From NCBI GenBank assembly GCA_937872225.1, contig CALMRZ010000087.1:1-56535 (forward strand): a DNA stretch of 56,535 bases, in the 5' to 3' direction. The notes beneath the pieces are model-generated. The model had not been told where the DNA came from, searched no databases, and worked only from the letters and a program-made list of their open reading frames with translations. Positions 1 to 56,535 of this stretch are shown one piece after another. Origin of the DNA: an uncultured Spirochaetota bacterium (GTDB taxonomy: Bacteria > Spirochaetota > UBA4802 > UBA5550). A program made the translations under genes and the position numbers. The number at the start of each line of letters is the position of its first letter. Within the stretch, counting starts at the first letter, position 1.

Positions 1-32
1 TACATGGCCGGAAAGGGTTTCAGGCATAGTTC

Positions 33-62
33 TTGACAGCAATACTCACTATCTTTAAGAAT
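33..62 (+). promoter_or_regulatory. possible sigma-70 promoter for the first lipoprotein gene
   Basis: A perfect TTGACA at 33-38 is followed after 18 bases by AAGAAT at 57-62, which matches the -10 consensus at four of six positions. It lies about 75 bases before the ATG at 136. The weak -10 and long spacer keep confidence low. Bases 1-32 show no recognisable gene end. Confidence 0.3.
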
Positions 63-135
63 ATAGGGCTATGGATGCACTCGGATGAGGGATGATCCCG
101 GTGCCGGCATAAATCAAATTGAAGGAGAAGGCCCC

Positions 136-1218
136 ATGCGCCGAACGTTGCCCGTTATCCTGCTATCGCTTATCATATCCTGCACGCCGAAGTACATCAT
201 TGACCACGCGAAGCCCGTCAGGCCCCTTGACCTTCCCCGTGACGACGCGGCCCACTACACCGCGCAGACGGAGTGGTGGTATTATACCGGCCACCTTCAG
301 GCCGATGACGGCGCCGAGTACGGGTTCGAGGTCACCTTTTTCAAGCGCCTCACCAGCGAGGACCGGGGCCCCGCGTGCCTCTTCCGGGTCCCCGGCCACT
401 GGATCAAGGAAGTGGCCATGCTGGGCCATTTCGCCGTCACCGACCTGGACCGGAAAACATTCAAGTCCACCGAAGTCAACAACCTCGCCCGGCCGTGGAA
501 GGCCGACCCGGACCGGTACCATGTCCTCATCGGCGGATGGTCCGCCGAGGCCAGGGACGGATCCCACATGGTCAGGGCCTCCATGTGCGGCTATTCCATC
601 GACCTCAAGCTGACGCCGGACAAGGCGGCAGCCCTCCACGGCCCCGGCGGCATCGTCGAAAAAGGCGTTAACGCCAACTACTACTATTCCTATACCAGCA
701 TGAGGGCTGAGGGCACTATCACGGCAAGGGGGAAGAAAAAAACCGTAGCCGGCAAGGCGTGGATGGATCACGAATTCGGCCCCATGGGCCTGGTGGCGAA
801 AAAGATCGGGTGGGACTGGTTCAGCATCCAGCTGGATAACAACACCGAACTCATGCTGTATCTCATCAAGGACAATGACCATATCGTGCCACAATCGGGG
901 GGGACCTATGTTGACGCGGCTGGAAAGACCCGGCACCTGCAGCTTTCCGATATCAAGATAACCGAGACCGCCACCTGGAAAAGCCCGAAGACCGGGGCCG
1001 TGTATCCGGCTGACTGGAACATCTCCATTAAGCCCCTGAACCTGCGGCTGCGGCTGAGACCGATGCTGGCCGAACAGGAGCTGACCCTCAATCCGGTGAC
1101 CTACTGGGAAGGCGCCGTGACTGTTGACGGCGCCGCCGGCGGGAAACCGGTTACCGGCAAAGGGTATGTTGAGCTCGTCGGGTACGATAAAAAATCCTCA
1201 TTCGACAAGTATAAATAG
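136..1218 (+). CDS. secreted lipoprotein with CrtC/AttH lipocalin-like hydrolase fold
   Basis: Predicted exported lipoprotein of 360 residues related to the AttH/CrtC family (hydroxyneurosporene synthase-like, often annotated as predicted secreted hydrolase). The first residues form a lipoprotein signal (MRRTLPVILLSLIISC, lipid Cys at 16). The family hallmark EWWYYTGHL lies near residue 48, followed by YGFEVTFFKR, and MDHEFGP and WDWFSIQLDN lie in the second half, as expected for the two lipocalin-like lobes. An upstream in-frame ATG at 85 exists, but the ATG at 136 has the purine-rich GAAGGAGAAGG in front and starts the signal peptide. Family members include carotenoid hydratases and uncharacterised proteins. 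No carotenoid genes are seen here, so the substrate is unknown. The ttcA-like gene follows after 7 bases, suggesting co-transcription. Confidence 0.8.
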   Translation: MRRTLPVILLSLIISCTPKYIIDHAKPVRPLDLPRDDAAHYTAQTEWWYYTGHLQADDGAEYGFEVTFFKRLTSEDRGPACLFRVPGHWIKEVAMLGHFAVTDLDRKTFKSTEVNNLARPWKADPDRYHVLIGGWSAEARDGSHMVRASMCGYSIDLKLTPDKAAALHGPGGIVEKGVNANYYYSYTSMRAEGTITARGKKKTVAGKAWMDHEFGPMGLVAKKIGWDWFSIQLDNNTELMLYLIKDNDHIVPQSGGTYVDAAGKTRHLQLSDIKITETATWKSPKTGAVYPADWNISIKPLNLRLRLRPMLAEQELTLNPVTYWEGAVTVDGAAGGKPVTGKGYVELVGYDKKSSFDKYK

Positions 1219-1225
1219 CGGCATT

Positions 1226-1963
1226 ATGACGGCAGACAAGGGATCCAGATACCTGCTCCAGGTTCAGAAAACCGTGGGCAGGGCCATTAACCGGTACGGC
1301 CTTATCGCCGCCGGGGACCGCGTAGCGGTCGGCGTATCAGGGGGCAAGGATTCCATTGTGCTCCTTGAGTCCCTTGCCGTGCGCCGCCGGTGGATACCGA
1401 TACATTATGACATCCATGCCGTGCACATTCACGTTAAGGGTGTCACCGCCGGTCTCGACCAGGATTATTACAGAAAATTCTGCGGCGACCTGGACATAAC
1501 CTTTCATCACCGGAGCATAGAAATCGACCTCAACCGAGACCCGGGCAAGACCGTCTGTTTCGTGTGCGCCTGGCACCGGCGCAAGGAGCTCTTCAGCGCC
1601 ATCAAGGAACTCCGGTGCCGTCGCCTGGCCCTGGGCCACCACATGGACGACGCCCTGGAGACCCTCTTCCTGAACATGGCCTTCAACGGCTCGATCAGCT
1701 CCATCCCGCCGAAGCTGTCCATGTTCGGAGGAGAGTTCGATATCATACGCCCCCTGATACTGCTCAAGGAAAAAGAAGTGGAGCGGTACGCCCGGATCCG
1801 GGAGTTTCCCATAGACAAGACCCGGTGCCCATACGGAGACACCACGCGCAGGGCAGACATGAAGCGCCTCATCGGCGAGCTTGCGAAGATGAATCGGAAA
1901 GCGAAAAACAATATTTTTAGGTCAATGTCCAATATACATACTGAATACCTTCCGCCGGATTGA
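1226..1963 (+). CDS. ttcA: TtcA-like tRNA 2-thiocytidine (PP-loop) synthetase
   Basis: ATP-dependent tRNA thiolation enzyme of the TtcA group, 245 residues. TtcA adenylates C32 of tRNA and swaps in sulfur using a [4Fe-4S] cluster. The PP-loop pyrophosphatase motif SGGKDS lies about 32 residues from the start, the paired cysteines CFVC follow near residue 112, and RCPYG near 200 supplies the third cysteine typical of TtcA. LGHHMDDALETLFLN in the middle is also diagnostic. The ATG at 1226 is chosen because the longer in-frame extension runs back through the preceding gene; the remaining N-terminus matches the family. It is shorter than E. coli TtcA. A related TtuA-type role on another tRNA position cannot be excluded. 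Confidence 0.8.
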   Translation: MTADKGSRYLLQVQKTVGRAINRYGLIAAGDRVAVGVSGGKDSIVLLESLAVRRRWIPIHYDIHAVHIHVKGVTAGLDQDYYRKFCGDLDITFHHRSIEIDLNRDPGKTVCFVCAWHRRKELFSAIKELRCRRLALGHHMDDALETLFLNMAFNGSISSIPPKLSMFGGEFDIIRPLILLKEKEVERYARIREFPIDKTRCPYGDTTRRADMKRLIGELAKMNRKAKNNIFRSMSNIHTEYLPPD

Positions 1964-1990
1964 AGATGCGGCCGGCGTGTTCATCAAACC

Positions 1991-3340
1991 ATGATCCAAA
2001 ACGAACGCATAACACACCTGAATGATAAAAAGACCGCGCACGGGAGCTATGTCCTCTACTGGATGCAGCAGTCCCAGCGTGCCGAGTGGAACCATGCCCT
2101 CGAATACGCCATCATACGGGCCAACGAGCTCGCTCTGCCGCTTCTCGTTTTTTTCGGCCTGACGCCGTCCTTCCCGGAAGCGAACGAACGCCATTACCGC
2201 TTCATGCTCGAAGGCCTGCGCGACACGGCCGCACGGCTCCGCAGGCGCGGCATCGCCGTGGCGGTCCAGTCCTGCTCCCCGGACAGGGGCGCCGTCGAAC
2301 TCGCCCGCGATGCCGCCCTGGCGGTCACCGACCGCGGCTACCTTCGCATCCAGCGGCAGTGGCGCGCGTCTGCCGCCCAGTCAATGAAATGCCCCCTGAT
2401 ACAGGTCGAGAGCGACGCCATCGTGCCGGTCGAATCGGCATCGCCGAAGGAGGAGTACACGGCGGGCACCTTCCGGCCGAAGATAATGGCCCACCTCCCC
2501 TTTTACCTGCACCCGCTGCGCCACGGGAGGCCCCGCGTCGATCCAGCACCCGTCGAATGCGAATCACTTGACCTCGACGACATTGACGCCGTCATCGGGA
2601 ACAGCGGCATCGACCGGAGCGTGGCGCCGGTGCGGTGGCTCAGGGGCGGCACCGGGGAGGCACAGCGCCTGCTGCGCCGCTTCATTGCAACCAGGCTCGA
2701 TTTCGTGCCGGAGGAGCGCAACGATCCGTCGAAAGACTGCGTGTCCCACCTCGGCCCCTACCTCCACTTCGGGCAGATATCGCCGCTCTACATAGCGTTG
2801 GAAGTGCTGAAGACGAAGTCGCCGGGAAGGGACATGTTTCTCGAAGAGCTCATCGTGCGGAGGGAGCTCAGCCTGAATTTTGTTCATTACAACGACCGGT
2901 ACGATTCATTCCAGTGCCTGCCCGGCTGGGCGCGAGAGACGCTGAAGAAGCATGGCTGGGACCGGCGCGATTACCTGTATGACGCCGCCGACCTGGAACA
3001 GGCGCGGACCCATGACCGGTACTGGAACGCGGCCCAGAGAGAGCTCCTCTTCCGCGGGAAGATACACGGGTACATGCGCATGTACTGGGGGAAAAAGATC
3101 CTGGAATGGACGGCATCGCCCGAAGAGGCCTACACGACAGCCCTGCACCTCAACAACAAGTACAGCATCGACGGAAGGGACCCCAACGGCTTCGCCGGCG
3201 TGGCCTGGTGCTTCGGCAAGCACGACCGCGCCTGGGGCGAACGCCGCGTCTTCGGTAAAATCAGGTACATGAACGACCGGGGCCTCGCGCGAAAGTTCGA
3301 CATGGACCGGTATATCGCGAAGGTCGAGTCAGAGCACTAG
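1991..3340 (+). CDS. phr: class II CPD photolyase
   Basis: Deoxyribodipyrimidine photolyase of class II, 449 residues, a cytoplasmic FAD enzyme that uses light to split cyclobutane pyrimidine dimers. The N-terminal half is the Rossmann-like antenna domain (VLYWMQQSQRAEWNHAL, the class II opening). The C-terminal half carries the FAD-binding helical domain, with the class II signatures YMRMYWGKKILEW, LNNKYSIDGRDPNGFAGVAW and KIRYMNDRGL near the end. Length is normal for the class. It starts 27 bases after the ttcA-like stop with no clear Shine-Dalgarno, so it may depend on upstream translation. It ends 38 bases from the convergent clpA end. Class II enzymes are scattered in bacteria; horizontal origin is possible but base composition does not single it out. 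Confidence 0.93.
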   Translation: MIQNERITHLNDKKTAHGSYVLYWMQQSQRAEWNHALEYAIIRANELALPLLVFFGLTPSFPEANERHYRFMLEGLRDTAARLRRRGIAVAVQSCSPDRGAVELARDAALAVTDRGYLRIQRQWRASAAQSMKCPLIQVESDAIVPVESASPKEEYTAGTFRPKIMAHLPFYLHPLRHGRPRVDPAPVECESLDLDDIDAVIGNSGIDRSVAPVRWLRGGTGEAQRLLRRFIATRLDFVPEERNDPSKDCVSHLGPYLHFGQISPLYIALEVLKTKSPGRDMFLEELIVRRELSLNFVHYNDRYDSFQCLPGWARETLKKHGWDRRDYLYDAADLEQARTHDRYWNAAQRELLFRGKIHGYMRMYWGKKILEWTASPEEAYTTALHLNNKYSIDGRDPNGFAGVAWCFGKHDRAWGERRVFGKIRYMNDRGLARKFDMDRYIAKVESEH

Positions 3341-3378
3341 CGTTATTTTCTGCAGGGCACCATCGCATGATGTCTGCG

Positions 3379-5645
<2,267 letters not shown>

Positions 5646-5649
<4 letters not shown>

Positions 5650-5969
5650 GCTTCCTCGTATGAACACTTGAGCGGGAACTCCCGCGCCTTCGCCATCTGG
5701 TGGACCTGCCCCACCTTGGTCACCGCTATGTCCAGGGTGTAGACGCCGCACATGCCCGCTCCCTTCTTGTGCACGTCCAGCATGACCTGGACCGCCTTCG
5801 CGGCGGGCATGTGAAATATCTTCATGAGGACCTCAACGACAAAATCCATGGTGGTATAATGGTCATTGTGAAGGATGACCCGGTACATCTTCGGCTCGCC
5901 GAGTCTCTTCTCGGTCTTGAGGCTCTGGTCCTCTTCAAACTTATATCCTGCACCGGTGTTATCCGGCAT
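5646..5969 (-). CDS. clpS: ClpS adaptor, N-degron recognin
   Basis: Adaptor of 107 residues that binds proteins with N-terminal Leu, Phe, Trp or Tyr and hands them to ClpA. The first 20 or so residues form the flexible extension. The core has YRVILHNDHYTTMDFVVEVL, containing the Asn-Asp pair and the methionine/valine residues that line the N-degron pocket, and VHKKGAGMCGVYTLDIA, with the conserved His and CGVYT. The start has a good ribosome site (GGAGG, 7 bases before ATG). The stop overlaps the clpA start. Its location between bpt and clpA matches its role. A promoter with a perfect TATAAT lies about 35 bases upstream. Confidence 0.96.
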
Positions 5970-6004
5970 GATTGTCCTCCGAATAAGCGGTTACTGGCAT
6001 ATTA

Positions 6005-6033
6005 ATTATACAAAGAAAGAACGATTTCGTCAC
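6005..6033 (-). promoter_or_regulatory. sigma-70-type promoter of clpS-clpA
   Basis: On the minus strand GTGACG (6033-6028) is followed after exactly 17 bases by TATAAT (6010-6005). The -10 is perfect and the -35 matches four of six bases. Transcription would begin near 5998, leaving a leader of about 29 bases before the clpS ATG. This would let clpS-clpA be expressed separately from bpt. Confidence 0.6.
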
Positions 6034-6096
6034 ATATTTCGTTAAAATAGTGGGCATTCCCCGTCTCCTGTATCAGCCAGACAACAGGGAATATTC

Positions 6097-6807
6097 CTAT
6101 TTTTCAATACTTTTATCTCCTTCCCTGGTCCATATCTCCCGTGACCAGTCGAAGGTCTCATGGGGGTGGAAATGGCCCTTATAGGCCATGTGCTGGTTTT
6201 CTTCTATATAATAACCGAGGTAATAGTATGGCAGGCCGAGGGACGCGGCATGTTCCGCTTCTCGCATGACACTGTAGGTGCCGAGGCGGTATTTTTCGAA
6301 GGAAGTTTTATAGATATAATAGATAGAGCTCAAGCCTTTACTGGAAACGTCAATAAATCCGACAGCAATTAGCTTATCCCTGAGAAAGTATTCCGACTGC
6401 AGGGTCGGACACGACCTGGTGTAAAAGGCAGTGAAAAAATCGTTCTCCTCGCTCTCCTTGCCGAAGCGGTTCAGGGAATGGTCACGGTATATCTCGAAAA
6501 TCTCGTCCCGGTATTCCAGCTCGTTGAATCTGACCTCTATCCCCTCGCAGCCGCGCAGGACCCGGCGCTGGCTTTTCGTGGGCGTGAACTCCCCGGCAAG
6601 GACGCGCAGGGGAACGCACCGCCGGCATTCGCCGCAGCTCGGCCGGAAATAATACTCTCCGAACTTTCTCCAACCCCGGCACAGCAGCTCCTCCAGGTCG
6701 TTTGCCGTCAGGTCATAGGCGAAAAAATATTCAAACCGGCAGTTTCTTTCGGGAAGATAGGTGCAGGGCCCCCAGGGACTCAGGCGCGGCTCTTGGAGAA
6801 GTATCAT
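6097..6807 (-). CDS. bpt: Bpt: Asp/Glu leucyl-tRNA-protein transferase (ATE family)
   Basis: Transferase of 236 residues that would attach Leu from leucyl-tRNA to proteins starting with Asp or Glu, creating a ClpS-readable N-degron. The ATE N-terminal region has GPCTYLPERNCRFEYFF and FRPSCGECRRCVPLRV, whose cysteine cluster is typical. The C-terminal GNAT-like half contains LSSIYYIYKTSFEKYRLGTYS and LPYYYLGYYIEENQHMAYKGHF, close to the Bpt consensus. Bpt is preferred over eukaryote-like Ate1 because of the short length and the ClpS/ClpA neighbours. Its ATG overlaps the stop of the upstream membrane gene by 4 bases (ATGA). The gap to clpS (127 bases) holds the clpS promoter. Specificity (Leu versus Arg) is inferred, not shown. 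Confidence 0.9.
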   Translation of the reverse strand: MILLQEPRLSPWGPCTYLPERNCRFEYFFAYDLTANDLEELLCRGWRKFGEYYFRPSCGECRRCVPLRVLAGEFTPTKSQRRVLRGCEGIEVRFNELEYRDEIFEIYRDHSLNRFGKESEENDFFTAFYTRSCPTLQSEYFLRDKLIAVGFIDVSSKGLSSIYYIYKTSFEKYRLGTYSVMREAEHAASLGLPYYYLGYYIEENQHMAYKGHFHPHETFDWSREIWTREGDKSIEK

Positions 6808-7163
6808 AGTGCCAGCTGTATCGCTCCGAGGACACTCATGAGGAATATGATCACATAGGAATACGTTCCGGCGAACTCGTTGTCCTTCTTCTTCCTGAAT
6901 AACAGGTGGATTCCTCCATGGAAGATGAGAAAAATATTAACGACAAGGGTAAATAGATAATAATATTCATTGTCGCTGTTCATGATAAAATAGAGAATAA
7001 TGAAGCAGAGTGGAAGATGGAGGATCGAGAACACCAGGTATCCCCTCTCCTCCGGCAGGTCTTTCAACCCGACAAAGAGCTTCCATTCTTTTCTGCGGAT
7101 CGCGTCCATCTCGTGGAGGATCAGCAGGGAGATGGTAAGGATGAATAGATAGTTCTTAAGCAT
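6804..7163 (-). CDS. small membrane protein, DUF6713-like
   Basis: A 119-residue integral membrane protein with about four hydrophobic helices (near 5-18, 44-62, 65-87 and 100-119) and short charged loops. The motif LHEMDAIRRKEW after helix 1 recalls the small DUF6713-type family; no function is known. GGAG sits 9 bases before the ATG. The stop overlaps the bpt start as ATGA, so it is co-translated with bpt. A role in N-degron proteolysis would be speculative. Together with the next gene it is visibly richer in A+T than its surroundings, which may reflect a separate origin. Confidence 0.65.
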   Translation of the reverse strand: MLKNYLFILTISLLILHEMDAIRRKEWKLFVGLKDLPEERGYLVFSILHLPLCFIILYFIMNSDNEYYYLFTLVVNIFLIFHGGIHLLFRKKKDNEFAGTYSYVIIFLMSVLGAIQLAL

Positions 7164-7207
7164 GTTCAGTTTCTCCGATTAATATCATCTGGCAAATTTA
7201 ATCTGGC

Positions 7208-7792
7208 CTAATATATCCATGGCACCAATAATTTCGTCCGCTCCATGTACTCAAGATATTGATCGTTAAAATGATTAATCAACACTTTTTCTTCAATGGA
7301 AATGCGGTACAGAGCCGCGAGAAAATTCGGCAGAAAAAGAAATACTATTGAGAGCCAGTTTGCAAAGGCAAGGCCGCACCCCAGAAAAATCAACGACTGG
7401 CCCAGATATGAAGGATGACGGATATATTTGTATATTCCGGAAGTTATCAATTGGTGATTATCGATGATTTTCACCGTATAGGTGAAGTGCTCCGCCAGTG
7501 TCCGTATCGCCATTAATCTGATCGATAGGCCGGTTGCAATCACAAGGAACCCGGCGAGCGATATGTATGGGAATAACGCCTCAATTTTTCCATATCCGGC
7601 AAATGAGACCGGAATTCCAATACCATATCCTAAAAATATTGTAGAATAAAAGATGATTAAACTGTAACTGTCCCTGTTCTCGGAACCAGCATGTATTTTC
7701 TCTTTCCTTATTGCTGAAACTCTCTCATAGGCGCCCCATATCAGCAAAAACAGGAGAGTTACAACATTAATTATTGTTGCGTGATTATTCAT
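7208..7792 (-). CDS. isoprenylcysteine methyltransferase (ICMT)-like membrane methyltransferase
   Basis: A 194-residue membrane protein with about five hydrophobic segments, of the ICMT/phospholipid methyltransferase superfamily. The SAM-binding C-terminal part has LITSGIYKYIRHPSYLGQ (the conserved G-x-Y-x-x-x-R-H-P core) and YRISIEEKVLINHFNDQYLEYM near the end, where RI..EE is conserved. Bacterial relatives methylate small molecules or lipids; the substrate is unknown. GGAGAAG lies 7 bases before the ATG. The next gene starts 44 bases downstream. Low GC relative to the window, like its neighbour, suggests later acquisition. Confidence 0.82.
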   Translation of the reverse strand: MNNHATIINVVTLLFLLIWGAYERVSAIRKEKIHAGSENRDSYSLIIFYSTIFLGYGIGIPVSFAGYGKIEALFPYISLAGFLVIATGLSIRLMAIRTLAEHFTYTVKIIDNHQLITSGIYKYIRHPSYLGQSLIFLGCGLAFANWLSIVFLFLPNFLAALYRISIEEKVLINHFNDQYLEYMERTKLLVPWIY

Positions 7793-8016
7793 ATAAGATC
7801 TTCTCCATTCACTATATTCTCACACCAAAAAATCACGGGATATTGATCACTATTTCCCCGTATAAAGATACAAAATATTTTCCGGCTATTTTTCAATAAT
7901 TATTTTTTAATAAATCACCTAACAACTGTTAAATGATTCAATTCATGAAGCTGATTTCCTAAAAAATCTCTTCATTATATTATTGAAAACTTTTAGCGAC
8001 ATAATCCAGAAAATAA

Positions 8017-8044
8017 TTGACATTTTTTGAATATGTGCTATTTT
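8017..8044 (+). promoter_or_regulatory. sigma-70-type promoter for the MlaF-like ATPase operon
   Basis: TTGACA (8017-8022), a 16-base spacer and TATTTT (8039-8044) sit in a very A+T-rich stretch (about 7800-8064) that separates the divergent ICMT-like and mlaF-like genes. Transcription would start near 8051, only about 14 bases before the ATG at 8065, where no good Shine-Dalgarno is visible; the mRNA may be nearly leaderless. The long A/T tract upstream could act as an UP element. Confidence 0.5.
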
Positions 8045-8064
8045 TTTCATAAGCAGTAAAAAAA

Positions 8065-8817
8065 ATGAAAGAAAAAATCGTCATACACGATCTTCACAAG
8101 TCATTCGGACCAAAAGTCGTTCTCGATGGCCTTGATCTTACTGTGTATGAAAGCGAAATTCTCTGCATCATCGGCATCAGCGGCGTCGGAAAATCGGTCA
8201 TCCTGAAAAATCTTATCGGCATTCTCGAGCCTGACAGCGGCTCGATCTTCGTGGACGGCGTTGAATTCACCGGCGCCGACGCGGAAACGCGCCGCGCCAT
8301 CCTGTCAAAATACGGCATACTCTTCCAGGGCGCGGCCCTCTTTGATTCTCTCAACATTTACGATAACGTCGCCTTCGGCCTGAGAAGAAAACACGTGCCT
8401 GAAGATCAGATAGAAAGAATAGTGCCTGAGATGCTGGAGAATGTCGGCCTCCGCGGCGTTGAATCGAAGCGGGTGTCGGAGCTTTCCGGCGGCATGCAGA
8501 AGCGGGTCGGCCTTGCCCGGTCCATCGCCCTGCATCCTGAAATCATGCTCTACGACGAGCCGACGACCGGCGTCGACCCGATCACCGGCGGCGCCGTTGA
8601 CAGGCTCATCAAGAAAATGCGCGATACCATCGGCGTCACGTCCGTTGTCGTGACCCATGACATGCGCTCGGCCTACCGCCTGGCGGACCGCATTGCCATG
8701 CTCTACGAGGGGAAAATCATCTGCACCGGACCGCCGGACATCTTCAGGAACACCGACAACGCACCCGTGCGGCAATTCATCGAGGGGAGGGCCCATGGAC
8801 CGATCCAGGTGCTCTAA
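8065..8817 (+). CDS. ABC transporter ATPase, MlaF/Ttg2A type, without permease
   Basis: ABC ATPase of 250 residues, closest by motif to MlaF, the ATPase of the phospholipid transporter MlaFEDB. Walker A is GISGVGKS (about 40), the Q-loop is in ILFQGAALFDSLNIYDNVAFGLR (typical of MlaF), the signature is ELSGGMQKR, Walker B is IMLYDEPTTGVDP, and the H-loop is VVTHDM. What is odd is the context: no MlaE permease or MCE protein is adjacent. The next gene is an amidase lipoprotein that begins inside this one (overlap 23 bases) and must be translationally coupled. Partners may be encoded elsewhere, or the ATPase may serve another envelope process. Assignment to the MlaF group is solid; the transported substrate is inferred. 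Confidence 0.88.
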   Translation: MKEKIVIHDLHKSFGPKVVLDGLDLTVYESEILCIIGISGVGKSVILKNLIGILEPDSGSIFVDGVEFTGADAETRRAILSKYGILFQGAALFDSLNIYDNVAFGLRRKHVPEDQIERIVPEMLENVGLRGVESKRVSELSGGMQKRVGLARSIALHPEIMLYDEPTTGVDPITGGAVDRLIKKMRDTIGVTSVVVTHDMRSAYRLADRIAMLYEGKIICTGPPDIFRNTDNAPVRQFIEGRAHGPIQVL

Positions 8818-10237
8818 CCGGCTCATGACGGCCGCCGCTGCCGCGCTTTTTCTCTTCGCGGCCTGCGAAAACCGTTTCAGCGGCTATTACGGCACTGCGC
8901 TCTCCGCCGACCATCACTGGCTGAAAGACAAAAAAATATTCGTCGATCCGGGCCACGGCGGCGGAGACCCGCGCGACCGCTACCGCACCGGGCCCAACGG
9001 CGTGTCAGAGCCGGAACTCAACCTCAAGGTCGCCGTCATCCTCGCGGACATGCTGAACGCGGCCGGGGCGAAGGTGGAACTGAGCCGCACCGGATCGTCG
9101 GGCGATCCCGATCACGAACGGGCCCGGAAAGCCCGACAGTGGAAACCGGACCTTCTTGTCAGCATTCATCATGGCAGCTCCCTCAGGAGCGCAGACAACG
9201 TGAATTATCCAACCGTGATGATATGGGGCAGCAGGGAAATTCAGCCGGCCAGCTTTGATTTTGCCCTCGATCTCATCGATGAATTCAATAAAATTATGGA
9301 TGAAAAAGGCATAATCGTCTCTGATTTCACCCTTTACCGGGAAGGAGGCGCGACGATTTTGCGCGAAACCAGCCATCTCTGCCCCGGAATCATCGGTGAA
9401 GCTGGTTTTTACACGAACATCAAGCATTCCATACGGCTGAAGGACAGGCTGTACCTCGAAAAAGAGGCAGAGGCCTATTTTTACGCCATTTCGCGCTATT
9501 TCAAGAGGGGAACACCTTCAGCTGAAGTGCATTTTTCCTGTCCGGTGAGCAACAGCGGCTTCAGCGTCAACCTGATCAGCTGCGATACGCCTATCATGAC
9601 CATACGCGCGCTGAGCGGAAACGATTTTCGGGGCATCAACGAGAAATCTCTCCGCATATCCCTTGACGGCATCGCCGTGGGACACCGCCGCATATCGGAA
9701 GATCTATTTGAGGTTAACTACGGCAGGTTCCTCTATCCCGGTTTTCACCGGCTGAAATTTCAGTTCAGGAACCTGCAGGAGCAGAGCAGCATGATCCTCA
9801 CCGCCCCGTTTACCGTCGAGGTGCGGCCGGGAGACTATAAACGGCTGGTTTCCGAAGGAAAAAAACTTGTCTCAAGCCGCCGCAGCGTGCGCGAAGGCAT
9901 CAAAATGCTCCTTTCAGCCCTTTCACTCGGCCATGCTGAACCGGGAAATGAAAAAATAATGCTCGACATCGCGCGCGGATTCGCTCGTATCGGCGACAGG
10001 TCAAGCGCTGAATATTACACGAACAGGTTTCACCTGATGTATCCATCGCGGACGACCACCAGTGATCGAGAAAATTTTTCCGCGCAAAATAATTTTCGGG
10101 TTCCACTGGAGTATCTCGGCAAACAGGTTCATGTAGTGCAAAAAACATGTTCGCGAGGGAAAGATGAACGAAGAATTAAAAATAAATTTAGTGCGCTGAA
10201 AATAAATTTTTTTCTAGACAAGAAAAAATTAATATAG
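8795..10237 (+). CDS. N-acetylmuramoyl-L-alanine amidase (Amidase_3) lipoprotein
   Basis: Periplasmic zinc amidase of 480 residues that cleaves the muramoyl-alanine bond of peptidoglycan. The start at 8795 has GAGGGGAGGG just before it and yields a lipoprotein signal ending FLFAAC (Cys 24). The Amidase_3 domain covers about 45-235: zinc ligand His in DPGHGGGD (about 54), SIHHGS (about 125) and the catalytic Glu in GEAGFY (about 202). Residues about 240-400 look like a beta-rich domain with no family I recognise, and the last 80 residues are helical (possible TPR-like) and basic. It overlaps the mlaF-like ATPase. The anchored amidase beside an ABC ATPase recalls ATPase-controlled amidase systems, but FtsX-like parts are absent. 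The extreme C-terminus contains the promoter of the next gene. Confidence 0.85.
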   Translation: MDRSRCSNRLMTAAAAALFLFAACENRFSGYYGTALSADHHWLKDKKIFVDPGHGGGDPRDRYRTGPNGVSEPELNLKVAVILADMLNAAGAKVELSRTGSSGDPDHERARKARQWKPDLLVSIHHGSSLRSADNVNYPTVMIWGSREIQPASFDFALDLIDEFNKIMDEKGIIVSDFTLYREGGATILRETSHLCPGIIGEAGFYTNIKHSIRLKDRLYLEKEAEAYFYAISRYFKRGTPSAEVHFSCPVSNSGFSVNLISCDTPIMTIRALSGNDFRGINEKSLRISLDGIAVGHRRISEDLFEVNYGRFLYPGFHRLKFQFRNLQEQSSMILTAPFTVEVRPGDYKRLVSEGKKLVSSRRSVREGIKMLLSALSLGHAEPGNEKIMLDIARGFARIGDRSSAEYYTNRFHLMYPSRTTTSDRENFSAQNNFRVPLEYLGKQVHVVQKTCSRGKDERRIKNKFSALKINFFLDKKKLI

Positions 10238-10243
10238 TATAAT
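10215..10243 (+). promoter_or_regulatory. strong sigma-70 promoter for the alpha/beta hydrolase gene
   Basis: TAGACA (10215-10220), a 17-base spacer and a perfect TATAAT (10238-10243). It straddles the amidase stop codon and lies 31 bases before the hydrolase ATG, which has AGAAGG at the proper distance. This is one of the best promoter matches in the window. Confidence 0.7.
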
Positions 10244-10273
10244 GCTCACAAGTTTAAAAAAGAGAAGGTATTA

Positions 10274-11251
10274 ATGAATTCGTACACGCACAGCATCGGA
10301 ACGTTTATCGGCAAAGGCGGTACGGAAATATTTTTCCAAAATTGGAGCGTCGATAATCCTCGCGGCATATTCGTAATTGCTCACGGCGTCGGAGAGCATT
10401 CGGGAAGATATAACAACATAATCAGCGAACTCAGCAATAGCAACGTTTCAATTTACGCGCTCGATCACCGCGGACACGGAAGATCAGGCGGGAAACAGGG
10501 CCATGTTGAGTCCTTCATGGATTATGTGTACGATCTCAAGATCTTCATCGACCTCATCAAGGAAGACATCAACAATAACCGGCTCATTCTCATGGGGCAC
10601 AGCATGGGCGGCGTTATTGCCTGCAAATACGCACTCACCTTTTCCGAAGACATAGACGGCCTCATTCTTTCTTCACCCGGCTTTGTTCCGGCCTTCAGGG
10701 TGCCGGGATGGAAAACGAAGCTGGCGGGCATCTTATCGCGCTATGCTCCTTCCTTCACCATGCCGACAGGCCTCGACACGGGCGGCCTTTCCCGCGATCC
10801 GGCCGTGGTAGACGAGTACGAGAATGACCGCCTGGTGCACGGCATGGTATCGGCACGGTGGTATACCGAGATGACGAAAACCGCCGGGGAATGTCTGGAC
10901 AGGGCAATGGAGATCAGGATGCCCCTTCTTGTCTTCCACGGTGATGCGGACAGGATCGTCGACTACCGGGGAAGCGAAAAATTTTTCAACAATGCGTCAT
11001 CGATAAAGAAGGACCTGCACATCCTGAAAGGTTTTTATCATGAAACCATGAACGATACGGAGAAAAAAGCGATTCTTCAGATCGTTGCGCGTTGGACAGA
11101 CGGCATTACCGGCAGGAAAAAAACATCAAAAGTGGCTAAAAAAACCAAATCAAATAAACCGATAATTAAAACGGCAAAGAAATCTGTTGCAAAGGCAACA
11201 AATGTATCTTTTAGAAAGGGCTCCCCTAAAAAGGGCGCTAAAAATTTTTAA
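10274..11251 (+). CDS. monoacylglycerol lipase-like alpha/beta hydrolase with histone-H1-like lysine tail
   Basis: Serine hydrolase of 325 residues of the Hydrolase_4/monoacylglycerol lipase group. HGVGEHSGRY forms the oxyanion region, the nucleophile elbow is GHSMGG (about 113-118), Asp lies in FHGDADRIVD and His in GFYHETMND, all in the expected order. Residues 1-275 are the complete enzyme. The last 50 residues are a separate Lys/Ala/Ser-rich tail (repeats such as KKTSKVAKKTKS and KTAKKSVAKAT) resembling bacterial histone-H1-like proteins. It has its own strong promoter. A 27-codon Lys/Ala gene follows in the same reading frame after one stop codon. The tail could bind nucleic acid or anionic lipid; that is inference. 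Substrate unknown, probably a monoacylglycerol or similar ester. Confidence 0.85.
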   Translation: MNSYTHSIGTFIGKGGTEIFFQNWSVDNPRGIFVIAHGVGEHSGRYNNIISELSNSNVSIYALDHRGHGRSGGKQGHVESFMDYVYDLKIFIDLIKEDINNNRLILMGHSMGGVIACKYALTFSEDIDGLILSSPGFVPAFRVPGWKTKLAGILSRYAPSFTMPTGLDTGGLSRDPAVVDEYENDRLVHGMVSARWYTEMTKTAGECLDRAMEIRMPLLVFHGDADRIVDYRGSEKFFNNASSIKKDLHILKGFYHETMNDTEKKAILQIVARWTDGITGRKKTSKVAKKTKSNKPIIKTAKKSVAKATNVSFRKGSPKKGAKNF

Positions 11252-11272
11252 AAAAAAGGAGTAAAAAAAATC

Positions 11273-11356
11273 GTGGGAACAAAAAAAGTAGCTAAAAAAA
11301 CCGTGAAGAAAGCTGCAAAGAAGACTGCGAAAAAAGCTGCCAAAAAGAAAAAATAA
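11273..11356 (+). CDS. 27-residue Lys/Ala-rich histone-H1-like micropeptide
   Basis: A short open frame starting GTG at 11273 and ending TAA at 11354-11356. After Val(Met)-Gly-Thr it consists of alternating KK and A/T/V units, 16 lysines in all, like the tails of bacterial H1-like proteins. AAGGAG ends 11 bases before the GTG, and a strong terminator begins 9 bases after the stop, so it looks like a real last gene of this transcript. It is in the same frame as the upstream hydrolase, whose tail has the same composition; only the TAA at 11249-11251 and seven codons separate them. It could therefore also be a read-through or slippage extension of the hydrolase. Too short for ordinary gene finders. 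Confidence 0.55.
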   Translation: MGTKKVAKKTVKKAAKKTAKKAAKKKK

Positions 11357-11365
11357 GTTGCTGGG

Positions 11366-11394
11366 AAGGCGGGGCCAAAACCCCGCCTTTTTTT
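11366..11394 (+). terminator. intrinsic terminator after the Lys/Ala peptide
   Basis: Perfect 9-base stem AAGGCGGGG (11366-11374) / CCCCGCCTT (11381-11389) with loop CCAAAA, running into a tract of T residues to 11394. It ends the hydrolase/peptide transcript. Confidence 0.93.
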
Positions 11395-11556
11395 ATCCTA
11401 CCACTGACAATCATTACATCCCTTTGTATCCAGCTCGGGCGAGCAGCATCAGGACTCATGATGATCATGTTGTCATTTCATCCGGAGAGACCCAGTGGCA
11501 AGTCGTTGTGCCCCGGCAGCAGTGCTGCTGCGATGGCACGGGAACACGGCAGAGGG

Positions 11557-11586
11557 AAAAAGTGCTGACAGCCGATGGCAATCGGC
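11557..11586 (-). terminator. weak possible terminator of the receiver-GGDEF gene
   Basis: On the minus strand GCCGAT-TGCC-ATCGGC (11586-11571) forms a 6-base hairpin just after the stop at 11595; nine bases later come five T residues (11561-11557). The gap between stem and T run makes it a poor intrinsic terminator. The remaining bases between 11395 and 11594 show no gene. Confidence 0.3.
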
Positions 11587-11594
11587 GTTGCGGC

Positions 11595-12542
11595 TTAATC
11601 CATGAACACTTCTATTTTATTGTTTCCCATCCTGATGGCCCGCTTCACGGCCAGTTCCGATTTTTTAATGAGGGCGTCAAGGACAAGGTCATTCAGAAGG
11701 TTGCTGTCCACGGAGTTGTTTTTTGCTATCTGCTTCGGATCCAGTTCGGCAACGCCTATCGACAGCGAGATCTGCATCCTCGAATCGTTTATCACCAGGG
11801 GCTTTTTGGCAAAGGCAGCAATGATCCGCTTCGCCACTTTTTCCGCGTTGTGCTTGCCTGATCCGGGAAGAAAAATAAGGAAATCGGACACCGTGTACCG
11901 CCCGATCTTGTCATAGGGCCTGCAAGAAACCTTCATCCGTCTGCCGCACTCGACGAGAACCTCGTCCATGACGGCAATGCCGTGCAGCTCAATCAGTTCC
12001 TTGAAATTCGTTATGCTCGTCACCATTGCGGAAATGTATTTCATCTCCCGGGACGCCCTTCCCATTTCCTTGAGCACCTCGTCCAGGAGGGACCGGCGGT
12101 TGAAAAGGCCGGTAACCGGGTCTTCCTTAACCAGGGTCAGCATTTTCTTCTTGTTCCGCTGCATTTCTTCTTCCAGCTTGATGATCCGCTCGGCGATCTT
12201 CATCCTCGACAGGATCTCTTCCTTGCCGAAAGGCTTGAAAATGAAATCATTGGCCCCGGCCTGGAGAAATTTTTCGATGGCGCCTTCCCGCTCCCTGGTC
12301 GTGACCACCAGGAGATAATAGAACCTGTTTGACTTGATTTTGCGTATCCGCCGGCAGAGCGACTCGATGTCGAAATCGCCCGATGCCCAGTTGATAATGG
12401 CCACCTGTATATTGTTTTTCTGGATATCCGCCAGGACGTTATCTATCCCTTCGGAAACAACTAGTTTCGGTTTATACCCCTTCAGGGAACTGGACACCGC
12501 TGACTTGAAGGACTGGTTGCTGTTAACCAATAACACGTTCAT
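11595..12542 (-). CDS. degenerate receiver domain fused to degenerate GGDEF domain
   Basis: A 315-residue cytoplasmic protein with the layout of a response-regulator diguanylate cyclase. Residues 1-120 fold like a receiver, but the acidic pair of strand 1 is replaced (LLVNSNQSF) and the phospho-acceptor position in AIINWASG is Asn 51; the conserved Lys of FIFKPFG remains. A short coiled coil (about 120-140) leads into a GGDEF-like domain starting DPVTGLFNRRSL. Its active-site loop reads RYTVSDFLIF instead of RYGGDEFLIL, so cyclase activity is unlikely, though the C-terminal SIGVAEL is kept. It may act as a binding or scaffold protein. It stands alone between two convergent or divergent units and has its own promoter at 12676-12648. 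Confidence 0.82.
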   Translation of the reverse strand: MNVLLVNSNQSFKSAVSSSLKGYKPKLVVSEGIDNVLADIQKNNIQVAIINWASGDFDIESLCRRIRKIKSNRFYYLLVVTTREREGAIEKFLQAGANDFIFKPFGKEEILSRMKIAERIIKLEEEMQRNKKKMLTLVKEDPVTGLFNRRSLLDEVLKEMGRASREMKYISAMVTSITNFKELIELHGIAVMDEVLVECGRRMKVSCRPYDKIGRYTVSDFLIFLPGSGKHNAEKVAKRIIAAFAKKPLVINDSRMQISLSIGVAELDPKQIAKNNSVDSNLLNDLVLDALIKKSELAVKRAIRMGNNKIEVFMD

Positions 12543-12647
12543 AGGCTACTCCCGTTGCGGCGGGATTGATCGCTGCGAAATTCCCGCCGTAGATGGCTGT
12601 GCGCGGCACTTGGTATTTCGTTTCAGAAACGTCCCGAAAATCACTGA

Positions 12648-12676
12648 ATACTACGATCCTGTTATCAATTTGTCAA
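12648..12676 (-). promoter_or_regulatory. sigma-70-type promoter for the receiver-GGDEF gene
   Basis: Minus-strand TTGACA (12676-12671), 17-base spacer, TAGTAT (12653-12648, four of six matches). Transcription would start near 12641, giving a leader of about 100 bases before the ATG at 12542. Confidence 0.5.
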
Positions 12677-12739
12677 TCAAATAAATGAATCGGCAGTCTA
12701 TCCCCGGTAATCAGCCCGCGCTCGTGTCGCATTCACCTG

Positions 12740-15199
12740 TTATTCTATGTCCACGCGGTAGGGGAACAGGTACAGGGCCCGTTCATCCTTCAATTTCAAA
12801 TACTCCGCATTCTGCAGCAGGCCCCGAACCTGCTCGGACAGCATTTTAAATTCAGGCAGCTTGAAAAGTTCAAAGAGGGGGCCCCGCTCATCGGGGAACT
12901 TTGCGACTTCAAAGCGGTCGTCTATCCGCGCCAGGTACCGGGCGTATTCCACCGCCGCGACGATGCCGCCGTTCTCATCCGCGAGCCGCTTGTCAAGAGC
13001 CTGGGACCCGGTAAATACGCGCCCCTCGGCGACCCGGGCGATGTCGGCGGCGCTCATCCGGCGCGCCTCCATGACCTTCCCGGTAAACCGGTCGTAGGAG
13101 AAGTCGATCCCCTTTTGCAGAAGTGCCGTCTCCTTTCCGGTGAGACGGCGCGATTCGGAAAAGATATCAGCGAACTCGCTCATCTTGATGACGTCTTTAT
13201 GTATGCCGAGCTTCCGGTAGAGCTCCTCCAGGGTGATCTTGCCGAAGACAACGCCGATCGATCCGGTCGTCGTGCCGGGGTTTGAGAAAATCCTGCTGCC
13301 GGTGCACGCCACGTAGTATCCCCCCGAGGCCGCGATATTTCCGAAGGAAAACACCACCGGTTTCCGGTATTTTTTCTTCAGCCTCACCAGGGCGTCCCAC
13401 ATGACGTCCGATGCCGCGGCCGATCCCCCGCCGGAATTGACGCGGATCACCACCGCCTTCGCGGCCGGGTCCCTGAAGGCCGTCTCCAGGGCCTTCCGGT
13501 ACGCCTCGTCACCGATGGACCTGAACCATCCCGTATCAAAAGAGTCGCCGCTCACGATGGATCCCTCGATGACGACGACGGCGATCTTCGGCACCATGCC
13601 CCACCGGTGATCGACGTTCTCTTCCTTAAGGTAGGATGAGAGGCTCACCACTGAAATGCCCCGTCCTATCGACTCAACAGCATCATCGGGATAGCCGATG
13701 GAATCGACAAAACGGTTTTTCACCGCTTCGGCCGGCTCCAGCGAGCCGCGGGCAAAGATATCGTCAATGGTTTCCCGGGAGATGCCGCGGTCAGCCATGA
13801 TGTCGTCGACGTACTGCCTGTTCAGGTCCGAAAGAAGCGAGGTAATATTTTCACGGACCGCCTCGGACATCTGCTCGCGCGTGAAGGCCTCGTTGAATGA
13901 TTTATAGGTTCCGCGCTTGACCGATTCGAAACGCACTCCCACTTTGTCCATCAGCCCCTTGAAGAAATAGACCTGGGCCTTGAGTCCCGTGATGTAAAAG
14001 GGGCTGTTGGGTGTGAAGAAGATGCGGTCAGCCGCAGAGGCGAGATAGTATTCCTTGTTTCCCGGAGCCGACATGACCGCGTAAACCTTCTTGCCGCGGG
14101 AACGCGCCTTTTTCAGTCCCTGGCGGAGCTCCTGCACCTGGGCTAAACCGGGACCGGCGCCGTTGATCTGGACGATGATGCCGTCGAGGGCCGGATCTCC
14201 GGCGGCGCGGTCGATGGCCGCGGCGACGTCATAGAACACCGTGGCTTCCGTTCCCCAGAAGCTCCGCTTCTCGATCTCGCTGACGGACCCGTCCACGACT
14301 ATCTTCAGGTACCTTCCCCGTCCCGGCAGCGCCAGTGCCGACCTGTTCGCCGCCAGGGAGAAGGAACAGCCGAAGCTGTTCCGGTCCGGCGCCCCGCCGC
14401 CGTACATGCCGCGATAGTAATGCGCCTCGATGCCGGCCGAGGGATAGGAGTGAAACCATAGAGGCATCGAAAGGCCGAAGAGAAAACTCCTGTGTATGTC
14501 GCCGGTCACGAAAAGCGAGATGTCATACCAAAGTCGCAGATCCGCCGTGAACCGGTAATTCAGTCCAGAGGGCCTGTCGCCTTTTTCATAGACAACATCC
14601 ATGGAAAGGGTGAGGCGGTCCCACCAGGGCCTGAGGGAAACCGAATAGATCTGCCGCCATTTGGTCCTGTTCCCGTTGACAATTCCCCACGCGTCGTCCA
14701 TGACGAACCCGAATGACACATAGCGCCACGGCCTGAGGAGCAGGCCGAAGTCAATGCCCCGGTATCCCTTGAAGCTTCTCACCGACGATTTGCTGAAGGA
14801 ATAACTCAGACCGAAGCCGAAGATATTTTTTATCATCACCCCCTTGGTGAAGGAAAAATAGGAGGCGCCGGCATGATCGATAGCGTCTATGTTCTTCAGA
14901 TATATGTCCTGGAAGCGGCCGTAGAGAAAGGTGAAACCCCAGTATCCCGCCTGGACAAAATGGTCGCCGCTCTTTCTCCCGTCATAGAATGAATACTGGT
15001 AGGCGACAAGGGGCGTGCTCTGGAGATCGGCAAAAACAGGGTTTATCGTCTGACCGAAGGGCCCGGAAGTGTAACTTGCGGAGCCCCGCTCATGGATGGT
15101 GAAGGGATTGTCCGCGGCGTGGAGGGTACTGGATGAGGGAAACAGCATCGCAGTTGCTGATGAAACGACCAGCAACAGGTAATAATATCTTTTCATCAT
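12740..15199 (-). CDS. sppA: SppA-type signal peptide peptidase with N-terminal beta-barrel-like domain
   Basis: An 819-residue protein. Residues 1-29 are a signal peptide ending LHAAD. Residues about 30-290 are rich in alternating aromatic/hydrophobic and polar residues, many Tyr/Phe/Trp, with short turns, the texture of an outer-membrane beta-barrel. Residues about 297-819 form a complete tandem SppA (S49). The general-base Lys lies in GTYKSFNEAF (K433) in the first half and the nucleophile Ser in NIAASGGYY (S625) in the second, preceded by VNSGGGSAAAS. E. coli SppA lacks the barrel-like part and is about 620 residues. Two adjacent ATGs (15199, 15196) overlap the tmk stop, so expression is coupled to tmk. 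Location could be the outer membrane or periplasm; a lipobox is absent. Peptidase assignment is firm; the N-terminal domain is inferred from texture only. Confidence 0.87.
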   Translation of the reverse strand: MMKRYYYLLLVVSSATAMLFPSSSTLHAADNPFTIHERGSASYTSGPFGQTINPVFADLQSTPLVAYQYSFYDGRKSGDHFVQAGYWGFTFLYGRFQDIYLKNIDAIDHAGASYFSFTKGVMIKNIFGFGLSYSFSKSSVRSFKGYRGIDFGLLLRPWRYVSFGFVMDDAWGIVNGNRTKWRQIYSVSLRPWWDRLTLSMDVVYEKGDRPSGLNYRFTADLRLWYDISLFVTGDIHRSFLFGLSMPLWFHSYPSAGIEAHYYRGMYGGGAPDRNSFGCSFSLAANRSALALPGRGRYLKIVVDGSVSEIEKRSFWGTEATVFYDVAAAIDRAAGDPALDGIIVQINGAGPGLAQVQELRQGLKKARSRGKKVYAVMSAPGNKEYYLASAADRIFFTPNSPFYITGLKAQVYFFKGLMDKVGVRFESVKRGTYKSFNEAFTREQMSEAVRENITSLLSDLNRQYVDDIMADRGISRETIDDIFARGSLEPAEAVKNRFVDSIGYPDDAVESIGRGISVVSLSSYLKEENVDHRWGMVPKIAVVVIEGSIVSGDSFDTGWFRSIGDEAYRKALETAFRDPAAKAVVIRVNSGGGSAAASDVMWDALVRLKKKYRKPVVFSFGNIAASGGYYVACTGSRIFSNPGTTTGSIGVVFGKITLEELYRKLGIHKDVIKMSEFADIFSESRRLTGKETALLQKGIDFSYDRFTGKVMEARRMSAADIARVAEGRVFTGSQALDKRLADENGGIVAAVEYARYLARIDDRFEVAKFPDERGPLFELFKLPEFKMLSEQVRGLLQNAEYLKLKDERALYLFPYRVDIE

Positions 15200-15810
15200 G
15201 CCGTTACCCGCGTTACGAGATCGTTGAAATCATTCCGTATCACTTCGAATATCTCATCTATGCTTCCCGTCCCGTCGAGGACAAGAAACCGCCCGTCAGC
15301 GATGGAAAGAAAATTCTCCCGTACCTTCTGCAACAATGATTCCTTTTCAAAGACTTCCTGTTCTCCGCCGCTGCGGACCGTGACCCGTTCCATCGCCCGG
15401 TCAGGCGGCAGATCGACAAAATAAACACGGTCCGGTTCCGGGAAGTTCATCTTCCTGTTCTCGGCGATAATCTGTTCCGGCGCCATGCCCGCCGCACCCT
15501 GATAGGCAGCGTTGGAAAAATAGTACCGGTCCATGATGATGATCCTGTTTTCCCTGAGGGCTGGGATAATGTTTTTTTCCGCGTCCTCCTGCCGGTCGAG
15601 GAGAAATAGCCTCATCTGCTCCTCCGCCGGCGCCATCTCTTTTTCCCTGAGCATGGCCCGTATCTTCCTGCCCCACCGGCCGTCCGTCGGCTCCGCAAGC
15701 TTTACCGCCGGGAGTCCCAGCGACACGGCGTGCCCGAACAGGAGGTCGCACTGCGTCGACTTGCCCGACCCGTCGATCCCCTCGAACACCACGAAGAGCG
15801 GCCGTTTCAT
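15196..15810 (-). CDS. tmk: thymidylate kinase
   Basis: dTMP kinase of 204 residues, making dTDP for DNA synthesis. P-loop FEGIDGSGKSTQ at 9-20, the DRY motif in IIMDRYYFSNAAYQG (about 93-107), and the LID region after the mid-protein FVDLPPDRAMER. Length is normal. It begins one base inside the stop of the upstream EI24 gene (TAATG) and ends overlapping the sppA start, the middle of a densely packed minus-strand operon with sua5. Confidence 0.96.
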   Translation of the reverse strand: MKRPLFVVFEGIDGSGKSTQCDLLFGHAVSLGLPAVKLAEPTDGRWGRKIRAMLREKEMAPAEEQMRLFLLDRQEDAEKNIIPALRENRIIIMDRYYFSNAAYQGAAGMAPEQIIAENRKMNFPEPDRVYFVDLPPDRAMERVTVRSGGEQEVFEKESLLQKVRENFLSIADGRFLVLDGTGSIDEIFEVIRNDFNDLVTRVTA

Positions 15811-16619
15811 TATGGCGTACCCCCGCGGTCGCCCCGCAGGGCCGGCATCACGCGCTCGGAGAAGAGCATGGCGGCGGCCACGGTGGCGATATTCAGGCCG
15901 AGGAACCCCACGACGGGGATGAAGGTCATCAGGAACATCGAGGAGCCGAGCCCGGTGACGGTCCTCTTGAAGCGCCAGGCCACCGCCATCTTTTCACGGA
16001 AGTTGTAGCGTCGCCGCTCCAGGGGAAAGTCGAAAAACTGGAACCCGATAAAGAAAGACGTGGCGAGGAAACCTGTGACCGAATAAAGGACACTCCCCGC
16101 GGCCGGTATCAGGTGCAGGAAAAGGAGAAGAAGCTGAATCAGCACGATGAGACACAGGAGCTTGACCACGTTGCCTATTACGCGGAAGATGTCCCTGACG
16201 ACAGCGGGAATGGAAAGCTTTTCATCGAACCTGGCACCCGTCATGGTCTCCTCCACCCTCTGCGAAAGAAAATCGTTGAAGGGGGCGGTAATGACGCTCC
16301 CCAGGACGGAATAGAGAAGCACGATGAGGATTGCCAGCAGGAGTACCAGCAGCGGTGCCAGGACGAATTCGAACAGCCGGTTGTACCACGCGGAGCCTTC
16401 GACCAGGCTGAAGAGCGGATCATAGACAGCGGTATAGATGAAGAAGACCACAGACGAAAGAATGACTATGTTCAGCAGAAAGGGAACCGCGAAATATTTT
16501 ATCATTCCCCTGTTAGAGCGGATGAAACGGACCGACCGCGGTGCGGCGGTCAGGCCGCGCAAGAAGGAATCGTCAGTCCGCACGCCGTCTTTGAAGAGTT
16601 GCGTTGCCGTAGGTCCCAT
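15810..16619 (-). CDS. EI24/CysZ-like multi-pass membrane protein
   Basis: Inner membrane protein of 269 residues of the EI24 (etoposide-induced 2.4 / CysZ) family. It has about four to five hydrophobic segments: near 45-65, 80-105 (very Leu/Ile rich), 150-175 and 225-250, with an amphipathic stretch FNDFLSQRVEE typical of the family between the second and third, and FPLERRRYNFREK before the last segment. CysZ itself carries sulfate; no sulfate assimilation genes are nearby, so the role is open. An in-frame TTG at 16631 would lengthen it by four residues, but the ATG at 16619 has GGAGG upstream (13 bases). The sua5 stop lies at 16628-16630, so the two genes are nearly contiguous. Confidence 0.78.
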   Translation of the reverse strand: MGPTATQLFKDGVRTDDSFLRGLTAAPRSVRFIRSNRGMIKYFAVPFLLNIVILSSVVFFIYTAVYDPLFSLVEGSAWYNRLFEFVLAPLLVLLLAILIVLLYSVLGSVITAPFNDFLSQRVEETMTGARFDEKLSIPAVVRDIFRVIGNVVKLLCLIVLIQLLLLFLHLIPAAGSVLYSVTGFLATSFFIGFQFFDFPLERRRYNFREKMAVAWRFKRTVTGLGSSMFLMTFIPVVGFLGLNIATVAAAMLFSERVMPALRGDRGGTP

Positions 16620-16627
16620 GTCACCGA

Positions 16628-17683
16628 TCAATCCTCCGGCATCGCGGTCTCTTTCCAGGCGGCCCTGCGGAGCCGGTCCATGATGGCCAGTCCGAGGCCC
16701 TGCTCCGGCACCGCCTCTGCCATGATGACCCGCACGTTCATCTTGTCCAGGCGGTGGAGGGACGAGAAGAGGTTGGCCGCCGCTTCCTTCAGGTCCCCGT
16801 CAGAGGAAAGAATTTCAGTGCGGTTTTCCGGTATGGTAAAGTCGGGCTTCCTGAAAAGGAGGAACCCCGCGTCTTTCCGCGAAAAATCAATCTCGCGGAT
16901 GCTCCCGGCAAGATACACCGGTATTGACGGCGAATAGTGAGACGGCAGCTGTCCGGGCGCTTCGGGGCCCTTCGCCGTTTCCACCCCCCTCTCCACCGGG
17001 CCGATCACGGCCTCGATCTCCTCGACGGGAACGCCCCCGGGACGCAGGATGACGCTTTTCTCGCCCGTGAGCTTTATAATCGTGGACTCCACGCCCACGG
17101 CGCAGTCGCCCCCGTCGATGATCATGTCAACGCGGTCCCCCAGCTGGTCCAGGACATGGGCGGCCTTGGTGGGGCTTATGTACCCGAAGCGGTTGGCGCT
17201 GGGCGCCGCTATGGGGGTCCCGGAGCCCATGATAAGGTCCCGGGCTATGAGGTGGTCCGGCATGCGCACCGCCACCGTGTCTAGTCCGGCGGTGACGATG
17301 TCCGGCACCAGGTCGTTTTTCGGCAGAACCATGGTGAGGGGACCGGGCCAGAACCTGCCGGCGAGCCTCCCCGCCCGGCGGTCGATGGAAATGGCAAGCC
17401 GCGCCATCTGGGAAAGGTCGGCGATGTGGACGATGAGCGGGTCGAAGAGGGGCCGTCCCTTGGCCTCGAAGATGCGCGCCACCGCCAGGGGATTGAAAGC
17501 GTCCGCGCCGAGGCCGTACACGGTCTCGGTGGGAAAGGCCACGATGCCCCCGGATTTTATGACAGACGCGGCCTTCCGCATCACACCCCGGGAGGGATGG
17601 GATATCCGCATCGGCCCCGCCGCGGGGCCCGCGAACCGGGAGCTCAGGCGCTTCGCCAAGTCATTCAGGGACATCAGCCTCAT
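16628..17683 (-). CDS. sua5: L-threonylcarbamoyladenylate synthase (Sua5 type)
   Basis: Enzyme that makes threonylcarbamoyl-AMP from Thr, bicarbonate and ATP, the first step of t6A37 tRNA modification. 351 residues: the YrdC domain (about 35-235) has VAFPTETVYGLGADAF, KGRPLFDPLIVH and PSANRFGYISPT; the Sua5-specific C-terminal domain follows the linker LPSHYSPSIPVYL, where SHY is the conserved hinge. The first 24-34 residues exceed what the family needs, so the true start may be the Met codon at 17674 or 17611. It heads the sua5-EI24-tmk-sppA unit. Upstream (17684-17977) I see no gene, only a TTGACA at 17830-17835 without a convincing -10. Confidence 0.93.
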   Translation of the reverse strand: MRLMSLNDLAKRLSSRFAGPAAGPMRISHPSRGVMRKAASVIKSGGIVAFPTETVYGLGADAFNPLAVARIFEAKGRPLFDPLIVHIADLSQMARLAISIDRRAGRLAGRFWPGPLTMVLPKNDLVPDIVTAGLDTVAVRMPDHLIARDLIMGSGTPIAAPSANRFGYISPTKAAHVLDQLGDRVDMIIDGGDCAVGVESTIIKLTGEKSVILRPGGVPVEEIEAVIGPVERGVETAKGPEAPGQLPSHYSPSIPVYLAGSIREIDFSRKDAGFLLFRKPDFTIPENRTEILSSDGDLKEAAANLFSSLHRLDKMNVRVIMAEAVPEQGLGLAIMDRLRRAAWKETAMPED

Positions 17684-17977
17684 AATGACTTATCATACAA
17701 CCAGTGATTGCATAATTACAAGAAAAATCTTTGACGGCACGTAAAATTATTAAGGCGGCATGCCCCCCTATGATCGACCGTTCCCGCAGACAGCGTATGG
17801 AGAATCACCGCTCCGCAATGTAATATTTCTTGACAAAACCCTCCGGTGGAGCGATTTTTTTTATCATCACACAACGTGTCAGGCACACCGGCGCCCGTTC
17901 GGCAAAAAGTTCGGGACCATGGGTATTTTTTTGTGCATTTTATCATGCGCCAAAAACATTATTAATAGGTAGGCAGA

Positions 17978-18505
17978 GTGAACCAGCGGGTCGTGAAAAG
18001 AAAACAGGTGGAGGAGTTTTCTTTGGCATACATGGAATATTATCCGGTCATTTACAGTTCAGTCCTCTCCCGCATCCAGAGGAGGGTGGACGCGGACGAC
18101 ATCTGCCAGGAAATATTCATCATTTTTTTCGACAAGTTTGAGACGATCGAAAACAGGCGGACCTGGCTCTACGGCACCATGAAAAACGTCCTCTACAACC
18201 ACTACCGTAAAAAGAACATGAATGTGGCCCTGGTCGATGATTTCGACGACGTGGGACTGACCTTCACCAACGGCTTCCGCGACACCCGGATCCTTATAGC
18301 GGAGGCCATGGAGAAGGTCGAATGCACCGAGGATGAGCGGATCATCCTGGAGATGGTGGCCACCTATAATTACACCTATACCCATGTGGCGGAGGCCCTG
18401 GGACTGTCGCGGCGCCAGGTTGAATACCGCTATGCCCAGGTGGTCAAGAGGATACAGGATTATTTCAGCCAGAAAGGCATCAAGGACATCGCACAGCTAC
18501 TATGA
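17978..18505 (+). CDS. ECF-like RNA polymerase sigma factor
   Basis: Sigma-70 family protein of 175 residues. Region 2 covers about 15-85 (YMEYYPVIYSSVLSRIQ, then ADDICQEIFIIFF and RTWLYGTMKNVLYNHYRK), region 4 about 115-170 with a helix-turn-helix (VAEALGLSRRQVEYRYAQVVKRI). The layout is that of a small alternative sigma factor without region 3. The start is GTG at 17978 with a weak AGG-containing site; the preceding 290 bases hold no gene. Its stop overlaps the start of a membrane protein gene (ATGA), the usual place for an anti-sigma factor, suggesting that the pair responds to an envelope signal. Target promoters are unknown. Confidence 0.85.
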   Translation: MNQRVVKRKQVEEFSLAYMEYYPVIYSSVLSRIQRRVDADDICQEIFIIFFDKFETIENRRTWLYGTMKNVLYNHYRKKNMNVALVDDFDDVGLTFTNGFRDTRILIAEAMEKVECTEDERIILEMVATYNYTYTHVAEALGLSRRQVEYRYAQVVKRIQDYFSQKGIKDIAQLL

Positions 18506-19041
18506 ACCATAACCCCGAACATTTCACGGCGCTGACGGGAAAATACAGGCTGTCCCACCCGGTATCCATGGATGACCAGCGCTACATACTCGACAGCACC
18601 CGCCCGAGCCTGACCGCACTGCTGAAGCGCAAGGGTGTGTACGGAACGGCCCTCGGGGCCGTTATCCTGCTGCTGGGCATTTCCAGAAGGGCAGGCGTTA
18701 GCCTTACCATGGTCCAGGCCAAGATCGCGGCGGGACTGACCGCAACGGTCCTGGCCGCCGCGTCCGTTGCCGCCACGGTTACCGCGACAGGCTACATAAT
18801 GAAGAGGATCGATGATTCGAAAAAATCAGGCAGTGAAAAAAAGGACATCCCTGTGCCGGACCTGAAAACCGACGACCAGATCCGGCAGCACTACAACAAG
18901 CTGGAGGAAGTGCACCTCGATGACGGCACCCGCCTTGTCGGCGCGGTGATCTTCCAGGACAGGACAACGATAAAGGTTCACACCATCCATGGGGTGGTTC
19001 AGCTTCCCGTGACAAGCGTTCAGAGCATTACAGTACGCTGA
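18502..19041 (+). CDS. membrane protein co-translated with the sigma factor, possible anti-sigma
   Basis: A 179-residue protein I do not recognise as a family. Residues 1-45 are polar and probably cytoplasmic, 46-60 and 72-98 are hydrophobic (one or two membrane spans), 100-130 are charged, and 134-179 form a small beta-rich module (LDDGTRLVGAVI ... VQLPVTSVQSITV) similar in shape to small Sm-like modules found in exported proteins. No zinc-type anti-sigma HxxxCxxC motif is present. It overlaps the sigma gene by 4 bases. The context suggests an anti-sigma or sensor role with the C-terminal module outside the membrane; this is inference only. Confidence 0.55.
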   Translation: MNHNPEHFTALTGKYRLSHPVSMDDQRYILDSTRPSLTALLKRKGVYGTALGAVILLLGISRRAGVSLTMVQAKIAAGLTATVLAAASVAATVTATGYIMKRIDDSKKSGSEKKDIPVPDLKTDDQIRQHYNKLEEVHLDDGTRLVGAVIFQDRTTIKVHTIHGVVQLPVTSVQSITVR

Positions 19042-19065
19042 GCGGCGCGCCAGAGGGCAGGGTCC

Positions 19066-20919
19066 ATGAAACCAGAGAGAGAATACCGGAACAAGCTCAT
19101 ATCCCCGGAAGAACTTCTGGAACTACTCAAGCCGGGCAACAGGGTCTTCCTGAGCAGCGGCCCCGCCATGCCGTCCAGGTCGGTGGGGGCCATTGTCGCT
19201 TCGGAGAACGTCAACATCCAGGACCTGGAGCTGATACAGCTCATCACCCTGGGTGACCTTCTCGCGAAGGACGCCTGCCACGAGCGCAAGTACCGCCTCA
19301 AGACCTTCAATATCGGCGAGACCATCAGCTGCGAATTCAACGAGGGGAACGTCGACTTCATACCGGCAAACCTCATGGAGATACCCCTGCTTCTGAAAAG
19401 CGGCGCCGTCGGCATCGACGTCGCCATCGTCACGGCTTCCCCGCCGGACCGCAACGGCTACATGAGCCTGGGCGTCGCAGTGGACGTGTCCAATATCGCC
19501 GTCCAGATGGCGCGCACCGTGGTGGTCGAGATCAATCCCGCCATGCCGGTGACCTACGGCGAGACCATGATCCACCTCAATCAGGTGCACCGCGTGATCG
19601 AAAGCGACTGGCCGATTCTGGAGCGGCCCTGGAAGAAGTGGGACGACCAGCTTGACCGCATCGGCTGGCACATCGCAAACCTCATCGAGGACGGGTCCAC
19701 CGTGTCCCTTCACGCGGGGCGCACCTACGACGCCATCGCCTCTCACATGAAGGGAAAGCGGAACCTGGGCATCTACACCAACGTCGTGTCGGACTGGGTC
19801 ATGGAGCTGGTCGAGGCCGGCGCGGTGCCCTACAACCGCAGCCGCTACCGGGGCGGCCAGGTGACCTCCAGCTACTGCTACGGCACGCGGGCCCTGTACG
19901 ACTACGTTGACCGCAACCCGATCTTCGAGTTTTATCCGATCGCGCGTCTGGTCAACCCGAACGTGATCCGGCGGATCCCCACCATGGTGAGCATCATGAA
20001 CGTCCAGCAGATCGACGTGTCGGGCGAATCGGTCATCTTCTATCCGGGGGACAACCTCCTGTCCGGCTACGAGAGCAAGTTCATCTTCGCCATGGGCGCC
20101 GCCCTGTCCAAGCGGGGGAAGACCATCATCGCCGTCCGCTCGGTGGACCCGGAAGGGAACAGCAACATCGTCATTTCCCATGACCGCAACCGGCAGCGGG
20201 TCCGGGCAACCCTGGGATACGCCCGGTACGTGGTGACCGAGTTCGGCGTGGCGAACCTCTTCGGCAAATCGATCAGGGAGCGCGTCATCTCCCTCATCGA
20301 CATCGCCCACCCCGACCACCGGGAGAGCCTTCTCGAGGAGGCGAAGCGGTTCGGCTACGTGTACAAGGACCAGATCTATGTCATCAAGAACGCGAAGAAC
20401 TATCCCGTCGAGCTGGAAACCGTTAAGTCCTTCAAGGACGGCCTCGAGGTGAGGTTCAGGCCCATCAAGCCCTCCGACGAGGACATGATGCGGCGCCTCT
20501 TCTACCAGTTCTCCGATGAATCGAAATACCTCCGCTATTTCGCGAAGATACAGACCATGCCGCACGCCAAGATGCAGGAATACGTCAACATCGACTATGT
20601 CGACACGGTCTCCATCGTGGGGATCATATCCAGGGACCGGTCCGAGGAGATCATCGCCGAGGCCCGGTATTCATATTACCCGCGGGAAAAAACGCACGAG
20701 CTCGCCTTTATTGTCGAAGAGGCCTATCAGGGCAAGGGCATCGCTTCCTTCCTGGTCGAATACCTGCTGAAGATAGGGAAGGAGCGGGGCCTGGCGACGC
20801 TCTGCGCGACGGTGCTTCCGGAGAACAAGAAGATGCTCAGGGTCTTCGACAGGTCGGGCGTGGCCCACACATCGAAATATTCCGACGGCGTTATCGCAGT
20901 TACATTCACACTGCAGTGA
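19066..20919 (+). CDS. acetyl-CoA hydrolase/CoA-transferase fused to GNAT acetyltransferase
   Basis: A 617-residue two-domain protein. Residues 1-430 match the acetyl-CoA hydrolase/transferase family: MEIPLLLKSGAVGIDVAIV and SPPDRNGYMSLGV in the N-half; in the C-half GGQVTSSYCYGT, IFEFYPIARLVNPNVIRRI, in which the Glu of EFYP is the likely catalytic residue, and YPGDNLLSGYESKF. Residues about 450-617 are a GNAT domain (LEVRFRPIKPSDEDMMRRLF, and AYQGKGIASFLVEYLLKIG as the acetyl-CoA loop). It could move CoA between acetate and another acid, with the GNAT part acetylating a protein or amine. The fusion is known from other bacteria. It starts 24 bases after the sigma-partner gene and may share its transcript. 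Confidence 0.88.
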   Translation: MKPEREYRNKLISPEELLELLKPGNRVFLSSGPAMPSRSVGAIVASENVNIQDLELIQLITLGDLLAKDACHERKYRLKTFNIGETISCEFNEGNVDFIPANLMEIPLLLKSGAVGIDVAIVTASPPDRNGYMSLGVAVDVSNIAVQMARTVVVEINPAMPVTYGETMIHLNQVHRVIESDWPILERPWKKWDDQLDRIGWHIANLIEDGSTVSLHAGRTYDAIASHMKGKRNLGIYTNVVSDWVMELVEAGAVPYNRSRYRGGQVTSSYCYGTRALYDYVDRNPIFEFYPIARLVNPNVIRRIPTMVSIMNVQQIDVSGESVIFYPGDNLLSGYESKFIFAMGAALSKRGKTIIAVRSVDPEGNSNIVISHDRNRQRVRATLGYARYVVTEFGVANLFGKSIRERVISLIDIAHPDHRESLLEEAKRFGYVYKDQIYVIKNAKNYPVELETVKSFKDGLEVRFRPIKPSDEDMMRRLFYQFSDESKYLRYFAKIQTMPHAKMQEYVNIDYVDTVSIVGIISRDRSEEIIAEARYSYYPREKTHELAFIVEEAYQGKGIASFLVEYLLKIGKERGLATLCATVLPENKKMLRVFDRSGVAHTSKYSDGVIAVTFTLQ

Positions 20920-20962
20920 TCCGCCGCTCATATACCAACAAACAAGAACGGAGACGCGTCTT

Positions 20963-21679
20963 ATGAAACAACATCTCACCGCATATTTTTGCGCCGCCCT
21001 CGCAGCGGTGACGCTCCAGCCGGCGACGGCTGGGTACAGCAACCCCGTTTCGGCGGAAGAATCAGACCGCATCATCAAAGCCGCCTTTGAGCAGGGAATC
21101 GGCATCTATAAAAAATACAGCGGCGTGGAGTCGCTCAGGAAGGAGGTTGTTTCGGAATACGACCCCGCAACGAAAAAACTGAAAAGCGTTTCAGAGCTGA
21201 CCATAAAGCGGAAAGACTTTTTTTACAGGGAGCCGGAGATCGAGGTTCTCACGTATAAAAAAGACGGCAAGGACATGGCACCCTCTAAATTCCGCGTCAT
21301 GAAGGCCATGCCCCTCTACCCTGTCTTTGACGAAAAGGGCCGCGACAACTACCTGATAACCGTTGCCGAAAAGATAAAACATGACGGACGGCAATGCTAT
21401 CGCATCCAGGTGGATCCCCGCAGAGAGACATCGCGTCATTTCAAAGGAAGCATCTTCGTGGCGGTAAACAGCATGGAAATGGTCGGCATCGAAGGGACCA
21501 TTGCGAAGCTTGACTTCCCCATCAAGGATTTCCGGATAACGGTTAAAACAAAACTTTTCAACAATGTTCCCGTTACCCAGTCCGGGGAATTCCAGGTGCG
21601 GATCAACGTGCCGGTTTTTTATCCCGACACCCTGATCGTGTCCACCCTGGAGACCATTGAGTCGAAGCTGATGCTGTAA
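20963..21679 (+). CDS. exported periplasmic protein, LolA/MucB-like texture
   Basis: A 238-residue exported protein: signal peptide to about residue 23 (ending TATAG). The rest is beta-rich with one long helix early (SDRIIKAAFEQGIGIYKKY) and a repeated pattern of short strands, including ELTIKRKDFFYREPE, CYRIQVDPRRETSRHFKGSIFVAVNS and VGIEGTIAKL, reminiscent of the LolA/LppX/MucB half-barrel. No lipobox is present. No specific family is certain. GGAG precedes the ATG. The stop codon is part of a 9-base hairpin. It could bind a lipid or lipoprotein; this is a guess from fold texture. Confidence 0.6.
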   Translation: MKQHLTAYFCAALAAVTLQPATAGYSNPVSAEESDRIIKAAFEQGIGIYKKYSGVESLRKEVVSEYDPATKKLKSVSELTIKRKDFFYREPEIEVLTYKKDGKDMAPSKFRVMKAMPLYPVFDEKGRDNYLITVAEKIKHDGRQCYRIQVDPRRETSRHFKGSIFVAVNSMEMVGIEGTIAKLDFPIKDFRITVKTKLFNNVPVTQSGEFQVRINVPVFYPDTLIVSTLETIESKLML

Positions 21680-21702
21680 CGGCGCGCCATCATGCGCCGT
21701 TA
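21677..21702. terminator. hairpin without T-run, shared by two convergent genes
   Basis: Perfect 9-base inverted repeat TAACGGCGC (21677-21685) / GCGCCGTTA (21694-21702) with an 8-base loop; the left arm begins with the stop codon of the plus-strand gene. No T tract follows on either strand, so it may be an mRNA 3' end stabiliser or a factor-assisted terminator between convergent genes (the next ends at 21745). Confidence 0.4.
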
Positions 21703-21744
21703 CAGCCGCGCATCCGGCCGTTTCGTGCGAAAAACAATCAGCGG

Positions 21745-22389
21745 TCAATCCGTGGAAGAATAGGTGCTTATAATTTTTTCCCAGACCGCTATGAGGGCGG
21801 CGTCGTTTGAACTGGCAATACGGGAATTGCGCAGCACGTCAAAGCGCCCCCCCTCCAGCCAGGTATAGATGCGGGAAGCCGCGATCGCGGCGTTATCCGT
21901 GCCGTGGCAGACCTTCACCAGCCTCCGCATCTCCTCGAGGGAGAAGAAGTTCCGGTAGCCGTTCAGGATTATGATGAAAAAGGTCCCGTCCTTTCCCTCT
22001 TCAATGGCGGCGGTCGCGGCCGGCGCCTTCGGGGCGGCAAGTTCCTTCCTCAGGGAATATTCCTTGAGAACGCGCTCGTTATGGGCCAGCATGGCGGCGC
22101 TCTGGATGAGCTTTTTCAGGCTCTCGTCATCGAGAGTCGCGGCCAGAGCGGATATCTGGACCAGCATCTGCTTCCGGAGAGTTTTGCTTTTAGCGTCGGC
22201 TTTTGGCGCCGGCTTGGCGATGGCGGATCTCTTCTGCGCGGCTTTCGGCTCCTTAACCGCCCTGGGTTTCGTTGCGACTTTCGGCTTTTTTACCGTTCTG
22301 GAGATTGTGGCCGGCGATTTCTTCGCCGGGGCCTTTTTTGAAGATTTTTTCGGTTTTGATGATTTCGTTTTTACTGCTTTCTTCGCCAT
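21745..22389 (-). CDS. histone-H1-like Lys/Ala-rich N-terminus with a helical C-terminal domain
   Basis: A 214-residue protein. Residues 1-70 are almost only Lys, Ala, Pro, Ser and Arg, in repeated KKAPAKKSP-like units, as in bacterial histone-H1-like proteins. Residues about 70-214 form an ordinary folded, mostly helical region (LVQISALAATLDDESLKKLI, FFIIILNGYRNFFSLEEMRRLVKVC, AASRIYTWLEGGRFDVLRNSRI). I do not recognise the C-terminal family. GGAGG lies upstream of the ATG. The likely role is a nucleoid or nucleic-acid-binding protein whose folded domain gives specificity, inferred from composition. Upstream, 22390-22676 holds no gene and separates it from the divergent dehydrogenase. Confidence 0.7.
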   Translation of the reverse strand: MAKKAVKTKSSKPKKSSKKAPAKKSPATISRTVKKPKVATKPRAVKEPKAAQKRSAIAKPAPKADAKSKTLRKQMLVQISALAATLDDESLKKLIQSAAMLAHNERVLKEYSLRKELAAPKAPAATAAIEEGKDGTFFIIILNGYRNFFSLEEMRRLVKVCHGTDNAAIAASRIYTWLEGGRFDVLRNSRIASSNDAALIAVWEKIISTYSSTD

Positions 22390-22676
22390 CTTCCCCCATC
22401 CTCCTATATAGTCCCTTCAGTGGTCGCTAGTTATTGTACCCTAGCACAGGGAGTTAAGAAAATCAATTCTTTTCTGACTTTTTACTCCCCCGCGGGGATG
22501 AAAAACTACAAAATCAGCTGATTTCCAGGCTTGTAAAGGGCCTATTGTACTCTAATTTCACTTGACGGGGGAGTTCGTGGTGGAATTAAGTAACAAATCT
22601 ACAGGGCCGCATGTCCTTTAATAAGGATAGCCGCGGTTCGCATTCGCCGCCGCTGGTTTGAGGCCGATGGATTGAT

Positions 22677-25600
22677 ATGAAAAGAGACTTTAAATACCGC
22701 GAGATACCCTACAACTATACATCCTTTTCGGACCGGGAAATCATACTGAGATACTATGACCAGGAGACCTGGGACATCATAAATGTCCTGCGCAACCAGC
22801 GGGTCACCGGCCGCAGCGCCAAGCTCCTCTACGAAACCATAGGCGACTATTTCATAATAGACAGAAATCCCTATATATATAACGATTATCTGGAGGATAA
22901 GGCCAAGCTCCGGCGCCTCAAAAAGCTCCATGAAAAGCGTCTGGCCATTATCGCCGGCGGGGCCAACAAAAACCCCCTGGTAGCAAGGCTCCTTGAACGC
23001 ACCCGCAGCCTTGACCAGGCGTTCTTCGACGGCTTCGCCGCGACAAAGCGGTTCCGCTTCAGGGCGGCCCATGAGCTCCGCCAGGCCACGGCGAGGGAAA
23101 ACATCCACTTCGAACCCTTTCACCGGGTGGCCCACGTCACCGACGCCTCCGACTGGCGCGTCGAGTACCCCGATGTCGTGGTATATCCCGACTCCGTCAG
23201 TGAAATGCCGGGGATCATCCGCGCGGCGAAAAAACTCGGCCTTGCCGTGATCCCCCGCGGCGGCGGCACGGGTCTTACCGGCGGCGCAGTTCCTGTTTTA
23301 AAGAACACCCTCGTCATCAACACCGAAAAGCTCCGGGCCATCGGGCCCATAAGGACCGTGAAGGAAGCGGGGCAGGATATACCGGTCATCTCGGTCGAGG
23401 CGGGCGCGGTAACCGACGATGTCATCGAGTACTGCGGCCACCACGGGTTCATCTTCGCGACGGACCCGACGTCCGCCTGGGCCTCGACCATAGGCGGCAA
23501 CATCGCGGAGAACGCCGGCGGCAAGAAGTGCGTCATGTGGGGCACCGCCATCGACAACATCCTGAGCTTCCGCATCGTGAACGCCGCGGGCCAGGTCCTC
23601 GAGGTCAGGCGGCGGGACCATCCCTACCGGAAGATCCGCGAGGACGACGACGTCATCTTTGACGTGACCCATAACGGCGCCTCCGTAAAAACCGTCACCC
23701 TGCGGGGGACCGACATCCGCAAGAAGGGACTGGGCAAGGACATAACCAACAAGGCGCTGGGCGGCCTGCCCGGCATACAGAAGGAAGGGGGCGACGGCAT
23801 CATCATCGACGCGACCTTCATCCTCTACCGGCCCTTTGCCCACCGCCGCACCTTATGCCTGGAGTTCTACGGAACCAACATGCAGAACGCGGCCAAGGCC
23901 ATCGTGAACATCAAGAACGCCTTCGCGGGGGAGGACGGGGCCAGCCTGACGGCGCTGGAGCACTTCGACGAGCAGTACGTGTCGGCCATCAATTACCGCA
24001 ACAAGTCCGAGCGCATAGAGCGTCCCAAGGCCGTGCTCCTCATTGACGTTGAATCCAACGAGGAGGCCGACGCCGAATCCGCCTGCGCCCGGATCATCGG
24101 CATGGTGAAGCCGTACAACACCGAAGCGATAGTAGCGCGCACCGAGGCTGAGGGGGTCCTTTTCTGGAGCGACCGCAAGAACCTGGGGGCCATCGCAAAG
24201 CACACCAACGCCTTCAAGCTCAACGAGGACATCGTCATTCCCCTGGAGGAGTTGCCCGCCTTTGCCGATTTCGTCGAACGCCTCAACCTCCGCAAGGAGC
24301 TCGCGAACTCCCTGAGCTGCATCGCCCGCGCCGATGAATACCTGGCGCGGCGCGACCGAGCCGCGCTTCAGGAGTTCACCGTCGGCCGCATCGACGCCTG
24401 CCGCGCCCACCTGAACGAGGTGAAACAGCGCTATACCGGATGGCTCGAGCGGCTTGAAGACACCGGCCCCGGGAGCATCTTCCGGCAGGTGCAGGACGGC
24501 GCCACCACCATATCGTTCCGGGAGGACGTGGTCCGTTACATCCCGAAAATACTCCACGGCTATACCGACATGATCGAGGGCATCGACGAGGTCATCAACG
24601 CTGAGCGCAAGAGGAAGATCATCATCGCCACGCACATGCACGCGGGAGACGGCAACATCCACGTCAATATCCCGGTCCATTCCAACGACTATGCCATGAT
24701 GCAGGAAGCGGACGAAACGGCCGGCACCGTCATGAAGCAGGCCGTGGCCCTGGGGGGCGTGGTCTCGGGCGAGCACGGCATCGGCCTCACGAAGCTCCGC
24801 TTCATCGACCGCGCCATACTCGACGACTTCGACCGGTACAACCGGGAGACCGATCCCGATGACCTCTTCAACCCCGGCAAGCTGACGGCGGAATTCCCCC
24901 TGTCGCGCATCTACACGCCCTCCTTCAACCTCCTGGAGCTGGAGGCCTTCATACTCGAAGCGACGGACCTCGAGGAACTCATGGGCTCCATGGCCTCCTG
25001 CGTGCGCTGCGGCAAATGCAAGGCTGTGTGCAACACCCACTATCCGGGGGGGACCATGTTCTTCAACCCGCGGAACAAGATACTGGGCGTCGCCCTGGTC
25101 ATGGAGGCGGTGCTCTACGACGCCCAGACGTCGACGACCTTTTTCAAGAATTTCCGGAAGCTGCAGGAGATTTCCGATCACTGCACCATCTGTCATAAAT
25201 GCTCGGTGCCATGCCCCGTCAAGATCGACTTCGGGGAGATCACCCTCATGGTCCGGAAGCTCCTGGTCGCGCGTCACAAGAAGAGCTTCAAGCTCATGAC
25301 GCAGCTTGCCCTCTTTTACCTGCGCCGCAAGGGCTACTACTTCAACAAGGCGGTGCGCCCGCTCATGTACAAGGTGGGCTTCACCGCCCAGAGGATCGGC
25401 TATTTCCTGAACCGGCCCGTCCGCGCCCTGACCGGGAAGATCGTGCCGAAATTGAGCTCAATCCTGAGCTCGCCCCTCCCGGGCAAAGCCGGCGAGCAAC
25501 CCCTGCGGGAGCGCCTGGGCCTGAAGGGGGCCAACAACATCTATTCCTTCGAAAACCCCGACAAACCCGTCAGGCAAAGCGTCATCTACTTCCCGGGCTG

Positions 25601-26342
25601 CGGCTCCGAGCGGATGTTCCCGGAGATCAGCATGGCGGTCATCGCCCTCCTCTACCGCGCCGGGGTGAGGGTCGTCATCCCCCCGGAATACCTCTGCTGC
25701 GGATACCCCTTCCTGGCCAACGGCCAGGAGGACCGAGCCAACATCAAGAGCTATGAGAACCGGATACTACTGCACCGCATCGCCGACATCATCGGCTACA
25801 TGGACATTTCGGACATCATCGTTTCCTGCGGCACCTGCTTCGACATGCTCGAGAAGTACGAAGTGGAGAATATTTTCAGCGGCGCCCACCTCACCGACAT
25901 CGCGGAATTCATCTACCGCGAAGGACTGTACCGGGCCGAACCCGGCCTGCACCTGCCCCTGCTGTACCACGAGCCGTGTCACACCCCCCTGAAGACGGCC
26001 GGCAGCGAAAAAGTGATCACCAGGCTCTTCGGCACCGCGCCCCGGACCGTTCCATATTGCTGCGGCGAGGCGGGAACGCTGTCAATGTCCAGGCCGGACA
26101 TCTCGGAAACCATCCGCGACCGCAAGACCCTTCTGGTGAAATCCGCGGAAACCGGAAACGACGGCCTGATACTCACGGCGTGTCCCAGCTGCGTGCAGGG
26201 GCTGTCGCGGAGCCGCCGGGAAACCGGTTTAACAGCACGGCATGTCGCGGTGTACGCCGCGGAGCAGTTCCTGGGCCAGCGCTGGAAACGCGATTTTCTC
26301 CGCGAAATAAAAAAACGAGGATGCGAAACAATACTCTTTTAG
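22677..26342 (+). CDS. FAD-linked D-2-hydroxyacid dehydrogenase fused to Fe-S/CCG oxidoreductase
   Basis: A 1221-residue single-chain version of GlcD plus GlpC-type proteins, related to YdiJ/D-lactate or D-2-hydroxyglutarate dehydrogenases. Residues 1-140 are an unassigned N-terminal part. FAD_binding_4 starts about 160, with the FAD loop RGGGTGLTGGA at 194-204. The FAD-oxidase C-terminal domain reaches about 740 and includes THMHAGDGNIHVNIPVH and GEHGIG. Two ferredoxin-type motifs, CVRCGKCKAVC (about 775) and CTICHKCSVPCP (about 835), are followed by two CCG units (FPGCGSE/CCGYPF and EPCHTPLK/CCGEAG), which usually bind a non-canonical cluster. Electrons would pass from the hydroxy acid through FAD to Fe-S and then to an acceptor such as quinone. 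The substrate is inferred. It stands alone on the plus strand. Confidence 0.9.
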   Translation: MKRDFKYREIPYNYTSFSDREIILRYYDQETWDIINVLRNQRVTGRSAKLLYETIGDYFIIDRNPYIYNDYLEDKAKLRRLKKLHEKRLAIIAGGANKNPLVARLLERTRSLDQAFFDGFAATKRFRFRAAHELRQATARENIHFEPFHRVAHVTDASDWRVEYPDVVVYPDSVSEMPGIIRAAKKLGLAVIPRGGGTGLTGGAVPVLKNTLVINTEKLRAIGPIRTVKEAGQDIPVISVEAGAVTDDVIEYCGHHGFIFATDPTSAWASTIGGNIAENAGGKKCVMWGTAIDNILSFRIVNAAGQVLEVRRRDHPYRKIREDDDVIFDVTHNGASVKTVTLRGTDIRKKGLGKDITNKALGGLPGIQKEGGDGIIIDATFILYRPFAHRRTLCLEFYGTNMQNAAKAIVNIKNAFAGEDGASLTALEHFDEQYVSAINYRNKSERIERPKAVLLIDVESNEEADAESACARIIGMVKPYNTEAIVARTEAEGVLFWSDRKNLGAIAKHTNAFKLNEDIVIPLEELPAFADFVERLNLRKELANSLSCIARADEYLARRDRAALQEFTVGRIDACRAHLNEVKQRYTGWLERLEDTGPGSIFRQVQDGATTISFREDVVRYIPKILHGYTDMIEGIDEVINAERKRKIIIATHMHAGDGNIHVNIPVHSNDYAMMQEADETAGTVMKQAVALGGVVSGEHGIGLTKLRFIDRAILDDFDRYNRETDPDDLFNPGKLTAEFPLSRIYTPSFNLLELEAFILEATDLEELMGSMASCVRCGKCKAVCNTHYPGGTMFFNPRNKILGVALVMEAVLYDAQTSTTFFKNFRKLQEISDHCTICHKCSVPCPVKIDFGEITLMVRKLLVARHKKSFKLMTQLALFYLRRKGYYFNKAVRPLMYKVGFTAQRIGYFLNRPVRALTGKIVPKLSSILSSPLPGKAGEQPLRERLGLKGANNIYSFENPDKPVRQSVIYFPGCGSERMFPEISMAVIALLYRAGVRVVIPPEYLCCGYPFLANGQEDRANIKSYENRILLHRIADIIGYMDISDIIVSCGTCFDMLEKYEVENIFSGAHLTDIAEFIYREGLYRAEPGLHLPLLYHEPCHTPLKTAGSEKVITRLFGTAPRTVPYCCGEAGTLSMSRPDISETIRDRKTLLVKSAETGNDGLILTACPSCVQGLSRSRRETGLTARHVAVYAAEQFLGQRWKRDFLREIKKRGCETILF

Positions 26343-26472
26343 ATTTTTTCATTAAATTAATCCGCATTTTTTTGATTCTTCCTGGCATAATCGCTATTAT
26401 AATAATGCCTTTTTACAGGTACCCGCGCTATTCCAATTAAATTGCGCCCCGTTGTTGCAACTGTAATGAGGG

Positions 26473-26505
26473 ATGAGGGTGTTTGTTCTGTTCAATGACC
26501 CTCAT
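26473..26505. other. inverted repeat between two plus-strand genes
   Basis: ATGAGGGT (26473-26480) and ACCCTCAT (26498-26505) form an 8-base stem with a 17-base loop, directly followed by a second small hairpin ATGC-AAAAAA-GCAT. No T-run follows immediately. It may end the dehydrogenase transcript or sit in the leader of the next gene. Confidence 0.35.
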
Positions 26506-26543
26506 GCAAAAAAGCATCGGGCTTTTTTTGGGGGTGCGGTCTT

Positions 26544-28013
26544 ATGATAACAAAAAAAGTAATATTGCATATCTTCTGCGCCGCATTGGTAACCGGCTGC
26601 GGCAACGGCCTCATATCCGATAAATCGTCTCCCCTATCCTTCCTCGTGTTCAATAATGACTTGAAGGTCACCGATATTTCTCCCGCAGCCGGGGCCATCG
26701 ACGTGCCGACAGCGTCCCTTATACAGGCGGTATTCTCGGCTGACCTCGCCGAATCTTCTGTAAGCAGCTCAACCTTCGTCGTGGCTGATGATGCATATAT
26801 ACCGGTCCCGGGGTCGCTTTCATATGATACGGCAAACAGGAAGGTGATTTTTGCCCCGGCAGCCCTATTGCTGAACCTGGTCGAATACAACGTTCTCATC
26901 GCAACCGATATCACCGATGTTGAGGGAAACAGCCTGATAGCGGAAAAATTCTGGCATTTCACCACCATCTCCAGCGGAACGGTGCCAGCGCCGGTCTTCA
27001 ATCCCCCTCCCGGGACCTACAACGGACCGCAGTCGATCACCCTGGAATGCCAGGAGCCGGTAGCCACAATCCGGTACACCATTGACGGCTCAATGCCTAC
27101 CAGCACCACCGGCACCGTGTACTCCGGCCCGATAACGGTCAATAAAAACAGCGTCAACCCGATACATGCCATTGCCTACCGGGACGGCTTCACGGATTCC
27201 TCGATCGCCGCGGCATCATATGTCATCAAGGTGCTGCCGCCGGTGCTTGAACCGCCCCCGGGACAGTACAGCAGCAATACGACAATAACCATTACAACCG
27301 CTACAGCGGGAGCGGACATAAAATACACCCTCGACGGCACGGACCCCGCAACGAGCGGCACGGCCATTCTCTATTCCTCACCCTTCACCATAATCCTTGG
27401 CACCACCGTCAATGCGGTTGCCATTGACCCGCTGTCAACCATGGCTAACAGCACGGTCATAACCGCCTCTTACTTCATTGACTATGCCCAGGTGGCGCCG
27501 CCGGTATTCGCTCCCCCCATAGGTATCTATACAAGCTCCCTTACCGTGGCGCTTTCCACGTCGACCGCCGGGGCGACCATCAAATACACCATCGACGGAA
27601 GCGATCCTTCGGCATCGAACGGCGCCGTGGGCACCTCGGTGCGCATAGCAGATGTCACCGTGCTGAAGGCCTTTGCCTACAAAAGCGGCATGGCTGATTC
27701 AATTATCACCAACAGCGCCGGCATTCCCTACATAATAGCGCCGGTTATAACAGCGATAGTGCCCGGTAAAGGCGCGAATCTATCGCCGGTCACCGTGATA
27801 ATAAAAGGCAAGAATTTCAAAAGCGGTGCCGGCGCCAGGCTGAGGCTTGCTGGACACGCGGATATTATAGGAACATCCCTCACTGTCATAGACAGCACCC
27901 AGATGAACTGCACCTTTGACATCACCGGCGTTTTCCAGACCAAATGGGACTTGGTCGTGGAAAACACCGACGGCGGGTCGTCAACCAACGTCAAGTATTT
28001 CAGGATCTACTGA
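26544..28013 (+). CDS. surface lipoprotein with Ig-like, chitobiase-C-type and IPT repeats
   Basis: A 489-residue exported lipoprotein: signal ending ALVTGC (Cys 19). Residues about 40-145 form a Big_5/SbsA-like Ig domain (DISPAAGAIDVPTASLIQAVFS ... YNVLIATDITDVEGN). Three similar units follow at about 149-226, 231-315 and 318-400, each beginning P-V-(F/L)-x-P-P-x-G-x-Y and containing IKYT(I/L)DGSDP, the chitobiase/beta-hexosaminidase C-terminal repeat. The last 90 residues form an IPT/TIG domain (ITAIVPGKGANLSPVTVIIKG). It is probably displayed on the outer membrane for adhesion or carbohydrate binding. No enzyme domain is present. Confidence 0.85.
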   Translation: MITKKVILHIFCAALVTGCGNGLISDKSSPLSFLVFNNDLKVTDISPAAGAIDVPTASLIQAVFSADLAESSVSSSTFVVADDAYIPVPGSLSYDTANRKVIFAPAALLLNLVEYNVLIATDITDVEGNSLIAEKFWHFTTISSGTVPAPVFNPPPGTYNGPQSITLECQEPVATIRYTIDGSMPTSTTGTVYSGPITVNKNSVNPIHAIAYRDGFTDSSIAAASYVIKVLPPVLEPPPGQYSSNTTITITTATAGADIKYTLDGTDPATSGTAILYSSPFTIILGTTVNAVAIDPLSTMANSTVITASYFIDYAQVAPPVFAPPIGIYTSSLTVALSTSTAGATIKYTIDGSDPSASNGAVGTSVRIADVTVLKAFAYKSGMADSIITNSAGIPYIIAPVITAIVPGKGANLSPVTVIIKGKNFKSGAGARLRLAGHADIIGTSLTVIDSTQMNCTFDITGVFQTKWDLVVENTDGGSSTNVKYFRIY

Positions 28014-28057
28014 GACGGGACGGCAGCGTCACACGATGTTCCTGAATAGGTGCTGAA

Positions 28058-28088
28058 AATTAAAAAGGCGCGGTTTTTCAACCGCGCC
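28058..28088 (-). terminator. intrinsic terminator of pckG
   Basis: On the minus strand GGCGCGGTT (28088-28080), loop GAAA, AACCGCGCC (28075-28067), then TTTTTAATTTT. Perfect 9-base stem with a T-rich tail, about 50 bases after the pckG stop. Confidence 0.9.
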
Positions 28089-28136
28089 GGTCATGAATCA
28101 TCGCCTGAAAACCTGCGTCAGGGCGCTCATCAGCTG

Positions 28137-29936
28137 TCACGCCAGCCGCTTCTCCATCGCCGCGAGTTCATCAAGAAGCTCTTTCGGAAGGCGCGAACCG
28201 AACTTTGCATAGTGTTCCTTGATAAGAGTGATCTCCTTTTTCCACCCCTCCCGGTCGACGGTCAGGAGCTCTTTCATGTCGGCATCGCTCACGTCGGATA
28301 GGCCGCCGCGGTCGATGGCGTCCACCGCCGGCATGTAGCCGATGGGGGTTTCAACGGCTTTACCCTCGCCGCTGCAGCGTTCGAAGACCCACTTGAGCAC
28401 GCGGCTGTTTTCGCCGTAACCCGGCCAGAGCCATTTGCCGTCAGCGGTCTTCCGGAACCAGTTGACGTAGAATATCTTCGGGAGCTTGTCTTCCGAAGAG
28501 CGCTTCCCGGTTTCGATCCAGTGTTTAAAGTAGTCCCCCATATGGTAGCCGCAAAAGGGAAGCATCGCGAAGGGGTCGCGGCGCACGGTGCCGGCGGCCA
28601 GGTCAAGGGCGGCCGCGGTGACCTCTGAACCGACGATGGAGCCGAGGAACACGCCGTGGTTCCAGTTAAAGGACTGGTGCACCAGGGGGATGACGCTGGG
28701 ACGGCGGCCGCCGAAGAGGAAGGCGCTTATGGGCACGCCGTTCGGGTCTTCCCACGAGGGATCGATGCCGGGGCACTGCCGCGCCGGCGCGGTGAACCGC
28801 GCGTTGGGATGCGCGGCCGGCTTGTCCGACCTTCCTTCCTCCCACTCGTTGCCGGTCCAATCGATGAGCTTGCCCGGCGCCTTGTACCCGATCCCTTCCC
28901 ACCAGACATCGCCGTCGGCGGTCAGGCCGACGTTGGTATAGATGGTATTGCGGTCGATCGACTTCATGGCGTTGGGGTTCGACTGCATCGAGGTCCCCGG
29001 CGCCACGCCGAAGAAGCCCGCCTCCGGGTTGATGGCGTAGAGGCGGCCGTCCCTGCCGAATTTCATCCACGCGATATCATCGCCCACGCACTCCACCTTC
29101 CATCCGGGAATGGTGGGGATGAGCATGGCCAGGTTGGTCTTGCCGCAGGCGGAGGGAAAAGCGCCGGCGATGTACTTCTTTTCGCCTTTCGGGCTGGTAA
29201 TGCCGAGGATGAGCATGTGCTCCGCCAGCCACCCTTCCTCCCGTGCTATCACCGAGGCGATGCGGAGGGCCAGGCACTTTTTCCCGAGAAGGGCGTTGCC
29301 GCCGTACCCGGAACCGTAGGACCAGATAGTGTGCTCCTCGGGAAAATGTGAAATGTATTTCTTGTCAAGGGGCGCGCAGGGCCATTTGCCGTGGTCGCTC
29401 TCGCCGGGATTCAGGGGCTTGCCCACGGAATGCATGCAGGGGACGAAGTCGCCGTTTTCCCCAAGCACCTCGAGGACCCTGCTGCCGACGCGGGTCATGA
29501 TATGCATGTTCACCACAACGTAGGGCGAGTCGGTTATCTCCACGCCGATCTTCGATATGGGGGAGCCTACCGGGCCCATGCTGAAGGGTATGACGTACAT
29601 GGTGCGGCCCTTCATGCAGCCCCTGTACAGGTCCTTCATGATTCCTTTAAGCTCATTCGGGTCAATCCAGTTGTTGGTCGGGCCCGCATCGTCCCGCGTG
29701 CGGGACGCGATATAGGTCCGGTTTTCCACCCGGGCCACATCGGAAGGATCTGACCTGAAGAGATAGCATCCGGGGAGCTTCTTCTGGTCACAAGGCGTGG
29801 CTATCCCATCATCAACCATGAGCTTGATCAAGCGGTCGTATTCCTCCCTGGAACCGTCGCACCAGTAAACGCTGTCCGGCGTCGTCATGGCAGCCATTTC
29901 TTCCACCCATTGTGCCAGTTTTTGATTTTTAGTCAT
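28137..29936 (-). CDS. pckG: phosphoenolpyruvate carboxykinase (GTP)
   Basis: GTP-dependent PEPCK of 599 residues, converting oxaloacetate to PEP (or the reverse) in gluconeogenesis. The kinase-1a loop with the reactive cysteine is [13 protein letters not shown]; other GTP-type hallmarks are SVYWCDGS, NCxxL-like [48 protein letters not shown] and [12 protein letters not shown]. The start is the ATG at 29936 with AGGAG 7-12 bases before; a longer frame to 30011 has no such site. Length is normal. It has its own terminator and stands alone between gdhA and the surface lipoprotein gene. Confidence 0.97.
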
Positions 29937-30243
29937 CGCCCTTCTCCTGTAGTGATAGCGGTAAACAATCGTTATTAATAGCCGTTTCTGATGGCCATCC
30001 TTTAACACCATTCACTATAGTCAAGCAAAAAGATCGGGCTATCTATTACATTCGTATAAGAAAAACACGTATACACACAAAAGAACCGGGGCCATGTGTT
30101 AGCATGGATGCGGGCGCCGCTCCGGCCGCTATGCGGGAGGCACGGATTCCATTATGGCAGGGGCATATATGACACGGGCACACCCGGCGTACCGGATGTG
30201 CCCGTGGTTACATGGCAACGATTCAGCTGACGGCGCGGCGCTG
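29937..30243. other. intergenic region pckG-gdhA with a long hairpin
   Basis: No gene is seen. At 30173-30206 a 10-base stem CACGGGCACA / TGTGCCCGTG (one mismatch, then an inner CCGG-CGTA-CCGG) lies 38 bases past the gdhA stop and could end its transcript, though no T-run follows. Upstream of pckG a minus-strand TTGACT (30024-30019) is present without a good -10 at standard spacing. Confidence 0.4.
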
Positions 30244-31602
30244 TTAGACCACGCCGTAAGCCAGCATCGATTTTGCGACCTTGAGGAACCCTGCTATGTT
30301 GGCCCCCATGACATAGTCTCCTTTTTTGCCGTACGCTTCGGAAGCGCCCAGGCATGACTTGTGGATGCTCTTCATGATACCGTGCAGCTTGGCGTCCACT
30401 TCCTCGCGGCTCCAGGACAACCTCATGCTGTTCTGGGTCATTTCAAGACCGGAGGTGGCGACACCGCCGGCGTTGGCGGCCTTGCCGGGACCGTACAGGA
30501 TATTGTACTCCTGGTATACCTTGATGGCTTCCGGCGTGGAGGGCATGTTCGCGCCTTCGCTCACGCAGTAGCAGCCGTTCTTGACCAGGGCCTCGGCGTT
30601 CTTGGCGTTGATCTCGTTCTGGGTCGCGGAGGGGAAAGCGCAGTCGACCTTCAGCCCCTGCTCCCGGATGACGTCCCACACGCTCAGGCCTTCGAAATAC
30701 TTGGCGTTGTACTTGGCGGCGTATTCCTTGATCCTGCCCCGCTTGACCTCTTTCAGGTCTATGACGTAGGCCAGTTTATCCTTGTCGATCCCCTTTTCGT
30801 CCACGACGGTGCCGTTGGAGTCGCTCAGGGTGATGACTTTCCCGCCGAGGGAGTTTATCTTCTCAACGGTGTACTGGGCCACGTTGCCGGAGCCGCTGAC
30901 CGCGCATACCTTGTCGTTGAAGTCTTTTCCCTGGGTGGCGAGCATTTCGCCGGCGAAATAGACGGCGCCGTAGCCGGTCGCTTCCGGACGGATGAGGCTT
31001 CCGCCGTAATCAAGGCCCTTGCCGGTCAGAACGCCGGTATGCTCGTTCCTGATCTTTTTGTAGTAGCCGTACATGAAACCGATTTCCCTGCCGCCGACGC
31101 CGATGTCGCCTGCGGGCACGTCGCAGTCGGGGCCGATATAACGGAAGAGTTCGCGCATGAAGGACTGGGTGAACTTCATGACTTCCATGTCGGATTTTCC
31201 TTTCGGATCGAAATCCGACCCGCCCTTGGCGCCGCCCATGGGAAGGGTGGTGAGGGAGTTCTTGAAAATCTGCTCGAATCCCAGGAACTTGATGATACCC
31301 AGGTTAACGGAGGGATGGAACCGCAGACCGCCCTTGTAGGGGCCGATGGCGTTGTTGAACTGGACCCTGAAGCCCCGGTTAACCTGGACTTCGCCCTTGT
31401 CGTCAAGCCAGGGAACGCGGAACATGATGACCCGGTCCGGTTCCACGATCCGCTCGTATAATTTTGCTTTCACGAATTCCGGGTGTTTCTTCACGGTCGG
31501 CTCGAGAGTGGTCAGAACTTCTTCCACTGCCTGGTGGAATTCCTTCTGTTCGGGATCCTGCCGGCGAACCTTGTCAATGACCTCATTGATTACGCTGGAC
31601 AT
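30244..31602 (-). CDS. gdhA: NADP-type glutamate dehydrogenase
   Basis: Hexameric-type glutamate dehydrogenase of 452 residues: 2-oxoglutarate plus ammonium plus NAD(P)H to glutamate. Motifs in order: KGGLRFHPSVNLGIIKFLGFEQIFKN, the catalytic-site LPMGGAKGGSDFDPKGKS, DVPAGDIGVGGREIGFMYGYYK and the Rossmann part with AVSGSGNVAQYTVEKI. The size and these segments match the bacterial NADP-dependent class; cofactor choice is inferred from that. GGAG precedes the ATG by 7 bases. The upstream region has two tandem dyad operator-like sites, suggesting control, probably by nitrogen state. The gltBD and asnB genes lie 3 kb away on the opposite strand. Confidence 0.96.
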   Translation of the reverse strand: MSSVINEVIDKVRRQDPEQKEFHQAVEEVLTTLEPTVKKHPEFVKAKLYERIVEPDRVIMFRVPWLDDKGEVQVNRGFRVQFNNAIGPYKGGLRFHPSVNLGIIKFLGFEQIFKNSLTTLPMGGAKGGSDFDPKGKSDMEVMKFTQSFMRELFRYIGPDCDVPAGDIGVGGREIGFMYGYYKKIRNEHTGVLTGKGLDYGGSLIRPEATGYGAVYFAGEMLATQGKDFNDKVCAVSGSGNVAQYTVEKINSLGGKVITLSDSNGTVVDEKGIDKDKLAYVIDLKEVKRGRIKEYAAKYNAKYFEGLSVWDVIREQGLKVDCAFPSATQNEINAKNAEALVKNGCYCVSEGANMPSTPEAIKVYQEYNILYGPGKAANAGGVATSGLEMTQNSMRLSWSREEVDAKLHGIMKSIHKSCLGASEAYGKKGDYVMGANIAGFLKVAKSMLAYGVV

Positions 31603-31699
31603 AAGCTTCTCCTTGTTGAATTTAAATAACGTGTCATCTGCTGTCAGATGAGCCTGTATTGGATCTGAAAACGAGAACGCAATACAGAGAGAGAATAAG

Positions 31700-31714
31700 A
31701 ACTATGCTATAGTT
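31700..31714. promoter_or_regulatory. perfect dyad upstream of gdhA
   Basis: AACTATGCTATAGTT is a perfect 6-base dyad with a 3-base centre. Its minus strand contains TATAGC, a possible -10 for gdhA, about 100 bases before the ATG. Symmetry and spacing suggest a regulator site overlapping the promoter. Confidence 0.4.
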
Positions 31715-31727
31715 AAAATAAACAAAA

Positions 31728-31760
31728 CATTAGCAGAACTAAATCATTAGCACAGCTAAA
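31728..31760. promoter_or_regulatory. two tandem dyad operator-like repeats upstream of gdhA
   Basis: Two copies of a 16-base unit, CATTAGCAGAACTAAA (31728-31743) and CATTAGCACAGCTAAA (31745-31760), identical at 14 of 16 bases and 17 bases apart. Each contains a dyad of the form TTAGC-N3-GCTAA; it is perfect in the second copy and has one mismatch in the first. The spacing of about one and a half helical turns and the location 125-158 bases before the gdhA ATG fit a dimeric regulator binding side by side. A minus-strand TTGACA (31781-31776) abuts the pair. Confidence 0.55.
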
Positions 31761-32090
31761 TTTTTAAATGAAAAATGTCAATATTAATGGTCTGCCAGCA
31801 CCACCCTATAATGTTACAGGCGTGTAAACTTTTTGTTTAGGACCTTAAAGACTGAGCTGTCACTCATCAGAAACAATTTATTGCATCATTGATAAACATG
31901 GGTTCAATCACCGTAAACTCCGGGAATTTCAGTGACTATCTCTCCCATGAGACGCAGACACGCGGAGATTGTAGATTTAAATATGAAAACGATGGTTTTG
32001 TACATTGGAAGTGTTTTCGCAAGGGACGAGTATCTAAAGCATCACTCAACGTCTGCGAGAATACAAGCATCACGGCAATCGGACGAAGCG

Positions 32091-34685
32091 TCAGTGAGCG
32101 GAATGCTCATAGCAAATCAACTGCTGTTTATTAATGTCCGCAACAAGCCGTATCGCGTAATTCACGTCATACACATGGAGCACATCGGCAAAAGCCGCGT
32201 CCTCCTGCAGTAGTTGAGGGGCAATATCGGGATACTTGGTGATGATTGAATTGTTGTAATTCGATCCGTCCCTGTCGGGGATCAGCGCAATGTAATAGGT
32301 ATCGCTCTCCACGATGTCCTGAAAAAAATGTGTCCCGTATGAAACGTCGGGGATCAGGTCGTCACGCATGACCGCGATCTCAACGATGACCGAGGCGTTG
32401 TTGATCTCGAAATACTTCACGGGGACCCCCAGCGACGGGGTCGTCGTGCCCCAGCGCCCCGGTCCCACCAGCATGACGGGAACGGTGTTGCGGTTTTCGA
32501 CCTTCCGGTTGATAGTTCCGATGAGGTGGGCGAGGCTGAACCTGTCGGACTGGGAAAGCCCGCTGTACTTCTGCGGATCGACATAGATGACCCATTTTAT
32601 GTCGGAGGCTATGCAGCCGCCGAGAAAGTTCCCCTCGGTTTTAAAGAACATCCTCCCCGCCGGAACGTTCTCCGGCATGCGCACCGTGTCGTCATGACAG
32701 CGGAAATGCTGCGGCCGGCACTGGAGGAGATTGATCCGGTAATTGCCGTCCGCGGTAAAATTCACCGTGTACTCTATGTCGACCGGGTTCTCGTAGGTCT
32801 CCTCGAGTATCTTCATGATCATCTGCATGTCCTTGACGAAGGGCGTCTTCAGTATTAATTCGTCGAAATTCACCAGCCACGATTCGACGTCGCTGTTCCC
32901 CCGCTGGCGCATTTTTTCCTCGGTTTCAATGTCGCGGATCCCCACGAAGGACTTCACCAGCTCGCGCCCGTCCTTGAAGAAATCGACGGCATCAATGGTT
33001 TCCAGCCTGTTCTCGGTGATATTGAGCACGTCGAGATGACGCTGGGAAAACTTCCTGGCGTCACCCATGCCCGACTGGGGCTTCAGCAGGGGATTGTCGA
33101 GGGCGATGATCCTGGGGTAGTCCCCCTCCACGCGGTTGACCGCCCGGGTGCCGAGGCCTATGACGTGGCGCAGCATCCCCGCGGCCGGGTCCATGTCCCT
33201 GTTCCATATGTAATGGTTGTAGGAGAGCCCCACCCCCGCCATGTCGGGATAGAAGTTGGTCCCGTGGTAGGACCCCGAGACCCGCATGACCAGGAGGCCC
33301 ATCTGCTCGTCGAGCTTCTGCAGGCCCTTGTTGATCCGGTACGTCAGGGCGTCATTGCCCATGACGCTGGCGAAAATCTGCTTCACCGCCTTTTCGAATT
33401 CAACGAAGCGCACTTCGGGGGGGGCCTGGTTGACCAGGAAGAGGCTTTCGTACTTCCCGGCAAAGGCGTTGCCGTAGGCGTCCTCCAGGAGGCTGCTGGA
33501 ACGGACGATGATCGGCGACTGGCCGAAATACTCGATGATCCTCTGGAAGGTGCCCTTGATCTCGTCGGGGAAGCTCCCCTCCGGTATCAGCTCGCGGAGC
33601 TTCGCGGCGGCGGTAAAATAGCCTTCGTCGGTCTTGTGCTCCATGAAGAGCTTCCACCAGCCGTTGTGCACGATGTAGGTATAGAAGACGTCGGAGCCGA
33701 TATAGAACGAGTCGTGGGCTTCCTGCAGCCGCTCCCATTTCTCCCGGTTCTTCTTCAATAAGATTTTCCTGGCAAGGATCATGCCGACGGACTTCCCGCC
33801 GATATACCCGGTGCCGATGAGATGGTCCTTCAGCTCCAGGAAGTCCTCGAGGGAAAGATACTCCTGGGCCAGCGTCAGGATCTTCTCGTCCCGCCCCATG
33901 ATCATCCGGCAGAGCTGGCGCACCATCGACTCGCGCTCTTCCCTGTTGTTCTGGCCCATCGCCAGGTCCTCGGCCCGCAGGAAGGTGCGGTCCCAATAGT
34001 CGAGTATCCGCAGGGTGCTCTCCAGCCCCCGCTTCTGGATATGCTTGATCAGGTACGTGGCCTCGATGCTGTCAATGATGGGCGTGAAGGTGTTCCCCTT
34101 TTTCAGGTGGGGGAAGAACATGGTGGGCGTGTACCGGTTCAGCACCTTGAGGGGATGGATGTAAAAATTCGTCTCCGCGTTGTAGACATCGATCAGGAGC
34201 TGCGTCGTTTCCCGTATCCGCGCCACGGTCTTGAAGGAATGGCTGTTGCGCAGCAGGGCGAAATATGCTATGGTGTCAAGGTTGAAGAGATAGGGGCAGG
34301 TGATGCTGAAGAAATTGCCCAGCATCAGGTCGGTGGCCCAGGCGGACTGCAGGTCCGAGAGGCAGTCGAACACGTAAAACACCTCTTTGCCTTCCCGTCC
34401 GATGATGCCGTGAAGGTTCGTGGTGAACATCTCGAAGCCCCTCTGCGGGTCCAGCTCGTAGAGGACCGAATACTGGTGCGGCGCGAGGAGGGGCTCATGG
34501 GTCGCGAACCGGATATAGGCGACCCTCCGGCCTTCCTTCATCGCGCTGTTGGCGAAGGGAAGCACGAACTGCTCGTAGTCATATAACGAATCAACCTGCC
34601 AGACGACATTATCGCCCAGCCTCAGGCTGTCGCACACGTCGTCAAGGCTGGTCAATCCGGTTGATATCTTCATGAGGGTCTTCAT
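32091..34685 (-). CDS. PEP-synthase-like ATP-grasp protein with KaiC-like N-domain lacking the P-loop
   Basis: An 864-residue cytoplasmic protein. Residues 1-200 begin like a KaiC/RecA domain (STGLTSLDDVCDSLRLGDNVVWQVDS), but the place of Walker A is taken by VDSLYDYEQF, so ATP binding there is unlikely. Residues about 285-720 match the PPDK/PEP synthase ATP-binding domain: GTGYIGGKSVGMILARKIL, then SPIIVRSSSLLEDAYGNAFAGKYES (about 390-414), the equivalent of the VRSSATAED loop, and INLLQCRPQ at about 700. The phospho-histidine and PEP/pyruvate-binding domains of PEP synthase are missing; the last 150 residues are something else. It is probably not a PEP synthase but a phosphotransferase of unknown partner. 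GGAG lies 6 bases before the ATG. It is divergent from gltB. Confidence 0.75.
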   Translation of the reverse strand: MKTLMKISTGLTSLDDVCDSLRLGDNVVWQVDSLYDYEQFVLPFANSAMKEGRRVAYIRFATHEPLLAPHQYSVLYELDPQRGFEMFTTNLHGIIGREGKEVFYVFDCLSDLQSAWATDLMLGNFFSITCPYLFNLDTIAYFALLRNSHSFKTVARIRETTQLLIDVYNAETNFYIHPLKVLNRYTPTMFFPHLKKGNTFTPIIDSIEATYLIKHIQKRGLESTLRILDYWDRTFLRAEDLAMGQNNREERESMVRQLCRMIMGRDEKILTLAQEYLSLEDFLELKDHLIGTGYIGGKSVGMILARKILLKKNREKWERLQEAHDSFYIGSDVFYTYIVHNGWWKLFMEHKTDEGYFTAAAKLRELIPEGSFPDEIKGTFQRIIEYFGQSPIIVRSSSLLEDAYGNAFAGKYESLFLVNQAPPEVRFVEFEKAVKQIFASVMGNDALTYRINKGLQKLDEQMGLLVMRVSGSYHGTNFYPDMAGVGLSYNHYIWNRDMDPAAGMLRHVIGLGTRAVNRVEGDYPRIIALDNPLLKPQSGMGDARKFSQRHLDVLNITENRLETIDAVDFFKDGRELVKSFVGIRDIETEEKMRQRGNSDVESWLVNFDELILKTPFVKDMQMIMKILEETYENPVDIEYTVNFTADGNYRINLLQCRPQHFRCHDDTVRMPENVPAGRMFFKTEGNFLGGCIASDIKWVIYVDPQKYSGLSQSDRFSLAHLIGTINRKVENRNTVPVMLVGPGRWGTTTPSLGVPVKYFEINNASVIVEIAVMRDDLIPDVSYGTHFFQDIVESDTYYIALIPDRDGSNYNNSIITKYPDIAPQLLQEDAAFADVLHVYDVNYAIRLVADINKQQLICYEHSAH

Positions 34686-35042
34686 GTATGTCTCCGTGCA
34701 AGCATCCGTTCTCTGGGCATTGGAATATTTTTGAATTGCCTAAAAAAACATGGCACCATAGTACACGATAGGTATATTTGATTTACAGCCATGGGCGTTG
34801 ATAATAATTGTTCGCATCCGTATCCGCCGGCTTATCCTGTCCGCATCAATTACCCACGCAACACTTCAAATATAATTCAACTTCATTAAGAGTAACTAAA
34901 TTATTTATATAGGAACAATTAATTTTACATCCATGTAATAATTGATTAAATATATTATATTGCATATATCAGAAGGCATTTTAGGTTTGTAAACCAGCGG
35001 ATCAGAATGCTAATTATCGATTGAACGAGGAGTTTCCGGCAC
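34686..35042. other. divergent promoter region between the PEP-synthase-like gene and gltB
   Basis: 357 bases, very A+T-rich from about 34850, with no gene. Toward gltB, TTGATT (34942-34947) is followed after 17 bases by TATATC (34965-34970), a moderate promoter. Just downstream GGTTT-GT-AAACC (34984-34995) is a 5-base dyad that could be an operator overlapping the transcription start. GAGGAG at 35027-35032 is the gltB ribosome site. Confidence 0.4.
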
Positions 35043-38000
35043 ATGACGTACACGGCACCAGAACATCAAGGACTCTACAGCAGCGCTTACGAACACGATT
35101 CGTGCGGTATCGGCTTTGTCGCGAACATCAAGGGGAAAGCTTCGCACGACATCATAGAGCGCGGCCTTGAAGTGCTGGAGCGCATGGAACACCGCGGAGC
35201 TGAAAGCGCCGACAACAAGACCGGCGACGGCGCCGGACTGCTGATACAGATCCCGGACGCCCTGTACCGCAAGGAACTGCCGTCGCTGCCGGAACAGGGC
35301 CTCTACGGGACCGGCATCGTTTTTCTGCCGCGCGACCGCGGCGAGGCGGAGCAGTGCGTCGGCGAACTGGAGCGGATCATCGGCGAAGAGGGAATGAAGA
35401 CCGTGGGATGGCGCGAGGTTGCCGTGGACAACTCCGTGCTGGGCAACATCTCCCGCGCCTCCGAGCCGGCGATGAAGCAGCTATTTGTCGCGGGCGGAAA
35501 CGTTCGGGAGCGGGCGGAACTGGAGCGCAGGCTGTACATCATCCGCAAGTCGGCTGAAAACGCCATACGGAATTCATCGCTCAGGCAGCGTGGCCTCTTT
35601 TACATCCCGTCGCTGTCGAGCAGGACCATCGTGTACAAGGGGATGCTCATGCCGACCCAGGTGCGCCACTATTACCGCGATCTTTCCGATCCGCTGATGG
35701 AAAGCGCCGTCGCCCTCGTCCACTCCCGTTTCAGCACCAACACCTTTCCCTCCTGGGACCTGGCCCAGCCCTTCCGCATGCTGGCCCACAACGGGGAGAT
35801 CAACACCGTAAAAGGGAACCGCTTCTGGATGTCGGCCCGCGAGTCGACCTTCGCGTCACCGGTGTTTGGCGATGAAATAAAAAAACTGCTGCCAGTCATA
35901 GAGCCGGGAAAGAGCGACTCGGCCTCCTTCGACAACGCCCTGGAGATGCTCTATTTCAACGGCCGCTCCCTGCCCCACGCGCTGATGATGCTCATACCGG
36001 AATCATGGAACGAAAAGAACCCGATACCGGAGGAGCTGAAATACTTTTACGAGTACCACTCGACGTTCATGGAGCCGTGGGACGGCCCCGCTTCAATGGT
36101 GTTCTGCGACGGACGTTTCGTCGGCGGCACCCTGGACCGCAACGGCCTCAGGCCGTCGCGCTACGTGATCACCAGGGACGATCTCATCGTCATGGGATCG
36201 GAGGTGGGGGTCCAGACCTTCCCGCCCGAATCGATCGTGTACAAGGGCCGCCTCATGCCGGGAAAACTGCTCCTGGTCGACATGGAGCAGGGGCGCATCA
36301 TACCCGACGAGGAGATCAAGCGCTCGATCTACACCCGGAAACCGTACCAGCTCTGGGTCCAGCTCAACCGGGTAAACCTCGAAGACCTGGACGTGAAGGG
36401 CGATGTCCCGGTGGCAATGGAAGAGGACGCCCTCCACGAGATGCACCTCCTCCATGGATACAGCCGGGAAGACATAGAGGACATCATCACGACCATGGCG
36501 GAAACCGGCCAGGAACCGACCGGTTCCATGGGGACCGATACGCCCCTGGCGGTCTTTTCCGACAAGCCCCAGCGCCTGTTCAACTATTTCAAGCAGTGTT
36601 TCGCCCAGGTGACGAACCCCCCCATAGACCCGATCCGGGAGGAACTGGTCATGACCCTCACCAGCTACATCGGGTCCCAGAAAAACCTGCTCGATGAAAC
36701 GCCTGAGCACTGCCGGATGATCAAGTTCAAGAGCCCCCTGTTCACCAACCGGAACCTCGAGACCATCAGGCACAACGAGAACCCCGCGTTCAGGAGCATC
36801 ACCCTCCCCATGACCTTCCCGGTGAAGACCGCCCCGGGAAGCTTGAAACGCGCCCTTGACAGGCTCTGCATGAGCGTTGAGGAGAAGATAGACCAGGGAT
36901 ATTCCTACATAATACTGTCCGACCGGGGGGCGGACCGGGATAACGCCCCCATTCCGTCCCTCCTCGCCTGCGCCGGGGTCCACCACTACCTGATCCGAAC
37001 CAAGAAGCGCACGCGCATCGGTCTCATCATCGAAACGGCGGAGGCGCGGGAGGTAATGCATTTCGCCCTCCTCTTCGGATACGGGGCCAGCGCCGTGAAT
37101 CCCTACGGCGCCTTTGCCACCATCAACGACCTGGTAAAAAAAGAGGAAATAAAAAACCTGCGGTACATGAAAGCCGAGGACAATTACATCAAGGCGGTCA
37201 ACAAGGGCCTCCTGAAAGTGCTTTCCAAGATGGGCACCTCCACGCTGCGGAGCTACCGCGGTTCCCAGATATTCGAAGCCGTCGGCCTGGGAAAAGAACT
37301 GATCGAGACCTATTTCACCGGCACGGATTCGCGCATCGGCGGGATCGGAACGGCCGAAGTGGAGCGCGAGGTGCTGGCCCAGCACGAAACCGCCTTTCTC
37401 AAGGCCCCGCCGCTCCTGGAGTCCCAGGGCATGTACCAATACCGCAGGCACGGCGAGCGACACGCCTGGAACCCGGAGACGATCCATCTTCTCCAGTGGG
37501 CCACGCGGTCCGGCGACTACGCCATGTACAAAAAATTCTCCGATATCGTCAACAGCCTGAACCGGCGTCCCCATTTCATCCGGGGACTCTTTGATTTCAA
37601 GGAACAGACGCCTATCCCGATAGACGAAGTTGAAAACGAAAAGAACATCCTGAAGCGCCTCACCACGGGGGCCATGTCCTTCGGGTCCATATCGAAAGAG
37701 GCCCATGAGACCATAGCCGCGGCCATGAACGCGATCAGGGGGCGCAGCAACTCCGGCGAGGGCGGCGAAGACCCGGAGCGTTTCACCGCGCAGCCGGACG
37801 GCACTTCGACCCGGAGCGCCATAAAGCAGATCGCCTCCGGCCGGTTCGGCGTCACCAGCAATTACCTGGCCAACGCCGACGAGCTCCAGATCAAGATGGC
37901 CCAGGGCGCGAAGCCCGGCGAAGGGGGCCAGCTCCCGGGATTCAAGGTTGACAAGATCATCGCAAAGACCCGGCATTCCACGCCGGGGGTTACCCTCATA

Positions 38001-39587
38001 TCGCCGCCGCCGCACCATGACATCTATTCCATCGAGGACCTGGCCCAGCTCATCTTTGACCTGAAAAACGCCAACCCGAAGGCGCGCATCAGCGTGAAGC
38101 TCGTTTCCGAAAGCGGCGTCGGCACCGTTGCCGCGGGCGTCGCCAAGGCCCATGCCGACAACATCCTCATCAGCGGGTTCGAAGGCGGCACGGGCGCCAG
38201 CCCCATCAGCTCCATCAGGCACGCCGGGCTCCCCTGGGAGATCGGCCTCGCCGAGACGCACCAGACCCTGGTCATGAACGACCTGCGGGGCCGCGTGCGG
38301 CTCCAGACCGACGGCCAGATCAAGACCGGGCGCGAGATCGTGATCGCCGCCCTGCTGGGCGCCGAGGAGTTCGGCTTCGGGACCGCGACCCTCATCGTGC
38401 TGGGCTGCGTGATGATGCGCAAGTGCCACCAGAACACCTGCCCGGTGGGCGTCGCCACCCAGGACCCGGGGTTGCGGAAGAAATTCACCGGCAGGCCGGA
38501 GCACCTCATCAATTACTTTACCTTCATGGCCCGCGAGGTGCGGGAGATCATGGCGGAGTTGGGCATCAGGAAGTTCGACGACCTGGTGGGCAGGAGGGAC
38601 CTCCTCACCGTGAGGACCATTGACCACTGGAAGGCGAAAACCGTCGATCCCTCCCCGCTCCTCTATATGCCGAAAGAAGCGAAGGAATTCGCCACGCACT
38701 GCGTCCAGGACCAGATCCACAAGATCCATGACGTGATGGACCACACGCTGATCGAGCGCTCCAGCCCGGCCCTCGAACGCTACGGCCGCATGCCGGTGCA
38801 TATCTCGCTTCCCATCAACAACACGAACCGGTCGACCGGCACCATGCTTTCCTACGAAGTTTCAAAGCGCTTCGGCGAAGAGGGGCTCCCGGACGACACC
38901 ATATCCTGTCTGTTCCGCGGCAACGCCGGCCAGAGCTTCGGCGCCTTCCTGGCAAAGGGGATCACCTTCCGACTGGAGGGAGACGCCAACGACTACCTGG
39001 GAAAGGGCCTTTCCGGCGGGCATATCATCGTGGTGCCCCCGTCAGGCAGCACCTTCCTGCCCGAGGAAAACATCATTATAGGCAACACGGTGCTCTACGG
39101 CGCCACCTCGGGTGAGGCGTATATCCGCGGCATAGCCGGCGAGCGCTTTGCCGTTCGCAACAGCGGCGCCATTGCCGTGGTGGAAGGGACCGGCGACCAC
39201 TGCGCCGAATACATGACCGGCGGACGCATCATCGTCCTTGGGAAAGTGGGCCGCAATTTCGCCGCCGGCATGAGCGGCGGCATCGCCTACGTCCTCGACC
39301 GGGACGGCGTGTTTGAGTATTTCTGCAACAAGGGAATGGTCAGCCTCTCCGCGGTGCGCGAATACGAAGACCAGGAATTCATAATAGAGCACCTTGAAAA
39401 GCATGTCAGGTTCACCGGGAGCACCGTCGCCCGGGACATCCTGCACAGCTGGTATGAATTTTTGCCTAAATTCATAAAAGTACTGCCGCTTGAATACAAG
39501 CGCGCCATGGACGAAATGAGGCTGTCCATGATTGATGAAAAGCTCGCCCGGATACGGGAAGAAGAACAACTGGGAGTGACCTACTGA
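35043..39587 (+). CDS. gltB: glutamate synthase large subunit
   Basis: Large (alpha) subunit of NADPH-type GOGAT, 1514 residues, which takes the amide of glutamine, channels ammonia and makes glutamate from 2-oxoglutarate. The N-terminal nucleophile is Cys 21 (EHDSCGIGF), exposed after removal of a 20-residue leader. The glutaminase domain spans about 21-430 (HRGAESADNKTGDGAG, HSRFSTNTFPSW), then the central domain, the FMN-binding synthase domain (about 840-1210; GEGGEDPERF, KPGEGGQLPG, SPPPHHDIYSIEDL) with the 3Fe-4S motif C-x5-C-x4-C in CVMMRKCHQNTC, and the C-terminal beta-helix domain (GNTVLYGATSGEAYIRGIAGERFAVRNSG). GAGGAG precedes the ATG by 10 bases. gltD follows after one base. Confidence 0.98.
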   Translation: MTYTAPEHQGLYSSAYEHDSCGIGFVANIKGKASHDIIERGLEVLERMEHRGAESADNKTGDGAGLLIQIPDALYRKELPSLPEQGLYGTGIVFLPRDRGEAEQCVGELERIIGEEGMKTVGWREVAVDNSVLGNISRASEPAMKQLFVAGGNVRERAELERRLYIIRKSAENAIRNSSLRQRGLFYIPSLSSRTIVYKGMLMPTQVRHYYRDLSDPLMESAVALVHSRFSTNTFPSWDLAQPFRMLAHNGEINTVKGNRFWMSARESTFASPVFGDEIKKLLPVIEPGKSDSASFDNALEMLYFNGRSLPHALMMLIPESWNEKNPIPEELKYFYEYHSTFMEPWDGPASMVFCDGRFVGGTLDRNGLRPSRYVITRDDLIVMGSEVGVQTFPPESIVYKGRLMPGKLLLVDMEQGRIIPDEEIKRSIYTRKPYQLWVQLNRVNLEDLDVKGDVPVAMEEDALHEMHLLHGYSREDIEDIITTMAETGQEPTGSMGTDTPLAVFSDKPQRLFNYFKQCFAQVTNPPIDPIREELVMTLTSYIGSQKNLLDETPEHCRMIKFKSPLFTNRNLETIRHNENPAFRSITLPMTFPVKTAPGSLKRALDRLCMSVEEKIDQGYSYIILSDRGADRDNAPIPSLLACAGVHHYLIRTKKRTRIGLIIETAEAREVMHFALLFGYGASAVNPYGAFATINDLVKKEEIKNLRYMKAEDNYIKAVNKGLLKVLSKMGTSTLRSYRGSQIFEAVGLGKELIETYFTGTDSRIGGIGTAEVEREVLAQHETAFLKAPPLLESQGMYQYRRHGERHAWNPETIHLLQWATRSGDYAMYKKFSDIVNSLNRRPHFIRGLFDFKEQTPIPIDEVENEKNILKRLTTGAMSFGSISKEAHETIAAAMNAIRGRSNSGEGGEDPERFTAQPDGTSTRSAIKQIASGRFGVTSNYLANADELQIKMAQGAKPGEGGQLPGFKVDKIIAKTRHSTPGVTLISPPPHHDIYSIEDLAQLIFDLKNANPKARISVKLVSESGVGTVAAGVAKAHADNILISGFEGGTGASPISSIRHAGLPWEIGLAETHQTLVMNDLRGRVRLQTDGQIKTGREIVIAALLGAEEFGFGTATLIVLGCVMMRKCHQNTCPVGVATQDPGLRKKFTGRPEHLINYFTFMAREVREIMAELGIRKFDDLVGRRDLLTVRTIDHWKAKTVDPSPLLYMPKEAKEFATHCVQDQIHKIHDVMDHTLIERSSPALERYGRMPVHISLPINNTNRSTGTMLSYEVSKRFGEEGLPDDTISCLFRGNAGQSFGAFLAKGITFRLEGDANDYLGKGLSGGHIIVVPPSGSTFLPEENIIIGNTVLYGATSGEAYIRGIAGERFAVRNSGAIAVVEGTGDHCAEYMTGGRIIVLGKVGRNFAAGMSGGIAYVLDRDGVFEYFCNKGMVSLSAVREYEDQEFIIEHLEKHVRFTGSTVARDILHSWYEFLPKFIKVLPLEYKRAMDEMRLSMIDEKLARIREEEQLGVTY

Positions 39588-39588
39588 C

Positions 39589-41013
39589 ATGGGAGATCCG
39601 AAAGGTTTCATGAATATACGGCGCCAGGAAGCCGGCTACCGGCCGGTGGAAGAGCGCGTCAACGACTACAGCGAGGTGGAAAAACACCTCCCCGACGACG
39701 CGCGGCGCCTCCAGGCTTCGCGCTGCATGGACTGCGGCGTCCCCTTCTGCCACTGGGCCTGCCCGGTGTCCAACATCATGCCCGAGTGGCAGGACCGGGT
39801 GTTCCGGGGAGACTGGAAGGGCGCCTATGACATCCTCCAGGAAACCAACAATTTTCCCGAATTCACCGGCAGGGTCTGCCCCGCCCTGTGCGAGGCGTCC
39901 TGCGTGCTTGCCATCGGCGACGAAGCGGTCACCATCCGGCAGAACGAGCTGGCCGTCATAGAAAAGGCCTATTCCCTGGGGCTGGTGAAGGCGTCGCCGC
40001 CGAAAAGCCGCACCGGAAAAAAAGTGGGGGTCATCGGCGGCGGTCCGGCGGGGCTCGCCTGCGCCGACCTGTTGAACAGGGCAGGCCACAACGTGACCAT
40101 CTTCGAGTCCGCCGACGGCGTGGGCGGATACCTCCGCTACGGCATCCCCGACTTCAAGCTGAACAAGTACATCATCGACCGCCGCGTGAACATCATGGTC
40201 GAGGAAGGGATCGCGATTAAGACCGGCGTCACCGTCGGCATGGATGTCCCGGTTTCGTCGATCCGCAAGGATTTCGATGCCCTGTGCATCGCCATCGGGT
40301 CACGGGAGGCCCGCGACCTTCCCATCCCCGGGCGGGAACTGGCGGGCATCCACCAGGCCCTGGACTACCTGGTGCAGCAGAACCGCGTCGTTAAAGGAGA
40401 CACGATCCCCGACGATGAGATAATCCGCGCCTATGATAAAAACGTGGTGGTCATCGGCGGGGGCGACACCGGGTCGGACTGCGTGGGCACGGCGAACCGC
40501 CAGGGCGCCCGGAGCATCACCCAGCTTGAGCTGCTGCCGAAGCCGCCCGAACACCGCACCGACAGGGAGCCCTGGCCCCTCTGGCCCAAGGTGCTCAAGG
40601 TATCGAGTTCCCACGAGGAGGGGTGCGCCCGGATGTGGAACGTGTCCACCAGGCGGTTCATCGGCGACCGGGGCCGCGTCACCCAGATCGTCGCGTGCGC
40701 CGTGGAGTGGACCACGGGACCCGACGGCAAGCCGGTCATGACCGAGGTCCCCGGCTCGGAATTCACCCTCAACGCCGAGCTGGTACTCCTGGCCATGGGT
40801 TTCATTCACCCGGTCCATTCCGGCCTGGTGAATGAACTGGGCCTGGAATTGGACGGCCGGGGAAACATTAAAATAGACGAAAACGCCATGACCAGCGTCG
40901 ACGGCGTGTTCTCCGCCGGAGATTCCTCCCGGGGCGCTTCCTTGGTGGTTCACGCCATCCAGGACGGAAGGATGGCGGCGGCGGCAATTGACCGCTACCT
41001 ATCACGATCGTAA
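39589..41013 (+). CDS. gltD: glutamate synthase small subunit
   Basis: Beta subunit of GOGAT, 474 residues, which passes electrons from NADPH through FAD to the large subunit. The N-terminal double Fe-S motif reads CMDCGVPFCHWACPVSN and CPALCEASC; the FAD site is VGVIGGGPAGLACADLL (about 143-160), and the NADPH site is VVVIGGGDTGSDCVGTANRQGA (about 285). The end has GVFSAGDSSRGASLVVHAIQDG, as in the family. It begins one base after the gltB stop, with GGGAG inside gltB as the ribosome site, so the two subunits are made in balance. asnB follows 40 bases later. Confidence 0.98.
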   Translation: MGDPKGFMNIRRQEAGYRPVEERVNDYSEVEKHLPDDARRLQASRCMDCGVPFCHWACPVSNIMPEWQDRVFRGDWKGAYDILQETNNFPEFTGRVCPALCEASCVLAIGDEAVTIRQNELAVIEKAYSLGLVKASPPKSRTGKKVGVIGGGPAGLACADLLNRAGHNVTIFESADGVGGYLRYGIPDFKLNKYIIDRRVNIMVEEGIAIKTGVTVGMDVPVSSIRKDFDALCIAIGSREARDLPIPGRELAGIHQALDYLVQQNRVVKGDTIPDDEIIRAYDKNVVVIGGGDTGSDCVGTANRQGARSITQLELLPKPPEHRTDREPWPLWPKVLKVSSSHEEGCARMWNVSTRRFIGDRGRVTQIVACAVEWTTGPDGKPVMTEVPGSEFTLNAELVLLAMGFIHPVHSGLVNELGLELDGRGNIKIDENAMTSVDGVFSAGDSSRGASLVVHAIQDGRMAAAAIDRYLSRS

Positions 41014-41053
41014 TTACAGATAAACCCAGAGTGAAACGACCGGGGATGCAACC

Positions 41054-42997
41054 ATGTGCGGAATAGCCGGCATCTATGCCATAAAAACAGAGCGTCCCGT
41101 GGAACGTGCCTTACTGTCAAGGATGGCCGAGACCCTGAACCACCGGGGACCGGATGAACACGGGTTCCATGCCAGGGGCGGCGTCGGACTGGCCCACACG
41201 CGCCTCAGCATCATTGACCTGAGCGGCGGTTCCCAGCCGATTTACAACGAAGACCGAAGCCTCTGCGTGGTCTTCAACGGAGAAATATTCAATTACATCG
41301 AGCTGCGGGAGGTCCTTGAAAAAAAGGGCCACAGGTTCTACACCCGCAGCGACACGGAAGTGATTGTCCACATGTACGAGGAGTACGGCAGGGAATGCTT
41401 CAACCAATTCAACGGCCAGTTTGCCATAGCCATCTGGGACGACCGGAACAGGGAACTGGTCCTGGCCCGCGACCGCGTCGGCGTCAGGCCCCTGTTTTAT
41501 TCCCTGCTGCCCGACGGGACCCTGGTGTTCGCCTCGGAGATGAAGGCCATTTTTTGCTATCCCGGCTTCGAACTGGAGATAGATCCGGAGGGGATAAACC
41601 AGATCTTTACCATCTGGGTCAACATCCCTCCCCGAACGGCATTCAAAGGCGTCAACGAACTCGCCCCGGGGCATATCATGACCGCCTCCCCTAAGGGGAT
41701 CGCCGTGAACAGGTTCTGGCGCATGCGGTTCCCCGACGAGCACGACTACGAGGACCGGCCCCTGTCCCATTACACGTCCCGCATCCAGGAACTCCTGTAT
41801 GACGCGGTGACCCTGCGCCTCCGGGCCGATGTGCCCGTCGCCGCCTACCTGAGCGGCGGTCTTGATTCATCGGTCATAACATCGCTGGTGAAAAAACACC
41901 ACGTCAATGACCTGATAACCTTCTCGGTCGCCTTCAGCGACAGGAACTTCGATGAACGCGGGTACCAGAACCAGATGGTCGACCTGCTGAAGACGGACCA
42001 TCGCGTCATAGAGGCAACCTACGAGTCCATCGGCGAGGCCTTTTCCGATGTGGTCTGGTTCTCGGAAAAGCCGATGATCCGCACCGCGCCGGCCCCCCTC
42101 TTCATCCTTGCGGGCCTTGTACGAAGGAACGGCATCAAGGTGGTGCTTACCGGGGAAGGCGCCGATGAATTTTTCGGGGGATACGACATTTTCAAGGAGG
42201 ACAAGATCCGCCGCTTCTGGGCCAGGGTCCCGGAATCAAAACTCCGGCCCCGTCTCTTTTCGGTGCTCTATCCCTTCATTTCGCGGGACCCCCGTTTCGA
42301 GCGCTTCTGGCAGATGTTTTTCCGGAAGGACCTGGCCGACACGGAAAACAGCTGCTATTCCCAGCTGGTGCGCTGGCACAACACCTCCCGGATCAAGCGG
42401 TTCTTCACCGATGACTACCAGGAGCAGTTCAGCGAAGAGAGAATCTTCAGCGATCTCGAGAGCTATATTGATCCGGACATAAAGCGCTGGCATCCCCTCT
42501 GCAGGGCCCAGTACCTCGAGGCCACGCTCTTCATGTCGGGATACCTTCTCTCGTCTCAGGGAGACCGCATGATGATGGGCAATTCCATCGAGGGCCGCTT
42601 CCCCTTCCTGGACCATAACGTCATTGAATTCGCCGCCACGATACCGCCGGTCTACAAGATATACGGCCTGAACGAAAAGTTCGCCCTGAAAAAGGCCTTC
42701 GAGGATGTCCTGCCCGGTTCGGTGCTGCATCGCGTCAAGCAGCCGTACCGGGCCCCCATCAGCCAGTGCTTTGCCGGCGATAATTTTTCCGCCTCGATGC
42801 TCGACACCGCCATGGTTCGGAGGTACGGGTACTTCAATCCGGACAGCGTGGGGCGGCTGATGAACAAGTTCAGGAACCAGGATTGGAAGAACATAAGCGA
42901 GCGGGACGACATGACCATGGTGGGAATGGTCTCCCTGCAGCTTCTTCACCACCACTTCCTGGACCGGGGCGCCGATGACACCGCGGTCAGCCCATGA
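41054..42997 (+). CDS. asnB: asparagine synthase (glutamine-hydrolysing)
   Basis: AsnB of 647 residues: aspartate plus ATP plus glutamine to asparagine. The nucleophile is Cys 2 (MCGIAGIY), with NHRGPDEHG, HTRLSIIDLSGG and VFNGEIFNY in the class II glutaminase domain (1-210). The synthetase domain (about 230-600) has the PP-loop motif YLSGGLDSSV near 267 and VLTGEGADEFFGGY. It is longer than E. coli AsnB (554), closer to the common Bacillus-type length. It follows gltD on the same strand and completes a glutamine-nitrogen group. Related PP-loop proteins in antibiotic or glycan pathways exist, but all asparagine-forming motifs are present. Confidence 0.93.
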   Translation: MCGIAGIYAIKTERPVERALLSRMAETLNHRGPDEHGFHARGGVGLAHTRLSIIDLSGGSQPIYNEDRSLCVVFNGEIFNYIELREVLEKKGHRFYTRSDTEVIVHMYEEYGRECFNQFNGQFAIAIWDDRNRELVLARDRVGVRPLFYSLLPDGTLVFASEMKAIFCYPGFELEIDPEGINQIFTIWVNIPPRTAFKGVNELAPGHIMTASPKGIAVNRFWRMRFPDEHDYEDRPLSHYTSRIQELLYDAVTLRLRADVPVAAYLSGGLDSSVITSLVKKHHVNDLITFSVAFSDRNFDERGYQNQMVDLLKTDHRVIEATYESIGEAFSDVVWFSEKPMIRTAPAPLFILAGLVRRNGIKVVLTGEGADEFFGGYDIFKEDKIRRFWARVPESKLRPRLFSVLYPFISRDPRFERFWQMFFRKDLADTENSCYSQLVRWHNTSRIKRFFTDDYQEQFSEERIFSDLESYIDPDIKRWHPLCRAQYLEATLFMSGYLLSSQGDRMMMGNSIEGRFPFLDHNVIEFAATIPPVYKIYGLNEKFALKKAFEDVLPGSVLHRVKQPYRAPISQCFAGDNFSASMLDTAMVRRYGYFNPDSVGRLMNKFRNQDWKNISERDDMTMVGMVSLQLLHHHFLDRGADDTAVSP

Positions 42998-43043
42998 CCG
43001 CAGGGGCAACGTACCGTCACCGGTCGCGGACCCCATATCCCGC

Positions 43044-43071
43044 TTGACATTTTCAGATAAATCACTATACA
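43044..43071 (+). promoter_or_regulatory. sigma-70 promoter upstream of the metallophosphoesterase gene
   Basis: Perfect TTGACA (43044-43049), 16-base spacer, TATACA (43066-43071). It lies 47 bases after asnB and about 160 bases before the next ATG, so the transcript would have a long leader. The run TATACATTATATAT makes the -10 A+T-rich. Confidence 0.6.
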
Positions 43072-43232
43072 TTATATATGCGTGGCTTCATGGCTGGCCT
43101 CAGGATCCCATGAACACTGTTTACAAAAGCAATTTGCCGAAGGTGTGATTTTGTTATTGAATTAATTGCGCCGCCGCCTTTGGCTGACAAAAAAATATTA
43201 CCCCTCTTTACGTGAGGGCGGGGGTTACATAC

Positions 43233-44579
43233 ATGAAAGAACTTATAACATGCCGATCCGGCATCGCCCGGAACGGGAAGATAACCATGGCCATTGCGCA
43301 GACCGTTTTTGCAGTAGTTTTTGTTTCCGGCTGCGGGAACGGCCTTTTTACAAGTTTTACAAAAAGGGACGACCTGGGAGCCGTTCCGGACCCCGCACGC
43401 GCCACCGGAATCGTGCAGAACCTCGTCCGTTTCGCCCAGTTCTCCGACGTTCACATAACGGACAATGCCAACCCTCACCGGCTTGAAAATATCAAGAAGG
43501 GATCCTACAGCGGACTGGATTCTTTGGTGCAGGCGATATCCAGGAACCAGGACCCGTATTCTGCGCGGACATGGAACGCTGTGGTTCAGTCGATAAACGA
43601 CGCAAATACCGCCGAAACCCTTGATTTCGCCATCGGCACCGGAGACCATACCGATACCGGCATCAAGACAGAGCTCCAATGGTTCATTGAAATCGCCGAC
43701 GGCATGAAGTCCGCGTCGCTGCAGGCTGTCATCGATGCCGGGACCATGGAGGATTTCACCCCCGCGGGACTTGATGTTCCCTGGTACGCGGCCGTGGGCA
43801 ACCACGACGTGGAATACCAGGGAACCCTCAACAGCGTGAGCATGACGAAGTCGATCATCGGCGACATCAGCGACCTGAGCCGTCTCCCTTACACGGTCGA
43901 TCTCTACAATACTTCGGCCACCCTGCCGCCGTGGCACGGCTTTGGCAATCAGCCGGCATCGTCGCTGGAACATTCGTACGGCTATTACAGTTTCAATCCC
44001 GCCGATTACATTCACTGCATCGTCCTTGATACCGCCATCTACAACCTGGAGGGGAGGCTCCCGGTGGAGACCCTGTCATATGGCGTTCTCGACAAGGTCC
44101 AGTATAAATGGATGGTGAATGAAATCGAATCCAACAGCGACCGGATCTGCATCATCTTTTCGCACCACACTCCCCTCGGGTCCTTTGCCGCCGGCAAGAG
44201 CCAGATAACAGCGTCGAAACTCATGAAGACCCTCTGCTCCTATGAAAACGTGGTGGCCCATGTCAACGGCCACACCCACGTAAACAAGATAGACGCGATC
44301 ACCTATGACGGCCTGCCCGGGGGATACTGGAACATCAACACGGGTTCGATAATTGAATGGCCCCAGGAGTGGCGGAACATCACCGTGAAGGACAACGGCG
44401 ACGGCACCGGCTCCATCACCTGCGAGATGGTACGGCACAGCGATTCCGTATGCCTTGATGCCGCGGGAAGCGATCCTGACGCGAAAAAAATGACACGGGA
44501 GGGAACGGCGGAGGACCGAAACGTGGAGCTCAAGTTCAAGATACCGGTGGCGGTGAAGAACCGCATACTCGGGATCTGA
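43233..44579 (+). CDS. metallophosphoesterase lipoprotein (calcineurin-like)
   Basis: Predicted lipoprotein phosphoesterase of 448 residues. The signal ends FVSGC. If the ATG at 43233 is used the lipid Cys is 34; an in-frame ATG at 43287, with GGGAAG in front, would give a standard 15-residue signal. Metal-binding motifs come in the normal order: FSDVHITD, GTGDHTD, GNHDVEY, FSHHTPLG and NGHTHVN, with a GDG/GSITC-containing tail after the catalytic domain. The domain resembles the purple acid phosphatase/PhoD-adjacent group; the substrate is unknown. It has a good promoter at 43044-43071 and a stem-loop after the stop. Confidence 0.88.
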   Translation: MKELITCRSGIARNGKITMAIAQTVFAVVFVSGCGNGLFTSFTKRDDLGAVPDPARATGIVQNLVRFAQFSDVHITDNANPHRLENIKKGSYSGLDSLVQAISRNQDPYSARTWNAVVQSINDANTAETLDFAIGTGDHTDTGIKTELQWFIEIADGMKSASLQAVIDAGTMEDFTPAGLDVPWYAAVGNHDVEYQGTLNSVSMTKSIIGDISDLSRLPYTVDLYNTSATLPPWHGFGNQPASSLEHSYGYYSFNPADYIHCIVLDTAIYNLEGRLPVETLSYGVLDKVQYKWMVNEIESNSDRICIIFSHHTPLGSFAAGKSQITASKLMKTLCSYENVVAHVNGHTHVNKIDAITYDGLPGGYWNINTGSIIEWPQEWRNITVKDNGDGTGSITCEMVRHSDSVCLDAAGSDPDAKKMTREGTAEDRNVELKFKIPVAVKNRILGI

Positions 44580-44610
44580 TCTCCCGATACGCAACGCCAT
44601 CCGGCGGCAC

Positions 44611-44642
44611 GGGCCCTCCTTCCACAATGGAACCGAGGGCCC
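44611..44642 (+). terminator. stem-loop after the metallophosphoesterase gene
   Basis: GGGCCCTC (44611-44618) pairs with GAGGGCCC (44635-44642), with an inner TTCC/GGAA pairing, and is followed by TTTCG. The stem is strong but the T tract is only three bases, so termination is likely but not certain. Confidence 0.55.
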
Positions 44643-44652
44643 TTTCGTATCG

Positions 44653-44825
44653 TCACTTGCCGTATATCATCGTCCCGTCGCTGCCGTACCTGTTGATAAA
44701 CCGCCCGCGGCCGTGGACAGGGTGACCACGACATAGACATTGTCGTTTGAATCAACGGCCACCGCAAAGGCCTCGGCGTCGCCGCCGCCGTCGATTGCCT
44801 TGTTCCAGCCCGTGGTAATCCCCGA
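44653..44825 (-). pseudogene. frameshifted C-terminal remnant of an SBBP-type beta-propeller gene
   Basis: On the minus strand, from 44825 a frame reads GITTGWNKAIDGGG then DAEAFAVAVDSNDNVYVVVT, typical of one blade of an SBBP beta-propeller repeat. It then fails to continue; after a frame change around 44700 the second frame reads GRFINRYGSDGTMIYGK and stops at 44655-44653, which is how the next part of such a blade would read. An in-frame TGA (44828-44826) lies just upstream of the fragment. The pieces are too short to be a protein and look like the decayed end of a larger gene that has been deleted. Confidence 0.6.
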
Positions 44826-44872
44826 TCAGTTTTTCTCCTCCAGAATATTGTCCGGCATCACTGAAAACAAGA

Positions 44873-45385
44873 TCATGGCCGTTCCCGGCGGTTCTTCATC
44901 TGCTCAATGACGTTGTTCACCAGATACATTTCGTTGTAAAACTTGGATATGCCGCCGATGAAGCGCTCCTTGATCATGCCCCGGGGAAGCTCGTCGATGA
45001 CCGCCTTGATGCGGTCAAGGCCCCGGCTCACGGTGGAACGGTACTTTTCTATCCCTTCAATCCCCATTTCCCCGTAGAGCCGGGCCAGCACCGATTCGAT
45101 GAGGGTCATGTCGTCCAGCATGTCGTGGATCAGGGGGCGGTGGGACTCATCGATGTCGAGAAGGACTTTTTCCAGGACGCAGAGCCGAACTATGCGGTAC
45201 CCGGTGCTGATGTTGTACATGTTGCGGCCGTCGGAGGTGTCGGGATACCGGATGAAATAGACCCGCCCCAGGTCCAGCATGTCCCCTGCGTCAAAGGGGA
45301 AATCCCCCCGGAGGGCCATGATCTTTTCCTTGAAGTCTTCATAATTCCGTGATGATGAAAGCACCTCAGCGGGCGTCATCCCCAT
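44873..45385 (-). CDS. hypothetical cytoplasmic helical protein
   Basis: A 170-residue protein I do not recognise. It is highly helical and charged, without signal peptide or membrane span; middle motifs include DLGRVYFIRYPDTSDGRNMYN, and the second half is long amphipathic helices (MLDDMTLIESVLARLYGEMGIEGIEKYRSTVSRGLDRI). A second in-frame Met two codons in could be the start. It stands between the decayed propeller gene and the divergent Nudix gene, 250 bases away. The long frame with no rival on the other strand and plausible composition support a real gene. Confidence 0.6.
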   Translation of the reverse strand: MGMTPAEVLSSSRNYEDFKEKIMALRGDFPFDAGDMLDLGRVYFIRYPDTSDGRNMYNISTGYRIVRLCVLEKVLLDIDESHRPLIHDMLDDMTLIESVLARLYGEMGIEGIEKYRSTVSRGLDRIKAVIDELPRGMIKERFIGGISKFYNEMYLVNNVIEQMKNRRERP

Positions 45386-45635
45386 AGCACCACCGCTTTC
45401 CCCCGTATTTCTTTCTGTCCTGAATCTTTCCGCATATTAATAATGGTTAACATTTTCTTATTTGTCAACACCATTGCGGCGATTTCCGGACCGTTCCGCC
45501 ATCGGAAAAAATTATTTGGGACCATGGAAATATTTTACTTGAAAAGAGCCCTTCGCGGCCGCAGTATCACACACAATAGAAGCGACCCGGCATGCCGGCC
45601 GCGGGAATGATCTTTACGTGGAACAGTGAATCGAT

Positions 45636-46061
45636 ATGACCGAGCACTACCGGAACCCGGCGCCCACGGTGGACATCATCATTGAAATTGAGGATGCTTC
45701 GCATCCCTCGGGTACCGGCGGCATCGTCCTCATCAAGCGCAAGAACCCTCCCTTCGGGTGGGCCATCCCGGGAGGGTTCGTCGATTACGGCGAGACCCTG
45801 GAGGCGGCGGCCGTGAGGGAGGCCCGCGAGGAGACGGGCCTGGATGTTTCGCTGGTAAGGCAGTTCCACGCCTATTCCGACCCGGCGCGGGACCCGCGGA
45901 AGCACACCATATCGGTGGTCTTTATCGCCCGGGCGCGGGGAGTGCCCGCCGGGGCCGACGACGCGGCGGAGGCGCGCGTGTTCCCCGTCGACGCCCTGCC
46001 GGAACCGATGGCCTTCGACCACGGCGGCATCCTCAGGGACTACCGGGAAGGAAAGTATTGA
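45636..46061 (+). CDS. Nudix hydrolase
   Basis: Nudix pyrophosphohydrolase of 141 residues. The Nudix box lies at about 47-69: [20 protein letters not shown] followed by ETGL, a perfect match to G-x5-E-x7-R-E-U-x-E-E-x-G-U. The preceding strand [17 protein letters not shown] is typical of the ADP-ribose/8-oxo-dGTP-like branch. The substrate (sugar nucleotide, oxidised nucleotide or cofactor) cannot be told from sequence alone. It starts 250 bases from a divergent gene and ends 30 bases before the acyltransferase-hydrolase fusion, likely in the same transcript. Confidence 0.93.
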
Positions 46062-46091
46062 GATGATTATGACACGCTGAGGAGAAAGGGG

Positions 46092-48272
46092 ATGAATATT
46101 TCCAACAACCTTCTGACGACCCTTGAAATAGCGCTGGACACCATCTTCAAGGCCTCGGGAACAGACATCCGCCTCCACGGCCTAGATCTGATACCCGACC
46201 AGCCGGTGCTCTACGTGGTGAACCATTTCACCAGGATGGAAACCTTCCTGATGCCCTATATCATAAAAAAGAACGTCAGGAAATATCCCATCTCCCTGGC
46301 GGACAGCTCGTTTTTCAGCGGCAAGATGGGCGAGTTCATGGACAGGGTCGGCGCCATATCCACGGCCGACAGGAACCGCAACGCCATCCTCATCGGTGCG
46401 CTCCTCACCGACAGCCACCCGGTCATCATCTTCCCCGAAGGGCAGATGATCAAGGACAAGAAGATCATCGAAAAGGGAAAGTTCATGGTCTACAACACCG
46501 GGATCAGGAGGCCGCCCCATACGGGGGCGGCCCGCATCGCCCTTCTCTCCCAGTTCATGCGCGAGAAGATACGCCGCTGCCGTGAAAAGAACGACGCGGA
46601 AAAGCTCGCGCGGTACGCCGCCGTGTACGGCTTCGACCCGGCGGACATCGACACAATAACCGCGAAAGAGACCTTCATAGTCCCGGTGAACCTGACCTAC
46701 TACCCGGTCAGGGCGCGGGACAACGCCATCAACAAGCTGGTGCGCAGGTTCGTGAAGGACATGTCGGCCCGCTTCCGGGAGGAGCTGGAGGTCGAGGGGA
46801 CCATGGTCATGGAGGGCGTCGACATCGACATCAATTTCGGCAGGCCGATATCCGCGCGGGAGTACCTTCGTTCGGACACCCAGATCGGGGAGATGCTGGC
46901 CGACGACGCATGCTACCTGTCGGCAGAGGAGGCGAAAAAGCTGTCCGCCCTCGCCCCCCTGGACCTGAAGATGATGCATGAGTACATGAACTCGATCTAC
47001 GGCATGACCACCGTGAACCATGACCACATCTTCTCATACATCCTCACCCGGCACAGGAAAAGCTGGATCAGCGAAGACGATCTGAAAAACCGCGCCTTCC
47101 TGGCCATCGACATCATGCGCCGGAGCGGCATCACCAATTACCACACCGCCCTCCGGAAGAAGCAGTTCTACCTCCTGACAGACGACTACCATGAAAAATA
47201 CGCGAACTTCGTGGAGTCCGCCGCGGCCGACGGCCTCATCACCGTGAGGGACGGCATCATCCACAAGAACCGCGGGCGGTTCACCAGGGTGTACGACTTT
47301 CACACTATCAGGAAGGACAACATCATCGAAGTGCTCAGGAACGAGATCGAGCCCCTCACGGCCCTCACCGCGGCCCTTGACCGGATCTGCATCACGCCGG
47401 CATGGTGGATCAGGCGCGCCATCGTTAAGCGTTTCATCGATCTGGACCGCCGGCTCTTCGAGGAGGACTACCGGAAATTCTACATCAAGGGGGAGACCAA
47501 GCCGGAGGAAATCGGCCGGCCCTTCTTCCTGAAGCGTCTCTTCGGCAGGAGGGGGATCATCCTGGTCCACGGCTACATGGCTGCCCCGGAGGAAATCCGG
47601 CCCCTCGCCGATTACCTGCATAAAAAGGGATACAACGTGTACGGCCCGCGGCTCCGCGGCCACGGAACGGCGCCCGAGGACCTGGCGTCGCGGAACTGGG
47701 AAAAATGGTACGACTCCGTGGGCCGGGCCTACATCATCATGAAAAACTGCATGAAGACCATCGCCATCGGCGGCTTCTCGACCGGCGCCGGCATCGCCCT
47801 CCTCCAGGCGGCGAACAAGCCGGGCAGGTTCCGCGGCGTCATATCCATCAACGCGCCCCTCAAGCTGCAGAACATCTCGTCGCGCCTGTCGTCGGCCGTG
47901 GTCATGTGGAACAATTTCCTCGCCAGGATGAAAATCAGCAAGGGGAAGATGGACTTCGTGACCAACACGCCTGAAAATCCCCACATCAACTACTTCCGCA
48001 ACCCCGTGGCAGGGGTCAGCGAGCTGGGGAAGCTGATGAAGGTCGTGGAAGAGCGTCTCCCCCTCGTCAGGGACCCGGCGCTGATCATGCAGGGCTCCGA
48101 CGACCCGGTGGTCAACCCGGTGAGCGGCCTGGAGATATTCGACCGTCTCGGCACGGAGCAGAAGCAGCTCATCAGGATTTACGCCAGGCACCACGGCATC
48201 ATCCGCGGAAGGGAATTCGAAGAGGTGAAGACACGGTCGCTCGAATTCCTGAAAAAGGTCTTTTCCCGCTAG
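46092..48272 (+). CDS. fusion of PlsC-like acyltransferase and alpha/beta hydrolase
   Basis: A 726-residue protein with two enzyme domains. Residues about 20-240 match 1-acylglycerol-phosphate acyltransferases: NHFTRME near 43 (the usual NHx4D with Glu for Asp) and IIFPEGQM near 114 (FPEG motif). Residues about 280-470 are an unassigned linker. From about 485 there is a lipase/esterase-like alpha/beta hydrolase: ILVHGYMA, PRLRGHGTAP, nucleophile Ser 563 in GGFSTGAG, acid Asp at 670 or 671 in GSDDPVV, and His 700 or 701 in ARHHGII. One chain could thus transfer and remove acyl groups on the same lipid. GAGGAGAAAGGGG precedes the ATG. Substrates unknown; it follows a Nudix gene. Confidence 0.82.
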   Translation: MNISNNLLTTLEIALDTIFKASGTDIRLHGLDLIPDQPVLYVVNHFTRMETFLMPYIIKKNVRKYPISLADSSFFSGKMGEFMDRVGAISTADRNRNAILIGALLTDSHPVIIFPEGQMIKDKKIIEKGKFMVYNTGIRRPPHTGAARIALLSQFMREKIRRCREKNDAEKLARYAAVYGFDPADIDTITAKETFIVPVNLTYYPVRARDNAINKLVRRFVKDMSARFREELEVEGTMVMEGVDIDINFGRPISAREYLRSDTQIGEMLADDACYLSAEEAKKLSALAPLDLKMMHEYMNSIYGMTTVNHDHIFSYILTRHRKSWISEDDLKNRAFLAIDIMRRSGITNYHTALRKKQFYLLTDDYHEKYANFVESAAADGLITVRDGIIHKNRGRFTRVYDFHTIRKDNIIEVLRNEIEPLTALTAALDRICITPAWWIRRAIVKRFIDLDRRLFEEDYRKFYIKGETKPEEIGRPFFLKRLFGRRGIILVHGYMAAPEEIRPLADYLHKKGYNVYGPRLRGHGTAPEDLASRNWEKWYDSVGRAYIIMKNCMKTIAIGGFSTGAGIALLQAANKPGRFRGVISINAPLKLQNISSRLSSAVVMWNNFLARMKISKGKMDFVTNTPENPHINYFRNPVAGVSELGKLMKVVEERLPLVRDPALIMQGSDDPVVNPVSGLEIFDRLGTEQKQLIRIYARHHGIIRGREFEEVKTRSLEFLKKVFSR

Positions 48273-48293
48273 GTCCGCGCCCGGGATATCCGG

Positions 48294-50060
48294 CTACTGC
48301 ATCTCCACGCCGATAAGGATGATATCGTCGACCAGGGGCGCCCCTTTCCTGAATTTCGTGACCGCGTCGATGACACTGTCCAGCTTCCGGCTGATGGTGC
48401 TGCCCGCCGGGTCCCTGAACAGGTCAAGAAAGGTTTTATCGCTGGTATCAAGCATCTCCCGCTCCTCGTTGATGGTGTCGGGGATGCCGTCCGTGTAGAG
48501 AAAAATGCGGTCCCCCGGCCGCAGCTCAACCGAGGTCTCTCCGAAGGTCCGGTTTTCCTGCCATCCCAGGAGGTTCCCGCTGGCCCTGATGAACTCGACG
48601 GAATCCGTGTCGCGGCGGTACAGAATCGGATAGGGATGGCCCCCGCGGGAGAAGGTGAAGGTAACCCCGTCCTTGATTCGCTTGAACAGGCCGTAGAGGG
48701 CCGTCATGTAATAATCGGGCATGCCGCGGTACACTTCGTAGTTGATCATTTCAAGGTACCGGGAGGGGCTCATGCCGCACTTGCGGCAGGCGCGGTTTGA
48801 AACCGTGCGCACGAGGGAGAGAAAGAGCGCCGCCGGAACGCCGTGCCCCGTCACGTCGCCGATGAAAATTCCGAGCCCTCCTTCCTCGAGGGTCGTGAAG
48901 GAAAAATAATCCCCCCCGACCGCCTCGAGGGGCAGGTAGCGGTAATCGATGGCCAGCGGCGGATACAGGGGCACTTCCTTCGGCATGAGGGCCTTCTGTA
49001 TGAGGCGCGCGCTCTCGAGCTCCTTGTTGATCATCTCGTTGCTGGCCCTCAGGCTGTTTTCGCTGATCCTGAGCTCACTTTCAATCTGCTTGCGCTCCAG
49101 GATTTCGCGGATGAGGTGCTTGTTGATCTCCTTGAGCTCCGCGGTCCGCTCCTGCACCATGGCTTCCAGTTTTTCCTGGTGACGGCGAAGCTCGTCCTCC
49201 ATCCGCTTGCGTTCGGTGATCTCGCGCCCGATGCCCTGCACCGCGTAGGGCTTCCGGTTGCGGTAGATCAGGAATGATTTTGTCTCAACGAATATGCAGC
49301 CGCCGTCTTTTTTATACAGTATAAATTCAGTCGGATGTTTCTGGGCCCCGGTTTCCATCAGCTCCTTGAATATCGCTTCCACCGCCGGCATCTGGTCGTC
49401 GCCGAGGATCTCCCGCAGGGTGAGCGAAGAGACTTCCTCCCTGGTATATCCCAGGGCGTTGATCGCGGCACCGTTGGCGTCGATGAAGCGGCCGTCGAAA
49501 TCATGGAGAAAAACCATGTCGAGGGAGCGGTCAAAGAGGGCCCGGTAGCGCTCCTCGCTCTCCTCAAGGGCCATCAGGGCCATCTTGCGCTTCCGGATGT
49601 CCCGGGTGCTTCCCTGGATGCCCACGGGCACGCCCTTCTCATTTAGAATCCATGTGGTCGTGACTTCGACGTCAATCACCGATCCGTCCTTCGCTATTTC
49701 CTGGAGCTCCAGGATCTTCTGCTTGAGCCGCTGGTCCGCCGGCTTCTGCAGCTCCCGGGAAATTTCCTCGGTGATAAGGGGCATATACTCGGGCACGATA
49801 AGCTGCTGCATGGGGGCGCCGATGAGCTCATCAGGCGTGTAGCCGATCATGGCCGTTACGGAGGGACTCATGTAGGTGAAGCGGCCCTCAAGGTCCATCG
49901 CCCAGATGACATCGGAGGAATTTTCCGCCAGGAGCCGGTACAGTTCCTGGCTCTTGTACAGGTCCGAAATGGTCCTCCGGTAGACGTTCTCCGATTCCTC
50001 CAGCTGGGCTATGCGCCGCTGCAGCTCTTCTATTGTGGGACCCTTCGTCTCTCGTTCCAT
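48294..50060 (-). CDS. PAS-PAS-coiled-coil-SpoIIE-type serine phosphatase
   Basis: A 588-residue cytoplasmic signalling protein. Two PAS domains at about 40-165 and 170-290 (each starts LAENSSDVIWAMDLEGRF-like / LFDRSLDMVFLHDFDGRF and ends in IRKRK / ITERKR), a coiled coil about 290-355 (EELRRH..EKLEAMVQERTAELKEINKHL), and a SpoIIE/RsbU PP2C domain to the end (AVGGDYFSF, GIFIGDVTGHGVPAAL, RGGHPYP, LFLYTDG-like IFLYTDGIPD). It would dephosphorylate an anti-sigma-factor antagonist when a PAS ligand or redox signal is sensed; no antagonist or kinase gene is adjacent. A TTG at 50126 would lengthen it; the ATG at 50060 is preferred. It lies 40 bases downstream of the OmpA-PD40 gene, likely co-transcribed. 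Confidence 0.87.
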   Translation of the reverse strand: MERETKGPTIEELQRRIAQLEESENVYRRTISDLYKSQELYRLLAENSSDVIWAMDLEGRFTYMSPSVTAMIGYTPDELIGAPMQQLIVPEYMPLITEEISRELQKPADQRLKQKILELQEIAKDGSVIDVEVTTTWILNEKGVPVGIQGSTRDIRKRKMALMALEESEERYRALFDRSLDMVFLHDFDGRFIDANGAAINALGYTREEVSSLTLREILGDDQMPAVEAIFKELMETGAQKHPTEFILYKKDGGCIFVETKSFLIYRNRKPYAVQGIGREITERKRMEDELRRHQEKLEAMVQERTAELKEINKHLIREILERKQIESELRISENSLRASNEMINKELESARLIQKALMPKEVPLYPPLAIDYRYLPLEAVGGDYFSFTTLEEGGLGIFIGDVTGHGVPAALFLSLVRTVSNRACRKCGMSPSRYLEMINYEVYRGMPDYYMTALYGLFKRIKDGVTFTFSRGGHPYPILYRRDTDSVEFIRASGNLLGWQENRTFGETSVELRPGDRIFLYTDGIPDTINEEREMLDTSDKTFLDLFRDPAGSTISRKLDSVIDAVTKFRKGAPLVDDIILIGVEMQ

Positions 50061-50100
50061 TTCGTGCCAGATCCTCTCAGCCGGCTCCTGCCGGTACGTC

Positions 50101-51603
50101 CTATATGGCCAGGACCTCAATTTCAACGCGGCGGTTCTCTCTTCTTCCAGCTTCTGTTTTATTTGTCGCGATGGGCTTCTTCTTGCCGTATCCCCTGCCG
50201 ACGAGGCGCTCCCTGCCGATTCCCTTGTTTATCAGGTACGTCACGACCGACTGGGCTCGCTGCATCGAGAGCTTGTTGTTGGTCATGTCGGTCCCGATGT
50301 TGTCGGTGTGGCCGCTGATCTCGACCTTCAAGGTGGGGTTCTCCTTCATCAGCCTGATGATGCGGTTCAGTTCATACTTTGACTCTTTTAGAAGCTTGTA
50401 GCTCCTGAATTCGAAATACATGTTGTTGAGGACGATGTTGGCGCCCACCATGATCGGCTCGAGGAGGATGTCCTCGTTGATCTCCTTGTACTGCTGCAGG
50501 CCGCTGAGGTCTATTTTCCTGGAGTAAAAGAGGTAGCCGGGGCTCTTGACCGAAAAGTCGCAGATCTTGCCCTTGTTGAGGATGACGATGTACTTGCCGT
50601 CATCCTTGTTGCTGTAGACGGTGATGGGCCGGTCGTCCTGGTTAATATCGGTGATGGTCAGCTCGGCGAAGAGGGTCTTGTCCGTGTTCCTCTTGTCGCG
50701 GACGGTTCCCTTGACGATGACGACCTTGGTCTGCTGGAGGTTCTCCGGTATCGGCACCGAGAAGATCCTCCGTGCGCTCTCTTCATCCCCCGCATCCTTG
50801 CCGAGGGACTTCGTGTAATACATGATGTCGCCCGATGCGGGTATGGCGATGAGGCTGTCCTCGCCACTGGTATTGATGAAGTTCCCCAGGTTCATCGGTT
50901 TGCCCCACCCGCCATGTTCCGTCTTCTCGACCTTGTACAGGTCGTACCCGCCGTATCCCCCCGGCCGCGTGGAGCTGAAAATAAGTGTCAGGTTGTCCGC
51001 CAGGATTACCGGGCCGAATTCGCACGACTCGGTGTTTATGGGATAGGGCATCTTCTTCGGCTCTTTCCACTGGCCATTGACTTTTTCGGAGTAAAAAATC
51101 CCGAGCTTGTCCTTGCAGGCGGTTTTTTCGGGGCACTCGCGGACGAAATAGAGGGTATTGCCGTCAGGGGAAAGGGAAGCGAACCCTTCGTACCCCGGCG
51201 AGTTGATGGGAGCGCCCATGTTGACCGGAACGGACCAGCCGTCGCCCATCCGCTGTGATATCCAGAGGTCGCAGTTGCCCAGCCCGCCCTTCCGGTCCGA
51301 TGTGAAAATGAGCGAGTTCTGGTCATAGGTGATGAAGCACCCGCCGTCGGCATATTTTGAGTTGATGCTGTCAAGGGCAACCGGCCTGCTCCATTTATCA
51401 AAGACCTTCTGCTTGGCGTAAATTTTGTATTTTCTCGGCTCATCGATATCGGCCTGATATATCATGGTGCGGCCGTCAGCCGAAATGGTCGGACTGTATT
51501 CGGAATATTCATGCTTGGAAAACGCCCTGGTGACCGCTGAAATTACCACCAGGAGAAACACAGCGATCAGCGCCAGTCTGGACAGTGTACGGTACCTTCC
51601 CAT
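50101..51603 (-). CDS. OmpA-family protein with PD40 (TolB-like) beta-propeller
   Basis: A 500-residue envelope protein: signal peptide or anchor (about 8-26), PD40/WD40-like beta-propeller repeats (about 35-300; SPTISADGRTMIYQA, FASLSPDGNTLYFVRE, TLIFSSTRPGGYGGYDLY), a middle region (about 300-375) with a carboxypeptidase-like beta fold, and a C-terminal OmpA peptidoglycan-binding domain (about 395-500; FRSYKLLKESKYELNRI, VEISGHTDNIGTDM, LSMQRAQSVVTYLI, GYGKKKPIATNKTEAGRRENRRVEI). Such proteins link the outer membrane to the cell wall. No lipobox is seen. Upstream bases 51604-51923 hold an interspersed repeat. Confidence 0.9.
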   Translation of the reverse strand: MGRYRTLSRLALIAVFLLVVISAVTRAFSKHEYSEYSPTISADGRTMIYQADIDEPRKYKIYAKQKVFDKWSRPVALDSINSKYADGGCFITYDQNSLIFTSDRKGGLGNCDLWISQRMGDGWSVPVNMGAPINSPGYEGFASLSPDGNTLYFVRECPEKTACKDKLGIFYSEKVNGQWKEPKKMPYPINTESCEFGPVILADNLTLIFSSTRPGGYGGYDLYKVEKTEHGGWGKPMNLGNFINTSGEDSLIAIPASGDIMYYTKSLGKDAGDEESARRIFSVPIPENLQQTKVVIVKGTVRDKRNTDKTLFAELTITDINQDDRPITVYSNKDDGKYIVILNKGKICDFSVKSPGYLFYSRKIDLSGLQQYKEINEDILLEPIMVGANIVLNNMYFEFRSYKLLKESKYELNRIIRLMKENPTLKVEISGHTDNIGTDMTNNKLSMQRAQSVVTYLINKGIGRERLVGRGYGKKKPIATNKTEAGRRENRRVEIEVLAI

Positions 51604-51680
51604 AGTTCAGCCCCTTATCATTATTCTTCTGAAAACATACGGCTATTGGTATATCAAGCAGGCTTGTTGCTCTTCTGGTT

Positions 51681-51795
51681 ATGTCATTACGAACCCCGCC
51701 TGCCGTGGTCACAAATCCTGGAACCAGAATTTGCTGCCGAGATTTCTCCTCGTCCCGGGATATAGGGATTCGTCGAAATGGCAGTCTAACGACAG
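51681..51795. repeat. degenerate interspersed palindromic repeat element
   Basis: This stretch reads GTCATTACGAACCCCGCC, then ATTTGCTGCCGAGATTTCTC and GGGATTCGTCGAAATGGCAG, close to a family of roughly 110-base interspersed elements widespread in bacterial genomes, whose ends (GTCATT-CGAA... and ...TTCG-GAAATGAC) are imperfect inverted repeats. The copy is degenerate (GTCATTAC, AATGGCAG). It lies between ompA-PD40 and the MFS gene, which otherwise has no gene in 51604-51923. Identification is from recall of the pattern, not from a search. Confidence 0.5.
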
Positions 51796-51923
51796 ATCCA
51801 GTATACAAGATACAATTAATAATATTTTTAATAGGCGGTAAAATCTCTGTCAAGTAACAAATCGCCGGAGCCGGTCGACATTCCCGAGAAGATCAGAACC
51901 TGACAGGGGCCGTGCCAATACGG

Positions 51924-53096
51924 TCATTTGTGCAGGAAGACGGCCAGCAGGCAAAAGGAGAGCAGGGAGAAAACGGCTGAAAACAGGAAGACCCCCTCCA
52001 TGCCCCATGCCTGGAAGGCGATGCCGGTGAAGACCGGACCCACGGTCTGTCCCAGGCGGAGGACCATCGAGTTCATGGACATGAAGGCGCCGCGGTACTC
52101 CATCGGCGCGCTGCCGGAAAGGCGGGTCTGAATGCTGGGTATGTTCAGGCCGTTGGCAAGACCGTATACCAGCAGGGGGACGGTCATCAGCCACAGGCTG
52201 TCGGCGTACAGCATCATCGCGATGGCGGCCGCGTAGGCGATAAAAGAAGCGACAATGATCGTCTTGGTGGTGAAGCGCCTCGATATCCATCCGAGATTGA
52301 AGGCGCCGATGATCGTCGTGATCGAGGTTGCCGCCAGCATGAGGCCGATGACCGACGGCGGCGCGCTGAATTTTCTGTGCATCAGGAACGGGAAGTATGC
52401 AAGGAGGGCGCCGTAGAGCAGCATGAAGGTCGCCAGGGTCGCCCCGTAGGCCGGCAGCACTTCCCGGTCGGAGGCGGATCGCGCCGCGCCTGCCAAATAC
52501 TCCCGTAGCGGGGGGGACGGTCCCGGCTCGGGATTCTTCAGAGTGAAGAGCACCAGGAACCCCACCGGCAGCGCCAGGGCCGAAAGGAGGAAGGGATAGT
52601 TCCATCCCGGCAGGGCCAGGGCCCCGCCCAGGGCAGGGTAGATCATGGTGCCGACACCCAGCACCGAGGCATTGTACCCGAGGGCTTCGGTCCTCTCGTT
52701 CCCGGAAAACATGTCGCCGATGATGGTCTGGTTCAGACCGCCCAGGGCGGAGGCGCCCACGCCGTTGGCAAACCGGAGGGCAAGGAGGACATGGTAGTCT
52801 TTGGTGAAGGCGCAGGCACAGCCCGCGATGCCGAAGAGGAACAGCGACGGGACGATGATTCTTTTCCTGCCGAAGCGGTCGGCGAGCATCCCCATCACCG
52901 GCGACAGGATGATCCCCGGGCAGGTAAAGATGGTTATGAGCATGACGACCTGCCCTTCCGTAAGATAAAGGTCCTTCGCGATCTGCGGGAGCGCCGGCGC
53001 GATGGAGTTTACGCCTATGACGGAAATGAGCGTTATCCCGAAAACGACCTGGAGATCGCGGCGGAGCACTATATGCCGGTCGGGTTTAATCCGCAC
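51924..53096 (-). CDS. MFS drug/metabolite exporter
   Basis: Inner membrane transporter of 390 residues with about 12 hydrophobic segments. The MFS signature between helices 2 and 3 is GMLADRFGRKRIIV (near 69-82) and the antiporter-type motif is ALRFANGVGASALGGL. It resembles the DHA1 multidrug group. The GTG at 53096 overlaps the end of the upstream methyltransferase-ligase gene by 11 bases, so the two are translationally coupled and likely work together: the transporter could export the product of that enzyme. Substrate unknown. Confidence 0.85.
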   Translation of the reverse strand: MRIKPDRHIVLRRDLQVVFGITLISVIGVNSIAPALPQIAKDLYLTEGQVVMLITIFTCPGIILSPVMGMLADRFGRKRIIVPSLFLFGIAGCACAFTKDYHVLLALRFANGVGASALGGLNQTIIGDMFSGNERTEALGYNASVLGVGTMIYPALGGALALPGWNYPFLLSALALPVGFLVLFTLKNPEPGPSPPLREYLAGAARSASDREVLPAYGATLATFMLLYGALLAYFPFLMHRKFSAPPSVIGLMLAATSITTIIGAFNLGWISRRFTTKTIIVASFIAYAAAIAMMLYADSLWLMTVPLLVYGLANGLNIPSIQTRLSGSAPMEYRGAFMSMNSMVLRLGQTVGPVFTGIAFQAWGMEGVFLFSAVFSLLSFCLLAVFLHK

Positions 53097-55041
53097 AGTG
53101 AACGACTGATCCGCTCATGCTGACCAGGCCGATCCGGTGTTCGGCGGCCTGAAGAATCTCGCCCATCATGTCCGCGTATGACAGGCCGTCAAGCTTGGCC
53201 ATCTTCGCCATGTGGCCGTCCCGGCACCATCCGGGGTTGGGGTTTACCTCGAGAAGCTTCGGCTTGCCCTTGCCGTCCAGGCGCCAGTCGAAGCGGCAGT
53301 AATCGCGGCATTCAAGCCTCTCGAAGAGCTTCAGGCAGCACTCGATGATCAGCTTCCGGTTCTCATCGGAAATGACCGCGGGCACGGTGCGTATGTCCCG
53401 GTACGGCGAATCGGGAACCCATTTCGTTTCGTATCCGCAGATCTTCGGCAGCTCCGGCGGGAGGAGCGAATAGTCCTCTTCGAGGAGCGGGAGCACCCGG
53501 TACGAATCAGGGGGATTGCCGATGATCCCCGCGCTCAGGTCCTTGCCGGTGAGGAACTCCTCCACCAGGATCGGCTTTTCGTAGCCGAGCCGGTCCCGCA
53601 TTTCGGAGATGGCGTTGACCAGCTCCTCGATGCTGTTGCACACGCTCCGCTGGGTGATGCCGAAGCTCGAGTCGCCGAAGTTGGGCTTGCAGATGACCGG
53701 GAAGCCAAAGGGGAGGTCAAAGGCGGTGTCTTCCGGCTTGATAAAGAAGGCCTTGGCCACGGGGATCCCCATCTCCTTGGCGATGCCGCGCACCAGCGAC
53801 TTGTCGTAGCAGTAGGCGATGCACTGCGGGCCCGAGCCGGTATAGCTGATGTCCATCATCTCCAGGAGCGACGGCACATGGAGCTCCTTGCGCGCTTCAT
53901 TGTTGTATCCATCGTCGCAGAGGTTGAAGACAAAATCGATGTTTTTCCTGAGGCGCGACAGATCGTTGATGAGCGAATCATGGCTGCTGATGTAGGTGAA
54001 ATTATAGTCCGGGAGACTCTTCAGGGCGTCCTTCATCTGGTCAACGGCATACCGGTCGCCGGCGCCGCTGCCGGGGGCCGGCCTGACGGGGTCCCGCTTC
54101 ATCGGGTCCCCCAGGACGACCGTCACGTTCTTGATGTCGGTTTTCTTCTGCCGCACCGGCGACCAGTCCTTCTTGACCAGGGCCGTCATGATGATTCGCT
54201 TCTCCGTCATCCCCGGGTCCTGGCCCCGCGGATGGCCCGCGTCGTCATCGCCGTGCAACGCAATGTCGCTGAAGCCGGCGGCGTTCAGGAGTTCCTGCAT
54301 GCTGTCGCTGTTGTACAGCCGCTCGGCGTAGAACTGGTCGGCGATTACCCCCTTCTCCACGTGGGTCACCACCTCCCGCGAGATCAGCCGCTGCTTGTCC
54401 ACCGACAGCGAGCGCTCGCGGCACACGAAATGGTTCTTATCGATCCAGTCCCATGACCGGGGCTGAAAATGCCGGCGCAGATGATCACCGTCGTTCACGT
54501 CGATGAGGAGCCTCCCCCACGGCTTCAGCACCCTGAACACTTCCCGGAGGACGCGCAGGTCGTCATTCACGGTTTCAAAATAACCGAAGCTGTTGCCCAG
54601 TATGAAAATGACGTCAAAGGTATCGGGCCGGTACGGAAGCATGCGGGCCTCGCCCTCGCGGAACTTCACGTTCAGGCAGTCCTTTTTAGCCTGCATTTTC
54701 GCCCTCTGGATCAGGTAACGCGACCGGTCCAGACCCTCGACAAACTTGAAGCCGCGGCGCGCCAGCTCCAGCGAATGTCTCCCCTGCCCGCACGAGAGAT
54801 CAAGAATGCGGTCATCGGGCAGAAGGTTGGCTGTCCGGATAAAAAGGTCCACCTCGCGGACAGTCACGGCGTGGTCCTCGGCGACATCGGCATCTGTTTT
54901 AAGGCGGAGTGCATTGTTGAAGATAGTGCTCCACCACTCGGGATTGACATATTCCTCGAGGTTGGCGACAGGCCCCAGGGACTTCCTGGCGTGAATGCCT
55001 TTCGGTCTTGCCTGCAGTGGTCCGTTAACGGTGGCTTTCAT
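53086..55041 (-). CDS. fusion of SAM methyltransferase and ATP-grasp (D-Ala-D-Ala ligase-like) enzyme
   Basis: A 651-residue bifunctional protein. Residues about 60-290 are a class I SAM methyltransferase: motif I ILDLSCGQGRHSLELA (79-94), then RMLPYRPDTFDVIFILGN and VLREVFRVLKPWGRLLIDV. Residues about 305-640 are an ATP-grasp ligase of the D-Ala-D-Ala ligase type: NIDFVFNLCDDGY, YTGSGPQCIAYCYDKSL, VICKPNFGDSSFGITQ (the ATP loop), VEEFLTGKDLS and LEVNPNPG (metal-binding Glu/Asn). Such ligases join a carboxylate to an amine and are used in small peptide and mycosporine-like pathways. The link to the next-gene MFS exporter suggests a small modified peptide or amino acid product. Not a cell-wall Ddl by size and neighbours. 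AGAGG lies near the ATG. Confidence 0.88.
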   Translation of the reverse strand: MKATVNGPLQARPKGIHARKSLGPVANLEEYVNPEWWSTIFNNALRLKTDADVAEDHAVTVREVDLFIRTANLLPDDRILDLSCGQGRHSLELARRGFKFVEGLDRSRYLIQRAKMQAKKDCLNVKFREGEARMLPYRPDTFDVIFILGNSFGYFETVNDDLRVLREVFRVLKPWGRLLIDVNDGDHLRRHFQPRSWDWIDKNHFVCRERSLSVDKQRLISREVVTHVEKGVIADQFYAERLYNSDSMQELLNAAGFSDIALHGDDDAGHPRGQDPGMTEKRIIMTALVKKDWSPVRQKKTDIKNVTVVLGDPMKRDPVRPAPGSGAGDRYAVDQMKDALKSLPDYNFTYISSHDSLINDLSRLRKNIDFVFNLCDDGYNNEARKELHVPSLLEMMDISYTGSGPQCIAYCYDKSLVRGIAKEMGIPVAKAFFIKPEDTAFDLPFGFPVICKPNFGDSSFGITQRSVCNSIEELVNAISEMRDRLGYEKPILVEEFLTGKDLSAGIIGNPPDSYRVLPLLEEDYSLLPPELPKICGYETKWVPDSPYRDIRTVPAVISDENRKLIIECCLKLFERLECRDYCRFDWRLDGKGKPKLLEVNPNPGWCRDGHMAKMAKLDGLSYADMMGEILQAAEHRIGLVSMSGSVVHCAD

Positions 55042-55537
55042 GGCCTCTGGTTCCCTCCCCGGTCGAATTATTATGTCTCTTCCACAAGCAGCCGATCCGG
55101 CATGCTGCCGTTAATGGAGCGCGTCTTCCGCCCTCCATGGATTGTTCCATGGCGGCGCCTGACAGTGAAACGTCCGTCAGGATGCTGGTTAAACGGTGGA
55201 TGGATGTGCCGCCATGAATTCCGTCGGCATATGGTGAAAGGACAGGGCCGAAACCCCGCGCATCTTCCCGCCTGAACTCTTCGCTTTCCCCGGTCATGGC
55301 GCTTCCCGGCAGAGGCAGGAATAATGTTTATCTGATTCCAATTCTGATTACCTGTATAATCCTTGTGAAAAATAAGAACAGTGAAAAAAGAACCACTGCC
55401 CCAGCTGTGGTAAACGCAGCATCCCTCCACGCATCCCCGACGCCGGGCTCTGCTGGAAGCATCACGCTATCTTGCAAAATAATATACTACATAATGAAAA
55501 AAATTCAATAAAAAAACGACAAAAAGTAAGCCCGCCA
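55042..55537. other. gene-free region upstream of the methyltransferase-ligase gene
   Basis: 496 bases between two minus-strand genes. A minus-strand frame of 90 codons (55297-55025) exists but has random-looking composition and overlaps the next gene start; it is probably not a gene. From about 55320 the sequence becomes A+T-rich. No clear promoter, terminator or repeat is seen. Confidence 0.45.
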
Positions 55538-56404
55538 TCAGAGACCGGCGACCCTGGCGAAATTCTCCCCCAGGATCATCCTCCGGATCCTCTCATCGGG
55601 GAAGAGCCTCTCGATTCTTTTCTTGATGTACGAATAGTCATAGTAGCCGTCTTCAGCCAGGGGGCCGTAGGGACCGTCGGTGCCGAAAAAGCACCGCTCG
55701 GCTCCGAGGTATGCAACGACGTCCTTCATGATCTTCTCTCCGACATAGGCGACCGCGGAGAGATCGACGAAGACCGTGGGCCTTGCACGGATCAGCTTCC
55801 ATGAATCCGAGTAGCAGGGAAAGGCCGCGTGGGCGAGGATCAGCTTAAGCCCGGGGACCCTGTCGACAAGGTCAATGAAGTTTCCATGGTCGCCGAATCC
55901 TAAGTGAATGAGGAGCGGTTTGTCCAGGCGGACCGCTTGTTCCGCCGCGGAGACCAGCTCCGCCGGGGGGTAGCGGTGCCAGAAGGGATGCGCCTTTATG
56001 CCGACGAACCCGGGCGACGTCTTCCATTTTTCAATTTCCCTGACCGGGTCATTCTTTCCGCGCGGGTTCACGAAGATCCACCCGCAGAATGCATCCGGAT
56101 TCTTCCGGGCCAGGGCGAACACGGGCCCGTTGTCAGGGTCGGGGTAAATGGCGTAATTCTTGCCGAGGATAGTTATCCCGTCATCGGTAAAGTGCGCCGA
56201 CAGGATTTTCCCGAGACCCCGCAATGGCCGGCGGGACAACAGCCGCTGCAGCAGCCAGACTGCCGCATGGGGGGTGACCGGGAGAGGATCGTTCATGCAC
56301 GCGATCAGGGCCGCCCTGGCCACTCCGGCATCGGCCATTTTGCGGATGAGCACGTCCGCGGTCATCATCCGTTCATCATAATGGAAATGGCTGTCGATAA
56401 TCAT
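55538..56404 (-). CDS. amidohydrolase-2 family metal-dependent hydrolase
   Basis: Cytoplasmic TIM-barrel hydrolase of 288 residues. The metal-binding HxH motif is in MIIDSHFHYDE at the start; PGFVGIKAHPFW, KPLLIHLGFGD, LKLILAHAAFP and CFFGTDGPYGP supply the other metal residues, the order seen in amidohydrolase-2 proteins (decarboxylases and lactonases). The start at 56404 is chosen because GGAGG lies 6 bases before, and a promoter overlaps any longer start at 56461. Its reaction is unknown. It is separated by 500 bases from the fusion gene and need not be linked to it. Confidence 0.85.
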   Translation of the reverse strand: MIIDSHFHYDERMMTADVLIRKMADAGVARAALIACMNDPLPVTPHAAVWLLQRLLSRRPLRGLGKILSAHFTDDGITILGKNYAIYPDPDNGPVFALARKNPDAFCGWIFVNPRGKNDPVREIEKWKTSPGFVGIKAHPFWHRYPPAELVSAAEQAVRLDKPLLIHLGFGDHGNFIDLVDRVPGLKLILAHAAFPCYSDSWKLIRARPTVFVDLSAVAYVGEKIMKDVVAYLGAERCFFGTDGPYGPLAEDGYYDYSYIKKRIERLFPDERIRRMILGENFARVAGL

Positions 56405-56432
56405 GGGAGCCTCCACCACGGGTTGATGCAAT

Positions 56433-56461
56433 ATCACAGGCAGCTTTTTGCTAAAAGTCAA
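56433..56461 (-). promoter_or_regulatory. sigma-70-type promoter of the amidohydrolase gene
   Basis: Minus-strand TTGACT (56461-56456), 17-base spacer, TGTGAT (56438-56433; four of six). Transcription would start near 56426, about 22 bases before the ATG at 56404; this supports that start over the longer frame. The last 70 bases of the window are A+T-rich and show no gene. Confidence 0.45.
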
Positions 56462-56535
56462 TATGAAAAAATCAACCGTTGCCGATAAAGCGTGAGCAAC
56501 AGCTCATTAACGTGAATTTAAAAAAAATTTATATT

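Follow-up and report, generated by a model that had tools for sequence, protein, structure and literature searches.

SppA is regarded as an inner-membrane enzyme, and to our knowledge the upkeep of the spirochaete outer membrane is poorly known. Escherichia coli SppA is anchored in the inner membrane by an N-terminal transmembrane (TM) helix, has a periplasmic active site that lies far from the membrane, and cleaves signal peptides that have already been released into the periplasm; in other lineages, SppA alone digests internally made peptides (PMC9360617). When sppA is lost from Flavobacterium columnare, whose SppA is of the TM form, vesicle release increases and membrane homeostasis is disturbed (PMC13236525). 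PorV and BamG belong to the FadL family of barrels and serve as scaffolds for machines of the outer membrane (PMC12611786). Here we describe a spirochaete protein in which a predicted barrel of this type is continuous with a complete SppA. Both parts are known, and no description of their combination was found in the literature searched, which lay mostly outside subscription journals.

The gene was found in the window, i.e., the whole 56,535-nucleotide stretch of DNA that was analysed. It is one intact gene, whose product consists of a signal peptide, a beta domain of ~250 residues, and a complete tandem SppA, with the following features.

12740 to 15199, minus strand: fused sppA open reading frame (ORF), 819 aa
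15113 to 15199, minus strand: predicted signal peptide, residues 1–29
15008 to 15112, minus strand: N-terminal hatch, residues 30–64, with N53-P54-V55, aligned to the N-terminal segment of FadL/PorV
14354 to 15007, minus strand: predicted 14-strand outer-membrane beta-barrel, residues 65–282, based on AlphaFold2, structure alignment and strand alternation
14315 to 14353, minus strand: short linker, residues 283–295, joining the final barrel strand to the first strand of SppA (E296–304)
12740 to 14314, minus strand: tandem SppA (S49) peptidase, residues 296–819 (the C-terminal 524 residues)
13901 to 13903, minus strand: catalytic lysine K433 (context YKS)
13325 to 13327, minus strand: catalytic serine S625 (context AASGGYY)

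The peptidase part is complete. TIGR00705 (SppA_67K) matched residues 321–795 with 334.2 bits, above the curated cut-off of 311.45, PF01343 matched the ORF twice, and the E. coli SppA structures 3bez and 3bf0 matched it with an E value of 4e-54. K433 and S625, which the initial annotation had named as the catalytic residues of an intact tandem SppA, are at these positions and form the Ser-Lys dyad expected of SppA (S49, 67K type); both residues are kept in 47/47 fused relatives. The catalytic part was assessed by sequence and by Foldseek matches to E. coli SppA, given that the SppA half was poorly modeled (pLDDT often <50) in the full-length AlphaFold2 run with 8 sequences.

The preceding ~260 residues had been annotated as alternating aromatic and polar sequence, and the statistics agree with this description: residues 30–300 are 19% aromatic, as compared with 11% in the remainder of the protein, and only 4 of 5000 shuffles reached the alternation of hydrophobicity seen along the strands when an aromatic-weighted scale was used, and 46 of 5000 on the plain Kyte-Doolittle scale. 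AlphaFold2 with 7 aligned sequences placed 14 strands within residues 65–282 and a short helix at residues 54–57 (pTM 0.71; pLDDT mostly 70–90), and the full-length run reproduced the same strands. A Foldseek search of the PDB with the barrel model returned PorV as the top match, followed by OmpG, KdgM, a second PorV entry, and FadL. For the same candidates, VIA-align gave Z scores of 23.1 for TodX, 23.0 for CymD, 22.9 for TbuX, at most 22.5 for the FadL entries, 22.0 and 21.7 for PorV, and 18–19 for the FadL-family subunits of the Bacteroidota BAM complex (9n2d, 9hjm, and 9hiv), while the score dropped to 17 for OmpG and CymA, well below FadL and PorV. The top FadL/PorV alignments span 230–246 residues (model residues 25–285) and include the hatch. 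N53-P54-V55 is the counterpart of the NPA hatch motif of FadL and PorV. The motif is NPV here and NPA in many relatives, N53 and P54 are invariant in A2, and NPA, NPV, or NPS is present in 44 of the 47 fused proteins. The list of FadL structures includes a 'delta NPA' mutant entry.

No Pfam family matched residues 1–314, and Pfam and NCBIfam scans with the N-terminal domain alone gave nothing above cut-off. A homology search with this region, suggested in the initial annotation, nevertheless recovered the homologous region in other genomes. The PorV_fam profile reached an E value of 0.02 at best, in 3 of 12 relatives, and a direct comparison of profiles did not support a link between the window's barrel group and the PorV of the genome itself; the barrel profile of a related clade matched a PorV-family protein (one over the NF033709 cut-off) with an E value of 2e-7. 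Because the protein contains eight matches to the beta-signal motif, the one at the final strand (SFGCSFSL, residue 275) was discarded as evidence. The N-terminal domain is predicted to be an outer-membrane barrel of the FadL/PorV type, as opposed to a non-barrel globular fold. Because of the SppA match, the dyad, the aromatic and alternation statistics, and the homology of the N-terminal region across genomes, the ORF is neither a chance frame nor a misassembly.

The signal peptide annotated ahead of the beta region corresponds to a weakly hydrophobic segment, with a KD19 maximum of 1.51 at residue 8 and a helix at residues 2–17 in the models. A hydrophobicity scan of the whole protein detected no TM helix apart from this segment, and an inner-membrane location, which would have spoken against the original idea, gained no support from it. 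The KD19 peak of the TM helix in the short SppA paralogue is 2.73.

G000:C91:52244-52963: short SppA paralogue of the same genome (319 aa); its N-terminal TM helix is strong

The N-terminal inner-membrane TM helix is a trait of the typical SppA form, not of the catalytic family; it is absent from the fused protein, in which the weak signal-peptide-like segment is followed by the predicted barrel.

The gene is flanked by the following conserved neighbours.

15196 to 15810, minus strand: tmk (thymidylate kinase; PF02223), in the same position in relatives
15810 to 16631, minus strand: EI24/CysZ-like membrane protein (PF07264)
16628 to 17683, minus strand: tsaC/Sua5 (PF01300, PF03481)
11595 to 12542, minus strand: downstream response regulator-GGDEF protein (PF00072, PF00990)

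The start of the fused sppA overlaps the tmk stop by 4 bases (ATGA). The run tsaC-EI24-tmk-sppA (15196–17683 of the window plus sppA) has overlapping ends and is conserved in the family. The neighbours, housekeeping genes whose order is conserved, give no hint of a pathway.

The fusion is not peculiar to this genome and is widespread in the phylum; the chromosomal comparison genomes were all Spirochaetes, and a scan of genome contigs gave Spirochaetes matches only. A match covered both the barrel and SppA in 36 of the 46 genomes of the order (a few are cut by contig ends), and 34 of these 36 also carry a short SppA of ~320 aa. Within the window's genus, three of the six genomes lack the fusion, and it is also missing from two further genomes of the family and from the whole of family f4 (four genomes); given its absence from half of the genus, it is dispensable. 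Outside the order, fused frames of ~815–865 aa are found in families f22, f38, f41, and f46, with hatches that read like DDITSLYFNPAGLG and a barrel profile that matched that of the window's group with 99.8% probability and an E value of 3e-28. Related barrels with an NPAG hatch are fused to SppA in other spirochaete families, and frames of similar length with beta-rich N-termini, assessed by eye only, occur in families f17, f18, f29, f42, and f44. The fused form is the only SppA found in some genomes outside the order (for example, G110, G120, G075, and G133). None of the plasmid SppA genes from other phyla covered 80% of the query, and the one longer match, from Fusobacterium, was an ordinary 578-aa TM SppA.

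The phylum also contains other SppA forms. SppAs of 560–610 aa with a TM helix occur in families f8, f21, f24, and others, two genomes (G177 and G013) have an SppA with a signal peptide only, and another has a lipobox.

L112:971-2761 (G138): lipobox-bearing SppA (LFVSC), apparently a lipoprotein

Because barrel, TM-helix, signal-peptide-only, and lipobox forms all occur, there are at least three modes of SppA attachment to the envelope within the phylum. In a tree of 63 rows, the 24 proteins of the window's order grouped in one clade with support, as did the 11 f22-type proteins. As to the origin of the fusion, and not its function, we regard a single barrel fusion in an early spirochaete, followed by several losses or replacements, as an even bet against repeated fusion. 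Holding the two main barrel clades together as one group was not rejected (p-AU 0.375), and their barrel profiles are far more similar to each other than to PorV, both consistent with a single event; however, one clade of all 41 barrel-labelled SppAs was rejected (p-AU 9e-6), a result to be read with the long branches of several outlying rows and the by-eye assignment of their barrels.

Two further FadL/PorV-type barrel fusions were observed in the same genome. An 880-aa protein (L133:2628-5270, G000:C17) joins a PorV-like barrel with an NPA hatch, through FlgD-type Ig repeats, to an OmpA domain at its C-terminus. In the other (L129:1063-2391, G000:C27), the module order is reversed, an N-terminal Ig/FlgD-like part preceding an NPAG-type PorV-like barrel. 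OmpA domains are periplasmic peptidoglycan-binding modules.

A barrel with an even strand count leaves its C-terminus in the periplasm, as is established for the FadL family; with 14 predicted strands, the C-terminus would therefore leave the fused barrel on the periplasmic side. The protein that joins a PorV-like barrel to OmpA argues for the same orientation of SppA, because its OmpA domain is periplasmic. The initial annotation had described SppA as usually an inner-membrane or cytosol-facing enzyme. The inner-membrane part of this description stands, while the cytosol-facing part does not, since the active site of the E. coli enzyme faces the periplasm (PMC9360617). For this reason, the barrel would change the membrane to which SppA is attached and not the compartment in which it works. 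An inner-membrane anchor is not required for signal-peptide chemistry, because E. coli SppA acts on released peptides, and tethering to the outer membrane is compatible with it. The predicted 14-strand fold and the lack of a TM helix support the earlier suggestion that the barrel would place the peptidase at the outer membrane or in the periplasm.

As the best explanation of these observations, we consider it probable that the fused protein is a periplasmic SppA tethered to the outer membrane, and that it breaks down signal peptides after their release as well as stray polypeptides of the envelope. Once the protein had been exported by Sec and had lost its signal peptide, residues 30–282 would fold as a 14-strand barrel of the FadL/PorV family, with the hatch in the lumen, and insert into the outer membrane. 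The ~13-residue linker would keep the catalytic tandem SppA just beneath this membrane on the periplasmic side, so that the barrel would substitute for the N-terminal TM helix by which ordinary SppA is anchored. Near the outer membrane, the Ser-Lys enzyme, which is presumably tetrameric as in E. coli, would degrade signal peptides freed into the periplasm together with envelope polypeptides that are stray or unfolded, and the short TM-anchored SppA would serve the inner membrane. Some genomes outside the order have the fused SppA alone, so the work is not everywhere divided strictly between the two membranes.

Three other readings of the domain architecture were weighed against this one. The beta domain might be soluble and periplasmic, with an uncleaved signal sequence anchoring the protein in the inner membrane like ordinary SppA. 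The signal sequence does precede the domain at the position of the ordinary TM helix, and its cleavage is presumed; however, its hydrophobicity is weak (1.51 vs 2.73 in the short SppA), the predicted fold is a membrane barrel with FadL and PorV as clear top matches, and the strands alternate in hydrophobicity, all of which makes this arrangement highly improbable. If the barrel were instead a working FadL-like channel, it could import hydrophobic peptides or lipopeptides, which the attached SppA would hydrolyse as they reach the periplasm. Such a role would suit the closest folds, which are channels for hydrophobic compounds (TodX, CymD, TbuX, and FadL), and the position of the peptidase directly behind the barrel. 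We nevertheless think it quite unlikely: at ~250 residues, against 421 in FadL, the barrel would have short loops, the neighbours are housekeeping genes with no transport or uptake genes among them, and SppA alone elsewhere digests internally made peptides (PMC9360617).

The barrel could also serve, by analogy with PorV and BamG, as a docking scaffold that places SppA by an outer-membrane assembly machine, where it might exert quality control over nascent outer-membrane proteins or lipoproteins and destroy failed outer-membrane proteins, lipoproteins, or export leftovers. PorV and the BAM FadL-family subunits (9n2d, 9hjm, and 9hiv) are among the best structural matches (Z 18–22), and BamG is a FadL-family barrel that is essential for BAM function (PMC12611786), but no linkage to bam genes was seen in the loci examined and the fusion is absent from some members of the genus. 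We hold this proposal to be unlikely. Of the two live alternatives, uptake-digestion and docking, we find the latter of greater interest, since outer-membrane machines are scaffolded by two other barrels of the FadL family, PorV and BamG (PMC12611786).

If the reading of the protein as an outer-membrane-tethered periplasmic SppA is true, the anchor of SppA would be exchangeable between the two membranes with the catalytic part unchanged, and proteolysis would join the cargo of FadL/PorV barrels in spirochaetes. The fusion would also provide a ready-made natural system for testing at which site cells destroy signal peptides and stray envelope proteins.

Compared with E. coli SppA (protease IV; MEROPS S49; 3bez, 3bf0), the fused protein has the same tandem S49 fold, with 28–30% identity over the structure alignment, and the same distribution of catalytic residues, the lysine lying in the N-terminal half and the serine in the C-terminal one; unlike it, E. 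coli SppA is held in the inner membrane by an N-terminal TM helix (PMC9360617) and has no barrel. The predicted 14 strands, the NPA-type N-terminal hatch, and Z scores of up to 23 are shared with the FadL family (FadL, TodX, CymD, and TbuX), whose members are ~420 residues long, whereas the fused barrel is ~250 residues long, lacks a Pfam match, and carries a protease at its C-terminus. The 880-aa PorV-barrel-OmpA protein of the same genome likewise carries, after its N-terminal hatch and PorV-like barrel, a periplasmic module at the C-terminus, but that module is a peptidoglycan-binding OmpA domain and no protease. PorV of type IX secretion (Z 22) and BamG of the Bacteroidota BAM complex resemble the fused protein in their FadL-family barrel, but they act as scaffolds that bind separate partner proteins, whereas here SppA is covalently fused to the barrel.

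Follow-up and report, generated by a model that had tools for sequence, protein, structure and literature searches.

What does a single protein carrying both a methyltransferase and a Ddl-like ATP-grasp ligase make, and does the transporter gene that overlaps its coding sequence belong to the same pathway? These questions are raised by a locus in the window, i.e. the whole 56,535-nucleotide stretch of contig CALMRZ010000087.1 from an uncultured Spirochaetota bacterium (genome G000) that was analysed here. A preliminary description had proposed a minimal pathway in which a small molecule is methylated, ligated and exported.

Gene organization of the locus

The fusion gene (53086..55041, minus strand) was delimited by its open reading frame, Pfam matches and alignment and encodes 651 aa from an ATG start. 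A ribosome-binding-like sequence, GGGGAGGG (55053..55060, minus strand), was recognized by sequence reading 11 bases 5′ of this ATG. The preliminary description had placed a methyltransferase and an ATP-grasp domain in one chain, and both Pfam domains do lie in the single 651-residue frame. The N-terminal half (approximately residues 22-295; 54157..54978, minus strand), bounded by Pfam, alignment, model and structure matches, is a class I SAM methyltransferase with Methyltransf_25 matching at residues 79-176 (1.4e-18) and the domain placed by Pfam at 76-181. The C-terminal half is an ATP-grasp domain of the Ddl fold (approximately residues 303-640; 53122..54135, minus strand), bounded by Pfam, structure match and the alignment to DdlB, with Dala_Dala_lig_C matching at residues 422-631 (3.2e-25).

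The MFS transporter gene (51924..53096, minus strand; 390 aa; MFS_1, 7.9e-61) encodes a protein with likeness to drug and siderophore exporters. As described before, it starts inside the end of the fusion gene, with an 11-base overlap (53086..53096, minus strand) when its GTG start is used. Sequence reading gave no clear ribosome-binding site upstream of this GTG, and the next in-frame start, a GTG at 53069, is outside the overlap, so that the overlap depends on the choice of start. The identical GTG start was found in the sister species G004. No Rfam match was obtained within positions 50000-56535.

Two other regions of the window were recorded. At 46092-48272 a 726-aa chain combines an acyltransferase (PF01553) with an alpha/beta hydrolase (PF12146) and is kept across the genus. 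At 35043-42997 the large chain of glutamate synthase is followed by an oxidoreductase resembling the small subunit and then by an amidotransferase of the asparagine synthase type.

Distribution and inheritance of the fusion

Of 392 Spirochaetota genomes, 14 have the full-length fusion, the window's genome counted, and so do 12 of the 392 genomes of the Planctomycetota sample. A contig scan with short peptide patterns added two Planctomycetota genomes, and the family as analysed here therefore has 28 members, 14 from each phylum. The in-depth search covered these two phyla, with a limited number of candidates scored per genome. The recurrence in other genomes that the preliminary description had named as a check is thus established. 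Since the full length is kept in 28 genomes, the fusion is more than a chance event; it is a genuine and tightly conserved family, with 124 positions invariant across the 28 members. The nearest unfused relatives are remote, at 38-41% for methyltransferase-only proteins (G048, G100) and 29-33% for ligase-only proteins.

Pairwise distances of the two halves correlate among the 28 members (r = 0.93), and the mean divergence is equal between them (0.394 and 0.393). In the tree of the 28 fusions, Spirochaetota and Planctomycetota are not separated; well-supported branches require at least two switches between phyla, and the best tree has four. Because the halves diverge in step and the tree mixes the phyla, the data fit a fusion that is inherited whole and has been transferred from phylum to phylum. 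Plasmid records gave 417 matches, each to one half only and none covering 80% of the fusion query, and no relative of the fusion was found in viral contigs. The sole PADLOC match, mads_2, extends across the methyltransferase stretch and is taken as general methyltransferase likeness. No description of the fusion was encountered in the open-licence literature found, a coverage outside which most subscription journals lie.

Several related arrangements were seen during the survey. In G739 of the Planctomycetota sample (C47:28606-29210, locus L090) two broken end pieces, corresponding to profile positions 6-116 and 548-641, abut and contain stop codons, as if a fusion had lost its middle. In two genomes (L047:9580-13518 and L048:6458-10235), an unfused relative of the methyltransferase half (38-41%) is encoded alongside a DUF885 protein and a protein of 459-481 aa without Pfam match, the three genes forming a row. 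A related Ddl-like ATP-grasp ligase is fused to Peptidase_S58 in a 718-aa chain of genome G021 (L022:1327-3483). Head-to-tail pairs of Ddl-like ATP-grasp ligases (G024:C37, G525:C133, G540:C96, G414:C197 and others) occur both among the sampled Planctomycetota genomes and among relatives from the window's order.

The overlapping transporter gene and other neighbours

Export of a methylated conjugate by the overlapping transporter is suggested by the 11-base overlap, which recurs in G004, by the common strand of the two genes, and by the exporter-like character of the MFS protein. The comparison across genomes argues against this pairing. The MFS gene adjoins the fusion at 2 of 28 loci, those of the window and of G004; conservation of this adjacency, on which the export idea had been made to depend, is therefore not observed. 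An ortholog search covered 27 whole genomes, 17 of them with the fusion, and for the remaining 11 fusion genomes the check was confined to the locus of the fusion. MFS orthologs are present in seven genomes (G000, G003, G004, G009, G010, G016 and G018), five of which have no fusion, with identities of 48-73%, and none was found in 15 of the 17 fusion genomes searched whole. Within family f1, the MFS gene occurs in 2 of 5 fusion genomes and in 5 of 8 others (Fisher p = 0.59).

The locus itself gives the clearest view. Its order is fusion, MFS gene and OmpA-type gene in G000 and G004; the equivalent locus of G003 has the MFS and OmpA-type genes and no fusion, and that of G001 has the fusion and the OmpA-type gene and no MFS gene. 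In G002 and G007 the fusion is located at different sites among different genes. As each gene occurs alone at one and the same locus, the two are separable, and the exporter pairing as a general unit is largely refuted by the locus and genome comparisons. In the two sister species that have it there, the MFS gene stands beside the fusion by chance and belongs to no conserved unit. From the pathway first proposed, methylation and ligation stay plausible, while the export step falls away. An overlapping transporter gene can thus mislead, and locus comparison parts the two genes cleanly.

Moreover, all-against-all clustering revealed no neighbouring gene family in more than 3 of the 28 loci. Pfam analysis of 25 fusion neighbours from 21 loci gave no MFS protein; CitMHS transporters were found in two loci and CorA in two, and the rest were unrelated. 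This lack of a shared neighbour among the 25 neighbours and 28 loci is compatible with an enzyme using widely available metabolites; it could also mean a macromolecular substrate. In G659, a HamA-family protein is encoded 110 bases downstream of the fusion (L104:11163-12095), probably by chance.

The methyltransferase half

The N-terminal half combines a Rossmann-like fold (Z 24.5 to 3d2l_C) with SAM motif I, the features of class I SAM-dependent methyltransferases. Modelled alone from 10 of the 17 sequences, it reached a mean pLDDT of 78.5 and a pTM of 0.77. The alignment contains the SAM motif DLSCGQGRH and an invariant GNSFGYF, and D81, C84, G85, G87 and D105 in the region of SAM motif I are invariant in the 28 fusions.

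In the ranking of solved chains, the second relative of known function is GSMT (5h02; 3.4e-13), and MitM, CypM and GNMT stand lower, amid proteins of unknown function; the roles of MitM, GNMT and GSMT are taken in part from entry titles. Arg175 of GNMT, the carboxylate contact, corresponds to Ala or Asn in the fusions, so that a glycine-like carboxylate would not be bound in the manner of GNMT. The best solved relative by sequence is NmbA (PDB 9RI2; 5.6e-29, profile positions 22-252), which PMC12719100 presents as a bacillithiol N-methyltransferase; its target is the cysteinyl amine of bacillithiol. The same text notes its likeness to glycine N-methyltransferases and reports that NmbA methylates neither glycine nor glutathione. 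The similarity network of NmbA in that text used at least 35% identity to CtNmbA, and the fusion, at 26% in the structural alignment, is below this threshold. By structure, NmbA (Z 21.8, 26% identity) is not singled out, with 3D2L and 1WZN ranking higher.

Among the nearest methyltransferases by structure are the RiPP enzymes CypM and CgnL, the former listed as an N-methyltransferase in Table 2 of PMC12719100. The closest kin of this half act on small amines as N-methyltransferases, and its sequence kinship makes N-methylation likely. As a counterpoint, the methyltransferase superfamily is broad and O- and C-methyltransferases (CcbJ, PsmD, TleD) also score well structurally.

The ligase half

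The full AlphaFold2 model, built from 17 aligned fusions, had a mean pLDDT of 78.7 and a pTM of 0.53, too low to place the active sites relative to each other. Its residues 301-641 match Ddl (8evv_A: Z 30.0, 2.8 Å, 300 residues aligned), and the ligase half is accordingly modelled as the whole Ddl fold, including the N-terminal lobe, and not as a fragment.

This fold match (Z about 30) and the Pfam and NCBIfam labels, both of which name the half after Ddl, would be expected of an additional cell-wall D-Ala-D-Ala or D-Ala-D-X ligase. Against this, the fusion scores 116.4 bits with TIGR01205, for which the cut-off is 245.65, whereas a separate true Ddl encoded elsewhere in the window's genome (G000:C23) scores 348.7 bits. 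The surroundings do not point to the cell wall either: as the preliminary description had noted, no cell-wall gene is nearby, and no Mur gene was found, among the 16 Pfam-scanned ORFs of positions 28137-56535, a range that begins after the left 28.1 kb of the window.

The alignment to E. coli DdlB (27% identity overall, weak in the N-terminal part) separates kept from changed positions. Kept are K97, K144, S150, S151 and E180 (K414, K452, S458, S459 and E494 of the fusion) as well as K215, R255, D257, E270 and N272 (K540, R583, D585, E598 and N600). Y216, S281 and L282 are replaced by W541, G609 and H610, and W541 and G609 are invariant in all 28 fusions. The segment with E15 and H63 does not align; given the weak N-terminal alignment, E15 can be called lost with less certainty than applies to the other changes. 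In DdlB, the kept set includes the ATP/Mg positions, and E15, Y216 and S281 contribute to the D-Ala sites. Arg255 of Ddl binds the carboxylate of the free amino acid. Judged by this Ddl chemistry, formation of an acyl phosphate and the carboxylate contact to the second substrate would be kept, and recognition of D-Ala would be changed. Identity with Ddl is rejected on the score below the cut-off, the genome's own true Ddl and the changed D-Ala-contacting positions; the doubt about a Ddl role voiced in the preliminary description was well placed.

Low-molecular-weight thiol pathways in fusion genomes

The kinship with NmbA raises bacillithiol as a candidate substrate. BshA and BshC are both absent from all 14 Spirochaetota fusion genomes and both present in the same 3 of 14 Planctomycetota fusion genomes; BshA was found in 2 of 27 fusion-less Spirochaetota tested. 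As both enzymes are absent in 14 of 14, bacillithiol is implausible as a substrate in Spirochaetota, and a bacillithiol route in which the fusion replaces BshC and NmbA is out for this phylum, BshA being missing too.

According to PMC6282198, no low-molecular-weight thiol has been documented or predicted for Planctomycetes and Spirochaetes. Since BshA occurs in 167 of the 392 genomes of the Planctomycetota sample, this remark no longer holds for Planctomycetota overall. Among the 12 fusion genomes of that sample BshA occurs in 3 (Fisher p = 0.25). A split into a main clade (0/7, p = 0.02) and a divergent clade (3/5) was made post hoc and is uncorrected for kinship, and for this reason no anti-correlation between BshA and the fusion is claimed. 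Glu_cys_ligase was found in none of 46 genomes, including the 28 with the fusion, and GCS2 in 3 of the 28 fusion genomes and 2 of the 18 without the fusion. Absence of the glutathione pathway is therefore not specific to fusion genomes, as most fusion-less relatives lack its genes too.

Proposed function and alternative explanations

On balance, we regard the fusion as probably a self-sufficient synthetase that would join a carboxylate to an amine, probably of amino acids, and N-methylate it, all within a one-gene module. In this scheme, one small substrate would have its carboxylate converted to an acyl phosphate by the ligase half, which would join it to the amine group of another substrate that itself bears a carboxylate and is most likely an amino acid. 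N-methylation by the methyltransferase half would take place on an amine of either a substrate or the product. Both activities would reside in one polypeptide without dedicated partners, and the module would move between lineages. Amide ligation, N-methylation and amino-acid-like substrates are what we infer here. With both active sites apparently intact, the fusions would define a compact and transferable family of bifunctional enzymes.

The alternatives differ in how the halves are used and whether other genes take part. ATP-grasp ligases also act on peptides and proteins. Like RimK or graspetide enzymes, the ligase half might work on a peptide or protein, at its C terminus or on its side chains, with the methyltransferase capping the product. 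This is rather unlikely: the half has the Ddl fold and keeps the Arg255 position, in Ddl the contact to the carboxylate of a free amino acid, and no neighbour is conserved among the 28 loci. In its favour are such roles of ATP-grasp ligases, as in graspetides (PMC8939145), and the RiPP enzymes CypM and CgnL among the structural neighbours of the methyltransferase half.

It is improbable that the fusion is a one-gene synthase for an unrecognized low-molecular-weight thiol that contains cysteine and is N-methylated, or for a comparable N-methyl dipeptide cofactor; the pathway survey permits this reading and does not favour it. In such a synthase, cysteine would serve the ligase half as the activated or the accepting substrate, and its amine would be methylated by the NmbA-like half. 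If the product were such a thiol or N-methyl dipeptide, it would bear on a redox or protective small molecule of Spirochaetota and Planctomycetota. On the locus comparison, a two-gene pathway with the MFS protein as exporter of the product is quite improbable, and an extra cell-wall ligase is scarcely to be expected. MysD resembles Ddl, and a mycosporine-type pathway could be imagined in which the methyltransferase is MysB-like and the ligase fused to it MysD-like. According to PMC11983340 and PMC9918943, MysD attaches amino acids as an ATP-grasp ligase, and clusters of this type include an O-methyltransferase. In the 25 Pfam-scanned neighbours of the fusion, by contrast, no cyclase or second ligase was recognized, and this origin is highly improbable.

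Comparison with known systems

NmbA is the closest solved relative of the methyltransferase half by sequence; the fusion differs in having this domain joined to a ligase and, in the 14 Spirochaetota genomes, in occurring where BshA and BshC are both absent. The half has an LGNSF motif in common with GSMT and a beta cap in common with GNMT and GSMT (Z about 21). With the Ddl/VanA family (PF07478), the ligase half shares the whole fold, the ATP/Mg positions and Arg255, at about 20-26% identity; it differs in the attached methyltransferase, in the replaced E15/H63 segment, and in the changes of Y216 to W, S281 to G and L282 to H. N-acetylglutaminylglutamine amide synthetase is a GNAT/ATP-grasp fusion that makes a capped dipeptide and is encoded with an amidotransferase and a peptidase. 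It is an analogue that works alike, with a group-transfer domain on an ATP-grasp ligase; that enzyme transfers an acetyl group, whereas the fusion would transfer a methyl group.
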